Of a DNA stretch of 64,000 nt, positions 1-64,000 are shown piece after piece (the stretch's first letter is position 1; each line of letters begins with the position of its first letter). Location: NCBI GenBank assembly GCA_014871385.1, contig CM026422.1, positions 21,256,177 to 21,320,176 on the forward strand. Reading direction: 5' to 3'. Made by a program: the position numbers and the translations under genes. The notes under the pieces are model-generated. The model worked only from the letters and a program-made list of their open reading frames with translations, did no database searches and was not told the DNA's origin. The DNA comes from Ceratodon purpureus. Its lineage: Eukaryota; Streptophyta; Bryopsida; Pseudoditrichales; Ditrichaceae.

Positions 1-3000
1 AGTGTTCAAGTGCTGAGAGTTTTCAGAGGGAATGATCTCTGTACATAATATAGTAAGCGCAGCAAGCCACCATACATGAGGAATTGATTCAGACAAGTTG
101 ACAAGTTGAAATGAAGAAGGATGATACAATGCATAAGTTCAGTACTCACCATTGCCAAGTAGAGAAACCAAGCTGTCTTCAGAACCACACTCCAAGTCTC
201 AAGATAAGTGAACATTGTCTTCATCACCACACTCCAAAGCTCTCCTCTAGAATAACTACTAAACACTCAGAAACTTCAGATCCGTATCGGTCCAAAGCTT
301 TCCTTCAAAAGTAACTACTAAACACTCACAAACTTACTCAGAAACTTCAAATTTCTATCACTCCAAAGCTCTCCTCTAAAAATAACTGGTAAACACTAAC
401 AAACTTCAATCACAAACTTCAAATAGCTCTCTCTACTAGACAAATAGCATGCTCTGCCTACCAGCAGAGCACCCAAAAAGGATAAGCACCACTTTATGAT
501 CTAATGCTGAGGGAAGTCTAGGGTTCCTTATTTATAGCTGAGGCAGAGTGGCGGCAAGAAATCTCACAACATCTTCAAACCCTAAAAATTAACCTAAATT
601 TTTGAGACTTCAGATGTGGACCTCAGATCCACACATGAAGCCCATATAACTGGCATACTAGATCATGCTACAAACTTTCATGTCAGCAATGTTTTAGGTG
701 TTTAGGCAGTAGATTTGTATGTACATCCTAATTTTGTCAGTGCCAGGAACCTAAGTTATGTACAGTCTGCTAAGGCCTTCTTATCAAGTATGACCACTAA
801 TTTTAGAAATCACAATCAAATGCCCAACTTTAAGTCAAGTACATTGGACCATGCAAAGAATAACATGGTTCTTGTAAATTGAATATCTAATAATTCTAGA
901 ACTCGTAGTTCCACTTGTTCACATAGTATAATAATCATTTAAAATGTATATTCTACAAAGGGATCTATTTGGTGAGCCAAATTCCAGCTACAACTACTAG
1001 CAGCTATGAAAATAGCCTTGTTGCTAGCCAAAGTTCATTATTTTGGACTATACATTCAAGTGTGAATGGGAAGCATTCTTTTTATGTTCATTTTTTGGAT
1101 TAAACGTTATCAAATTCAACCTTTGATACCTTTGAATTTCTAAATGCATATCAATCTGTATACTTATAAGTTATAACTAGATAAAATCAAATGTTATGAC
1201 TTTATTGATGGAAGTTTGTGTTAGTTGTATATTATAAAATGGTCATACATATGAAAGTAACCATCTTAGTATGTTAAAATGTTCATAGAAAAAAATTATC
1301 CAAATTAAGACATATATTAAATTTATCATGATAAGTGGATGTTGCTATTCTATTTTGATTATTACTAGGAAACATGTCAGAGCAATAAGATTCTTAAATA
1401 TTTGGAACATTCCAATTTTCAGTGAAATCATTTGAAATGAAGCTTTATTATATTAATTGAATTCAAGTGCATTATAAAGCCATTATATTCGATTAACCTC
1501 ATCTACTAAAAGGCTACTAATGTAGTGTATTTGGCATGTCCTACGGTCTACCAACAAGAAGCTTAACATTGAAATTCCAATGGCTTGTTAAAACCAAATT
1601 GACTAGAACTTCAACTATGCTTCTCACCTCAATTCCATCAAGGTTGTGGATCCATTTTAAATATCACATTTTTGTCACTACTTGCGTAATTCTAAATGTG
1701 GTAGCGATAACAATACTCTGGAATTTGGAATAGTGTTGAAATTTATATGCGTACAAATTCTTAGATTTGATAAATCTCTTTAGTAGGAAAATTGAATGAT
1801 CCATGGAAAAAATAAAAACCAAAAATTCATAATATAGTATTATCATGATAATACATTTTTATTGTTATTTTGGAGCTGAGACCCATTTTAGGTCTAAAAT
1901 TAAGGATAACCATTTACAAGATGAAGAAATGATAGAAACCATCTGTCCTACATGTTGAAATAGATAGAACATGTCTTTGACATGGGACAAGATGGTGTTG
2001 CAAACAAATTGGAACCAACAAGAAAATATGATTCATAAAGAAGTAGTCATTTTCATATACAATTGATCCAATACGCGACACTAAGACTTCCTTTTGGTGT
2101 TTAATTGTCTTTAAGCATAAAAATACTAGGTGTTCAAGATGAATCTACAGTTTTCTCTTTGTCACTCTAAAATTTTCAAATCATCACACTACTTGATTGT
2201 TAGAAGTACTATTCTTAGATTTTTTCATTTTTTTATCAAAGTAAATTTTCCATGTCTACATGCTTGAATGGATTGGAAGCAAGTCTAAAGATTTTGTTCT
2301 CACACTAATATTACTATCATACCCCTAATTCATTTTTTACGCACTTGCTAAATATATTCCTTGTTCTTCACGAAATAAAGTCAAAGATTATGCTTTAAAA
2401 GCAAAGTCGAACATATAATAATTTATACTGCATTCATGCACATATCATGCATGATTCTATGATGAAAATGATTTCAACCATTATGAACCAAAATACGTCA
2501 TCAACTTGGTTCTCTAACAAGATCAAAGCATTTTTACAATTAGCCAAATCTATAACATAGTAATTTATTTGAGCAATGAGAAACAATTGATAAGCATAAG
2601 TGTTCCTATGCACATGAGGTGACAACAAAATATAGGTTGGAAAAGCCTTAAACAAAAATAGACATTGAATTACACCTTTATTGCTTAACATTCTTCATAG
2701 ATATGAATGGCTCCCTTCTTCGTTGACTGCACCTTCCCTATACTATCACCAATGAGCTCATTACTTCAATATGGAACATAAGAGACTAATTTCTAAAACA
2801 TTTCCACCAACTTGAAGGAAATATTGTTGTTTCACTTACCACCTTGCCTTCTATCAATTACGGTTTACTTGTTTTAAGGGAATAATAAAGAAAGCCTTTT
2901 AGTTAGAATCTCAATGATAGATAGAAACAAATGCCAATGCAATTGTCAAGAAGATCATCACTTCAATGATGCATCACGTAAAACTATATATCTTTTGATC

Positions 3001-6000
3001 AATCAACTTGGTCATTCAAGGTGTCTCTTCTACTGGTATTAAAACCCATGGATTTATTTTTTGTTTGCAATACAATTTACAATGCCAATCTTATAATGAA
3101 TGCACTTAATCCTTAATACCAAAATTTGTGTTGAAATATTTGAATTGATAAAAAACCATATTAGTTTTTCACAAAACGTTATGTTGTATGTCAATATCCT
3201 TTGTATAGAGTCCTGATTGTTTGAATACCATTTGTAAAGAATGTACTTTTAACATTGCATAATTGTAGTTCTAATAATACTATACAAAATCGTTCCTTTA
3301 AATCATTAATCTCTAAAAACTAAGCATTTTTTGGACCTCCAAAATCAAAAACTGTGATTCTCTGCCACCTTGTTGGAATTGAAATAAGGTCAAATTTTTT
3401 ATTCTTATATTGTACTTTCAACCGTAGGATCTTGAACCTAGCTACTATTAACCCCTAAAGTTGAAAGGCCTCAAAACTGCTAAAACCTGTCAAAACTAGA
3501 CTCTTTCAATACAACGTGTAAGATTTTAAGTTTTGATGTATTTTAGGGAGAAATAACCATAGGATCTAGTACCTTACTTGTACATGTATATGTACCCCAA
3601 ATCTTAGATTCAAAATCCTTACCCTTTGGGAGATTGTAATGTTCTAAATTGAAAAAAAGGTTTTTTTTTCCTTGTTGCAATATGGGTTTTAAGTGTTTTG
3701 TGAGCAAGAATTAACAATTTTAGAAGCACATTGGATGTAAGGCTCTTCAAATTATTGTTACTAGCTGGGTTAGAAATATGTTTATCAATTTTTTACCCTA
3801 ATACGACCTATAAAACCTAAAGAAATGCTTGATTTTTCACATAGAGGAATGCTGAAATTCAAATACCAAGGCCAGTCTATGATAGTAGAAAAGGCAGAGA
3901 AAGAAATATTGGATTGAAATCCGAGCGGTGAGATCATGCCATCAAATTTTATTTACATAAACAAGAAACAAAAACTGAAAAAGAAGTAGAATCTCGATTT
4001 CTGGTGAATTTTTGAAAATTCTGTGATTTAATTAATTTTGGGCAGATTTTGAGAATGCACAAATAGTGTTTTCAAACTTTCACTACGGATATCTCCTAAA
4101 GTATGAGGAATTTTGAAGCACGAATGGTCTTGTTAGAAAGCCATGATATGATGATAATTGTCTATATTGTGCCAAAATTACAACTTCATCCTACAATATG
4201 CAATTAATGGGGAGCCTGAACGGACCTTAAAGCATACCATTTTTGTTGAGTTGATGCTTTAGGAGTTAAAATTACCATATGCAATTTTAGCCGTTGGATC
4301 TGCACCATTTATGAGATCATAATGTTTAAAGTTGATGCAAAACTTTTTTTGGACATTATTTGAAAAGCATAGTCTACCTTGTGCTAAAAAGGACTTGATG
4401 ATTGTTACTCCAAAGGTTTTTTCCATTTTTGTTTCCATGTAGATAACTAAGTTGAAAATGACCATGCAAAATTTTAAGACTCGTTCGACTTTTTGAACCT
4501 TCATGCAAATTACTTTCCAGAATAAGGTATGAAAACAATGATTTGATAAAACATAAATCACGTCATTTGTATCAATTTTACCAAAAAACAAACGGTGAGT
4601 AGGTACATCTATAGGTTTTTGAATTTCAAGCAAAATAATTTTTGAAAAATTTGTAAATCTCATATTTTGAAAATTTATGAAAGGAAAATTGTAAAATTAC
4701 GAGAAAAATGGAAGCGTGGCCTTGTAATTTTGAAAGGCTGCCCTTGTGCAAAAATTTAAAAAATCATAAAAATAAAATTAAAAATCTTGCCCATTTTAGA
4801 CTTGAAAACTAAAATTTCTAGATGAAGGTTTTTAAATCAGAATGTGACTTTGTAATCCTTACGGCATACACTTTGTAGTATAAGGAACATTGAGTAAAGT
4901 CTTAGGAAAAAATATTAATTTTAACACCCCAATCTAGGCTGCCCAAAATAGCCAAGAGTTATTTTCACTTTCTTGTTATTTTTAGGGATTAAACGAACTC
5001 CAAGTTTTTGGTTCAAACATTTTATTAAATTCCACTATTTGAAATCCTATTCCAAACCATTTTAGCAAGCAACCAAGCTAATGGATTTGGAAGAATCCAT
5101 CAAGGATCAATTGAAGGCTAATGGATTTGGAAGAATCCATCAAGGATCAATTGATGGCCCTTACCTTTGACTTGAGAGGTGTGGCACCAAAGAGAGCACT
5201 TTCCTTGCATAGTAGGCTGCAGAACATCCTTCTATAACATCTCTGATACCTACTTATAAACTTCAAATCTATATTACTAAAAATGCACACATAGCATGTT
5301 ATGTCGAGAAATAGAGCACGTTAAAAAGATGCGTACCACTCCATGTCCTTATGTTCATGAATACAAAAAATAGGTACCTAGAAGTATGCAACTATTATTC
5401 TTGTCCGCCTCATTTTGGGAATTTAAAAAGTAAGTATAAATGTATGTCAAATTCTTGTGAGTTATGCCAAATTCCCATACTATACACATTACAAAGGCAT
5501 TGACCTTTTAACCAAGTAAGACCAATGTTTAGAAATCATTATCATATGTCAATTGTTGTTTATATACATTGGGTCTTGCAGTTGACTCAATTTATATATC
5601 CTAGACTCGTAAAAACTCAAAAGCTACATGGACCTTTTCACATCTAAACTTTTGTTAGTTATGCCAAGTACACACTCTGAAAAGGCACCAACTTGATTAT
5701 CCACAAATTAACTAAAAGTACATTCATTTATGACGTGATTTTGTTGCTAATCAAATATAATCATTTAAGGCAATATATTGAAGCCTAGGTCAAACTTTGT
5801 GGATCATGCTTATTTTCTATTTTGAGAAGAAAACTTCAAATTCAATATGATTTAAAGGAACTTGTGGTATATCTTGTAACATTATAAAAGTATCTTATTT
5901 TTTTCAACTTCACTAAAAAGCATTCAACTCATGTTATAACAAATATTGCTAATCCAGAATATTGGAATTTGTGTTGAATTATTCAAAATTGATAAGAATA

Positions 6001-6511
6001 ACCATATCAAATTCTTTCAACAAGTTATGTTGTAAGTCAAATTGTAAGTCAAATTGTTCCTAAATAGTCTTATTTCATTCAATATGAATTTTTAATAATA
6101 TACCCAAGTTATAATTATATAGATGTAGCTCAAATGATACCATATAAAAGCATTCTTTTAGGATATTCAAAGAACGCCATTTGCTAGCTTCATAGTTTTT
6201 ATCAAATTTTGGTGCTTGACACCCATTTCCTGACTATTTTAGTGAGTAATCTAAACTAATTTGATCTAGAAAGTAATCCTTCAAGAATCATTTATGGGCA
6301 GGTGCTTGGGAGATGTGGCATCAAAGAAAACGCTTTTCTTGCATTGTGTGCTGCACCACTTTCTTTTAGAATAACTACTAATTGCTTATAAATTCCAAAT
6401 TTGTATCACATACTATGCCCAAAGACATTGATTTCTCCAGAGTCCACAGTCATAGCACGCAAAAGGATAAGCACTATTCTACATTTTAATGCTGATGAAG
6501 ACCAAAATAGT
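1..6511. other. AT-rich gene-free region with diverged repeats
   Basis: I see no supportable gene here; the ORFs are short and have no recognisable domains. Diverged copies of the same sequence recur. Roughly 170-430 holds repeats of a phrase meaning 'ccaaagctctcctct ... aactactaaacactca ... aaacttc'. The stretch 5035-5400 resembles 6220-6430. The stretch 600-740 resembles 6855-7020, sharing 'agaagcccat' type blocks. A 40-bp unit is tandemly duplicated at 5077-5156. This looks like old transposable-element debris of unknown class. Confidence 0.5.
5077..5156. repeat. 40-bp direct tandem duplication
   Basis: Two adjacent copies of a 40-bp unit start at 5077 and 5117, each opening with 'gctaatggatttggaagaat'. 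They differ by at most a base or two at the edges. No function is evident. Confidence 0.9.
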
Positions 6512-6519
6512 GCAAGAAT

Positions 6520-6798
6520 CATGGTTGTTCACAGGACCTCCCCGTCCAAAGTACCGTCCGGTCTGCTCGTCCGTCCGTTAGGGGTCAGGGGAGGTCCGTT
6601 TGACCGAAACTTAGGGTTGACCGTCCCAATCTTGCATAAATTGAAGATTATCTTGTACATATTGAAGATATATACCTATTAATTTTTTTTTAGCGGACCG
6701 CTATGTCCAATGAATGTCGAAGACCGATTGGTCCGTCCGTCCGAAGTGACGTCCGGTCCGCCAGATTTGGCCCATGTCCGTCCGTTATGACAACCCTG
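6520..6798. mobile_element. hAT-like MITE with 8-bp target-site duplication
   Basis: A 279-bp non-coding element is flanked by the perfect 8-bp direct repeat GCAAGAAT (6512-6519 and 6799-6806). Its ends form a short terminal inverted repeat: CATGGTTGT at the left and CAGGGTTGT when the right end is reverse-complemented. An 8-bp duplication with CAGGGTTG-type ends is typical of hAT transposons. The interior is rich in 'gtccgtccg' motifs near both ends, which adds subterminal repeat structure. There is no transposase, so it is non-autonomous. Confidence 0.85.
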
Positions 6799-7036
6799 GC
6801 AAGAATAGTAAAAACAAAATGAATACAAGAAGAGTTGCAACATCCTTAAGTATGTAATTTTGAACCATATTTTGAGACATTAGATTTGAACCTCATATCT
6901 ACACAAGAAGCCCATGTAATAAACATATTGAATCACACTTTTGACATTATTCTTGGTCACATTTGGAAAGTTTAGACAATATGTTTAAATATACGTGATA
7001 TTCTTGTCAGTCATGTCGGATATCCATGTTATAAAC

Positions 7037-7344
7037 CACTTCGACAGGACATCTCCCAGGCTGGGACTTACCAAGTGCTACGAGCGTTTTCGGAGGGGCA
7101 GGGTTGATGAGCCCTTAGTTTTTGGTTTTTTATTTTAAAATTCCTAAGAGTGTCCTTCTAGACTCTAGAGTAATTTGGGGCCGCAGGCCCCATTTTTGAA
7201 TTCAAAATTACCAAAAATGGCCTAGGGGGGTTCAAATTGAAAATTTCAGGGTTTTGGAAGAAAAAAGCCAACCAATGGGAGTGGCTCCTAAAAATGCTCG
7301 TAGCACTAGGTAAGTCCCAGCCTCGGGGATGTCCTGTCCACACC
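7037..7344. mobile_element. Mutator-like MITE with 9-bp target-site duplication
   Basis: This 308-bp element is flanked by the 9-bp direct repeat GTTATAAAC (7028-7036 and 7345-7353). It has long imperfect terminal inverted repeats of about 50 bp: both ends, read inward, carry GACAGGACAT, then GGCTGGGACTTACC, then AGTGCTACGAGC. A 9-bp duplication with long inverted repeats is the usual signature of Mutator-like elements. The interior is non-coding. A relative sharing the interior and the inner part of the inverted repeat lies at 35165-35424. Confidence 0.85.
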
Positions 7345-7353
7345 GTTATAAAC

Positions 7354-8947
7354 AGTCTTGAAAAGTAGTGATCTTTTACCAAGTAGAGCTAAAAATTTAG
7401 AAATTTCTATCAAACATGTCTATCTTCTCTTCATGTGCATTGGACCTTGCAACTGAGGTTCTTGTATCCTAGGTTTGTAATAATCTAGAACTTAATCCTC
7501 AAAGTTTCTTGGTGTTTTTGGAGAGCTAAAAATGCCAAAAGCATACCCGTACTGCTAGCAATCTACTTGTTTCTAAAATTACACATAAGAAAGAATTTGA
7601 AACCGTAGGATCTTGTGTCTACCTTGTATATAAAGATGTATACCACTTTGAAGTACAATCCACCATACAAATTTGGAGATTATAAGATTCGAAGTCACAA
7701 TAAAAGTTATTTTTGACACTAGCCTAATAGTTTATTCAAGTTTTGATGCTCAAAAAGTATACTTACCAAACACATTTGCTCAATGAAGTATCGGCAATTC
7801 TTGTAGGTATGGAAGTTAGGTTCACGCTCACCAATTTTGAGTCCTATACATGCTTGGGAAGGGCAAACAATCCTTGTTTTAGTCATTGGATGTGTGCCGA
7901 AAATGCTTTACATTCTCCGAATATAAAGCAACCTAAAGGAAAATCTAAACATGTTCAATGGAAAATCCAAATCGTAGATATGTTTTTGTAAATGAAAAGA
8001 ATAAAAACTTGAAAATTTTCAATGAGATTGAAGTAGAACTTGAATATTTGCTAAATTTTATTGAAGAACAAACATTTTGAAGGGGAAGCTCTATAATAGT
8101 GGGTCTTGTGGATGGACCTGTTGCCACATTACAAAAACATGATGATATGTGTTAGGTCCAAATAAAACAACGTGAAGGCTAGATGTAAAATGTTTTGTAA
8201 ATGAAAAATATGTGTTGGATGAAAACGGACATATAGATGGAGACTACCACTTGGATGAACACTTAGGGGGGAATGAAAACAACTCCTTTGGATGGAAACT
8301 ACAAGCTAAATAAAAATATTCCACTGCATGAAAATTGTCAATAATGTGTATGAATGAAAAAAAATTGGGCTTTATACGTTGCAAATGCTCACTCTTTGGG
8401 ACTTGGTCTTGTCACTTTTTGCCCTTGTCAATAACGGCAACTTGGAAAGTAAATGGGAGATGGTGATTGATCACTAGCTGCCAAGATTTAGGAAAAATTC
8501 TTCTAAAATCCATAACTTGTGCCTTAACTTCATACAATTTAAAGCTTATGCCATTGAAAAACTATTGGTAAAGATATGTGTAGTAAAAATAGAAAATTTC
8601 AAAAATATAAGAGTCCAAAATAGTCTGCTTAGAAGTGCTACAACCACAATGAGGTCTTAGAGAGCTATAAAGATTAATGGAGCCACTTGTCTACACTCTT
8701 ATCACCCATGTAGAATGCATAGTCTATAAAGGCCTTATTGTAGTGAAGCACAAATAAGCTAAAAATACACTCAACCATGAAAGTGACCTTGTTGCTTATC
8801 AAAGTGACTCAGTGATACGGTGACGACATGTTTGTACATTTTGCTTTGAACGGCAATCTCTTGGAAGACTCAATCTTGTTCAAGCTCATCAACTAGTTTG
8901 TCTATATAGAAATAAAGACCAAGCTTGCATGGGCATTTTTGCATATT
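7354..8947. other. Gene-free AT-rich stretch
   Basis: No gene, RNA or bounded element is recognised. The ORFs are short and lack domains. Between 8160 and 8360 there are loosely repeated 'ggatgaaaac' phrases, possibly a degenerate minisatellite. Confidence 0.4.
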
Positions 8948-9620
8948 ATGGATGAGTAAGTTAAAGTTGCTGGTCATAGCCCACTTTGAGAGTAGCAAAC
9001 TCAACCTCCTGCGTATCGATCTCTCACGGGCAGACACACAGAGGCAGCTGCAGGTTATGATCAACCCCCGACGGTTCATTGAGTCAGCAGTACAACCCAA
9101 CTGCTCTTCACGTTAACTGAAGCAGAAGATTGGGTAGAGTTAGAGCTTCAGCAAGTTGCAACCGGAAATCGATCTTAAGGAGTTGTTTTCGGAAGCAATT
9201 TTGGTGGTGAGGTTCACTAGTTATGGCAAGCTTGACAATCGGTTCCTAAGGTAGATCATTGCATAGCGTAAGCTTATTAGGTTACTCAGTTTCATGGACC
9301 TTCATCTTTCACAACATGTTAGCAGTTAGGACATATCCAGACTTGTTTCATCCAGATCCTCAGTTTTCAAAACTAGCTGTGTCCAAATTGAAAATCTATT
9401 GCAAGAGCCTTGAAACTTCGTTTACTTCGTTGTTTACTTCGTTGCAAGAACCTTGACGAGGCAAATTGAAAATTTATTTCCAGAGGGTTGAAACTCTCTT
9501 GCTGCAGTTGAGCGATGAAGAAAATTAGGGACACACATGCTCTCTGGATTTTATCAAGACGATGTAGAGAGTATCGACATGGATACTTCTAGGGCTGATT
9601 TCATAATGTTGTAGTTGTGA
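8948..9620 (+). repeat. Diverged direct repeat R1 (unknown gene-like sequence)
   Basis: R1 aligns over most of its length with R2 at 13780-14440 in the same orientation. Shared blocks include 'gagagtagc(a/c)aactcaacc', 'gcaggttatgatcaaccccc', 'actgaagcagaagattgggt', 'ccggaaatcgatct' and 'agaaccttgacga'. It is more GC-rich than its surroundings, and indels differ between copies. A 237-nt ORF in R2 (13903-14139) is broken by frame changes in R1, so at least R1 is decayed if this was ever coding. I do not recognise a protein family. Confidence 0.6.
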
Positions 9621-10679
9621 ACAGAATGTGCTCAATAACATTTGGGTTCCATCTTATCATTCCAATTTGTAAGTGGATTCATGACCTTGTGAGTATTCCA
9701 CTCTTCACTTGAATGAATTAGAAATTTGGTATTCTGGATTAGTTTGTATAGCATTTTGCACTCCTTGTGGAAAATCCCTGTCAGAGATGCTGCTGAAGCC
9801 TGTCAAATTTTTATCCCAAGGTTGCGGACGAAGTTAGCACACATGGTTTAGACCAATTCTGACCGATTTAGCTGGTGACTTCCTTCCTGACACAACTCAA
9901 GTTCAAACCAGTACAGCTACCATATAATCTGTGTGCTCTGCATTTTGTTCTCTGCAAGTTCCGCAACCCACGGGATTGTTGGGTATACTTGCAGAACAAA
10001 TTTGCGCCCAACACTCCTGCTCGCAGATGCTCGTATATGCGTCGGCTTTGGCATCTGCAGATGGAGGAGGTTGAGACCGATTGTAAAGCATATTTACCCG
10101 TTTTCAGATTGTAAAGCATATTTACCCGATATTTTGTTAGGTCTCTGAGTTGATCCATTGGTTGAGTTGACCCATATGCGAACACACTCTCACATGAGTT
10201 TCTGCTGTACAGATAGGCTAATTTCTTGCGTGACATAAAGTTCAGCGGCCAAACGGAGGACACTACATTTTGCCAGGTCGGCTTACCTTCTGGATGTGCG
10301 AGGACCCGATGAAATGTGAGCTTAAAAAACTATACTCGAGAATTGCTTCAAATTCTGCTGCGATTCAATTGTTGATAGATAGCTAGGAAAACGGAGACAA
10401 ATTTCTGCAACTCGTCTTACGTTTTGGCTTCATTATTCCAAGCAGAAACTCACAAAAACCAAACCCACCGAGACAAAGATAGTGGACGAAGAAGAGGGAT
10501 CGACATATTTCAGATGAATGTCTAAATACTCCCACCTCTGTAACCCGTGCAAAGCCACTTACAACTTCCATATACATTAAACATCACGACGAAGTCTCAT
10601 TGTCTGCTCAGATGAATATGAAATTCTCAAATTCAATAAATAACGCTTTACAAATTTTACAGTGCCAAAACTGCTTGCT
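9621..10679. other. No recognised gene; 28-bp-period direct repeat inside
   Basis: The longest ORF (131 codons, minus, 9868-10263) matches nothing I know and overlaps ORFs in other frames. A 22-bp sequence beginning 'gattgtaaagcatattt' occurs at 10079-10100 and again at 10107-10128. The right part may include the 3' flank of the LEA-like fragment. Confidence 0.4.
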
Positions 10680-10898
10680 CTATTCCTTGGGGGTCACAAC
10701 CTCCTTCACACTCTGCACCGCATTCCCCGACGCATCTCCTGCCTGCTGGGCAGCATCAGACGAGGCTTGCTTCGTCTGCTCCCACTTCTCCCCAGCAATG
10801 CTTCCAGCATGGTTGGCCTTGTCACCACTCCTGCGGCCTCGTTCGCCTTGTCCTGGGTCGCGCCAGCCACATTCGATGCGCCCTGCTTTCCAGCTCTT
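10680..10898 (-). pseudogene. Truncated, frameshifted LEA-like fragment
   Basis: On the minus strand, the C-terminal end of a late-embryogenesis-abundant-like protein can be read: repeated 'DKAN' units with A/G/K/Q-rich helix, then GEKWEQTKQASSDAAQQAG and an end at VKEVVTPKE-stop (stop near 10680). LEA proteins are hydrophilic stress protectants with such degenerate 11-mer repeats. The reading frame switches twice within about 50 bases. A SNVAGATQDKANEAAG stretch sits in one frame and the flanking parts in another, consistent with two compensating indels. Upstream, similarity stops at about 10898, where sequence related to the tandem-Dof-like gene begins in the opposite orientation. So the N-terminal part is missing. 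A functional short gene is possible but unlikely. Confidence 0.6.
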
Positions 10899-10899
10899 G

Positions 10900-11480
10900 G
10901 TCATGACGGTCCCCAAGCTACAGCCAGGATCCGGCCCCTGCGTTGTACACTTTCGGCGTTTCTCCCACACACGATGAACACCATCCTGAAGTGCATCCTG
11001 AGCTGATCGAGGTTAATCCCAATTGCGCGCATGGTAGCGATTCCTCCGGATTTTTCCTTCTCAACATTCCGGCGACGGATTCGGCATGACGACGTACAGT
11101 ATTGTTCCAGCTGATCATTCCGAAGCTGCTCCAGCCGACATCTATCTTCCAGACTGCCTTTAAAGTCGGCTGACTCGCACATCGGATGCCAGAGATTCTC
11201 AAGCAATTCATTTTATGTATTCTTGATGCAATGCAACTAGACCGTCAGCCTGAATCGGGTTCGACTGTGTCGTGCTTATATATAAATATTGAATGTTTTG
11301 ATAGATCATGCAGACTATGAGCTGCATGTAGGACGCAAGAGATTCTGCACAACCATGAATATCGTGCTCTTCATATTATTCAAACTAATTATTTGCAGTA
11401 TGGATGTGCAATATTGCTCGGACCTGGACTAGCACATGTTCGTGCAATACTGTTCGATGAGATGACATATTGCTCGTTGC
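10900..11480 (+). pseudogene. Inverted relic of the tandem-Dof-like gene, 3' part
   Basis: Read on the plus strand, this stretch matches the C-terminal coding region and 3' flank of the genes at 12538-13389 and 59643-60488, which lie on the minus strand. Preserved blocks include the 'cacgatgaacaccatc' region (His/Glu-rich segment), 'gacggattcggcatga' (DGFGM), 'gccgactttaaag' in reversed context around the old stop codon, 'tattgaatgttttgatag' and 'gagctgcatgtagg' in the 3' flank. Indels and in-frame stops destroy the ORF. The zinc-finger half is absent, because LEA-like sequence takes over at about 10898. With the intact copy it forms a widely spaced inverted pair. Confidence 0.75.
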
Positions 11481-12160
11481 CCTTGGGGCTTTAGCGTCGG
11501 AGATGAAGGCATTTGCTAGTAAACTTGTACTCGCTAGTGTGATACATGCTGAATATGATTTGTGGGATCTGCTTGACTCGTCACATAATAACTGTCTGTG
11601 TGGAGTATAATGACTACTGTGATGTCTTTCTGGCCCTTTTTTTTGGTCGTTCAAAGATCCCAGTTGTACATATTTCATTCATATAGACTACTCACATTTG
11701 ACAGAAGAGTGGATTTGGGAAACTAAGAGTTCAAGGTAGGACTTGTGTGATGCATTCAGCAGCATTCAGCTTCTCACTTAATTTGCATTTTCTGCGTAGA
11801 CGTTGTGGTGGCTTTCAGGTCAACCATGCAACATACTCTGCTACATTCAAGTCTAAGAGACACAACCCTGCACAACCAAAGAACAGACAATCAAATTATT
11901 AGGTAAATCAATTCCTCTATCGGCAGAGAAACAGTTCACGCAGACACTTGTACAACGTTCTACTAACTTTGTTCACTCCTCAGGTTTCCGCGATGTATTC
12001 CCATTGCAAAGGCTTATTCGATCAATACAAACCAGGCTCCCATCTCTATCCTCGCAATTTGCCATCTGCCATTTCCAACTTTGTCGAACTCAGAGACCCA
12101 CCCTTACTGACGAGTCAGTCGGGAATTCTGCCGTGGACGGTGGACCGGCCATCACCGTCG
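11481..12160. other. Spacer between relic and intact tandem-Dof-like copies
   Basis: No gene is recognised. ORFs such as 11948-12205 are short and overlap others. The right edge (12161) is where homology to the second tandem-Dof-like unit begins. Confidence 0.4.
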
Positions 12161-13679
12161 GCACAACGATCGATGATACGATCGATAACCACATACATGT
12201 GCTAGACGCCAAGGAATAAAGCACATCTATAAGTACTGCAAATAATCAATTTGAATTTAAAACGAAAGAGTGATTTAATTAGTGTTTATTCACGCTGAAC
12301 TTTGGTTGCAGTGCAGACTATCAAATTATGCCGAATTGTGGTCCAGGCTCATATCAAACATCTTGAATCTCTGTCCCCTAATATGGCCTCTAGCGACCTA
12401 CATGCAGCTCTCGGTCTACAGCTCTATCAAAACATTCAATAACTAGTATATTATACATATATAAACACCGATTGGGCCAGACGGTCGATTTTCTTGAGAA
12501 TCTCCGGCAGTATATCTGGAGTGCGAGTCAGCCGACTTTAAAGCAGCTCCTCGAAGTCTGAAAGATAGATCATGTCGGCTGCAGCAAGTGCTTCGGACAT
12601 ATGATCTGGAACAGTGTTCATCATGCCGAATCCGTCCGTGGAAAGGGCTGAAGGAAACAAGTCGGAGGAATGATCGTTGAGCTCTCCCAAGCCGTTCTCC
12701 CAATGGTAACATGGATTCTCGGAAGATACATGGTGAGGGCCTTCATGATGGTGTTCATCGTGCATGGGAGAATCGTCCATATTGTATGACGCAGCCTGAG
12801 CTGGATTCTGCAGCTGGAGGCTGTAGCTTGGGTCGCGGATGTCATTTGCAGCGAGTGCTTCGTCCATATTATGTTCATATGCAGCCTGAGCTGGATCCTG
12901 CAGCTGGAGGCTGTAGCTTGGGTCGTGATGGTTCTCTCCCTCGGCAGGAAACAGTATATCAAACATGTCAAGGTCATCTTCATTAGCATTTAGAATGGGT
13001 GACTTCTTATTCCTCGTCTCGTTGGCCACCAAAACTCCTCCCTTCAAGTGCATTTGAAAGAAGGCTCCACAGCTCAAACATTCGAACCGGGGTTGAGTCT
13101 CCCCACACCGCTTTTTATTGTTGTAGAACTTGAACTTTGCGTTATTTACGGCAAAACATTTGTTGCATTGCGTCCGTTGACCTCGGATCTCTACGGGGTC
13201 TTGGTTGCGGACCTTCTTGTAGTGCTTGGGTTTTGGCCTATGGTGATTCTCCCAAGTGAATACCACTTTGCAATCCAAGCATTTGTATCGGTGTTGGTTA
13301 CTTTTTTTATTGTTTAGGTACTTGAACTTCAAATTCCTAGACTGGCAATGCACACAAAACACCTCCTCCTCCATATTTGCAATCCCCACACAATTCTCTC
13401 AATTGATATGGCAATATGGGTTGATATGTTACTGTGCGAAATGGCAATATGGGTTGCTATTATTATGGTTTACAAAAATGGCACATGTAAAATGGCAAAT
13501 ATAGGTAGTACCAGACAATATAACAAATGGGAGTATGGGTAGCAAATTTTGTAGCTTGCACAACTGGATAGGGCCAGAGGTTACGAATGTGGGCAGTATA
13601 TATTATAAGCAACGGAAAAATGGGTTGCAAACGATATGGGTTATGTAAGTATCGACTTGCTTGATCACCACGTCACAGC
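12161..13679. repeat. 1.5-kb repeat unit, copy 1 (carries tandem-Dof-like gene)
   Basis: This segment is closely similar to 59248-60765 along its whole length, including the 3' flank, the gene and about 290 bp of promoter-side flank. Homology starts at 'gcacaacgatcgatgat' and ends at 'caccacgtcacagc'. I find no terminal inverted repeats and no target-site duplication. The copies therefore look like a dispersed segmental duplication rather than an identifiable transposon. The right end of the true homology is hidden, because copy 2 is cut by the tandem-duplication breakpoint. Confidence 0.85.
12538..13389 (-). CDS. Tandem Dof-like zinc-finger protein, copy 1
   Basis: An intronless ORF of 283 residues. 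Two zinc fingers lie in tandem. Finger 1 (C12, C15, C37, C40) has the exact CX2CX21CX2C spacing of Dof domains. Finger 2 (C75, C78, C104, C107) keeps Dof hallmarks (KF.FYNN, QPRFEC, a GG.L after the last Cys) but has a 25-residue loop. Known Dof proteins are plant DNA-binding factors, normally with one finger. The rest is acidic, with a repeated DPSYSLQLQ.PAQAA unit, a His-rich stretch and hydrophobic-acidic patches (LDMFDILF; MIYLSDFEELL at the C-terminus) that resemble activation domains. A nuclear transcriptional activator is inferred. The first Met is used; a second Met follows at residue 6. The paralogue at 59643-60488 is about 95% identical, with the fingers nearly unchanged, suggesting both are or recently were functional. 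Confidence 0.8.
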   Translation of the reverse strand: MGIANMEEEVFCVHCQSRNLKFKYLNNKKSNQHRYKCLDCKVVFTWENHHRPKPKHYKKVRNQDPVEIRGQRTQCNKCFAVNNAKFKFYNNKKRCGETQPRFECLSCGAFFQMHLKGGVLVANETRNKKSPILNANEDDLDMFDILFPAEGENHHDPSYSLQLQDPAQAAYEHNMDEALAANDIRDPSYSLQLQNPAQAASYNMDDSPMHDEHHHEGPHHVSSENPCYHWENGLGELNDHSSDLFPSALSTDGFGMMNTVPDHMSEALAAADMIYLSDFEELL

Positions 13680-13779
13680 TGGGGGGTTGCTGATGTGGCC
13701 CCGGGTCTGGCATAGTTTTCCGGTCTGGCATAAGTAGTCTCAACCTCGCTCTAGCTTGGCTTCAAACTTGGAGAAATAT

Positions 13780-14440
13780 CAAAAGTAATGAGTAACTTAG
13801 TCGCTTGTCGGAGCCGTCTTTGAGAGTAGCCAACTCAACCTCCTGCACATCGACCTCTCTCGGGAAGACACACAGACGAGAAGGCAGAAGTAGCTGCAGG
13901 TTATGATCAACCCCCGTGAAGTCAGCAGTACAACCCATCTGCTCTTCACGTCAACTGAAGCAGAAGATTGGGTACAGTTAGGGCTTAACCATGTTTCATC
14001 CGGAAATCGATCTGAAGGAGTTGTTGTCTGGAGCGATTTTGGTGGTGAGAGTGACTCGTCCATGAGGTTCACTTGTCATGGCAAGCCTGGCAATCGGTTT
14101 CTAAGGTTGATCATTGTAGAGCTCAAACTTCGTAGTTAACTTAGTCCGTTGTCTAAATCACCAAGAATAATAAGGACCTTCATCGCCCGTAACAAGTCCT
14201 CAGTTTTCCAAAGTAGCTCAGCGTGCCAATTACGCTTACTACGTTGTAAGAACCTTGACGATGCAGACTGAAAATCTGTTTCCAGAGGTCGGACATTTTC
14301 CCTCCCTACAGTTCAGCGATGAAGAAAGCTCCTAGGATACACATGCTCTCTGAATTTCAGAATTTTTGTCAAGACGATGCAGAATATCAACATGAATCCA
14401 TCTAGAGCTTATCTCAACTTCTCATATTGTTGTAGTTGTG
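13780..14440 (+). repeat. Diverged direct repeat R2
   Basis: Same-orientation relative of R1 (8948-9620). Both share an ordered series of blocks from 'gagtaa.tta' through 'gagagtagc.aactcaacc' to 'ttgtagttgtg'. R2 keeps a 78-codon ORF (13903-14139) that R1 does not. No family is recognised. R1 and R2 bracket the LEA-like and tandem-Dof-like block. Confidence 0.6.
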
Positions 14441-15082
14441 CAATCAAGAAGTTCATCGTTGCAGTCAATAGATGAGTGACTTGACCGACGTGAGATGGAC
14501 ATCTACAACTTCGAGCGAACTAAAAGCAAGGAAAATCGATGCAGGGGCGAACCACAAGCAGAAAGACAGAACAATTTGCACAACATGCCACAATTGACAC
14601 GGTTGACAACTTGACAAGTTTCCTCTACAATTCTTACAATAATCAATCATCACAAAAGGTAATAAATTGACCAAACTCAACATGTTCCAAATGCAGAGTT
14701 GCAATCAAGAATTAAAAGGCTTTAATGAAATTCAAGTTGAAGTTGGTGATATGAAATCATAAAGTAGTTGCACTCCGCTCCAAAGCTACGAATGTAAGCC
14801 GTAATTGCGAGTGTGGTGATAATTGAAAAATGGAGTTCTCTATGAGGAGCTTACGAATGACTCCTTTCCTGTCTCTCATGGTGCAGAAATCTCAATACAG
14901 ACCTTGCTCAAGCTAAGAAACAGCCCCAAACCATGATGGCTAAAATACACCAGCTCCTAAAGCACACCAAGCTTTGTATCCAGAGATACAGAACTTCAAG
15001 TGCCGAAATCTCTGAGCCCAACATCCGATAAAATCATTGCTGACATGATGTACTTCCAGATTAGCTGGGGACTCCAGGCAGT
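14441..15082. other. Intergenic, downstream of SMT1
   Basis: No gene is recognised. The part nearest 15083 should hold the 3' UTR and poly(A) site of the sterol methyltransferase gene, which runs leftward. No discrete terminator can be pinned down. Confidence 0.4.
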
Positions 15083-18000
15083 TCATTCTAGGGGCTTCCG
15101 AACCAGAAAGAAGTACATAGGCGTGAAGACCTCCATCCTGCAACCGACCGGAGCTCGAAATCATCAGGACTGAACATTCGACTCTTCAAAGCTCGTAAAT
15201 CCAATTGGTAACGACAATAATGTTCCACGACAATAATCAGATATGAGATCATAATAAAGTTCCAGGAACTCACCGCCCACCGTCGACAAGTCCGAACAGA
15301 CCCTGCTCCAAGAAAGAGCTCACTCGAGTGCTTCCTTCTGGGGCAATCCTCAAGGCCTCCAGAGCACGCACCTGTAGAACAAATCAACGTTGCATAGCCA
15401 GGAATGAGTTCAAGATTGCACAAGTAATTTCTGTGAATTTCATCGTTCAAAGCCAGTGTGACCTGTGAATTATAGGATGCACGGCATCGAATGTCAGCGT
15501 TTCAATTCCAAGGGCGTACAATTGATGTATGCTCTAAATAGCCAACTCGGCTCCTTTGCTTATGGTGCTGAGAAATGGAAGCAATGCAGCATCAGAGTTG
15601 AATTGTCAACGTGAATACCATATTGTGGGTGAAGAAGCGACCAATAGGAGTAAGTCGAAGTGTGCTCAACGAGAAATGATTGGGGTCTAGTGGTTGATAC
15701 CACGGCACTTGGGAATCTTTAGCCAAATCCTCTTCCATAAGAATCTGTTCAGGAAAATAGAAATGGCTTAAGTGAACATAAACATAACAACACATCATTA
15801 ACAAAAATTAATCAAGCAGCCACCCCTAGAACCCAACAGGCCTAACAATTTCGAAGTGGACGATCGCTCATAAGAGTCCAACCAACACAGTACAAAGTGT
15901 CAAACCCGAATGCCAGGTTCAGCCTGTGCCTTCAAGACCATCTCCAAGAGTAATCGTAACCGAAATAAACAGGATAATACCTCAAAGCCAGCAGCTCTCA
16001 AGGCTTCGAGAACCTGGCGTGTGGAACGGATGTCAGGGAGGCCATTTCCAAGTTCTATCTCTTCCTGTGTGTTGAATAAAACAATTTATAAGAGTAGTTA
16101 GTAAACAGCTCTGCCAATTAAGGACCTCAGTTGCGAGGTTCATTCTGAATATTTAGACGACTCTGAATTATGCTCTTAAAACACACATTCCCTCCATTGT
16201 CCTCTCAATACCCCACACCGGACCTAAACAGCAGTGCCACCTAGAAAATTATCTGTCTACATTGCTTTATTAAACCTTGCAATTGAACACACAGTGTCAA
16301 AAGAACAAGTAATTTGAGTTGGGCAGATTGAGTATCTCGATATGGTAACTTTTCGGACGAGGCTGCTACCTTGATGCGTTTGTGATCCTTGTTTTCAGGA
16401 TTGTAAGCATCAGTTATGCACCACTCATAACCAGCAAAGAGTTGCCCTGGTTTCATTACTCTCTTGATCTCTGTATAACAGGCAACCTGAAAAACAACAT
16501 CCATAAAAAACAAATCAATCGTAGGTTCAATCAAGCGTGCGATAAACATCGGCAAAAATGGACCTGTAGCTCAAGATGGTCAGAGTGCATATAGACATGA
16601 ATAGTGATGGGATGCTTACTGGATCAGGGGCGTGACAGGAGGCCTCGATGGTATATACAGCATCATAAGTGTTGTCAGAAACTGGCATCTTCATGAAATC
16701 TGCCTGTAACAAACCCCCAGAAAGCTGATCAATACTGAACAAACTCTGAATGCAACGGTTATCTGAAAGGATGGTTATCGGCATGTCCTAAATAGCACCA
16801 CAAAAATGACAATGGACGACACTGTGAATATTGAAAGTTCGTTGAGAAGGTAGTGAAGGAGTTACTTACTTTCAAATAGTCGACGAGCTTGTCGAGCCCA
16901 GCTTTCTTTGTCAACACCTAAACAACCAGTAACGTATAGATTTGTTAATTGTCACATGACCTTTCTAAAACTGTATTACAAAATAACGAAACAATACAGT
17001 CAGGAAGACATTGATGTAAAAAGGCACCGCTACTTGAATCATACGCATATCACAGTGCTACTTCAAAGAGAAATGAGTCATGCGGTAAAAATCAGAAGGT
17101 TACCTTGCCACGAGCAATTTGAGTGTCATTGTTGTTCAGACCTGTCACTGAAGCTCCACTGAAATCCTTTCTAACGTCAGAATACAGAAGGCAAGAAGGT
17201 TTTTCACAGGTCTTAAATATCTCAGTCATTTGATGCATTTCATTAAACGCTTTAAGTTAACTAGATTATCTAGTCAAAGCTAGGGATGAAAGAAGACCAC
17301 TCACCTGAATGCTGCAATTTCACGCGCTGGGCCACCAATTCCACAACCAACATCCAAAACCTTTGCAAACCAGTACGTGTATGTCAAAATCGCACAAGTA
17401 AATACATCTCATAGCAAATAACCATGCATCAGCAAGAAAACCAACCAGATTTGCAGGATTGAGGATCTTTCCACAGTATTCACATCCGTATCAAAAATCA
17501 AATCACAACCAAAAGCCATCACCAACACGAAGCTAACCTTCATTCCTGGCTTCAATTGGAGATGCAGAGCCAGAAAATGCTCATGTCGTTTGATGCTTTC
17601 ACGAAGAGACTCCCCACGCCATCTGAGCACCGAAGATCATAGAGTATGTTATGCAACAAGGCTCTGTAGACATTCAAAGCTTAAATTAACGAGATTAAGT
17701 TTCAGAAACCCCAAAGTTTAGTGTAATATCCAGTGCAACTAAGGAACGGCAAATACCGATCAGATATCACTCGATCCTGACACTGGATACTGGAATAAGG
17801 CATTTGGAAAGGAAGTGAATTAACAGTGACGTATATGACCGCTGAGATCGCGAGGGATATAATCAATCACCTGTTAGCGAAGTGGTAACTTTCACCCCAA
17901 CCATACTCGTAGAAGCTGTTTACAAGGTCATAATACTTGTTCACCTGCAAAAATAGAGCAGGAGATGAAAGTAAGTCATCAGCACCTACCAATGTTAATG

Positions 18001-18979
18001 TACAACTATATGGGACTAACAATGCCCAAAAAGAGCGGACCTCCATATTTCTAGAAGAAACTGCTCGTGCGAGGAAATGGATGACATATTGAATATCTGA
18101 AAAGCAGAGACTCCTCACCATATCAGTGTAGTTAGCCTTTCTTGCTTCCTTATCACCGCCATGAAAAGAGTGATACTTTTCGTACCTGGAATTAAGACAT
18201 AAGGTTTAGAATTTTCTCCCAAACACAATACTCTCCCAAATATTATCAGAACCCGCCGTCCAAGGCATACCTCAGAACCTGGATATTCTGACCTCTTCAC
18301 CATTAATGATGGAACCAAAATTTTGTTACATCCCGGAAGAAAGAATTTGGTATGCAATCGCATGTTCACGCTTCTATATCTTTCCTTATATACAGAACGT
18401 TGAAACATACACATATACATAGATTTTAAAACCTACGACCTAAGGCCGATTCTCAACAAGTACTCCAAAATGTGCAACCCTCCATGAACATAGCTAAACG
18501 AGCTCACAGATCTTGGAAAATAAGGTTGCCTAAAAATCCATAGACAAGCCTCACTAATCGAAAATGTCATAAACCCATTGAAATTCTCACCGTGCATTCT
18601 ACTTCAGATCTCAACGCACATCACAGAACCTTGACACATTGTCTCACGCTGGCCAAGCTGGTGACCCGAACAATGCAGGTAACCAGGGGGCCAAGCCCGA
18701 AATGTCAAGCCCAATGCTTCTCTCTCGCTCTCATTTATAAAAGAAAACCGAAGCCCAAGTGGGGAAAGGACCGATCCAAAAGACACCGAAATAATCGTCG
18801 CCAAAGATTAAAAAACGCTCGTCAGTAAACTCTCCGAACCCAAACCCATGACGACAAAGCATCAACGAGGGAGAAGCGAAAGGGTAAGAGACGTACGCTT
18901 CAGTCGAGTTGAGCACCTCGTCCTTGGCCAACACCCCGCCAATGTTGCTCACCAAATGCCTCGCCCCTTCCTTCGCCAT
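15083..18979 (-). CDS. SMT1: Sterol C-24 methyltransferase (SMT1 class), 13 exons
   Basis: Thirteen coding exons join in phase with GT-AG introns: 18979-18897, 18185-18119, 17944-17871, 17622-17538, 17360-17305, 17158-17104, 16917-16870, 16703-16620, 16486-16370, 16064-15981, 15744-15619, 15371-15274, 15137-15083. The product is 343 residues, close to the usual plant length. The family transfers a methyl group from S-adenosylmethionine to C-24 of cycloartenol, in the ER. Visible marks are [29 protein letters not shown], the SAM motif [10 protein letters not shown] (about residues 104-113), [29 protein letters not shown] and the C-terminal [16 protein letters not shown] with this C-terminus fits SMT1 better than SMT2, though I could not run a phylogeny. 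The start is the first Met in the exon, aligned with the family N-terminus. No lesions are seen. Confidence 0.95.
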
Positions 18980-20227
18980 CTCTGCCGATCAATCGCTCCC
19001 CCCACCCAAACCTTCACCACCCAAAAACCCCACCGAACCATCAACACAAGCCCACTCTCGTCGAAAGAAAGAAATCCAAAACTAAAACCAAATAACCCAA
19101 ATCGGCTCCCGAAACACACCAACCTCGCAATGCAACCGATCCGGCAAAGTGCAAAGCGCGAGTGACGACAGCTGAAACCTCCTGCTCCTGCTCCTGATCC
19201 TGCTCCTGGATCCTGTGCTCTGATGAGATGCTTTACACTATGAATGCAACGCTCCAACACTCGTGCGGATGCTGTAAAAGCGCCAGGATCTAGCTTTTCT
19301 TTCGATTCTCCAACCTGTCCTTTTGTTCTTTACACTTGTACTTGTCATGTGTGAAGTGTGAAGTTCACATCCACTTGCTGCAAAGGTATGGGCATCTTGA
19401 GCTCCGCAAATGACGATCATGTTCTGGAAGGTTGGCATCGTACGAATCCTGGTGCGTTGGAGACTTGCTCGGGAACAAACTATCTGTTTCTGCAGCGTTT
19501 CTGCTGTATTTCTTTGCTCTGCACGGTGACAGGGTGGACGGCGCAAGAAAGTATATGGGACTTGATCGTTGTCTTTCCGTTGATTTGAATGTTGTGGATA
19601 GGGTATCCAACAGTATTTGCCTTCACAAAGTACTCACATCGATTTTTATAAGTCTCTCCCCAGGAACGTGACATACACGATAGGTGATTTACAATTCGGA
19701 AAGGTACGTTCGTACAGTTCGGTACTTAAAGGATTCGTTTGACAGATGTGACTTGAAAGATACTTCCTTCGATACTAGGACAAACGCATTCATCAGTTTT
19801 TGCGAAAAAGATGCAGTTCAATGCAAGAAAACCTTGGTTGTCCGATCAGCTCCTCAACGGTGTATATGGCTTACACTTCACGGCCATATTATATCAAAAC
19901 TTCCTAAAAGCGAGTAGGATACTCTGTTTGCAACTACCCCGACTCAAACCAGTTCGTCCTCTTGTAACGCACAATGTCTAGTCAGCAGCACACATGTTCG
20001 TCCTCTTGTAACGCACAATGCCTAGTCAGCAGCACACATGCCCTAGCCTCGATGATATCACTTTCACCAAAAAAATCTACAACTATCTACCTACTCTAAT
20101 TGTCATGCTAGTTCTGCTAAGATCTATCGATCCATTATCCTTGGACCGCCCCAGGCTTGAAGAGCAGGCCCATCAGGCTCACCAAAATCTCACAACAGGA
20201 GCAAAATTTCTGAACTCATTATCCAAA
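18980..20227. other. Intergenic between SMT1 and HD2 genes
   Basis: This holds the SMT1 promoter and 5' UTR on its left side and the HD2 3' UTR on its right. ORFs on both strands here are short and without domains. A 43-bp direct tandem duplication lies at 19952-20037. Confidence 0.5.
19952..20037. repeat. 43-bp direct tandem duplication
   Basis: Two copies start at 19952 and 19995, each opening 'gttcgtcctcttgtaacgca'. They differ at one base in the middle ('gtctag' versus 'cctag' context). Near-identity implies a recent event, just downstream of the HD2 stop codon. Confidence 0.9.
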
Positions 20228-23200
20228 CTAAGCTTTGTGCTTGGCTGCAATGTGCTGAGTCATTGCCGATTCGGTCACAAACGTCCTGCACAAGCATTGT
20301 TGAAAGAATCTTTTGTCAACACCTAAATCCAAAGACAAACTGTAATTCCAGTGGACTCAACTGGACCAATAAGGAAACAAACAAAATTTCAGACCTTTAT
20401 CCAACGGCCAAGGTGTACACTAAACAAAGCTAACAGTATAAGAAAACCCTCGTTAGATTCCATTCGATAACTCCCCAGTACTTAATTAGAGAAAACTGTG
20501 AATGCTCAGATTTAATGAATGGTAATAGTCTCTTCAGGCCTTTAAGGCTCAGATTAACGAGATAAAATACTCCTCATCGCATTCTTCACCGAAAATTTAT
20601 CGAAATTGTAAGCGTAATACAACAAAAGTACTCTCTATTAGACTTGGTGCAAAAAATGATACTGTTGTTAATGGTATCACACTCTTAATGGGTGCTCAGA
20701 AATTAGAATGAATATTGTTTCCTCAAGCCCAAATGGCTCAGATTAACGAGATAAAGTATTCCTCACAGCACCCATAAATGAACAAGCACTCCTAATCAGC
20801 GAGAAATCGCAGGAGAATTTTTATCAGATTGAGCAAACTCACCTATCGCAGCCAGTGCACTTGTGTTGTCCAATCTTCTTCTCAGAAACAGGTGTTGTGG
20901 GTGGGGCAGTAGGTGTGCCCTTAGGAGCCTGTCGACCAAAATACATTTAGCATATTCCCAACCAAGTAACAAATATAACAAAAAATCAAATAGGACAGAT
21001 GAATGCTCAGATTGTAGAATGGTAAAAGTCTCTTCAGGCCTTAAAGGCTCAGATTAACGAGATAAATTGTTCCTCATTGCATCCTTCCAAGCACTACACT
21101 GACATATCTCAGATTTAAAGGAACCACCACCAAATAAACGTGACAAAACAGCGGACAATGTTAAGGCATAACACGTAGCTCCTGGAAATTAACAGAAACT
21201 AACCTTCGCTGGCTTTGATCCCTTATCCGTGGGGGTCTTCACTTCAGCAGGGGCAGCAACCTTCCCAACAGGTGTAGCAGGCCCAGCCTTCGCTCCTTTC
21301 TTTCCTGGAGATTGTCCTGCAGGGCCCATAGATTTAAGTTTCTAATCGATGGCTGAAGACAAAGGCTGGCATCTCAAGGAGCATTGAAAGTCTAAGGCAA
21401 TGCATACATACGATAGTCAACTCATAAAACAACCATGGTGCTGAAGATTTCTGTCGCAGAACCGGACTAATGTAGGGTTCAACGCAACACAAAAGCATTC
21501 CCAAAGACTCAAGTAAGCTGAACCCTTCATCCGGCGAATATCGCCAGCCGATACCTTTACTACCTGCAGCGATCAGGCTTTGCCAATATTCTGCAGCTGC
21601 TTCCTTTCCTGCTACCACTCTCTCTTTAGAAAACATTAAAGACTGACTACTTCTCGAAACCTTTCTAGTGAACAGTGTGAGCATCCGAAATGTCCCGATG
21701 AAAGTACACACAAGACATACTGACCTGGCTTTGAGGATGCATCGGTCTTGCTCTTCTTCTCGGCAGACTTGGCCAGTTCCTCCGCTGCTCTTTTCTTTCC
21801 GGGCTGCAGCACAAAAAATTTGAAACTTAGTACACAGTCTGAAGATAGATGGAGGAAAGCCGGGTTGAACATTATGTTCAGTGTCCAGAAGTTGAATGCT
21901 TAGGCAACATGAAAGAGGGTACATCCTGTTAGAGTGTCCTAAAAAAATGCTCATGCCAACGCAGAACTTAAGAAGACTCACCTTCGGTGCTTCGATCTTT
22001 AGCTCTTCCTCCTCAGACTCGTCCGACTCATCTTCGTCATCTTCATCGTCATCTTCATCGTCATCATCTTCATCCATGTCCTGCAAACCAAAAATCAGTG
22101 TCAACCGTCATGCGCGGGGTAAGGATAGAAGTGCCGGAAAGAGCAGTTATCTCTTCGACTTCAAGACCACAAATTGAAAAAAATTCTGCATCATTCAAAC
22201 CCCGTGAATGCAGCAACATGCACCCATGAACACACTGACACACCTCATCAGAATCATCACCAGCATCAAACTCGTCATCAGATTCGGAAGCTAAATCGCT
22301 CACAAATGGATGTCCCATACCCTCATCCTTTTTAAGGCAACCCACCACGACCATATTAGTTTCACTCAAGCCACAAACGCCAAGCTCACACGTTACCGAT
22401 AAAAGGAAAATAAAAGAAAATCTCGTACTAAAACAAGCAAGACGAGACTAGCAATCCGACAAATCAACACAGATGTAGCTAGAACGCAACCCACCTCATC
22501 GTCTGATTCATCTTCCTCGTCAGAAGAGGACTCCACAACTTGCTTCTTCACGCCCTTCTTCTGGGCCGCGTTGGTAGTGGCTTTCTCTACCGCCTTCTTA
22601 GCTGCATCCTCGGCCTTCGCTTTAAGTTGCTTGCCTGCATGAAAAACATATTAGAAGGATGCATCAAGAGCATGAAAAAGCAACACTGTACTCTAAACAT
22701 TACTGCTTATCTACATTGATTGCCCTAGAAAATTTCGAATGCCCTAGAATCATTAGGTCATCGAATATTCCTGAGCACGAACTGAGAACTTAGGTATTAC
22801 CCCTAATCAACGCATGCCGCATTCGGCCAGGAAACCTTGACGTGAAATGATCAGATGTGTTTTACATTTAGGTGCTCTGCCATACCGGCATGAAATTCGA
22901 TAGAATACGGATCAAAAGAAAATCATGAGAGAAAATGGCTTCGAGACACAGTAATTCCAGGAATCATTCGTCATCAACCGTGACTTTTGGATGCTGGTCT
23001 ATCTCTCTCAAGGCACCTTCAGAAGGTTTGCCTGCTATCCAAACTTGTTCTCACTGAAGATCTACTATCATTTCCTCTCGAGGAACCCAGGGTTAACGAT
23101 GAAGAATTATCTAAATTACAACCCTCCGATCATTTCTATCCGAACTAAAGAAATCGCAGGAAACTGTACGATTAGCATTCGATCCTAAATGGTACCTGCC

Positions 23201-24829
23201 GAAGCTCCATTTGACTCGATTGGGACTGCTACGGGCATGTCCTCCTCCTCCTCTTCGTCTTCCTCCTCTGATAAGGAAAACGTTCTCACGTATTAGACCA
23301 CAAAATTTAGAGCCAATTACAGCAGTGTAATTCTAGCAAGCGGACCATGATTCGTACTTATCAAAAGCCAGCAGCAAAAAGACTGACATGTTAAAGAAAG
23401 AGTATGCACCTTCTGAATCATCATATTCGGGACCCTCGGTGCGATATCCGCATATGTATACACTCGAAGAGCTGCTGTTGTGGGAGACAGTGAACTCCCT
23501 GTCAAATACTAGATCAAGAGGCATCTGATCGCACTTTCCCTCTGAGAGGGTTCCCAAAACGACTTCGCTGTCATCAACTTGAACCTTCAGAACAACTCTT
23601 GCGTTTCCCTTCCCGCTCTTATCCTTGCTTTCTCCCAAAGCAGCCTGCCACCGTCAAATGAAATGAGCGAAATCATATATCCCAAAGATGTTTTTGGTCA
23701 TCACATGTCGCGCTCGAGACCCACACACAAGTATACTGTCTGACTCATACAGGACACAATAAACGCTCCCATAGAAACAACAAAAAGACAGGCTGATGTC
23801 TCACACTCAAAGCATGAAATCACACAGAATTATATCTACGTCAATAAAACAACCACATATGGAGGGGACAGAGAGAAGATGTAAAGCTTACCTGGGACAC
23901 GTGCAAGTACATTCCATCACCAGGATGACATGAAGTCGGCTTGCCCGACGGCACCTCAACACCTGTGCACAAATACATTGAGGTACCATGAGGATGGTCG
24001 CAGTTCAATCTAATTAAACATAGTCCAATGCAGTAATACATAAATGTCACAAGAATGACCATCTCTTCCTTCTTTATTAATCACGACAACCTCAGAAGGT
24101 ATCAACGTTTCCATTTGCCTGAAGTAGCATGAAATCTGATGATTCTTTAGACGTGTATGAAGATTTAAAAAAATCGTATGTTCGTCGCCTATTCCAGCAT
24201 CGATACATAATCTATGGTTTAGCCAATATCACACGTGCAGGAACATACACTACTCCAACAAATACTATCACGTAAGAAGTGACAAAACCAAATCAATCCG
24301 CCCCCAAATCAACCTATACCAACCGATCGTTACAACGACGAACCTTACAACTCCAGACCTAAAACCAAGATTTATTAACCATCCAAAATGACCCAATCCT
24401 AGAGAAATATTGTAAAACCTCATGACGACGCACTACATGACTACATACTGACTCCTCAATCTGTAACTAAAACCTAACCCACAAACCTCAAGGCCACCTA
24501 CAGGCATGATGCACATGTAAACCCAAAACAGAAACTCCTCACATCCTGTAAGGAAACCCACCTCCATCCACATCGACAAACGCCCCAACTCATGAAAATC
24601 TCCTAGAAACTTATAACCATGCTTAAACCCTAGACAAGAAGATGAAGCATACAAACGCTACGAAACTCGGATCATTCCATAAACCCAACAATGGTTAACA
24701 ACAAAGAACAGGAACAAGACCCCAGAGATGACCACAGATGCTCCCAGAGATGCGAGGAAGATCAATGGGAGCAAGATCCGAGAGCAGGAGTGCAAGGGTT
24801 TAAGGAGAACACATACCCCAAAACTCCAT
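20228..24829 (-). CDS. HDT: HD2-type (plant-specific) histone deacetylase, 11 exons
   Basis: Eleven exons join in phase with GT-AG introns: 24829-24817, 23962-23892, 23644-23410, 23267-23196, 22634-22495, 22327-22244, 22080-21982, 21803-21725, 21316-21204, 20928-20843, 20285-20228. The product is 349 residues. The N-terminus begins MEFWGVEVPSGKP, the hallmark of the HD2 family, whose start is coded by a 13-base first exon. The nucleoplasmin-like domain spans about residues 1-105 (HVSQ, VVLGTLSEGKCDQMPLDLVF). The middle is strongly acidic (DDDDED runs), then Lys/Ala-rich. The C-terminus has a C2H2 finger (C326, C329, H342, H347), split by the last intron after GCDR. HD2 proteins are nucleolar/nuclear chromatin regulators, and some have lost the finger. 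Here it is present. Introns 9 and 10 carry a repeated 80-bp sequence. Confidence 0.93.
20502..20584. repeat. Intronic repeat, copy 1 (HD2 intron 10)
   Basis: About 83 bp with 'atgctcagattt', 'tctcttcaggcc', 'ggctcagattaacgagataa' and 'tcctcatcgcat'. Related copies lie at 20692-20774 in the same intron and 21003-21085 in intron 9, all in the same orientation. Confidence 0.8.
20692..20774. repeat. Intronic repeat, copy 2 (HD2 intron 10)
   Basis: The most diverged of three copies. It keeps 'tggctcagattaacgagata' and 'attcctca', but the left half differs. Confidence 0.75.
21003..21085. repeat. Intronic repeat, copy 3 (HD2 intron 9)
   Basis: Close to copy 1: 'atgctcagatt', 'tctcttcaggcctta', 'aaggctcagattaacgagat', 'tcctcattgcat'. 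Presence in two adjacent introns points to local duplication of intron sequence. Confidence 0.8.
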
Positions 24830-27800
24830 CGCGGCAAGTCACTTGATAATCGCGAGAAAATGTGTGCGTGTGAAGAGTTCGAAAATGCGTGAAGCTGCGA
24901 GCAAGTCGAGCTCGGCAGCAGAAGATAGTGGCGATCGGAGCAGCGGCAATGCGAAGACAGCCTTCCTGTGTCTTCTATAGGGCCGCCGCCATCGCAATCC
25001 CGGTCGCCGTTAGGGTTACTACCGGGAATTCCCGGTTATGGTCTTGTTCACACCGGGGTTCTCGTCAATGGAGCGTTAAAACCGTCATGGAACTTAAAAT
25101 ATACTCATCCATAAGATGCGAACATTTTATTGAGCGGATTCTATGATATGTTCGATTTTGAGTGTGGTGTTGGATTTGGGTGTAGTGGCGCTGGAGAACT
25201 TATCCTTGGTCATAAATGCTGGCGTGAGTCATCGTTGCGATTTTCATTCGATTTCGAAAAACGGTTTTGGTGTTATTGCAGGGGGCTGATTGATGAATGT
25301 GGATGAATGTGGATTAATGCGTCTCTGTTTTTCTCTGTGGAGTACAGGTACATGCTTTCTTTGAAAATGCATTTTTATTTTTTGTATAACAAGGGGCACT
25401 TCAAATGTCAAGAGGCTGACCGTTGAAAATCCATAATGAACGAAGTTGAGAGTCTCAACTTCTAGGCTTGGCGTAGATTTATGATCTGAATATTTGAAAA
25501 TTCATATAAAATTAGAGCTACGCGCAACCGTGGACAAAGATCATAATTTATCATGTTCTTTGGTGCAAACTCCATATTTTTTTAATTTGAAGATAAATTA
25601 AAATATTTCACAATGAAGTTTCTATTGCGGCACTCGAGAAAGAAGTATGAAGTTTCACCTTTAGGAAGTAAATAAAGAAATGTATATTTAGAAAGTTGCA
25701 AGCGAAGGTAGATTGACGACGATTACGACCACGCCAACGCCTACGCCTTCCAATTACCTTTGTAATTTTCTTGAGTAAAAACCCTCTTCGAATACCTTGT
25801 CGACAAAATTATATTAAAGTTAAAAAAAATGTTACTAGTTTTTTGAATGATGGTTTGTAGTGTGTAGTTGCTTGAAGATCACTTTGTGAAAAAAAATTCA
25901 AAAAAATCAAAACTAACAAGTAACAAATGAAAGGTGTTTATATAAAAATAAAATAAAACTCACACCAAAAATGAATGAAGTCGAGCTTTGCTTTTGTTTT
26001 CAAATAAGTCAATTGATTTTTAAATATTGTTTGAAATAAATTTTGCAATAACCTTTTGATTTGCCATCTATATAATCTATATAACCTTTCAAACAACCTT
26101 TTAAGTTTTCAACTCCAACTTCAATTTTTTTTTTAAAAATTCATGACCATATAGTACAGATGATACTAAATAACAACTGTCACAACTCTGATTTTGCTTC
26201 ATATTTTTCTAGGGTAAAACCCTCTCATAGTTCTTTATTGACAGAATAAATAAATAAATAAAAAGAATTAAAAAAAAAAAAAAAACATACAAAATTCTTA
26301 AATAATTTAAAATGGTGTAATATTAATGGAAAACATGTGGAATTTTTTTAGCAATAGACTCATTGTTATTACAAAGTTATGATTGACTAAATTCAACTTA
26401 TTTTGGACCAACAGAGGAGTAGTGCCAATGATTGTCAATATGATTGATTAATAAAGCGTGACAAGCGTAGTAGAGCATGACTAAGCCTAGTGGAGCATGA
26501 TTAGTCGGTTTGATAATCCAAGAGCCTTGTCTTCTTGGGTATATTTTAATTATAAAATCCACGACCTCTCAAAAGAACTTTGAGTTAAGTTTTTTGCTCG
26601 ACCCAAATTTTGCTTGAGAGGTCGTGCCCATAGTGCCAAAACTTCCAAAAAATGTTGCCATGTAGGCTTTTTCAGAAGCAATGGCCTCTTTACCTTTGAT
26701 TATAGTATAAAGGCACTTTTAACGAATATTAGACATTCTAGCGATTTGATTGGTGACGGCCTCTTGATTAACAGTCGTAGTGTAAAACATCCCTAACTAG
26801 ATTTGGTACAAATTATGGTCTGTGTATATATTTTCAGTACTTTACACGTGAATATTCTAAAGCTTTTCAAAAATAGGTCTATAGTATAAATTGCCAATAT
26901 ATTAAATTGTAGAATTTGAAGAAAATAAAACAAACAACAGAACAATTGTAAAGGTTGGATATCATGAAATTATTTTCATTTTTCCAGAAACATTTACGTA
27001 TTTGTGGTTTTAAAAAATACTTAAATTAATTCCATCTATCTATGTATTTCTCTATTAAATTAAAGTCAATTCATTATATAGTAATAAATAAAACTTAGAT
27101 TTGAAAATCTATTCAAAACATACAATTTTTTTCCTTTGTAATTTATGTATCTTTTTAAAGCATGCAATCTATTTTACTATATGAAGGATATTTTACATTT
27201 TATTTGAAATTCTTCAATTGTTTTTGATATATCTTTTAATACAACTTTCATGTTGTATGTTTTTATATATCTTTGCACAATACTTTTTTTAATGCGCATT
27301 CATAATTTCCTTCAGAAAGTCCTCAAATTCTTGAAAACAAAAAAATCAGTTAAAATTTTAAATAAATATAAAATACACAAATTCTAAGCTAGAAATAAGA
27401 GTCATTTCTAGAATATTTTGGCACATCATGAAAACTCGATATATTCATGTATATGATTTTACAAAATATACATATTTAATAGATAGTTTTTTTCATAGTC
27501 ATATACTTTTTATATGAAATAAGATAAAACTTCAAATTTTATAATTTTATTCTATTATAAATAATTAAAAATATATTTACATTGAAAACATAACCATATA
27601 TTAATAGAGTGGATACAAAAAGAACATTAATTATTCCTACGACTACGACTACGAGCATTAATTATTTTAAATTATTCATTAGTGAAGCAACTTATGTAAA
27701 TATATTGCACATCCTTTACCTGAACAATTTGCTTTGTATGCAGTTAGTATCATCTTTTTATAATAGAAAAAAATTGTACCATTATAGTGTCATCATTGCC

Positions 27801-28890
27801 ATTCCTTGAAGACAAAAAATTATTTAATTTATAAATTTTTATTTATTTTTAGTGTGAAAATGAGGTTTGCCTTTTTATTATTGAAATATTAAAAATTCAT
27901 TCACTTCTATTGCGCATCATTTCTTTCAAATCAAATAGAAGCTTTTGGCCTCTACAAGAATTTAAATTACCCTCATTAGATTCATTGCAAACAATCTTAA
28001 CATGAAGTAAAAGTAATAATTTCTTTCAATCAACTCAATCAACTTTCCAATTGTCATATAGTCTAAATAAATATCACTTATACTTCTAGAAAGTCGCTTT
28101 TAAGATCTTAAAAATAAAGTTTCTTTGGTTTATTTTTAAGTTGAATTATTTGTAAATTATCATACTATAGAACTATAACATATATTTTCATATTTTCATC
28201 AATTTTCTCAAAAATTATGAATAAAAAGTTGTTTAAAATTAATAACACTTGTTAATTGTATGATAAATTTGAATTTTGCAATTTATTTTTTAAAAATGTC
28301 ATAACTACAATACTCACGGTAAGAATAAAAAGACCCAATTTAATAAATTAAAAAATTAAAAATTAATCACAGTAGCTTATTTTCTTTATTAATAACTCTA
28401 AATGATTTAAAAAAGAATTTAACAACATCAATAAATTATTTATAATAATATGTTTTAAAATTTTAATGGCAAATAAAATGATATTATAATATAATTTCAA
28501 AATGTTCTTTCTTGTATGTGAGATAGTAACGTTATATTTTAATTTATATCCAACATGTTTATATTCATCTTATTATAATAGTGGATTTGTTGTTTATTAC
28601 ATTTAATATATAAATCACGTTTCTATGTTGCACGCATTAAAGTTTAACTCTTAAACAAACATTCAATGTCCAACTTTATTTCATAAATATTTATAATCAT
28701 GATTTTTTTTCTTTCAATAATAGTAGAAAAATTAAATTATATCTAAAATCATTATAAATTTGATTATAATGGAGATAAAATAAAAATATTAATGATATCT
28801 TAAGTTCATGTAAGCTTATTTGCGCTATAACACTATTATAAACTTTGATTTTTTAAGCATTATCGTATTATTCCTTGCGTCGGTATATGT
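24830..28890. other. HD2 5' flank, then AT-rich gene-free DNA
   Basis: The first few hundred bases upstream of 24829 should contain the HD2 promoter and 5' UTR and are GC-richer than what follows. From about 25.1 kb onward the sequence is AT-rich, with A and T homopolymers and no ORF that resembles a protein. No bounded element was recognised. Confidence 0.5.
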
Positions 28891-28902
28891 CGTAAAACCA
28901 CA

Positions 28903-29196
28903 ACCGGGGCACCACCTCCGGCTCCTCATGAGAGGGCCGGAGGCGTGGATGCCGGGAGGACCTAGGTTCGATTCCTAGGTCGGAGCCTCCACAAGGTGCC
29001 GCCCCCATAGATGACCAATGATGAAGAATACAGCGAATATCTGGCCAATAGGCAATAGATAAAATAAATTCTTGAAAAAGGAGAGTAGTTTTGTCTCAAT
29101 GTCCCCCTGTCCTGTGGGCACCGGGTCATATGGCATTACGAACGGACACTTTATTCACGCCGGCCCTTAAAACGGCTGGTGTTTCTATCTATCTAT
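28903..29196 (+). mobile_element. tRNA-type SINE with 12-bp target-site duplication
   Basis: A 294-bp GC-rich island in AT-rich DNA is flanked by the perfect direct repeat CGTAAAACCACA (28891-28902 and 29197-29208). Its head contains GGTTCGATTCC at 28965-28975, a good match to the pol III B box of tRNA genes. The 3' end is a short simple tail (TCTATCTATCTAT). A tRNA-like pol III head, no coding capacity, a simple 3' tail and a target-site duplication define a SINE. The A box is weak and I could not assign the parent tRNA. Confidence 0.85.
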
Positions 29197-29208
29197 CGTA
29201 AAACCACA

Positions 29209-32200
29209 TAAATGGGGCATAAAGGTGTGATTTTTAGCGTATTCAACTTTAAAGTTTGTGTGTATATTTTAATTTATTGCGGAAAATGTGAGGTACAAGA
29301 AGAGAGGCTTCGGTTTGCTAATGATGAGCCAAAAGTGGCACACAAAGTGTTCTTAGATCATATGAGCAACATAGAGGGAAAGAGACATGTCATCACTATG
29401 AACAAATTTTTTTACAATTGTTGATCTATTCATAAACTTGTTTACGAGAATGATTAATGCTACTGTTACCATACAATCCAATCACATTGATTTCCCTGCT
29501 ATATTTCAAGAACACCAAGATTTACATGAAGAAGGAAAAATGGTGGATGGATTGGAGAATGCATGCAATTTTGCCAATTAAAAAATTATTGTCTACATGT
29601 ATATTATTACAACCAAACCTCTTTTATTGCAGAGTTGTGAATTTGAAAAATTTAGCACACCATTAACTATGGAACATTGTAAATCACCTTATTTTAGAGG
29701 TGCATTGATCATTCATGATGACGCACTGATTCAAAAACCATGCACTTAGGCACAACTGAGAGAGAAGAGTAGGAAATGGAAGCGAAGAGATCAGGCTGTA
29801 CACAAATGACTGTGGACGAGGGCATGAGGGTTGGTCTTTTATACTCTAGAAAATCAAAAGGTTGCTTGGCACGCAAGCAAGTTCCTTTCGGGAGTATCTA
29901 GAACTAACCTTCCTCAGTATCTCTACCACGCTTCGATACTCCGAAGTTGTTGCGACTAATTTTACTTGCCATGGTGCCTTTGCAAACATACAAGCCATAT
30001 GATAAACTCCAAAAGTGTAATATATGCCCATATGAACATGCAGGCTCCAAGTCCTAACTGAATAATTTCAATAATACTATTTACAATGCAAAAAAAAATT
30101 AAAATCCTGTGTGTCTTTTATTATAAGATTTAATTATAGACTACTGAGAGAATTTATGTAGTTTTGTTAAAGAATTTTTAATCAGGCTCATTAAAAGATT
30201 TGAACATATAAAGCAAAGATGATTTTATTTATATATTTTCATCCAAATTTATATAATCAATTGATTTTAGCGTACTTTATATTTTTTTAAGTTAATCTTT
30301 TACTTCAATGAAAGTTTAGGTCTTCTATTTAGAAAGGCTCTATAATATATCTATAAACAATCTTAGGCGTAAAAGATGGATGAAATTTATATTTAAATGA
30401 AGCATCATGCATTTAGTGAAGTACAAAAAAGTTTTCAAACTGTTTTTCTTTTAAATTTTATATTATAATTTTTTAAATTTTAAAATCATTTTAGAAAGTC
30501 ATTTAATGATTATTTTGAGACAGTATTATTTTGAGACAGTTTTTGAACTTTGAGAATTAATGCCTACAATTGAGTTATTTGTAAAGGCATCCAGTCTTTT
30601 GTCTTTTTTTTTTCATGGACCAGAGCTAGTACTATTCCTCCTCCTCCTCACGGTCCCACCCCTCTACCCAATTCTTCTCCCTCCCTCCAAATTTTTATGA
30701 ATAAAAATTTCAATCTATCTAGTATTCTATTTTTGGTCTACAATAAGATCATGCTGATCCTGTGCTTTCCAAATTACAATTCAAAAACTCAAATTTTGAG
30801 GGACTTTACAAATAACTCTAAATTCTATAATTGTTTTAAAATAATTTGAACTTTTTTTACTTTCTAATTATAGATTGTCTTTGACTCGAGGATAATTTTT
30901 CCATATATAGTCCAAAAATTTCTGACAAATATAGAATCAATCAAGAAATCAATGAAAAATCTTCAGTTAAGAATTAAATTGTAACTTTGAAAAGTCTCAG
31001 TTTAACGAATATGGTGTTTTTAATGCCACTTCTTGAAGTAGTAAAAATCTGAAAAGGAAAATATACTCTTTGATATTTTTTATATAGAAGTTTGTTGAAA
31101 TTAAAGTTCTTTTTTTAAAGAATTTATGTTTGGATTTTTTCAAGATTGTTTTGCTCTTGATTTTAATATGCAATATTCAAACTTTTTGACTCCATTGGAA
31201 GTAGAATTATTGAAATTTAAAAACATATACTATACAACTATAGCAGGTCACTCACAAATACTTGTTGTATTTCAATCCAAAACAATTCACAAATTATTGG
31301 CTCTTCAAAGTAATTATGTCAATTATAATTTATGTCAATTATATTTTACCATTATCTTTTGCTACAGCTAGAAAGTATAGAAATTGAAGGATTTTTAATA
31401 AAATCCTCAAATGTCTAGAAATAGTTAACATGCTAATTATTTCAACCGTCTGAATGTTGATGTTTGCCACTTGTGCAAAATTGCTGTAATCTTCTAACGA
31501 TGCATAATGAAGTTGATTTCTTGCACATGGATTTTATAATGGACAACGAAACGGAAAAGATTTGAACAAGTGCTACTTCAATTTTCAATAAAACCTAACA
31601 TCATTTTTTACAAATTACAAATATGCAGTTCACTAATGGTCAACAATATTATCTTTGAAAAAAAATGTAATTCCTACGTTGAAGCCCCATAAATTTCGTT
31701 TTGATTTTGAAGCATAAACATCAATATTGAATATGTATTTGTGTACTAGATGAAGCAACCATTGCATAGTGTGTTTCAAAAATTACTTACAACATCTTTA
31801 TTAGAAGACTGCCCAATTTCTTTTCTTACCTCTACATCTGTATTCACTACAGATTTCAATGTATTTTTTATTGATTCATAGACTAGTGCTTATTATACTA
31901 ATAATCTAATATTTACAATCTAGGCTAACTCTCCATGCATGAATTTAAAGATCATACTTGCACATCAAATTTTAAATGGATCACAAGTTATTTCATTTAT
32001 AGTACATTAGAGTGACTACTTAGTGCCAATTCATTTAACGAAGGGTTAAGCTAGAGGAAAGGAAATAGTAGTCGTAGGTCTGGATAAAACCATTACTGCT
32101 AGTTGTCATAGAAGTTTGAATCTTTGAAATTGTTCTTAGTGGTAAAGAAATGCCATGCTTTGGTAGTACATGAATTTTAAGTAATTAATTTTTGACACTG

Positions 32201-34198
32201 CTAACATAAATTTTAACGAAAGTGCCAAATATTTTCTCAAAATGTGTTTATAATTATGTAATATAATAATATTATTAACCCCTAAAGGACAATCATCCAC
32301 ATTTGGGCTTTTTTGGAATTTGGGCATGTACCTATGAATGCAATTTACATCGGGATTTTCTGAAATTTTTATTGAAGGTGGGCCGTTCGGAGATCCTTGT
32401 GTAGGTATTTTTATTTTTCAATTCCGACATCGGGATCAAAAGTTATGAAGGTTTAAGTGTCAAACGCTGCTCGTTAAGCAGCTCCTGAAATATTCTAAGC
32501 CACTGTGAATGCAGCAAATTCTGCCCAAAACTGCCCAAAACTGCCCAAAACTGCCAAATTCTGCCCAAAGCCGAAACTTTGAAATTCCACCAAAAATCGA
32601 GATTTTGATATTTTTCAAAAATAAAAATTTCGATGTATAGATAAGGCAGTAGAGCATGTTCCCACCGTTTGGATTTTTAATCCAAATTTGTTTCATATGC
32701 TATTTTTATTGTCCAAAAACGGTCTTTGTTTGTGAATTTCAGTATACCCCCTAGCGGAAAATGATTTTTTTGGAAACCTTCCACAACCTTTTTGAATAAT
32801 TTTTTTTTAATACAATTACCTAACTTAGTCTTCTTTGACGTGCATCAAAACCACCAAAATCTATAATGCAAAAAAATGGTTTTTTGGGCCTTCAAAACTC
32901 TGCTGTCCCCTTTTTCCGCAGGGAAAAAAAACTTGTTTTCCTACTTTGAACATTATGATCTTGCAATTTGTGAAGAATGAGTGTGTGAGATTTGGTGGAC
33001 ATGTAGACATAGAAGTTAGCTAGAAGATCTTACGGTTAGATGTACTAGAAAAGACCCCAAGTTTGCAAAATCCACCTTGCTTTGAAGAGGGGCTGTTTTG
33101 AGGCAGTTTTGATGAAAAATACCCTCAGAATTTTAGGGGTTAATAAGAAAATAGTTTATGTCATTTTGAATTTTTGAAATATTCTATTTTAAATAATAAT
33201 TTTGAAAAACTCATTGACAAAATGACTCATGATATACTTTGGCAGTGTAAAATACTTACCTTTGTCTTAATCCCTAAAGGATTAAGAAGACCAAAACCGT
33301 CATCTTTAAATTTTGGGCATTCACCTACTAGCAAACAACTTGTTGCAATGCAACAAAGGAAGTGCAAGAATTCCATTGGCCATTGGAGAAATGAGAAACA
33401 ATTGAAATTATGAAAGGAACATGTAAACCTTCGGGAATAAAAGAAAACTACAGATGAAAAGTATGGATGCAATACTTGGATGATTTCATGACATGGCATT
33501 GTGACAAATATCAGATATGATGATGACATGGTATCGTGACAATTTTTTTTTAAGGAATCAATGTAAAAAGTCTTTACACACATATCTTAAGAGTTGATAG
33601 TTTTCAATCTTATAAAAAAAGAAAAAAAATCTTTTAAATTAAGAAACATTGAAGTTAGTGTAAAGTCAAAAAAGACAAATACAATGTAAAACACTTAATA
33701 TGTTTATTTATGTAAATATTCAAGTGATATCACGAATTGCTAAATTTTAAGATTCAACTTCTTAGATATATTGAAGGCAAAGTGCAACTCATTATTGTTG
33801 TAGTTAAAGTTAAAATTAGACGGTGTTATCACAACTTGTGTTTGATAATTATTAAAATTTGTGAAAACCTTTTGTTTAAAGTCTACAAATATAAGATTAT
33901 TATCCATTATCTTTTCAGTTATTCAATCCATTTAACTTCAAAATTTATAGATTGAAAAAATATAATTAAAATAGCATTCTCAATCTCTAAACATCCATTA
34001 AATGCAATTTACAAAAAAACACTTGTTAACTTTTACTTCTAATGTTTAAAGAAAAAGATGTAAATATAATCATTTTTTTCCATTTTCAACCAAGTAATGT
34101 TGAATTAGATTATTTGAAATATACGTGGAATTTGATTTAGCATGTATGATCACATGGATTGGTACATTTTGATATATATTTGTTACCAAATATTTTGA

Positions 34199-34265
<67 letters not shown>

Positions 34266-35155
34266 CTGATATAAATATGTACGTTCTACCAAGTTGCATG
34301 TTTCTCAAGCACCTCAAAAAGACCATCTGAGCTATTTCCTCGGCTATTTCTATACCAAACTTTAGAAATAGAGACTTATAGCAGTTAAAAAGAAAAAAAC
34401 GCAATGAAAATGTCACTAACATTGCCAATCTACATTCTGAATTCTCCTAAAATATTAAGCCAAGTAATGAATCCAAGGAATGTTGTATTTTATTGAACAA
34501 ATGAAATTTAACCAACAGTTTATCAATTTTTTGTGCCAAGGAAAAGGTATGTTTCATTTCCATTTAGACTCCTCCACATCCAAGAAATATACCATTGATT
34601 TATAATCTTAATCAAGATTGTAAGAACTTGCTCACAATTAATTAAATAAAAATTCCATCTTGAATAAACTATTAAAATAGTATTGTAAAGCTTAAAATAG
34701 ACAAACACCATTGAAAATAATTTCTCATATTTTTATTTGTTCTATCCCTAAAATTTATATTTTTTTATTAATATTATTTTAGAACTATTTATGAACTAAC
34801 CTGCTACCGAACTACAGTGTTAGTTTTCTAAAACAAAAGCAGGAAATTTTTAGGTAAGGGGCTTTGGTGTGGCCTTGCAAAGTTGCAATGAATGGGCCTC
34901 CATGAAGCAGGCAGGGAGACCTGCACGGAGACCTGCAGGGAATTCCTCAACGGTCATAGAAATCAAGTTGCACTACCGGTGACCGCGCCATGGACCACAG
35001 ATCAACGTGCAGTTTGCCCACACAAGTCCACAGTGGACTCTCCCGCTGGTGCCAGGTGGCACCAAATCGGCAATACCATCTGACGTGGAGGACCACCGGA
35101 GATGACGTGTCCAGGGAACTCCACTCGGGAACAAGTTCCTTATGAAAGGTGGTAC
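29209..35155. other. Gene-free AT-rich region
   Basis: No supportable gene. A small GC-richer patch at 29700-30040 and another at about 34870-35150 may be fragments of former genes or promoters, but no protein family is recognisable. An 11-bp unit 'actgcccaaa' repeats about three times near 32525-32560. Confidence 0.45.
34203..34260. repeat. TA dinucleotide microsatellite
   Basis: About 28 uninterrupted TA repeats. It is likely polymorphic and could affect assembly accuracy locally. Confidence 0.95.
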
Positions 35156-35164
35156 CATTTCTTT

Positions 35165-35424
35165 GGATCACTGTAATGTAGTCCTACGAGCGTTTTTTCG
35201 GAGGGGCAGGGTTGATAAGCCTCTAGTTTTTGGTTTTTATTTTTAAAATTCCTAAGGAAGATTGCCTAAAGTAATTTGGGGCCGCAGGCCACATTTTTGT
35301 ATTCAAATTTACCAAAAATAGCCTTGGGGGGGTCCAAAATCAAATTTCAGGGTTTTTGGAAGAAAAAAGCTAACCAATGGGAGTGGCTCCTAAAAACGCT
35401 CGTAGCACTAAAATACGTGGATCC
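35165..35424. mobile_element. Mutator-like MITE, relative of the 7037 element
   Basis: A 260-bp element is flanked by the 9-bp direct repeat CATTTCTTT (35156-35164 and 35425-35433). The inverted ends both read GGATC at the tip and CTACGAGCGTTTTT further in. The interior (for example 'ggaggggcagggttgat', 'aatttggggccgcaggcc', 'aaccaatgggagtggctcct') is shared with the element at 7037-7344. The outer 20-25 bp differ between the two, and this copy lacks the outer GACAGGACAT segment. Confidence 0.85.
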
Positions 35425-35433
35425 CATTTCTTT

Positions 35434-37279
35434 CTCTGCTGCTTCTTTTTGGGAATGACCAACTGCAGCGACTTGAATAATTGGATGGTACCATGAGAGT
35501 CATGCTTCTTAATTCCAGGTGTTGTAATATAACAGCTGGGTGTTAGATACAGTGGGATTATTTTTGTAGTTATTTCCCCTTAGGAAACTCAATTTTCAAT
35601 TGAGTTTTGGTTGGTGCCGGAACTTACCTATACTATACCAACCTTGCAGTTGCATGAGTTGGATATTTACAATGTGAATGATATTTACACAAGTGTCTAT
35701 GCTTGCAAGTAGGGTCCTGACAGATGGAGTGTGGGTGGGATGTCCAAGTTTTTCAAATGAGTTGCCAAAGCATTTTACAAATGAGTTGGGGAAAGGAATG
35801 GCTCCTGATTCCTAACAATCATTTCATGGAACTCTTAGTATTATAAGTTGGAACCAAACCCACCCATGTGGAAATGCTGGCGGCCTTTATATTAGCATTG
35901 AATTTGAATCTTTTTTTAGTGTCAATTGTAAAAGCATATAACTTATTCCGGAACCAATCTACAAGAAGAATTTTCTGTGAGTGATTACACAATCATGGTA
36001 TCTTCCCTGACTACAATTATTTCATAATTTTTTATGCTGGTGATTGCCGTGTCCTTCAAGGGTACTCTGAGGGGTCTCAGGGAGTCACTGTGGCCTCATG
36101 AGTTTACTTTATGTTTGATTAGAAAATGTGAAGAAGAGTTTTGGAGCAGGTTATCCACGATTCCACGGCCAACAGCACCAAGTTTTGTAAACTCATTGCT
36201 CTGACGAGCTGTGACATCCATGAGCCTTCAATGTCTGTTTTGACATCTAAGGTATTGTCTTAGTCAAGCCTTCCATACATGGCCATACTGTATTAGTCAA
36301 GCTTTAGTAGACTATTCTTCAGTAGAACATGTCCTGCACCGAAAGCTTGTGCAAACAAAATTTAAACTCCTTCATGCCATCATCAATGCAAACACACGGA
36401 ACAAGCAAGCGACCTTTCAGTGCACAGAAACATATGGAAACCGTTAGAAATGTATTGAGATTTTGATTGAATCCTACATTGGAAAGGAAACAAGCAAGCC
36501 TCATTAGATTACATTATAATGTTTCCACATGTCTATGTGCCCTGGATTTTATTGTTAAATCAACTTTTGAACCTCTACATTGAAATTTGGAATCAAAGGA
36601 GAACCTTTCAAAAGGTTAACGTTGGCTTACTACTCACAAATACTCATGAATATGAAGTCCATATCACTTTTTCACATTGATTCCCTCTCCATTCTATACT
36701 TCAACAAGCAATATCTTATTCATATTATCTTAAAACATTAAAAAATATCACCAAAATAAAATTCCGTTTTCAAATACTACTACACTATTCACAACACTAA
36801 ATATTATTCATTACAAATCCACCTTTTTGATTAAACTTACAACAACCACAACAACCACATCAACCTAATCCAAGATTGCCCTCTTCAAATAGACTTCTAT
36901 AAAAAATGATGCAATTTCCTTACAATAAAATTCATCTTTTATTAGTTTCAAAACCAAAATATAATATAATATAATGTAATAAAATAAAACAAAATAGAAC
37001 AAATAAAGATAAAATAATGAACATCTCATGCGATATAAGCCCCATTATTGTCATCTAATAAAAGAATCCATTAGTTTGTCTAAGTCCCTTCTCTTCCAAA
37101 ACGAGGTTCCAATGTATTTTGGAGCGACATGCAGCAAGCAAAACGATTGCCTCGCAATAAAAATAAGAGGAAGGTCCACCTCGGATTCGTCCAGAGCACG
37201 CCTCGTCAGTCGGTCTTCGGCCGAAGAGCGGAAGTAAAAGACGGACGAGCAAGGGACGCATAAAGAAAAGAGGAGACGC
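35434..37279. other. Intergenic; probable REF/SRPP promoter at the right end
   Basis: No gene is recognised. Sequence becomes GC-richer from about 37.1 kb, approaching the inferred transcription start of the REF/SRPP gene. No TATA element can be assigned with confidence. Confidence 0.4.
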
Positions 37280-37400
37280 ATGGCGAGTGCGAACGCTGCC
37301 AAGTCTGCTTTGCTGCGAAGTCTCCCGGAGCCCTCTCGCGGAGTCCGTGTTGCAGCCACCAGCCACCAGGGGGATTCATGGCGCCACCGGACGCCTCACG

Positions 37401-39202
37401 GTACGTGTACCCTTAGCCATTCCGCTCCTCCGCTCTTTCTCTCTTCAACGCGACAATCCGCGTCGTTTTTGAGCCGGAAATGCGGTTTCTAGAGGTGTGG
37501 AGGTTTCGTCAGTTGCTGGAGGTTTGGCTGGCTTGGAAGGGAGTCGATATGATGCGTAAGTTCTTGTTCTGCTGCTATGTTCTCAATTCTCTCTCCAACG
37601 CGACAATTCGCGTCGTTTTTGAGCCGGAAATGCGGTTTCTAGAGGTGCAGAGGTTGTGTCAGTTGCTGGAGGTTTGGCTGGCTCGGAATGGAGTCGGTAT
37701 GATGCGTGAGTCGTTGTTCTGTTTTCGTTTCTCTCTTTAAGGAGACAATTCGCTTTGATTTTGAGTCAGGAATGCAATTTCTAGAGGTCAAGAGATTATT
37801 CCAGTCGCTGGAGTTTGGCTTTCTGCGATGGAAATTGGTTTGGTGCGTACCTCGCCATTTTTCTGTGTTGTTGTTTTTATGTCTACGGCGAGAGAATTTT
37901 GCATCTTTCTTGAACCAGGAATGCGGTTCTTAGAGCTTAAGAGGTTAAGTCTGTCGCTGGAGGTTTTCTGACTGTGAGCGAGGTGACGTGGCTGTGAGAG
38001 ATGTTGTAGTCGTGTGAATCGCTGTTTTGCTGTTTAGTTGTCGATTGTGTCTACGGCGGGAGAAGCCGCGTCGATTTTGAGTCAGGATTATGGTTAAGAG
38101 CGTTCAAGTCAGTTGCTGGTAGTCAGTTCATATGCTACAGTTTGTGAACGTGGTAACTGGGCTGCAAATGGCACCGAGACTGCGGTACGAGTCTCTAATT
38201 AGGTTTACAGTGGGGATGGAGGAGGAGGATTATGCTCTATGGCGACGACGACGCGTCTCTTTGGAGGTAGAAATAGATTTTTGAGAAGTTAAGTTAGTCG
38301 CAGTAGGTTTTTATGTCTGCGAAGAAAACGACGCGAGTGCAAGTGTTACTGGGGTTGTGTAACTCGCCATTCTGCTATTCCGTTTCTTGTGCGTTCTTAC
38401 GGTGCAAAGAGTTCTTGCGTGAGCCCGAAGGATGCGGTTTTTAAGAGTTCAAGGTAATTGTTGGAGGTTCGGCTGTTGTGAGGGAGGTGACGCGGTTGAT
38501 AATTATACAGATATTTCAAGGTTCCAGGACGTGAGAGTAGGATTTTTTTTTGGATTCGAGTGATGGAATGGGTTTTGATTCATGGAGTGGTTCTTGTAGG
38601 AAAGTCGGGCGTACTTAACATGTTAATCTCCTGATTTTTGTTTGACTTTTGTGTCGTGGAATTGACTTTTGGATTGCGAGAGGCTTTTGAAACCCGAGGG
38701 AGGTCTTTGAATGCTCAGAGTCATTTTTGATGCCATTGCTTGACCATTCGCAAATTCTCCACCTAGGCTGACCTGCTGCTCATTTTGTGCGTAAAGCATA
38801 TGGCAACGGAGAACATTATTTATCATCTTAGGAAGATTTTTTGAAACCCTGTTATTTGGCATCCTTGGCGAGCCGTTTTGTTTATTGATAACTGAGATGT
38901 GTAAATACGTAATTGGGAGTAATGAGAGTGGTCGAGAAGCCCGCTACGTATTGAATCTTTGAATCAAACTTCCTTCGTCACTTCAATCGCTTCCTTTTTT
39001 TTCGTTTGTGAACGCTGTCTGTGATAATATGAAGTTCCTCTCTTGGCGGGCATAGAATAGAAAGGCAAATAAGTAATAATAATGTAATATGTTCTTACAA
39101 GTGCTCTATCACTTGCCATTCATTTTTGATTTGCATGTTGAGTTTTGTACGTAACAGTCACGCTTTTTTATTTTTTTCTCTAACAAATAAGGGTTGGTGC
39201 AG
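37401..39202 (+). other. Probable leader intron of the REF/SRPP gene
   Basis: A GC-rich segment ending at 37400 is followed by a strong donor (GGTACGTG). At 39200 a T-rich tract ends in an acceptor (GGTGCAG), 150 bases before the coding start at 39353. Joining a 5' untranslated exon near 37.28-37.40 kb to 39203 would remove 1.8 kb. Reading the upstream exon as coding would put it out of phase with exon 2, so I treat it as untranslated. Transcript evidence is needed. Confidence 0.45.
37440..38480 (+). repeat. Degenerate ~150-bp tandem repeat, about seven copies
   Basis: A recurring unit contains 'cgacaattcgcgtcg', 'gagccggaaatgcggtttct', 'agaggt' and 'cagttgctggaggtttggct'. The 'gcggtttctagaggt' phase-marker recurs near 37481, 37631, 37773, 37922, 38087, 38275 and 38430, with spacing of about 142-190 bp. 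The first two copies are nearly identical and later ones decay rapidly. The array lies inside the inferred leader intron. Confidence 0.8.
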
Positions 39203-39352
39203 GTGAACACATGAAGAGCATAGGAAATCAATATTTATGAAGTGACAAGAAGCGTGGTGGATACATCCTCTACTGGATTTCCGTCTGCTACTCGAATGTT
39301 TAGCAGTAATTCTGCCAGTTAATCGTGTGACATGCTCTTCGGTTGAGGCATC

Positions 39353-40849
39353 ATGTCTGTCGACAATTTGTGTTCGTGCAGTTCCTCAAATCAAGATGTG
39401 AGTATTGTTTCCTTTGGTTAATACCGAGTCTGTAAAGCTGCTACTTTAATTCCCGTTCTCGATTTTCAGCCGTTACTTCAACTGTAACGGATTGTGTCAC
39501 GGGATTCACCTGAATGAAGATCTTCTTTGTTTGGACAAGTTTGAATTTCGGGTTTTGAACTTCTAAAGCTGTTGACTACGCATGCTGCATTGCTCCAGTT
39601 GTGCCAAGTGAGACTTAGGCTACACTTTCTTATATTTTTACATCTATCGCTTTGTAACGAAAATGGTTCTCTTCTTGGGACGCTCGCATTCTGGAAGCTC
39701 TTGTCAAAACAGGCATTCGAACGATATGATTTGTTGATCCGATTCTGAGTTTGAATTCTCTGCAGGTTGCTGCCCACATTGCAGCAGATCGGCTAAGGCT
39801 CTTGGAAGGAATTGGGTCGTTTGGAGTGTCGCTCACTTTTTATGTACTTCGTAAGAGTAGAGACTTGCCATGTTTCGTGGGATCAGCGATAGGCGCAGTG
39901 GAAGACTTTGTGAGCCCATGTATTGAACCTTTAGCTACGAAAGTGGGAACAGAAGGGATGTATCTGCTGTCTATCGCCGATGATAAGGTATTATGGCATA
40001 CCCTGTCACTGTGACCATGGCCCTAATTCTTTGTGGGTTTTCTTGTGCTTCACTAACTCCAGGCTCTATTTATTTCAGTTATATGCTTTGGGAGAGATTG
40101 CAATGGATAAAGTTCCACTTGTATCTGGCTTCGTCAGCAATGCAAAGGCGGCTAACAACATCTTTGAGCAAGTTACAACCGTTGCCTCCAGTACGTATGA
40201 TCAGGTTTGTGACCGTGGTATAATTGGTGCTGCTGCCGATACCTGGGTCAAGTACGAAGTGACGGTGAAATCTAAGTCGGAAGATTATTTACAGTTTATG
40301 AAAAGGATACCTCTCATGAGGGTGTTTGTACCAATTATTTATACAGTTGGTACTCCTATTGTATCAACCATCTTCGGCTGGCTTACTAAGCGCAGTGAAT
40401 TACAGGGTCAGCATCTTATTCTCCATGAGGTTCGTCTGCTAGATCATGAAATGGATTTGGAAGACGTCTCTAAGGAAAAGCACCTTTTCGTAGTGGACAA
40501 CGGAACTGTGGATAGTTCCAGTATGGACTCACGGCAGAGCTGCCCTGAAACTGACTTCGGTGACCGCAGTTCGATCCCTGAGAGCCCTGAATGCAGTACA
40601 CCACGTATTGAGACTGTCAAGAAGGAAGTCGTGTTTCAAGAGGTTGGAGAAGTGGAACCCGTACAAGGTGAAACTTCTGGCAACGGTAAATCAGACCCTA
40701 CAGTTGTTCGTCCTGTAACCTTCGCGGATGATGACTCTTCTGATGACGAGTTGACAGTGTTGTTTAACTCGGGCTGGCATGTGGGAAAGGTTAGTCCCTT
40801 AAAAGGGATTTTGGTGGAGCCAAAGGCAAGTAAAAGAGGGTGGTGGTGA
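39353..40849 (+). CDS. REF/SRPP family lipid-droplet protein, 3 coding exons
   Basis: Exons 39353-39397, 39766-39987 and 40079-40849 join in phase with GT-AG introns to give 345 residues. The domain from about residue 16 to 185 (VAAHIAADRLRLLEGIGSFG, IEPLATKVGTEGMYLL, VPLVSGFVSNA, YLQFMKRIPLMRVFVPIIYT) is that of the rubber elongation factor / small rubber particle protein family. In most plants these proteins coat lipid droplets and respond to stress; rubber synthesis is a specialised case. The remaining 150 or so residues are acidic and Ser/Glu-rich (TFADDDSSDDELTVLF) and end KGILVEPKASKRGWW. That makes the protein longer than the roughly 200-250 residues usual for the family. The chosen start gives a 15-residue leader; an ATG 21 bases upstream is out of frame and closed by a stop at once. 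Confidence 0.85.
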
Positions 40850-42284
40850 AGCAAGGAGCTTGAGAGGGTTTTTTTTTTTGAAGAACTACTACCGTGATGT
40901 TATTATCTGCTGATTCTGCACTTCACAAGTATCTAGATTACCTCCAGGGATTTTAGCATCCAGTGGCAACAACAAAGAATGACTTTCCACGGTGTACTGT
41001 ACATTAGCAGCCAGTCCGCAACTCTGAAAGCTTATTCGACTTCAATTTCTTCTACCTCCAGGTGAAATTGCGGTTACTTGGCAACGTCAAATAAGAGGAT
41101 ATGCTCCTACAAAAGCATCACGTCCAATATGTACACTGCTTTCGTGTGATTTAGAACTACGAAGCAAGAAGTTTACTAATATTTTACAAATTAAGAAGCA
41201 GGTACATATACGACTCTTTTTTGCTTAAAAAGCATCTCCTTGGCAACCAGTCACCATAGTGAATTTAGGGTCTGTACCTCTAGAATTGGCACCGAAGTGC
41301 CACTTATAGACAGTGGTTATGAAATTTGTATCATCTGACAGCTTGTGCACTGGAATTCACACAAAATCGGTGTTAGGTGCTTGGACTCTTGTCATGTAAA
41401 TAAGGGCCAGGTACTCCTTTGTTATTCAGTCTGTTTTTCCGACAGTGTTGCTTAAAGATTTTATGGTAAAGTTATTAAGGTATAGCCAGATGGGTCATAT
41501 AGCACTTGACTGTACTTTATCGTATTCTGTTGTTCATCTTCTTGTTGAAATTATAAATGTGCAATCTTGATTTGCACATTGCTGTAAATGAAGAAGTATT
41601 TTTGCATTCTCTATTTGCTGCTGTCCTCTATCTTTCACATACATCTTTTTGTAAATCTTGTGTAATTTATGAAAACATCAATTGACTTATACTGAGAAGA
41701 GTTTGAATAGAGCCATCTTCATTATACAACCTTAAATATCTTCAATAGACAAACTCGAACATCTTAAATAAACAACCTCGATCAACTTTAGTAAACAATC
41801 ACAACCACTTCACAGGCCCTTTTTTAAATTTGTTTTTGAATATGATTTTGTACAAAATTTTGCATGTGTAGGCATATTTCACATTATATTATTGGTAATA
41901 TTATGCTGCAAAGCCAAATGAGAACCATACAAAAACACTTCAATTTTTCAAGATGTATACAAAATCTTTCATATTTGGTTTGATAACTTTTATTCTTCAA
42001 CACAATGTCAATTCTTTATGGCATGTCCTGACAAAGTGTAATGCAATCCTCTTCCCTGAAATTGGAATATATTAAAATACACTTCCACACTTCTTGGATG
42101 TTCTTGATGATGTCGTAAATTTGTTCAAATGTTATTTGAGAAGTGACTAAAAGTACTCAATGGAATTCATATCTAGTGATTGTACACAACATGCTATTGA
42201 AAATGGTTGTGATGTCAACCATTCTTGCATGACCTTACACACTCATTAATATATTGAAAGACTATCTTGCATGAATCCAAATTG
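40850..42284. other. REF/SRPP 3' UTR and intergenic DNA
   Basis: The first 700-800 bases are probably 3' untranslated sequence, followed by AT-rich DNA without genes. No polyadenylation site was fixed. Confidence 0.4.
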
Positions 42285-42286
42285 TA

Positions 42287-42543
42287 CTCCCTCCGTCTCA
42301 CTAAAAGAGCATGGTTTAGTGAAATAATCTGTCTCAAAAAAAGAAAGTGGTTTCTAAATTTGGCCAAATTATTTCTAATTTTGGCCAACTTGATTCTAAA
42401 TTTGGCAACTTATTTCTAAACTTGGACACTGTTTCTAAATTTGGCGACTTATTTCTATTTTTGTCCAACTTTTTCTAAATTTAGAATTGTCCTTAAATCT
42501 TCTATTTTAAGCAAACAATGCTCTTTTAGTGAGACGGAGGGAG
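42287..42543. mobile_element. Stowaway-type (Tc1/mariner) MITE
   Basis: A 257-bp element starts CTCCCTCCGTCTCACTAAAA and ends with the reverse complement. It is flanked by TA on both sides (42285-42286 and 42544-42545). CTCCCTCCGT ends with TA duplication are diagnostic for Stowaway MITEs. The interior is made of five or six imperfect ~21-bp repeats of 'tttctaaatttggccaactt', an unusual filling. Confidence 0.95.
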
Positions 42544-42545
42544 TA

Positions 42546-43951
42546 ATTATCTATGGTAAAGAAGAATATATTTTTAAAATATATTTGTGAAAATGCCTAT
42601 CCATGATACCAATTCTATACCATACCTTAAATCTAAAAACTATTGTGCATCTTCAAATCATCACTAATGTACCACCATGCTTTAAGACTTGATGAATATG
42701 TTGATCAGGTCTAATACATTCTCCATCTCCAATTCAACACTATGATATACCATCTAAAATAAACCTATTTATCTTTGTATCATCATTAAAAATCATGCGT
42801 TTTTAATCATCAATTGTCTAATTTTCATACCTTTGAATAAGCCTCAATTGTGCAAGAACATGTCTAGAATTCAGAAATGACTTCTTTTACTACACTAGTG
42901 CATCTAATCCAACTCTTCTAAAAGCACATCACACACTTATGCGACATAACAATTTAACTTATTCAAATCATATTTGTTTTGCAATTGCAAATGTAGTTTG
43001 AGGCTAACCTTTAGGATTGATTCAACCCATCTTCTTACAATCATTAAAAGAAGTTTTGAACTCCCTCCTCTTTGTCTCTTAGTCTTGGCCTCTATATCTC
43101 TCATTAGATGTGTTTCACAAGATTCACTCATGCTCAATAATGTAACAACTTTTTAAGTAGAAAAATGCGTCTAAATTGCAACAAATATTGGTGCTTTGTT
43201 TTTAAGATTACAAATTTATTATGTGCAAATTTAAGCTTTGGGATTGAAATTCTAATTTTCCACCTAAGTATCCAGTGGGTGGTCATCTAGCTCTAATTGA
43301 TTAAAGTTGTTTGCTTATGAAGTGGAATTCCAAAAAGTTGTTATATTGTTTTTTCAACCCGGTTTGGAGAGGTGACAAAACTATGACAATTTTTAGAATG
43401 CAATTTTTCATTGTAGTAGGAATTTTTGACAATCTTAGTGACAATCATCAACAATTTCAAGGACAATCATATTAGTTATTTGTCTAAAAATCTCACAATT
43501 AATAAAAAGATGTCCATGATTTTTTTTTGAAGTTCTTCAACTTCAAGAATTTACAACCTTAAATAGTATAACTTTTTATTTAATAGTCTATTGGAAATAT
43601 TATTTTATTTTATCCTTCCATCTATTGCCTTCTTGAATCTTCATGTAAAATATTTCAAAAATTTACAAGGAAACTTGCCATTACAGGGCGTTGCCTAAAA
43701 TCTTTAAAAACCCATTTTAGAAGAAAGAAGTTTTAAAAGTCAAATAAGACTTCCAAAGTTTTTGTCTAATCTCTAAACATTAGGGATAACTCTTATCAAC
43801 CACAAAATTGGAACCAAAGCAAATAACTCTCCAAAACCAAAGAATAACTTTTCATTAGAGAGCTTGAATTCACAATATAAATGATCCTTTTAACAAGAAT
43901 ATGCATTTCTAAAAATAATTTTCTAGTCCAACCACTCTTGAAGTATTCATT
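42546..43951. other. AT-rich intergenic DNA
   Basis: No gene or bounded repeat seen between the Stowaway MITE and the LINE. Confidence 0.5.
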
Positions 43952-44095
43952 ACTTCCATTCTTTTTTTTTTTTTTTTTTGGGCAAATGGTACTTTTATTA
44001 CCACTGGGGAACAAAGAGTACACACAGAACCGAGCCGGGGCCAAAGGCCCAAGCTGGCAAGAGAAGAGCACGAGTACAGCCAAAAACATAAACAC

Positions 44096-47000
44096 CTAAG
44101 TTAAACCTACATTAACAAAATCGCCACAAGGGGGCTGCCGATAAGTCCAACGGATGCGTTCATCCTGGAACGAGCAGAATACCGTACTGGTGAGCCACGT
44201 CTGCTGGAAGGCCTCATCTGCGTTGCCGAGGGCCTCCGGTTGATTCTCCCGCATGTCCTCAAGGGAATACCACGCCGTTCGGACCAGGTCCAACATAGCC
44301 TCCCAAAGGGCCAGTTCAGTCATCAAGCTTGTCCAACGCGTGGCCGCGAAGACTTGCGCGTTGCGCCGAATCCAGATTACCCAGAGTGTAGAACCTCTGA
44401 GCAGGGACCATAAGTGTTGGTGGGCCTGCAGGTATGGGGGCAAGGCAACCCCCAGCAAGCACTGCTCCCAGGCTAAGCGGGGCCACGGTTGGGGTTCATG
44501 GTGTTGTCGTGCCGCATGGTGCAACACTGAATTGGCGAAGTCCCAAGCCTGTAGCGCCCCTGGACAGTCAAAGAAACAATGACGGAGGGACTCCTGGGCC
44601 CCAGTATCGCAGCAAGTGCAAAGGTCAGACGTCTGAGGGGCTCCCTGAGTCCTCCAAAGGTTGACAGCCAGGGCTTTGTGGAGTAGACTCCACATAAAGC
44701 CGGCTTCCTTCGTTGATCGATCGCGGTGCCAGATGTCCTCCCACTGAATCTGATAACCCTGTGGCCATTCATGCCGCCACTTATCATGGACCGGGAAGGA
44801 GAGATTAAGGCGCGGGCGGTAAGTTGTACGCCCCAACTTCGCCGTATAGGCGTGTAGGGTGGAACCACAAGGCCACTGCCAGCGGCCCGGATCGAAGGAT
44901 AGCACATTGACAGGGGCAAGGTATCGGGAAATACCAGAGGCTCCGCGTCGGCGAGAGCCAGGAGGCTTACGGTTGGTTACAATGATCCGGATACGGCGAA
45001 GGATGCCGCGGATATGCTGCGGGCGCTCAGCCGGGACAATGGCACTCGAAATGGTGCCTGTCCGGAACAGCGAGATGTCACCTGGGACGTCGAATTCCGC
45101 ATCGACGGACAGAGCGGGCGTGTACTTCGAGTTTGTACGGAAGAGCAGCTCGGGCGTCTCAGCGTGGGCACTGTCAAACACGCCAAGCCACTCATCCGGG
45201 AGAGATTGGGTTCGAGTGTGCTGGCAGATGGCGAGCCAAGGGGCCGGGAATTGCCTACGAATGAGGTCAAAGAAATTGGCCTATCCTGCTTCGGAAGGCG
45301 AAACCGCCGGCTGATTTCGGCCCAGGGCAGGAGGGACTGATTAACAGGATCCCAGAGGTCAGCAACCTGGGTGATACCCCGCCGCGCAAGAAAGCTAGCC
45401 CGTTGAGGAGTGGCCCCGAAATTGTGGCCAAAAAAGTGAGTAGTCCACCATAGATGGGTGTTGAGCACCTCATCATAGTTGACTGGGGGCGTTGCTTCCA
45501 CCAGGGGACACATTTGACGCCAGGCTTTAATCACCCGCATCCACACACCAGAGCTGCGCGGAGAAGAGAATTTCTTCAGTAATGGCCAGTGCAAGCTATC
45601 CGGCCATGAGCCGGCGCTGTTGGGCTTAGTGTGGCCAAGCCTGTGCCGCAGCAGAATATGAAGCGGTGAGGACCCGGGCTCTAATCCTTTAAGGACCCAC
45701 TTCGACATAAGAGCAGTTAGGGCCTCATCAGGATCAATGAGCCCGAGACCTCCGTGCTTTTTCGAAGCGCAGCAATCATCCCACCTCACGCGCACGCGAG
45801 TGTTTTCCTCCGTACCAGACCATAAATAACTCCGGAGCCGACCCCTGATGGTGCGAAGGATTGCAGTAGATCCTCCCCAAATGCTCAAGAAATACCACAG
45901 CGTGGATAGGAGAACCGAATTGACTATTACTGCGCGACCTGCGAGAGATAAGTGTGTCGACGTCCAGTATTTCAATTTGCGAGTCACCTTGGCAGCCAGG
46001 AAGTTATCAATGTCCACTATGTCCGGGTGGAGGCCAAACGGTATCCCTAGGAATCGGGTGACCGCGTTATCAGTGACTATCCGACAGCCAAAGGATTGTA
46101 ACCAGGGCGGGGGAGGGGCAGCCCCGTACCAGTAAATTGCACACTTTTGGCGATTGATGTAGAGGCCGGAGGCTAGGCCAAATTGGTCCATTAAAGTAGA
46201 GACCGCCTCAAGGGAATCAGCGTCGCCTTGGAGGGAGAATGTTGCATCATCGGCGAACTGAGTTAAAATTTGCTGGGTCTCGCCGTCTGGGAGACGGATT
46301 CCGCGGATCTCCCCCGCACTGAGTGCTTCCTGAGTGCTGGCTGCAAGCACTTCGGCCACGAGTATGAATAGGAGAGGCGCCAATGGGCAGCCTTGACGGA
46401 CGCCCCTGCGAATGGAGAATGGTTTCAAAGGTACCCCGTTGAGGAGGACACTTGCGCTGGCCTCCTGCAGGAGCATGCGGACCATACTAACAAAGGTCGG
46501 GGGGAGTCCCATGCGGTCAAGAACAGCGTACAGGTACTTCCACGAGACCATGTCATAAGCCTTACTAAAGTCCAGCTTAAGCATTGCTAGTGGTTGCTCG
46601 GAGTCTTGGGCCCACGATATAGTTTCATATTGAACCATTACGGCATCGAGAATATATCTCGAAGGCACGAATGCCGATTGACCTTCTTGCACGACCTCAG
46701 GGAGCAAGCGACTCAGCCGTAGTTGCAATGTTTTGGCAAAGACCTTATAAGAGGTATTAAGGAGAGTGATCGGGCGCCAGTTGCTCAGCAACTCCCGATC
46801 ACCCTCTTTGGGGAGCAGCACGACCAGACCTGTGTTCATGCCCTGGGGCAAGCGGCCGTTGGCGATGGCGGTGGCGAGCATCAACTCAAAATCCCCTCCG
46901 ATAAGATCCCAGAATAGGTCGTAAAATTCAACCACTACACCATCGGGCCCCGGACTCCGATTTTTGGCCATGCTGCGCACTGCTTCGCCCAACTCCTCTT

Positions 47001-48408
47001 TAGTTGGCGGGGCCCCGAGTAGAGCTACAGGTTCAGGGCGACAATTTTCGGTGAAGCGAGGAGGGAGGGATTGAAGCATCCGAGCTTCAGCGGCTGAATG
47101 ATCCGCCGAGGAAGGGTGCTCATCATACAAGCGACTGTAAAAGTCGGTAATGGCGGCCTCCATCTCAGGGATAGTGGTAATACGGCGCCCATCCTCCTGT
47201 TTAAGGGCAGAGAGCGGGGCGGTTTGAGGGCGTTCACGTACGCATGCGAAGAATTCCCTAGTCACTTTATCCCCTTTGGCCCGCCACCGAATGCGGCTGC
47301 GCACGCGGCGTCCCGCGATTATGCGGGACTCATGGATTGCGAGGTCTGATCGCAAGCTGGTGCGGCGAGCTGAGAGTGTGGCGTCGGGGAGAGTCTGTTG
47401 CATGGTATCCGTGGCTTCGGCGAGCTCTTGCTTCAGCCGATCATGTTCGGCGCGGAAGGAGGCCGCCTTTTCCTTACAGAATCGACGGTACTCTGTTGTA
47501 ACGAGCCGCATTTTTGTGAAAAAGGAAGAGCCGGCCGGTGCCGCTACCCACAAGTCACGAATCTTGGGGCTGACCTCTTCAAGCCATTTGGCGTTCATTT
47601 TCCAATGGCGGGGCTGCGGGGGGCGAGCCGCAAGCTGTAGGGAAACCAGTACCGGATGGTGGTCGGAGCGGGACATATCTCCCCGGATCTCGTATCGAAC
47701 CAGCGTGCGTCCTCGTGCTGTCGGTACACTGGGGAAAACATACAGTCGGTCCAGTCTCGCGAGGGAGCGGACTTCTGCGTCGCGCCCATTTTCCCATGAG
47801 TAACGGAGGCTGCCGGCGGTTCGAGGCGGGTCTTCGACGTGCAGGGTGCACTTCAGGGCGTCAAATAGTTCCCGTTCACGACGAGGGATCATAGACGCAT
47901 TAGGCCGGTTCTTGTCACATCGGGCTTCCACCATATTAAAATCTCCTAAGAGGAGCCAGCGACAATGTGTGGGCAGGTCGCGCGCCATGGTTTCCCATAG
48001 TGTGCATCTTTCGGGGGAGGTGTTATGGGCATAAATGTTAGCAATACCTAGATCACCCCCGGGAAGCCCAGAAAGTATGAGCCATTGGACCCGGTTCTCC
48101 AAGATCGAGCCCGAAGCCGTTACTGCATGAGTCCATTTCGGCGCCAGCAATGTTATAGTGCCACCACAACCTGCTCCCGTCTCGTCTTCGAGGTGACCAT
48201 AGCCCGGGGAGGCATCCGACGCATAACATTGTGCGTGGCGCCACAGTCGGGGCCCCAGGGCAGTGAGGGCATCACCCCTGCGTTTATGTTCCTGGATTAC
48301 CACGACATCAAGTGCGGGTTGACAGGCTTGGATGTATAGCTGGAGAGCATCCACAGCTGCGGGGTCGTTAAGCCCGCGGGCATTAAAGGAAAGGAGGTTT
48401 AGTCGCAT
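44096..48408 (-). pseudogene. LINE ORF2: endonuclease-reverse transcriptase, one frameshift
   Basis: ORF2 starts at 48408 with MRLNLLSFNARGLNDP, the opening of an APE-type endonuclease. That domain continues with VVIQEHK, LLLGDFNM and RSDHHPVLV within the first 250 residues. The reverse transcriptase has SPGPDGVVVEFY, NWRPITLLNTSYK, QSAFVPSRYILDAVM, LKLDFSKAYDMVSW, RRGVRQGCPLAPLLF and the catalytic FADD in LTQFADDATF. The first frame runs on to a stop at 44977, but true homology switches frame near 45275-45290. From there the other frame continues to a stop at 44096 and contains the zf-RVT zinc-binding tail (AGFMWSLLHKALAVNLWR and C..C....ESLRHCFFDC). Unbroken, ORF2 would be about 1,437 codons. 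A one-base assembly error could also explain the break. Confidence 0.9.
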
Positions 48409-50786
48409 AATCTCCTTGCAGGAGAGTTGTAGGCGTCTCCATCGCTCGAGGTGGTCATGGCTGCGCGTCTAAAGCCCCAAAGATCATATGCGGATCGAGG
48501 GGCAGTGGCACATGGTGCGGTTGTAGGTGCAGGCGGGGGCGAGGGCCTCTGTCGCGCCGTTGCTCGCAGGGCGCGGAGGGATCCTTGTGCCGGGGACTGG
48601 GCAGAGGTTGTGGTCGCGCCGTCCTGGGAGGTATTGTGAGTAACAAGAGGGCTACCTTGGGCGGAGCGACGGGCCTGGGGAGAGTCCCTTGGACAAGCGG
48701 TTGGGGAGGATGGTTCTGGCAGTTGAGGATTGGCATCCTCAAAGGTATCATCCTCGGATTGACTGCTCGCCGGACGTCGGTCAGGCTGCCCTGTGAGATC
48801 CAGAGGGGCCTGCGGACTGGCGGGCTGGCCGTTGGGATCAGCAGCAGGAATGCCGGGAGTCTGAGCCACAGGTTCCAGAGCTGGCCCTACAGGCCCTTTG
48901 TCTAGGCTGGGGGAATGGGGCCCGTGGCTGAGGAGAGGAATATACCCGTCGGAAGAAGGGGGGGACGGATCGCCAAGCGGAAGGGGATTACCTCCGTCAA
49001 CCTCCATAGCACGGGCTGTGGGGGAGGTGGGTACTGCTTCACTAGTAGGCTGAGTAGTCGCTGGGAGTGGGGCCGATGGTAAGAGGTGCCTATGGCGGGG
49101 GTACCGGTCCCTGGGCACGGCTTCCCACCCATTCCATTCATATTCAGGAGTCAGCCTAGATTCACCATTCGAGTAGTGATTACCCGACCGAGAGGCCGTG
49201 ACGCCGGCTTCAGAGGATCCAGCCGCGGGGCTACCTCGTGGAGAGTGAACCTGTGCGGAAGGGGTGGCGTGTGGGTCAACCACGCTGGGCCGATCATCAG
49301 CTAGGGTCGAGGATAATTCGCCTGGAGAAGTGGCTGGTGGGATAGAGGGAGGAAAGGCCAATCGGCTATCCTCTGAAGGGGTCACCGTGGCATTGGATGC
49401 ATGAGGATCAAGGCTTGCGTCCGAGGGGGGGGGGGGGGTCGGTAGCAATGCTGGAGGCCTGACATCCCATCCTGATCTTCGACGAGGACGGGGAAGAGGA
49501 ACGGGGCTGGCGGCCTGAGGGGAGTGATGGGGATCAGGGGCCACATCTGTCATAAGGACGTCGGGGGGCTCCGGGGGAGGGGTAGCGACGGAGGGGAAAT
49601 CACCTTGCCCCGCCGGAAGGGTGGCAGTGAGGGGCGCCATGGGGCGCTCATCCCATCGTGAGGGGCGACGTCGAGGTTGCACTGTGGTGAAACCATCAGC
49701 GTCTACTTCTGGCGTCGAGGGATGTCTCCGGTACGGCCTGCGTCGCCTACGCCAATGACGGTGGGGTGGGTCCCTATGGCGATGGGGAGGATCCCTCGCC
49801 TGGGGCTCGACCCTTCTGTCAGGACGAGGCGCCCGAGGAGGAAGCGACGGTCGGCGGCGGGCTTCCGGCGGGGTGGAGGGCATGTGCCCAAGCACGGTGG
49901 TCGTAGGAACAGAAGGCCGGGGGGGGCGCCGGTGAGGGGGCTTGGGAAGGAGAGGGCACCTATCGGAGGCGTGGGTATGGTTACCACAGTGCCTACAGTG
50001 AAGCTCCAGCCCTTCATATGAAACTGGGATTACTGCGCTCCCTCCTATGGCACTCTGGCCGATTACAGTGGAAATCCAACCTCGGGCTAGGTCCACCCCG
50101 ACGCAAAAACGAGCGGGTGGGACACGCTCGGACTGAATGTCTGTCGCTAGCACCTTGCCAACTTGTGACGCCACCGTCTGCGCTAGTTGAAGATATTCCA
50201 GAGGCAGGGTCGGGAAAGAAACCCAAAAGGAGGTAAGGAGACCTTGGAGGGTCCGAGGGTTAAAACCTTGGACCCAGGGTTGGTAGATCATCGTGCCGCC
50301 GTCAAACTGGTGCATAGGGTAAAGCAACATGTGCTGCGTCGTCGCGGGGCAGTCCGTGCGCACGTAGAACACTCCCGGCCCTGCAGATTGGTGACCCAAA
50401 ATAACGCCCGGGCTAACCCGGGTCCGCAGGGAGGCGATCCACACTGCCTCGGTGGTAGCGGGGAGCTGCCCTGTAGAGGTTCGAGCAATAATGACATGGT
50501 CTTTCAAAAACTGAATTTCCCTACCAAGGAGTTCAAGGTCTTCCCCCTGCACTGTAAAAGAGACCGCTCCGCGAACCAGAAGGCCAACAGAATTACGAAA
50601 CACACCTGGTGGTAGGGTCTCGCCGGCCGTCAGGTGAAGAGGGTGAAGCCGGCGCGGGCCACCGGGGTTTGCCAGGAGCACTGTGCGCAGTGCCTGCATG
50701 GTAGCGGAAGACTGGTCGCGCTGCGTCTTCCCAGATTCCTGCCCGTGCGTCAGCGCCGTGCGGTACGAGGGCTTGGCGTACTCCAT
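48399..50786 (-). CDS. LINE ORF1: nucleic-acid-binding protein with CCHC knuckle
   Basis: 795 residues. The first 260 or so form a folded region of the kind found in plant L1 ORF1 (DUF4283-like: a domain with VSFTVQGEDLELLGREIQFL and TEAVWIASL) ending in a zinc knuckle CRHCGNHTHASDRC (CX2CX4HX4C). The remainder is very rich in Pro, Ser, Arg and Asp and probably disordered. ORF1 proteins bind LINE RNA to form the retrotransposition particle. The stop codon overlaps the ORF2 start in a 10-base overlap (ATGCGACTAA), so ORF2 is presumably reached by termination-reinitiation. A run of about 12-14 G on the plus strand near 49427 encodes a Pro run and is a likely indel hotspot. Confidence 0.9.
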   Translation of the reverse strand: MEYAKPSYRTALTHGQESGKTQRDQSSATMQALRTVLLANPGGPRRLHPLHLTAGETLPPGVFRNSVGLLVRGAVSFTVQGEDLELLGREIQFLKDHVIIARTSTGQLPATTEAVWIASLRTRVSPGVILGHQSAGPGVFYVRTDCPATTQHMLLYPMHQFDGGTMIYQPWVQGFNPRTLQGLLTSFWVSFPTLPLEYLQLAQTVASQVGKVLATDIQSERVPPARFCVGVDLARGWISTVIGQSAIGGSAVIPVSYEGLELHCRHCGNHTHASDRCPLLPKPPHRRPPRPSVPTTTVLGHMPSTPPEARRRPSLPPRAPRPDRRVEPQARDPPHRHRDPPHRHWRRRRRPYRRHPSTPEVDADGFTTVQPRRRPSRWDERPMAPLTATLPAGQGDFPSVATPPPEPPDVLMTDVAPDPHHSPQAASPVPLPRPRRRSGWDVRPPALLPTPPPPSDASLDPHASNATVTPSEDSRLAFPPSIPPATSPGELSSTLADDRPSVVDPHATPSAQVHSPRGSPAAGSSEAGVTASRSGNHYSNGESRLTPEYEWNGWEAVPRDRYPRHRHLLPSAPLPATTQPTSEAVPTSPTARAMEVDGGNPLPLGDPSPPSSDGYIPLLSHGPHSPSLDKGPVGPALEPVAQTPGIPAADPNGQPASPQAPLDLTGQPDRRPASSQSEDDTFEDANPQLPEPSSPTACPRDSPQARRSAQGSPLVTHNTSQDGATTTSAQSPAQGSLRALRATARQRPSPPPAPTTAPCATAPRSAYDLWGFRRAAMTTSSDGDAYNSPARRLCD

Positions 50787-51022
50787 AATGATGACGGTAA
50801 AACCCTAATGACTGTCCCTGACTCAGGTGGATGTCGAAACGTAAAATTTCAACTATCAAAAGAATCACCAGCGGATTCTACACACGAATCTTGGGCAAGG
50901 AAGGATAACCAGCCTCAGCAAGAAGCACTATGCAAGACACACCGAGGGCTCATCGCCGCCGCCGAGCTCCTCCCGCCATCGCCACCCGACGATAATAATC
51001 GCATGGACTTCCATTCTTTTTT

Positions 51023-53538
51023 GGTTGTTGAAAGTAACAGAGTTCATGAAAATTCACTACTTCCATTGCCTGAGACGTTGGGCCGTGGCACAAAAGCAAC
51101 ATTGTCAATGGCACCCAAAATGGGACCTTACTTGACTAGATATAGAGTGCTTGCAAGTTAGCAACTTGCCCCATTCCCATGCCAATATTTAGAGGAGAAG
51201 TTCCGCGTGCAGACAACAAGTTATTTTTTCCATAGGTCAACATTAATTTGATTGGTGATTTGACTTGTAATATGACCAAAAGAGAGATCTTTGCAAATGA
51301 ATTGAAGCTATTGCTACTTTGTATAAAGGGGCTTTCAAATTAAGATAACCTTAAAAATGTGTAGTGATCCTTAGGGCCTCAGTTCACACTATGGCAAGAG
51401 CTCCTTGACCATCTTCCTCAAATCATCTTTAAGGTCCAAATGTTTGTGCTAAAAAAACATAGCAAAATATATATTGAAGCCTTTGGTGAATCATACTAGT
51501 TTTAAGTTGCAAAGGTCAAGTTCAAATTCAAAGACAATTGAGTGGAATATTAGAAAATTCAAAAACAAATTGGAATATCTAAAAAATCTAATATAAATAA
51601 ATAGCCTATGTCTAAATTGCACCAAATTTTGGATATAATTAGGATTGATAGTAAATTATCTTTAAAAAAATTAGGTGGATTGAAGCATTTGTATGTTTAG
51701 AATCAATTTAAGCTTTTATATTCTAGAATGTGTTGTCTATTAAAGAAAAAAGTGAAATTTGGCATATTTTGTACCAATGTAGAAATGTTGTCAATAGTGG
51801 TGAAAAGGTCAATAAATAGAACATGAATAAGTTCATAGATCACAAACAATTTTTTTAACAATATCATAATCTTATCTTTTATGTGTATTTCAAGAGAAGA
51901 TATCTTGACAAAGTTAGAATTACCATTTTTAATTGAGGACTTTGGAGGCAATGGATTTTCAACTTTCATCTTTAAAGTGAAGACCAAAAAGTCACATTTA
52001 ACGGTTTCTATAATTTATTGGTAGAAAGCAATGGTTTGGATAATGACCATAATTCAAACTTGCCCTACATTTCAACGTACAACTTTATTGTTTGCCTAAT
52101 TCCCCCACACACCAAATTCAATATCTTCTTTTTCATTCATTAAGGTTTTGTGACAAAATTATGAGTTATCTAATCAAAATGGGGGGTTTGACTATGAATC
52201 ACAGACACATGGAGAAATTTACTATTTTTGGACCTTTAATTACTATTCAATGCTCATACTCAGGACAATACAATTCTCATTTAATTCAACCTTTTAGAAC
52301 AATTAAATTCAATCAATGACCATTAACATACCAAGCGAATCACATACCCACTTTACATACAAATCTAACTCATCACCTATAATCTCACGTCCTACACCTC
52401 AATCATACTCAAGATCAAAAAGACATACTCCAATGCCATAAACTCTCACCCAATTCATTTAGAACTACCCACATGTTTGAACAAAAGCATCTTGGATAAC
52501 TCCCCTTAAACATGTTTGAATAAATACTTTCCCACATGTTTGAACAAAAGCATCTTGGATAACTCCCCCGAAACAAAACAAGCTGAGTTTCCAATCAACA
52601 CAGAAAATTTGCCGCTCCTTTGACAACAGAAAATTCCAATCTTTCCACTGCTTTGGAACTCAATCTCCGGACACTCAAACCAAGTCAATGGTAGCCTCTG
52701 CCGTCAAGTTGGCTTTGGCAAATTGGCAAGTATTTCATTCCTTGCAATTTTTGTATCCAAAAAATACTGAAAACAAAAAACAAAAAACAAAAAACCACAA
52801 ACCAAGTCCACGGCGGTGGGCTGCACGAGGTAATGCTGGGCCCCATTCGCATCAAGCGCGTCTTCCAACACCTCCGGAGAAAAGTCCTTCCTTTGACAAA
52901 ACCAGGGCAAGCATAATACTATTCTGCATCTCATCATGTCCCCTTCGTGCACATTTTAATCCATTTTTTCAAGTGTTTTGCTCTGCACAGACTCTGCCAG
53001 GAATCCATGATTTCCCACTTTTTGACCACCAACTTGCACATGGGACAGTGATTCTCTACTGAGGCTAGATCCAGAAAGTCATCTCCAGTGATCGATTGTC
53101 CTCCTTCCCAACTTGGATTTGGATCACTTTCTTTTCGTGGTTTTCGACTTCGGGAAGTTTGGATCGATTGGACGTGGAAGAAGATGATCGCTTGCAGGTC
53201 ACTCTGGCTCAGTCTGTTGAGTGTACTGTGGGTGCAGTGTTCGTCGTTGCAGTTTACTTGAGTCTCTGTGCAGTGGATCTCTTCAATGGTGAAGCTTAGG
53301 TTTCATGAAGTGATGAGTCTTGTAATCAGTGGTTGCTAGCGTCGACAGGCTTTCAACTTGGTAGGGTTATCTATTTTGTGAAGTGTCTGGGTTAGTGAGT
53401 TGTAGGTGTACTTATGTGAGTATTATATTGTACCGACCTAGGTGTGAGTTGGTTTGTTAGAGGTTGATCTAGCTTGAGTACAGAGGCACAGACAGGCAGC
53501 GGAGGGTTGTTGATTCGGAGGGAGAGATTGGCGTTCCG
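51023..53538. other. Intergenic; 5' flank of the 53539 gene
   Basis: No gene recognised. A 38-bp sequence starting 'cccacatgtttgaacaaaag' occurs at 52468-52505 and 52531-52568. From about 52.7 kb the sequence is GC-richer and probably includes the promoter and 5' UTR of the gene at 53539. Confidence 0.45.
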
Positions 53539-54039
53539 ATGGGGCACCAGAGGACGAGACCGATGTTGGAGCCAGTGTTGGAGAATTACATGGGTCCTCC
53601 TATCTCGTACAACAGTACCACCCCGGCCAGCAAGCCTTCGCGCCACGGTGCGAGTACCGCCAAGGTCACGCCGGCATCGGAGATTCATCAGTCCAAGAGA
53701 GTGACAGCGACGTCGTTGAATCCAGTTAACATATTTGGGAAGCTGAGGGATAAGTACATCAAAGCCATGAACGAGATCTCGATGGGCGGGGACTTGGCCT
53801 CGGTTGCGGGCTACCACGGATGCGTGGCGGGGACGGATCAGTATCCTGGCGCGGTGGACCAGCACCGCAAGTCCAGTGCTGCACGAGAGAAGGAGATTCG
53901 TGCTTTGCGGGAAGAGTTGGCTGCTCGGCGAAGATTGTCTAGCGAGCTTGTTGAGGAGGACAGCGACGATGAGGACCTGGGCGTCGCCCATCATCATCAT
54001 CATCGACATCACCATCAGCAGTACAAGTCTGTGAGATGA
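53539..54039 (+). CDS. Small protein of unknown function, His-rich tail
   Basis: A single-exon ORF of 166 residues; I do not recognise the family. A Ser/Thr/Pro-rich N-terminal third is followed by a more ordered segment (NIFGKLRDKYIKAMNEISMG, VAGYHGCVAGTDQYPGAVDQ). A charged, probably coiled-coil helix comes next (REKEIRALREELAARRRLSSEL), then an acidic patch (EEDSDDEDLG) and a histidine run ending HHQQYKSVR. The GC content and the conserved, frame-preserving duplicate at 60764 support coding. The tandem copy has one extra CAT codon in the His run. Codon bias stands out from the AT-rich flanks. Confidence 0.6.
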   Translation: MGHQRTRPMLEPVLENYMGPPISYNSTTPASKPSRHGASTAKVTPASEIHQSKRVTATSLNPVNIFGKLRDKYIKAMNEISMGGDLASVAGYHGCVAGTDQYPGAVDQHRKSSAAREKEIRALREELAARRRLSSELVEEDSDDEDLGVAHHHHHRHHHQQYKSVR

Positions 54040-56302
54040 CGATCGAATTCAGGTTCAACATGACCTTAGCCCAACCCCTTTCTAGAGATGTCAAATATTA
54101 GTTACCAGATGTGCTTAGAATTCATTCCATTACCCCGGTAATCGTATCCCTGTGGATCTAACCAACGAGTGTAAGTCCTAGCTCGGAGCCTCGACAGGCT
54201 TACAACATGGTTCCAGTAGTTTTCTCCACTTGATATTCATTGTAAACGCCGAAGTATTATTTGGGTATCGATTAGGTCTCAAGCAAAAACTCGTGGTTGC
54301 GTCGACACAGAATAGTCCAGATCTGATTTACAAATCTCAAGGCACCGGTTATGGTGGTTTGAGTGTCAGCTAGGCTTCTCGTTGATGTGATGCAGCATAG
54401 AGAGTGATATGGAAGAAAGTTGTATTTTTTTAGGTTAACTATGTACAGTACATTCTATCATGTATCAGCAGAATGGGTCAAGCTTGGATGGAACTTTGTG
54501 GTAACAATGCAGGAAAAATACAGTGAATTAGTCCATGGATGATGACATGATTGTTTGTGGTGTATGATTTTGTGACAAAGTGGCAGTGTCAATATTCACA
54601 CAATGAATGTGTGGGCATCGGATTCAGAAGAAAGGGTGCTGAAGAAACTTATTCTTCAGAATTCAGTTAACTCTTCTTAAAAAACTGCTGTTTTTCTTAT
54701 GAAGCAAATCGCTAGAGGCCATTGCATTTCTGTAGAAAAATGCCAAAAAATACTTAGTATACATTAATGTGTTCCATTTTGATAGGGTGATCCATTTTGA
54801 TAGGGTGATCCATTTTCATACATTGATACAGTGTTATATGGTGATACATTATATTGTGTTGGAGTTGAATTCCCATTTTAAAAATCTAAAAGTAGTCTTT
54901 TGTGACTTGAAATAGACTTGATGAAGTAGCATAAGAATCATAAGAAGCATTCACAAGAGGACACTTGTATTTTCAGTTAAACCCAAAATTAAGTTCAATG
55001 CAATTGGGTGATCCAACTAATTACCTTCAATTTCAACTTTTGTAAGTGCCCCCACTATGAAAACCTCGTTGTTAATACCGCTACGGTTGGCATGCACAGA
55101 ATATTAATTTGTAAGCCTGGCAACCTGTCATGGAGATGAGTCTCCCTGGTTGAAAATTATATTCCCCAATCCCACCATGGGAGGCAGAAAACTAAGAGTA
55201 GTGTTGATGTACCTAAAACCACCAACTTAAGGATTTTGAGCTTTTTTTTTTCAGGGTTATTTTTGGGGTATAATTTTCCCATGTAGGAAAGTTATTTTCT
55301 AACATAATGCAATTTTTTTCAAAATTTTCTTCCCAATATTGAAATAGATACAAATTTCTAAACACAAAAGTACTTTGTGACCGAAAACTGATTTGTAGAC
55401 TTTTCCATTGTCACACCTAGCTAGTACTAATTTTCACTCATAATCCGACCCAAAACACCATCTTCTAGAGTGTTTTGATTGGTCAGTTTGAATGGTGTGT
55501 TCTGACAATGCTAATTTAGCCTAGTTGCGGTTATGGGCAGACCTGCAAGTTGGTTATGAGGTTCTGGTGGTTTTGGGTACATTAATCCTAATTCACGAGT
55601 GGAAAAATGGTTTGGAGCGACCAACGAGTATACCATGAGCTTGGTGGACTGACATTCAATACCAGCTCATTTGTATACTTTCTAGTCGACCCAAACGGGC
55701 CAAACCATACACCCACTAGTTATTATTCATCTCTCTTAAAACCGGGTGTCCGGGTATAGCTCCAACAAGTTAAATTAGGTATGTTGAAATCTTCATAATT
55801 TGTAGATGATGTTGGATTTAGCACTACTAATTTCCATTTTCACCGATTTGCTAAAAAGTCCAGTGAAATCCATAATGAGGTTGATTGAGATTGTAGATGA
55901 CTAAAATCATTATTAAAGTAAAAGATAGGCATATAGTTACATTGAAGATTATGATTTTTTTACTTTAATTAAAAGTAAAAGACAATTGGAAAAGATTAAT
56001 GGTATAAGATTTCATTGCAGATTTCTTTTTTCATGTGTTCAATATATAAGTATGTATTTATATTCTTGTTTCGTAGAAATATATTAAAACCATATAAGAT
56101 TTACACGTATTATATATAAACACAACACTCAATTAATTATTTACATATTAAATACCAAAAGTAATTTAGTACATATATTGAGTGCAATTAATTATATCTC
56201 TTTAATGTACTTTCACTAAAAGATCAACAAGAGTGTTTTTATCCTACAAAGTTCTGAATGACATAAAAATTGTATGGCATCAAAACATTCAATCTTATTT
56301 GA
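54040..56302. other. 3' flank of the 53539 gene and AT-rich intergenic DNA
   Basis: No gene recognised. It contains a short tandem 'ttttgatagggtgatccat' near 54776-54815. The whole stretch is repeated at 61043-63332. Confidence 0.45.
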
Positions 56303-56506
56303 ATGGAATTATTAGTAAGGATATTTTTGATATATTATGTAAAATTCATTGATATGCTTACATCAATATTGTCAAATATTGATTCATGGATAACTGGATT
56401 AACAAATGAACCAGATTCTCAAGAAGCAAACTGCGAAGAACTTACAGAAATGAATCAACAACAAATAGATTGCATGGTTTGGGTAAGGACACAAAAATCT
56501 ACATGA
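56303..56506 (+). other. Possible exon of an unidentified gene
   Basis: A 67-codon ORF whose second half (TNEPDSQEANCEELTEMNQQ) is more protein-like than the AT-rich start. It is followed by a plausible donor (TTTGGGTAAGG) at about 56481. An identical ORF is at 63333-63536. No family is recognised, and it may be non-coding. Confidence 0.25.
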
Positions 56507-56872
56507 AAATCTTTATACTTTATAGATGATAACATTTTCAATTTCTTTCCAATGCTCTATTTTCATCCTTAATTTCAAAAACAATTCTAAAATTCAAGCC
56601 TCAATGATCTATTCAAAGAAACACAATAAGGTTCTAAAACAGTACATTCTTCTTTTGTAGGACCTTTCAAAAAGCTAGAGTTCCACAAAGTATCTAACAA
56701 GACAAATACGTTCATAGTTCCAAAGAGCTTTGAAATATATTGCAACAGCCATCAATTACAGATTAGCAAAACAGATTTATCTCATTTCTTCACATTACAA
56801 GGACTAACACTTTGTTTGTGCATGTTCAAATAACAGAACTTTGAGAAAGAGCCAGAGATGTCATTTCTAGAG

Positions 56873-57229
56873 ACACATGAACTCATCTATGCACCACGCA
56901 AATTGAAAGTGAAAAAACACGGTGACCTGGAGCAGCATCTTGCGGAATGCAATTGGAAGCCCATGTCCCACAATCCTGTGCAAGGTTGGGTGGATTATCT
57001 GTATGAGCCTCCAAACAGCACCGAGGAGATCCAACCCATAGCTCGTCTTCCAGCTCCACGTGAGACACAGTTCCATGACTCCTGGAAGAATGCCAACTTC
57101 CAGGCCTCATTAGACTGTGTCCAACAATTTGCAGACAGAGTGAACACTGTAATGGAGAAACAGATTTTCGTTGTAGTGGAGAAAGGCAAAACTTTTAGTC
57201 GGTATTTCAACTGGGCTTCCGACTGCTAG
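56873..57229 (+). other. Possible terminal exon of an unidentified gene
   Basis: After an acceptor-like tract (TCATTTCTAG, ending at about 56872), an open frame runs 119 codons to a stop at 57229. It has normal amino-acid composition (LEQHLAECNWKPMSHNPVQG, GWVDYLYEPPN, FADRVNTVMEKQIFVVVEKG). A Met at 56858 would extend it slightly. I do not recognise it. The exon at 56303-56506 could belong to the same gene. The duplicate copy begins at about 63903 and runs off the window. Confidence 0.4.
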
Positions 57230-57643
57230 GGGTAGTGTCACAGACTTCATATTCAGTATTTTGTTGGCATATCCTTACCTTGATTGAAATTAAGTAAATT
57301 TAAGTACGTTTTGGGACAATGGGTAACCTGTGAAGTGCAACAAAACTATGCTCTAAATGATGTGTTTCTACATGTGTTTGATGCTGAGTAAAGGACTTGA
57401 TCGATGTGAAAGTGAGTTAATCAGAAGCTAAAAAGAGGTTGGCGTTATAGCATACAAAATTTCAGAGGATGTATGTGAATGAAATACCTAGTTGGTTACC
57501 TTGATAAAAATCTGATGAAATTCTTCGAACTGACAGGTTTAACACTTTACGATAGCTAATTAGGAGAGTTTTCCACAAGTAAACTCGGCTCTGTCCGAAC
57601 ACTGCATTACAGTTCCTCACAAATTGCATGATTAGTTCCTTAC

Positions 57644-59085
57644 CTTGATACTTGGAAGTTGGCTCCGTCCACATCTCCACCCTCTCCAATCGGAGCATCC
57701 TGAGGTAGTCAGCAAAGCTTACATGAGTCCGCGCTCTAGGAAGAAATTGCTCTTTTCAGTAGAAGCATTACAACTGAGAAATTGCATTAATTTTGTAATA
57801 ATCCTGAGGTAGCTTCACAGGTGCTTACATAAGCATACGAAGTGATGTCTGCTTAGAAGTCGGAAGCTCCGGCCCCGGCTTGAAAAAGACCAACATGGAT
57901 TGGTTTCTGGTGAATAGGAAACGATCATTACAAAAAAGCATGCGAAAATCTCTCATGCGCGTTCAGAGTGACAAACGGAAGCACACAGACTGATTGACTC
58001 GCATACAGCACAACTGAGGCATTGAGTCGTAATATATCATCAAGGGCCTCTGCAGTGCTTTTTGCATCTGTTTGGGCTAGTTTCTCTCCCCAATGAGTTA
58101 GCCAGCCCGTGTAGAACTCCCTGTAAGTCACAAGCAATCCATGCTAAAGACATCTTCCCAAGTTTAAGAGTCGAGGTCCACACAGAAAAGTATGATGCCG
58201 TATGCAATTCTACTTGACCTGTTCGGTCAATCACTAAACACCAATGCATTTTTTTGGCAACAATTCAAAAGTCTTGACTTATCAAAAGAATAAAATTTGC
58301 GAAATACACTTCCATCACATTCTTAGCAAAAGCTTAACGGAGTCACTGACATCACTTACGCAGTAAGTGGTGGTGACATTCCTGAGGGGTTGTATCGCTT
58401 CTGTAGAGCAAAAGCAGCAGCTGGATCCCCGCCAGTTGGGAAGTCTATTGCTGGTGATACAACGCCATGACCAGAATAACAAACCTTATCAACTGAAGTG
58501 TAAACTATTGAGACAGCAAACTTCAGAACAACATGAGTGGTTTCTCATTGACAATTTCAGAATGAATCAGAATAGGGTTTCTGAAATGGAGCGAAAGTGG
58601 TAAGAGGTGCAATTTTAAAGCATATAAGGCTGTCTACTGCAATGTAAATAAGCTCCAAAGACACCAATTTTTGACAAAGAGCCATTCCGTAGATTCCCCG
58701 TGGCCGCACCATCAGTCGTATATCTGCATTGAAAGAGTGCTGTTGAGGTCCGTAACACATGATGCAACTTAAGCACACAGACTGCAACAAGCACACTACT
58801 TCAGAGAAAACGATATTGTTTCCTGAGCAAAGTTACAATGTAAAAGTAAACCACTCTCACATGATTACATCGTCACCAAGATGTAACCTAGCTTGAATCT
58901 GGAGGAACTGCAAGTATAATTTGTCACTCCCATATGATCCATATTCGTTTTCAGTCTGCAGTAACGAAGTTAACTTGTTTAAGTGGGAGCTTGAGAAAAC
59001 TCACGGCCTGGATCATAGAATTACCGGACCCCCTGCTGAGAACAGTTTAGGAGCTACTATTGGAAGTAGTTTCGTCCACCAATGG
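57644..59085 (-). pseudogene. GH35 beta-galactosidase pseudogene (partial)
   Basis: Minus-strand exon remnants in the correct order match the plant BGAL17-like branch of glycoside hydrolase family 35: WWTKLLPIVAPKLFSAGGPVI (59085-59020 region), TENEYGSYGSDKLYLQFL (58955-58861) with the acid/base Glu, YTTDGAATGNLRNGS (from 58723), AIDFPTGGDPAAAFALQKRY...SPPLT (about 58455-58360), EFYTGWLTHWGEKLA (from 58120) with the nucleophile Glu, GASDF-stop-ADITSYAY (around 57897-57832), and DAPIGEGGDVDGANFQ (57699-57644). Intron borders are mostly intact GT-AG. Lesions are a premature stop between F and A in the ADITSY exon, frame shifts after GGPVI and after YTTDG, and loss of HGGTNFG-like sequence. Both the N-terminal region and the C-terminal sandwich domains are missing. 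Confidence 0.85.
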
Positions 59086-59247
59086 CCAACCTACCAACCA
59101 GCATCAAACTGCTAAACTTTCAATACTGCAATGACCAATAACATAAAATAAAATGGGAAGCTCTTGGCGCTTGAGCTCAAAGACACTGAAAAACATGCTC
59201 CCGGGCTCCTTGTGATCAACCCATCCACAACGCCAGTGCGTCCTCTT

Positions 59248-60765
59248 GCACAACGATCGATGATACGATAACCACATACATGTGCTAGACGCTGAGGAAT
59301 AGTGCGTGCATCTATAAGTACAGCAAATAATCAATTTGAATTTAAAAGGAAAGAGTGATTTAATTAGTGTTTATTCAGGCTGAACTTTGGTTACAGTGCA
59401 GAATATCAAATTATGCCGAACTGTGGTCCCTCGTATCAAACATCTTCAATCTCTGTCCTCTAATATGGCCTCTAGCGACCTACATGCAGCTCACAGTCTT
59501 CAGCTCTATCAAAACATTCAATAACTAGTATATATACAATGTTTAAGCAACCATTGGGGCAGACGGTCGATTTGCTTCAGGAATACAAAATGGGAAGCTT
59601 GAGAATCTCCGGCAGTATATCTGGAGTGCGAGTCAGCCGACTTTAGAGCAGCTCCTCGAAGTCTGAAAGATAGATCATGTCGGCTGCAGCAAGTGCTTCG
59701 GACATATGATCTGGAACACCGTTCATCATGCCGAATCCGTCCGTGGAAAGGACAGAAGGAAACGAGTCGGAGGAATGATCGTTGAGCTCTCCCATGCCGT
59801 TCTCCCAATCGTAACATGGATTCTCGGAAGATACATGGTGAGGGCCTTCATGATGGTGTTCGTCGTGCATGGGAGAATCGTCCATATTGTATGACGCAGC
59901 CTGAGCTGGATCCTGCAGCTGGAGGCTGTAGCTTGGGTCGGGGATGTCAGTTGCAGCGAGTGCTTCGTCCATATTATGTTCATACGCAGCCTGAGCTGGA
60001 TCCTGCAGGCTGTAGCTTGGGTCGTGATGGTTCTCTCCCTCGGCGGGGAACAATATGTCAAACATGTCAAGGTCATCTTCATTTGCACTTAGAATGGGTG
60101 ACTTCTTACTGCTCGTCTTGATGGCCACCAAAACTCCTCCTTTCAAGTGCATTTGAAAGAAGGCTCCACAGCTCAAACATTCGAACCGGGGTTGAGTCTC
60201 CCCACACCGCTTTTTATTGTTGTAGAACTTGAACTTTGCGTTATTTACGGCAAAACATTTGTTGCATTGCGTACGTTGACCTCGGATCTCTAGGGGGTCT
60301 TGGTTGCGAACCTTCTTGTAGTGCTTGGGTTTTGGCCTATGGTGATTCTCCCAAGTGAATACCACTTTGCAATCCAAGCATTTGTATCGGTGTTGGTTAC
60401 TTTTTTTATTGTTTAGGTACTTGAACTTCAAATTCCTAGACTGGCAATGCACACAAAACACCTCCTCCTCCATATTTGCAATCCCCACACAATTCTCTCA
60501 ATTGATATGGCAATATGGCTTGAAATGTTACTGTGCGAAATGGCAATATGGGTTGCTATTATTATGGTTAGCAAATAACAAATATAACAAATGTAACCAG
60601 ACAATATAACAAATGGGAGTATGGGTAGCAAATTTTGTAGCTTGCACAACTGGTTATGGCAAGAGGATACGAATGTGGGCAGTATATATTATAAGCAACG
60701 GAAAAATGGGTAGCAAACAATATGGGTTATGTAAGTATCGACTTGCTTGATCACCACGTCACAGC
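59248..60765. repeat. 1.5-kb repeat unit, copy 2 (carries tandem-Dof-like gene)
   Basis: Partner of 12161-13679. The left edge falls about 160 bases beyond the GH35 remnant. The right edge is the tandem-duplication junction, where the unit's last bases (CACAGC) pass straight into 'catgaacgagatctcg' of the small gene. Confidence 0.85.
59643..60488 (-). CDS. Tandem Dof-like zinc-finger protein, copy 2
   Basis: 281 residues, intronless. It differs from copy 1 (12538-13389) by about 14 substitutions and a two-residue deletion in the first SLQLQ unit, so identity is about 95%. All eight zinc-ligand cysteines (12, 15, 37, 40, 75, 78, 104, 107) are unchanged. The only change before residue 120 is V66L, in the linker between fingers. 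Most changes fall just after finger 2 and in the acidic tail. The pattern suggests that purifying selection acts on the DNA-binding half. The C-terminal MIYLSDFEELL patch is identical. The upstream flank matches copy 1 for about 280 bases, so proximal promoter sequence is shared. Confidence 0.8.
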   Translation of the reverse strand: MGIANMEEEVFCVHCQSRNLKFKYLNNKKSNQHRYKCLDCKVVFTWENHHRPKPKHYKKVRNQDPLEIRGQRTQCNKCFAVNNAKFKFYNNKKRCGETQPRFECLSCGAFFQMHLKGGVLVAIKTSSKKSPILSANEDDLDMFDILFPAEGENHHDPSYSLQDPAQAAYEHNMDEALAATDIPDPSYSLQLQDPAQAASYNMDDSPMHDEHHHEGPHHVSSENPCYDWENGMGELNDHSSDSFPSVLSTDGFGMMNGVPDHMSEALAAADMIYLSDFEELL

Positions 60766-61042
60766 CATGAACGAGATCTCGATGGGCGGGGACTTGGCCT
60801 CGGTTGCGGGCTACCACGGATGCGTGGCGGGGACGGATCAGTATCCTGGCGCGGTGGACCAGCACCGCAAGTCCAGTGCTGCACGAGAGAAGGAGATTCG
60901 TGCTTTGCGGGAAGAGTTGGCTGCTCGGCGAAGATTGTCTAGCGAGCTTGTTGAGGAGGACAGCGACGATGAGGACCTGGGCGTCGCCCATCATCATCAT
61001 CATCATCGACATCACCATCAGCAGTACAAGTCTGTGAGATGA
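60722..61042 (+). CDS. Chimeric ORF across the tandem-duplication junction
   Basis: 106 codons. The first 14 residues (MGYVSIDLLDHHVT) come from flank sequence of the tandem-Dof-like unit, which is non-coding in copy 1 (13636-13679). From AMNEISMGGDLASV onward the frame is that of the small protein at 53539, residues 75-166. The truncated copy thus kept its helix, acidic patch and His tail but lost the N-terminal third and its own promoter. In the other direction lies the promoter side of the minus-strand tandem-Dof-like gene, so divergent transcription is conceivable. Whether it is expressed is unknown. Confidence 0.4.
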   Translation: MGYVSIDLLDHHVTAMNEISMGGDLASVAGYHGCVAGTDQYPGAVDQHRKSSAAREKEIRALREELAARRRLSSELVEEDSDDEDLGVAHHHHHHRHHHQQYKSVR

Positions 61043-63332
61043 CGATCGAATTCAGGTTCAACATGACCTTAGCCCAACCCCTTTCTAGAGATGTCAAATA
61101 TTAGTTACCAGATGTGCTTAGAATTCATTCCATTACCCCGGTAATCGTATCCCTGTGGATCTAACCAACGAGTGTAAGTCCTAGCTCGGAGCCTCGACAG
61201 GCTTACAACATGGTTCCAGTAGTTTTCTCCACTTGATATTCATTGTAAACGCCGAAGTATTATTTGGGTATCGATTAGGTCTCAAGCAAAAACTGGCTGC
61301 AGTGAACTCACTAAACTCGTGGTTGCGTCGACACAGAATAGTCCAGATCTGATTTACAAATCTCAAGGCACCGGTTATGGTGGTTTGAGTGTCAGCTAGG
61401 CATGTTCTCGTTGATGTGATGCAGCATAGAGAGTGATATGGAAGAAAGTTGTATTTTTTTAGGTTAACTATGTACAGTACATTCTATCATGTATCAGCAG
61501 AATGGGTCAAGCTTGGATGGAACTTTGTGGTAACAATGCAGGAAAAATACAGTGAATTAGTCCATGGATGATGACATGATTGTTTGTGGTGTATGATTTT
61601 GTGACAAAGTGGCAGTGTCAATATTCACACAATGAATGTGTGGGCATCGGATTCAGAAGAAAGGGTGCTGAAGAAACTTATTCTTCAGAATTCAGTTAAC
61701 TCTTCTTAAAAAACTGCTGTTTTTCTTATGAAGCAAATCGCTAGAGGCCATTGCATTTCTGTAGAAAAATGCCAAAAAATACTTAGTATACATTAATGTG
61801 TTCCATTTTGATAGGTGATCTCCATTTTGATAGGGTGATCCATTTTCATACATTGATACAGTGTTATATGGTGATACATTATATTGTGTTGGAGTTGAAT
61901 TCCCATTTTAAAAATCTAAAAGTAGTCTTTTGTGACTTGAAATAGACTTGATGAAGTAGCATAAGAATCATAAGAAGCATTCACAAGAGGACACTTGTAT
62001 TTTCAGTTAAACCCAAAATTAAGTTCAATGCAATTGGGTGATCCAACTAATTACCTTCAATTTCAACTTTTGTAAGTGCCCCCACTATGAAAACCTCGTT
62101 GTTAATACCGCTACGGTTGGCATGCACAGAATATTAATTTGTAAGCCTGGCAACCTGTCATGGAGATGAGTCTCCCTGGTTGAAAATTATATTCCCCAAT
62201 CCCACCATGGGAGGCAGAAAACTAAGAGTAGTGTTGATGTACCTAAAACCACCAACTTAAGGATTTTGAGCTTTTTTTTTTCAGGGTTATTTTTGGGGTA
62301 TAATTTTCCCATGTAGGAAAGTTATTTTCTAACATAATGCAATTTTTTTCAAAATTTTCTTCCCAATATTGAAATAGATACAAATTTCTAAACACAAAAG
62401 TACTTTGTGACCGAAAACTGATTTGTAGACTTTTCCATTGTCACACCTAGCTAGTACTAATTTTCACTCATAATCCGACCCAAAACACCATCTTCTAGAG
62501 TGTTTTGATTGGTCAGTTTGAATGGTGTGTTCTGACAATGCTAATTTAGCCTAGTTGCAGTTATGGGCAGACCTGCAAGTTGGTTATGAGGTTCTGGTGG
62601 TTTTGGGTACATTAATCCTAATTCACGAGTGGAAAAATGGTTTGGAGCGACCAACGAGTATACCATGAGCTTGGTGGACTGACATTCAATACCAGCTCAT
62701 TTGTATACTTTCTAGTCGACCCAAACGGGCCAAACCATACACCCACTAGTTATTATTCATCTCTCTTAAAACCGGGTGTCCGGGTATAGCTCCAACAAGT
62801 TAAATTAGGTATGTTGAAATCTTCATAATTTGTAGATGATGTTGGATTTAGCACTACTAATTTCCATTTTCACCGATTTGCTAAAAAGTCCAGTGAAATC
62901 CATAATGAGGTTGATTGAGATTGTAGATGACTAAAATCATTATTAAAGTAAAAGATAGGCATATAGTTACATTGAAGATTATGATTTTTTTACTTTAATT
63001 AAAAGTAAAAGACAATTGGAAAAGATTAATGGTATAAGATTTCATTGCAGATTTCTTTTTTCATGTGTTCAATATATAAGTATGTATTTATATTCTTGTT
63101 TCGTAGAAATATATTAAAACCATATAAGATTTACACGTATTATATATAAACACAACACTCAATTAATTATTTACATATTAAATACCAAAAGTAATTTAGT
63201 ACATATATTGAGTGCAATTAATTATATCTCTTTAATGTACTTTCACTAAAAGATCAACAAGAGTGTTTTTATCCTACAAAGTTCTGAATGACATAAAAAT
63301 TGTATGGCATCAAAACATTCAATCTTATTTGA
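61043..63332. other. Duplicate of the 54040-56302 non-coding stretch
   Basis: No gene recognised; it mirrors unit 1. Confidence 0.5.
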
Positions 63333-63536
63333 ATGGAATTATTAGTGAGGATATTTTTGATATATTATGTAAAATTCATTGATATGCTTACATCAATATT
63401 GTCAAATATTGATTCATGGATAACTGGATTAACAAATGAACCAGATTCTCAAGAAGCAAACTGCGAAGAACTTACAGAAATGAATCAACAACAAATAGAT
63501 TGCATGGTTTGGGTAAGGACACAAAAATCTACATGA
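63333..63536 (+). other. Duplicate of the possible exon at 56303-56506
   Basis: The same 67-codon frame with the same downstream donor-like GGGTAAGG. A silent change separates the two (agtaag versus agtgag near the start). Function unknown. Confidence 0.25.
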
Positions 63537-63902
63537 AAATCTTTATACTTTATAGATGATAACATTTTCATTTTCTTTCCAATGCTCTATTTTCATCCTT
63601 AATTTCAAAAACAATTGTAAAATTCAAGCCTCAATGATCTATTCAAAGAAACACAATAAGGTTCTAAAACAGTACATTCTTCTTTTGTAGGACCTTTCAA
63701 AAAGCTAGAGTTCCACAAAGTATTTAACAAGACAAATACGTTCATAGTTCCAAAGAGCTTTGAAATATATTGCAACAGCCATCAATTACAGATTAGCAAA
63801 ACAGATTTATCTCATTTCTTCACATTACAAGGACTAACACTTTGTTTGTGCATGTTCAAATAACAGAACTTTGAGAAAGAGCCAGAGATGTCATTTCTAG
63901 AG

Positions 63903-64000
63903 ACACATGAACTCATCTATGCACCACGCAAATTGAAAGTGAAAAAACACGGTGACCTGGAGCAGCATCTTGCGGAATGCAATTGGAAGCCCATGTCCCA
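63903..64000 (+). other. Start of the duplicate of the 56873-57229 possible exon, cut by the window end
   Basis: The first 98 bases match 56873-56970; the rest is outside the window. Confidence 0.35.

Follow-up and report, generated by a model that had tools for sequence, protein, structure and literature searches.

An expanded family of two-finger, Dof-derived zinc-ribbon proteins in the moss Ceratodon purpureus

A gene on the reverse strand of the window (the whole stretch of DNA analysed, 64,000 nucleotides at G000:C2:21256177-21320176 of an assembly of 362,488,568 bp in 151 contigs) is intact and likely encodes a transcription factor that carries two altered Dof zinc fingers and an acidic tail. 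The gene, termed copy A, has many relatives: 47 loci in the same genome have at least two Dof-type fingers in an open frame, and the tandem-finger architecture that the initial annotation proposed from this gene is a real, much repeated class. The family is Dof-derived and is distinct from the canonical Dof factors; multi-Dof genes as such were already noted in 2024, as the available text of PMC10842470 records. We estimate, from sequence evidence, a probability of roughly 0.6 that the family comprises two-finger, Dof-derived, expanded DNA-binding activators with diversified specificity.

The gene and its duplicate in the window

The open reading frame at 12538-13389 (-) was confirmed, and copy A is a single open frame within it. 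Translation has its natural start at the ATG at 13374, and the GTG at 13389 represents a mechanical extension only. The features of copy A and of related sequences in the window are:

12541..13374 (-): copy A coding sequence, two-finger Dof-like protein of 278 aa; stop codon at 12538-12540
13270..13356 (-): finger 1, CX2CX21CX2C, residues 7-35
13261..13269 (-): KVV (residues 36-38), the triplet after the fourth cysteine of finger 1; its homologue in CDF2 is Q169-R170-Y171, and it is variable in the family
13168..13269 (-): inter-finger segment, residues 36-69, containing the basic conserved linker PKPKHYKKVRNQDPVEI(R/Q)GQRTQ
13069..13167 (-): finger 2, CX2CX25CX2C, residues 70-102
13060..13068 (-): triplet after the fourth cysteine of finger 2, GAF, residues 103-105
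12541..13035 (-): acidic tail, residues 114-278, about 165 residues
12949..12987 (-): activation-domain-like stretch ANEDDLDMFDILF
12860..12925 (-): internal tail repeat, first copy (DPSYSLQLQDPAQAA)
12773..12835 (-): internal tail repeat, second copy (DPSYSLQLQNPAQAA)
12541..12600 (-): hydrophobic-acidic C-terminus MSEALAAADMIYLSDFEELL
13597..13607 (-): TATA-like TATAATATATA, roughly 225 bp before the start codon; copy B has it too, from 60693 downwards
12285..12290 (-): AATAAA, about 250 bp past the stop codon; also in copy B, from 59375
12161..13679 (-): 1.5-kb block of transcription-unit size, duplicated at 59248-60765 (92% identical)
59646..60473 (-): copy B, a second open two-finger gene of 276 aa; protein 94% identical to copy A
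10912..11341 (+): broken inverted relic of a related copy, comprising its tail and 3' part

The initial annotation had described two tandem Cys4 fingers, the first with exact Dof spacing and the second with a loop longer by 4 residues, followed by an acidic, activator-like tail with repeats, and both descriptions hold. Finger 1 reads C7-X2-C-X21-C-X2-C35 and finger 2 reads C70-X2-C-X25-C-X2-C102; the tail is 19% D+E and 2% K+R and contains the duplicated unit DPSYSLQLQ(D/N)PAQAA. The TATA-like element is a candidate promoter element, and the AATAAA is a putative polyadenylation signal.

Copy B lies in the open reading frame at 59643-60488 and has its own Dof match. The two copies have identical fingers and a single change in the linker, and the duplicated 1.5-kb block extends, on the strand of the gene, from before the TATA-like sequence to past the AATAAA. 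Comparison of copies A and B yields 12 synonymous and 15 nonsynonymous changes (P = 0.0026 under neutrality for 15 or fewer nonsynonymous changes among 27), and for codons 1-112 it yields 3 synonymous and 1 nonsynonymous changes (P = 0.02). Because copy B is open and 94% identical in protein, with nonsynonymous changes below the neutral expectation, we conclude that the copy A frame is not a chance frame.

Further duplications lie in and near the window. A 7.0-kb tandem unit adjoins copy B (53756-56970 and 60756-64000, 98.8% identical); a further tandem unit with an almost identical gene copy (L009) lies just outside the window, and another (L010), on contig C33, has a damaged frame. The segment 13788-14440, upstream of copy A, goes back to an old duplication that it shares with 8952-9619 (69% identity across about 700 bp); tblastn showed no finger copy beside 8952-9619. 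Elsewhere in the window, a LINE-type retroelement occupies 44096-50786 (-), with a G+C content of 0.56-0.62, much higher than that of its surroundings, with matches to reverse transcriptase, zf-RVT and DUF4283, and with an endonuclease match just below cut-off. An exon at 23336-23653 (-) encodes a nucleoplasmin-like domain (PF17800, E 1.4e-13) with acidic and basic pieces downstream, an arrangement that we take to be that of nuclear FKBP-type prolyl isomerases. Exon pieces at 15595-18205 (-), of which one of five scanned matches Methyltransf_11 (E 2.3e-4), presumably resemble a plant sterol C24-methyltransferase. The sole match to a known RNA in the window is a snoU30 C/D-box snoRNA at 20694-20770 (-), at 46.6 bits against a gathering threshold of 45.

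Dof homology and DNA-contact residues of the fingers

The name Dof stands for 'DNA binding with one finger'; copy A has two fingers, and one relative, L038, has three. The initial annotation had placed both copy A fingers near Dof and had named a profile search of each finger as one check. The search assigns both fingers to the Dof profile family: PF02701 (Zn_ribbon_Dof) scores 51.7 bits (E 1e-13) against the whole protein, 36.3 bits (E 6.1e-9) against a 54-aa piece containing finger 1, and 29.5 bits (E 8.3e-7) against a 61-aa piece containing finger 2, so that each finger alone passes the gathering cut-off of 26.6 bits. For copy A and its finger pieces, no other Pfam model, of a Cys4 family or otherwise, reached its cut-off, and assignment of the copy A fingers to another Cys4 family was rejected on that ground. 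All 26 aligned family members match PF02701 at E <= 0.01; at the same threshold, Zn_ribbon_Nudix gives weak matches in five of the 26, and five further families match one member each.

Comparisons of the fingers with each other and with known Dof domains agree with the profile search. Finger 1 and finger 2 of copy A are related (BLASTP E 6e-7, in that single comparison), as are the first-finger and second-finger types compared profile to profile (E 1e-11), and the two types match the canonical Dofs of the same genome at E 9e-10 and 5.7e-8. Among solved structures searched by sequence, CDF1 gives the best match, through its Dof domain (chain 8xuf_C), at a weak E of 0.072.

The match to the Dof domain is partial. 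The best stretch of copy A spans positions 3-40 of the 59 in PF02701, whereas canonical genes of the same genome span 2-58 or nearly so. The complete Dof domain of 50-59 residues, including WTxGG..LRNVPVGGG, is lacking in copy A, and the C-terminal third is absent from the match; some other divergent matches extend to position 51-56, at low score. The spacing CX2CX21CX2C is exact in finger 1 of copy A, finger 2 has CX2CX25CX2C, and in distant members CX1C occurs in finger 1 as well.

Compared with canonical plant Dof proteins (PF02701; the CDF/PAPL lineage and others), the family shares the Cys4 zinc-ribbon core, with the CX2CX21CX2C spacing in finger 1, the F.Y.NN..Q.R pattern, and a long tail outside the finger. 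It differs from them in having two fingers (once three) instead of one, a longer loop in finger 2, and an acidic tail, and copy A differs further in that the equivalents of K166, R170, Y171 and W172 are replaced and the WTxGG..LRNVPVGGG segment is missing.

Each of these four residues has been mutated in Arabidopsis CDF2: according to the available text of PMC9477738, Y171A and W172A abolish DNA binding, and K166A and mutation of R170 strongly reduce it. In the cysteine-based alignment, the residues at the positions of K166, R170, Y171 and W172 in copy A are L, V, V and F in finger 1, and L, A, F and F in finger 2. The replacements extend across the family (n = 20). Lysine occurs at the K166-equivalent position in 0 of 20 members, in either finger; at the R170-equivalent position, arginine occurs once per finger, and lysine occurs once in finger 1 and six times in finger 2; at the Y171-equivalent position of second fingers, tyrosine occurs in three of 20 and phenylalanine in 11 of 20; and at the W172-equivalent position, phenylalanine occurs in 19 of 20 first fingers and in 20 of 20 second fingers. 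In the ten canonical Dofs of the same genome, R-Y-W-T is invariant. As judged from the alignment, family members keep the zinc scaffold and have replaced, variable residues at the positions predicted to read DNA.

Family size, finger constraint and mosaic copies

Genome searches show that copy A belongs to a large family. A tblastn search with copy A gave 113 matching stretches at E <= 10, and PF02701 gave 138 matches at E <= 1, which were grouped into 87 loci by joining matches within 400 bases on one strand; for large families, counts of this kind are lower bounds. Ten of the 87 loci are canonical one-finger Dofs (at least 113 bits, model positions 2-58); the other 77 are divergent (at most 62.4 bits), and 65 of these have a match over the cut-off. 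At 47 of the 77 divergent loci, two or more matches lie in one stop-free frame. These 47, which are open frames and include some that are damaged or truncated, form 31 clusters on 10 contigs, with 23 on contig C2; 45 are in frames of at least 170 aa, and at 44 every counted match is over the cut-off, the second finger falling below it at three. Several family copies are arranged in tandem arrays.

Damage is seen in parts of the family. Among the 47 are the seven tandem units of L021, which are tail-less and stop early; L024, which is frameshifted and has its linker out of frame; L012 and L020, in which the fourth cysteine of finger 1 is absent; and L033, whose finger 2 is without one cysteine. 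L010 is frameshifted as well, and several tblastn matches of copy A have internal stops. A 3633-aa frame at C13:7041526 was rejected as an assembly gap beside an ordinary copy.

Several further loci and regions stand out. L038 (G000:C10:12338000-12340200) encodes three Dof-like fingers in a single 658-aa frame (PF02701 E 2.8e-37), and the first of them keeps FTHGG, close to the canonical WTxGG. Six loci (L053, L058, L055, L056, L059 and L060) are divergent single-finger Dof-like frames, in two of which (L055 and L056) AT-hook-like GRP motifs are seen by eye before the finger; the six are possible intermediates between canonical and two-finger genes. A scan confined to six short peptides found no relatives in viral or prokaryotic contigs, and tblastn found none in plasmids. 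Contig C6 (more than 106 Mb), presumably the large sex chromosome of Ceratodon purpureus, carries 0 of the 87 Dof-type loci. The species is listed among mosses in which the sex chromosome exceeds all other chromosomes in size (PMC10619864, available text).

The finger module is conserved in sequence. In an alignment of 26 members, the eight cysteines, the NN of each finger, Q27, Q94-P95-R96 and F106 are invariant or nearly so, with F106 present in 26 of 26. The basic inter-finger linker has the consensus PKPKHYKKVRNQDPVEIQGQRTQC in the copies nearest copy A. Rates of change confirm constraint. Of 14 pairs tried, with members shared among pairs, 13 gave a dN/dS value for the finger module; it was 0.06-0.19 in 11 of these, and 0.34 and 0.57 in the remaining two, both from a young clade. 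A parsimony count on a tree of 18 members gives an omega of 0.18 for the module outside the triplets, 0.15 for the linker, and 0.02 for the eight cysteines, which are nearly invariant (two of 20 members are without one), consistent with zinc coordination. The tails evolve faster than the fingers or are not alignable. We conclude that purifying selection acts on the zinc scaffold.

Within the module, change is fastest in the two triplets that follow the fourth cysteines. For residues 36-38 and 103-105, an omega of 1.40 was obtained (42.7 nonsynonymous and 7.3 synonymous changes among the 18 members), and among 5671 triplet pairs only one has as many nonsynonymous changes, presumably 36-38/103-105 itself (two without L017). 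The triplets were picked after the per-position entropy had been seen, and they are also the positions of published contacts; single codons outside the triplets, for example 45 and 98, are also variable. The excess of omega over 1 is not significant (P = 0.22), omega is 1.11 without the mosaic copy L017, and relaxed constraint would give the same range of 1.1-1.4.

In the 12 members nearest copy A, mean identity is 0.59 among first fingers and 0.58 among second fingers, versus 0.35 between the two fingers of one protein, and the second fingers cluster together (support 90 with L030). For these 12 members, whose fingers group by position, a recent within-gene finger duplication was therefore rejected, and, because the fingers are more alike by position than within a protein, the two-finger arrangement predates the radiation of these members. 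First fingers are equally near canonical Dofs (0.36) and second fingers (0.35), and so both an old duplication and an old fusion of two diverged Dof genes are possible. For the distant members L035, L038 and L041, grouping by position is unclear, and many nodes are weak; the finger-labelling pattern assigned F1 to the second finger of L032 and did not pick up those of L033 and L039.

The tails are acidic and the finger modules basic. In 15 of 17 members (one of which, L021, has a 25-residue remnant), tails are 17-25% D+E and at most 8% K+R, and L028 and L029 are without an acidic tail; residues 1-112 have a net charge of +6 to +16 in 17 of 17. By a rule of our own, an activation-like 13-mer has at least four acidic residues, at least five of WFYLMI, and no K, R or H. 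The copy A tail has 14 such 13-mers, a count reached by 5 of 500 shuffles. For seven of 15 tails, three of them homologous, the count was reached by at most 21 of 500 shuffles, and for the other eight it was not enriched over shuffles. Tail composition thus gives weak support for a predicted activation function.

Several copies combine parts of different origin. The first finger of L017 is nearest those of L026 and L027; its middle has 72 bases identical to L014, followed by 80 identical to L013, followed by an A-type tail. In a recombination scan of the finger module, in which parents were chosen after inspection of the mosaic patterns, breaks in L017 near 116-125 and 269-293 were supported in five tests (0 of 999 shuffles every time), and a switch in L013 near 287 in two tests (0 of 999), so that the mosaic nature of L017 has statistical support. 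The L014/L013 comparison, made in an initial scan that included non-homologous tails, did not reach significance (74 of 999).

Upstream regions are also exchanged. In the 800 bp upstream of L014, two pieces (1-557, and 639-756, which stops 44 bp short of the ATG) have matches at loci in C2:8.69-8.73 Mb, and at the one locus inspected a different open reading frame follows. The 394 bp upstream of L018 are 94% identical to C2:11045357, up to the base before the ATG, and other DNA follows there; comparison of the L018 junction with its empty counterpart shows a right-hand (3') boundary that is not clean. In L019, L020 and L021, an in-frame N-terminal piece resembles, by eye, the N-terminus of the L063 frame up to STM. 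For L014, L015/L016, L018 and L019/L020, frames 91-98% identical are joined to unrelated upstream DNA at or a few bases from the ATG, which gives the impression that only the coding sequence was moved behind different leaders. We conclude that the copies combine fingers, tails and upstream regions in a mosaic fashion.

Proposed function, alternatives and significance

According to the reading that we favor, the copy A protein would be a nuclear, sequence-specific transcription factor of a Dof-derived family expanded in this moss lineage. The two Dof-type zinc ribbons, which the basic linker joins, would bind neighboring DNA sites, and recruitment of the transcription machinery by the long acidic tail would make the protein an activator. 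Scaffold and linker are kept constant, and the triplets after the fourth cysteines, which are thought to make the major-groove contacts of Dof domains, differ among paralogues; because these triplets differ, members probably read different sequences and not a shared AAAG. The family grows by duplication, both tandem and dispersed, and by recombination in which copies exchange fingers, tails and upstream regions. The two-finger proteins are predicted to bind zinc, to be nuclear, to bind DNA with altered specificity, and to activate transcription.

The initial annotation had suggested recognition of a double AAAG-type site, and an ordinary Dof activator whose two fingers jointly read such a site would account for the Dof profile matches of both fingers, for the NN, Q(P)R and cysteine positions held in common with canonical Dofs of the same genome, and for first fingers as near canonical Dofs (0.36) as second fingers (0.35). 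The contact residues speak against that suggestion: the equivalents of all four AAAG-binding residues of CDF2 are lost in both fingers of copy A, lysine is never found at the K166-equivalent position (n = 20) although R-Y-W-T is invariant in the ten canonical Dofs of the genome, and the C-terminal third of the domain, with WTxGG..LRNVPVGGG, is absent from the copy A match (model positions 3-40 of 59). The replacement of contact residues on a scaffold that is kept argues against a plain double AAAG reader and in favor of either a changed specificity or a loss of DNA binding; we doubt a bipartite AAAG site and judge the ordinary Dof activator unlikely. The same replacements mean that the fingers may not bind DNA at all, and the ribbons might instead bind proteins, such as other Dof factors or the basal machinery, in a co-regulator or decoy. 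The near-neutral rate of the triplets fits such a role as well, but fingers and linker are constrained (omega 0.18 and 0.15) and basic, F106 is invariant in 26 of 26 aligned members, and a decoy has no obvious need for two conserved fingers and an activator-like tail; we regard protein-binding ribbons as improbable, though a reading to be taken seriously.

Two further explanations concern the copies themselves. A selfish frame carried on a mobile element, needing no cellular role, would be in keeping with two-finger loci on 10 contigs, with homology between dispersed copies that starts at most 30 bases from the ATG in many pairs among the matches listed, and with upstream regions of L014 and L018 that copy sequence lying elsewhere before other DNA. 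We find this very unlikely, since inspection by eye showed no terminal repeats or target-site duplications where the 1.5-kb block of copies A and B begins and ends, Pfam finds only Dof in the main frame of that block, the 3' boundary of L018 is not clean, several copies lie in tandem arrays, and the fingers are under purifying selection. Equally slight is the prospect that the family is an annotation or assembly artefact or mostly dead pseudogenes. The frameshifts of L010 and L024, the early stops of the L021 units, the internal stops in several matches and the assembly gap behind the 3633-aa frame point that way, and the available text of PMC10842470 states that artefacts could not be ruled out. 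Against this, copies A and B are single open frames, which excludes a gene-model fusion and, for both copies, an artefact of sequence; 47 loci have at least two fingers in an open frame, not all of them undamaged; and diverged pairs show purifying selection on the fingers.

The initial annotation had raised the possibility that the architecture was undescribed, and this stands in part. In the available text of PMC10842470, Waschburger et al. (2024) counted 16 multi-DOF genes (three in Ceratodon purpureus, four in Physcomitrella patens, five in Aquilegia, three in Actinidia and one in Rhododendron), called them unreported and possibly artefacts, and presented a larger tree in which Dof domains grouped by gene. 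The architecture had thus been noticed, in mosses among others, as proteins with more than one Dof domain, and it had been left with artefacts not excluded. The family described here differs from that set, as far as the same text presents it, in its 47 loci, its conserved linker, its mosaic copies and, among the 12 members nearest copy A, a grouping of fingers by position; the three Ceratodon genes are plausible members of it. A literature search by phrase, whose scope left most subscription journals outside, found no other description of two-, double-, multiple- or tandem-Dof proteins; in the accessible text of three plant papers with such wording, the terms refer to binding sites or to two separate genes.

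Animal KRAB zinc-finger and PRDM9 repertoires combine lineage-specific expansion, a constrained zinc scaffold, variable DNA-contact residues and recombination. The resemblance of the present family to these repertoires is one of how the systems work; the C2H2 fold is unrelated, the effector domains are different, and in the present family, unlike in the animal ones, diversifying selection is not significant. We raise as a tentative idea, less probable than not in our view, that mosses keep a fast-evolving, two-finger, Dof-derived repertoire with a fixed scaffold, diversifying DNA-reading triplets, and recombination that reassorts fingers, tails and promoters. The targets of such a repertoire might be transposons or other fast-changing DNA.

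That a large two-finger family exists, with many of its frames open and selection acting on its fingers, indicates tandem usability of the Dof fold, and it answers, for the Ceratodon purpureus genome, the published doubt whether multi-Dof genes are artefacts. The family provides a plant system for asking how a zinc-ribbon reader changes specificity. If the triplets set the target, the dozens of natural variants on one scaffold would make the recognition code directly testable.
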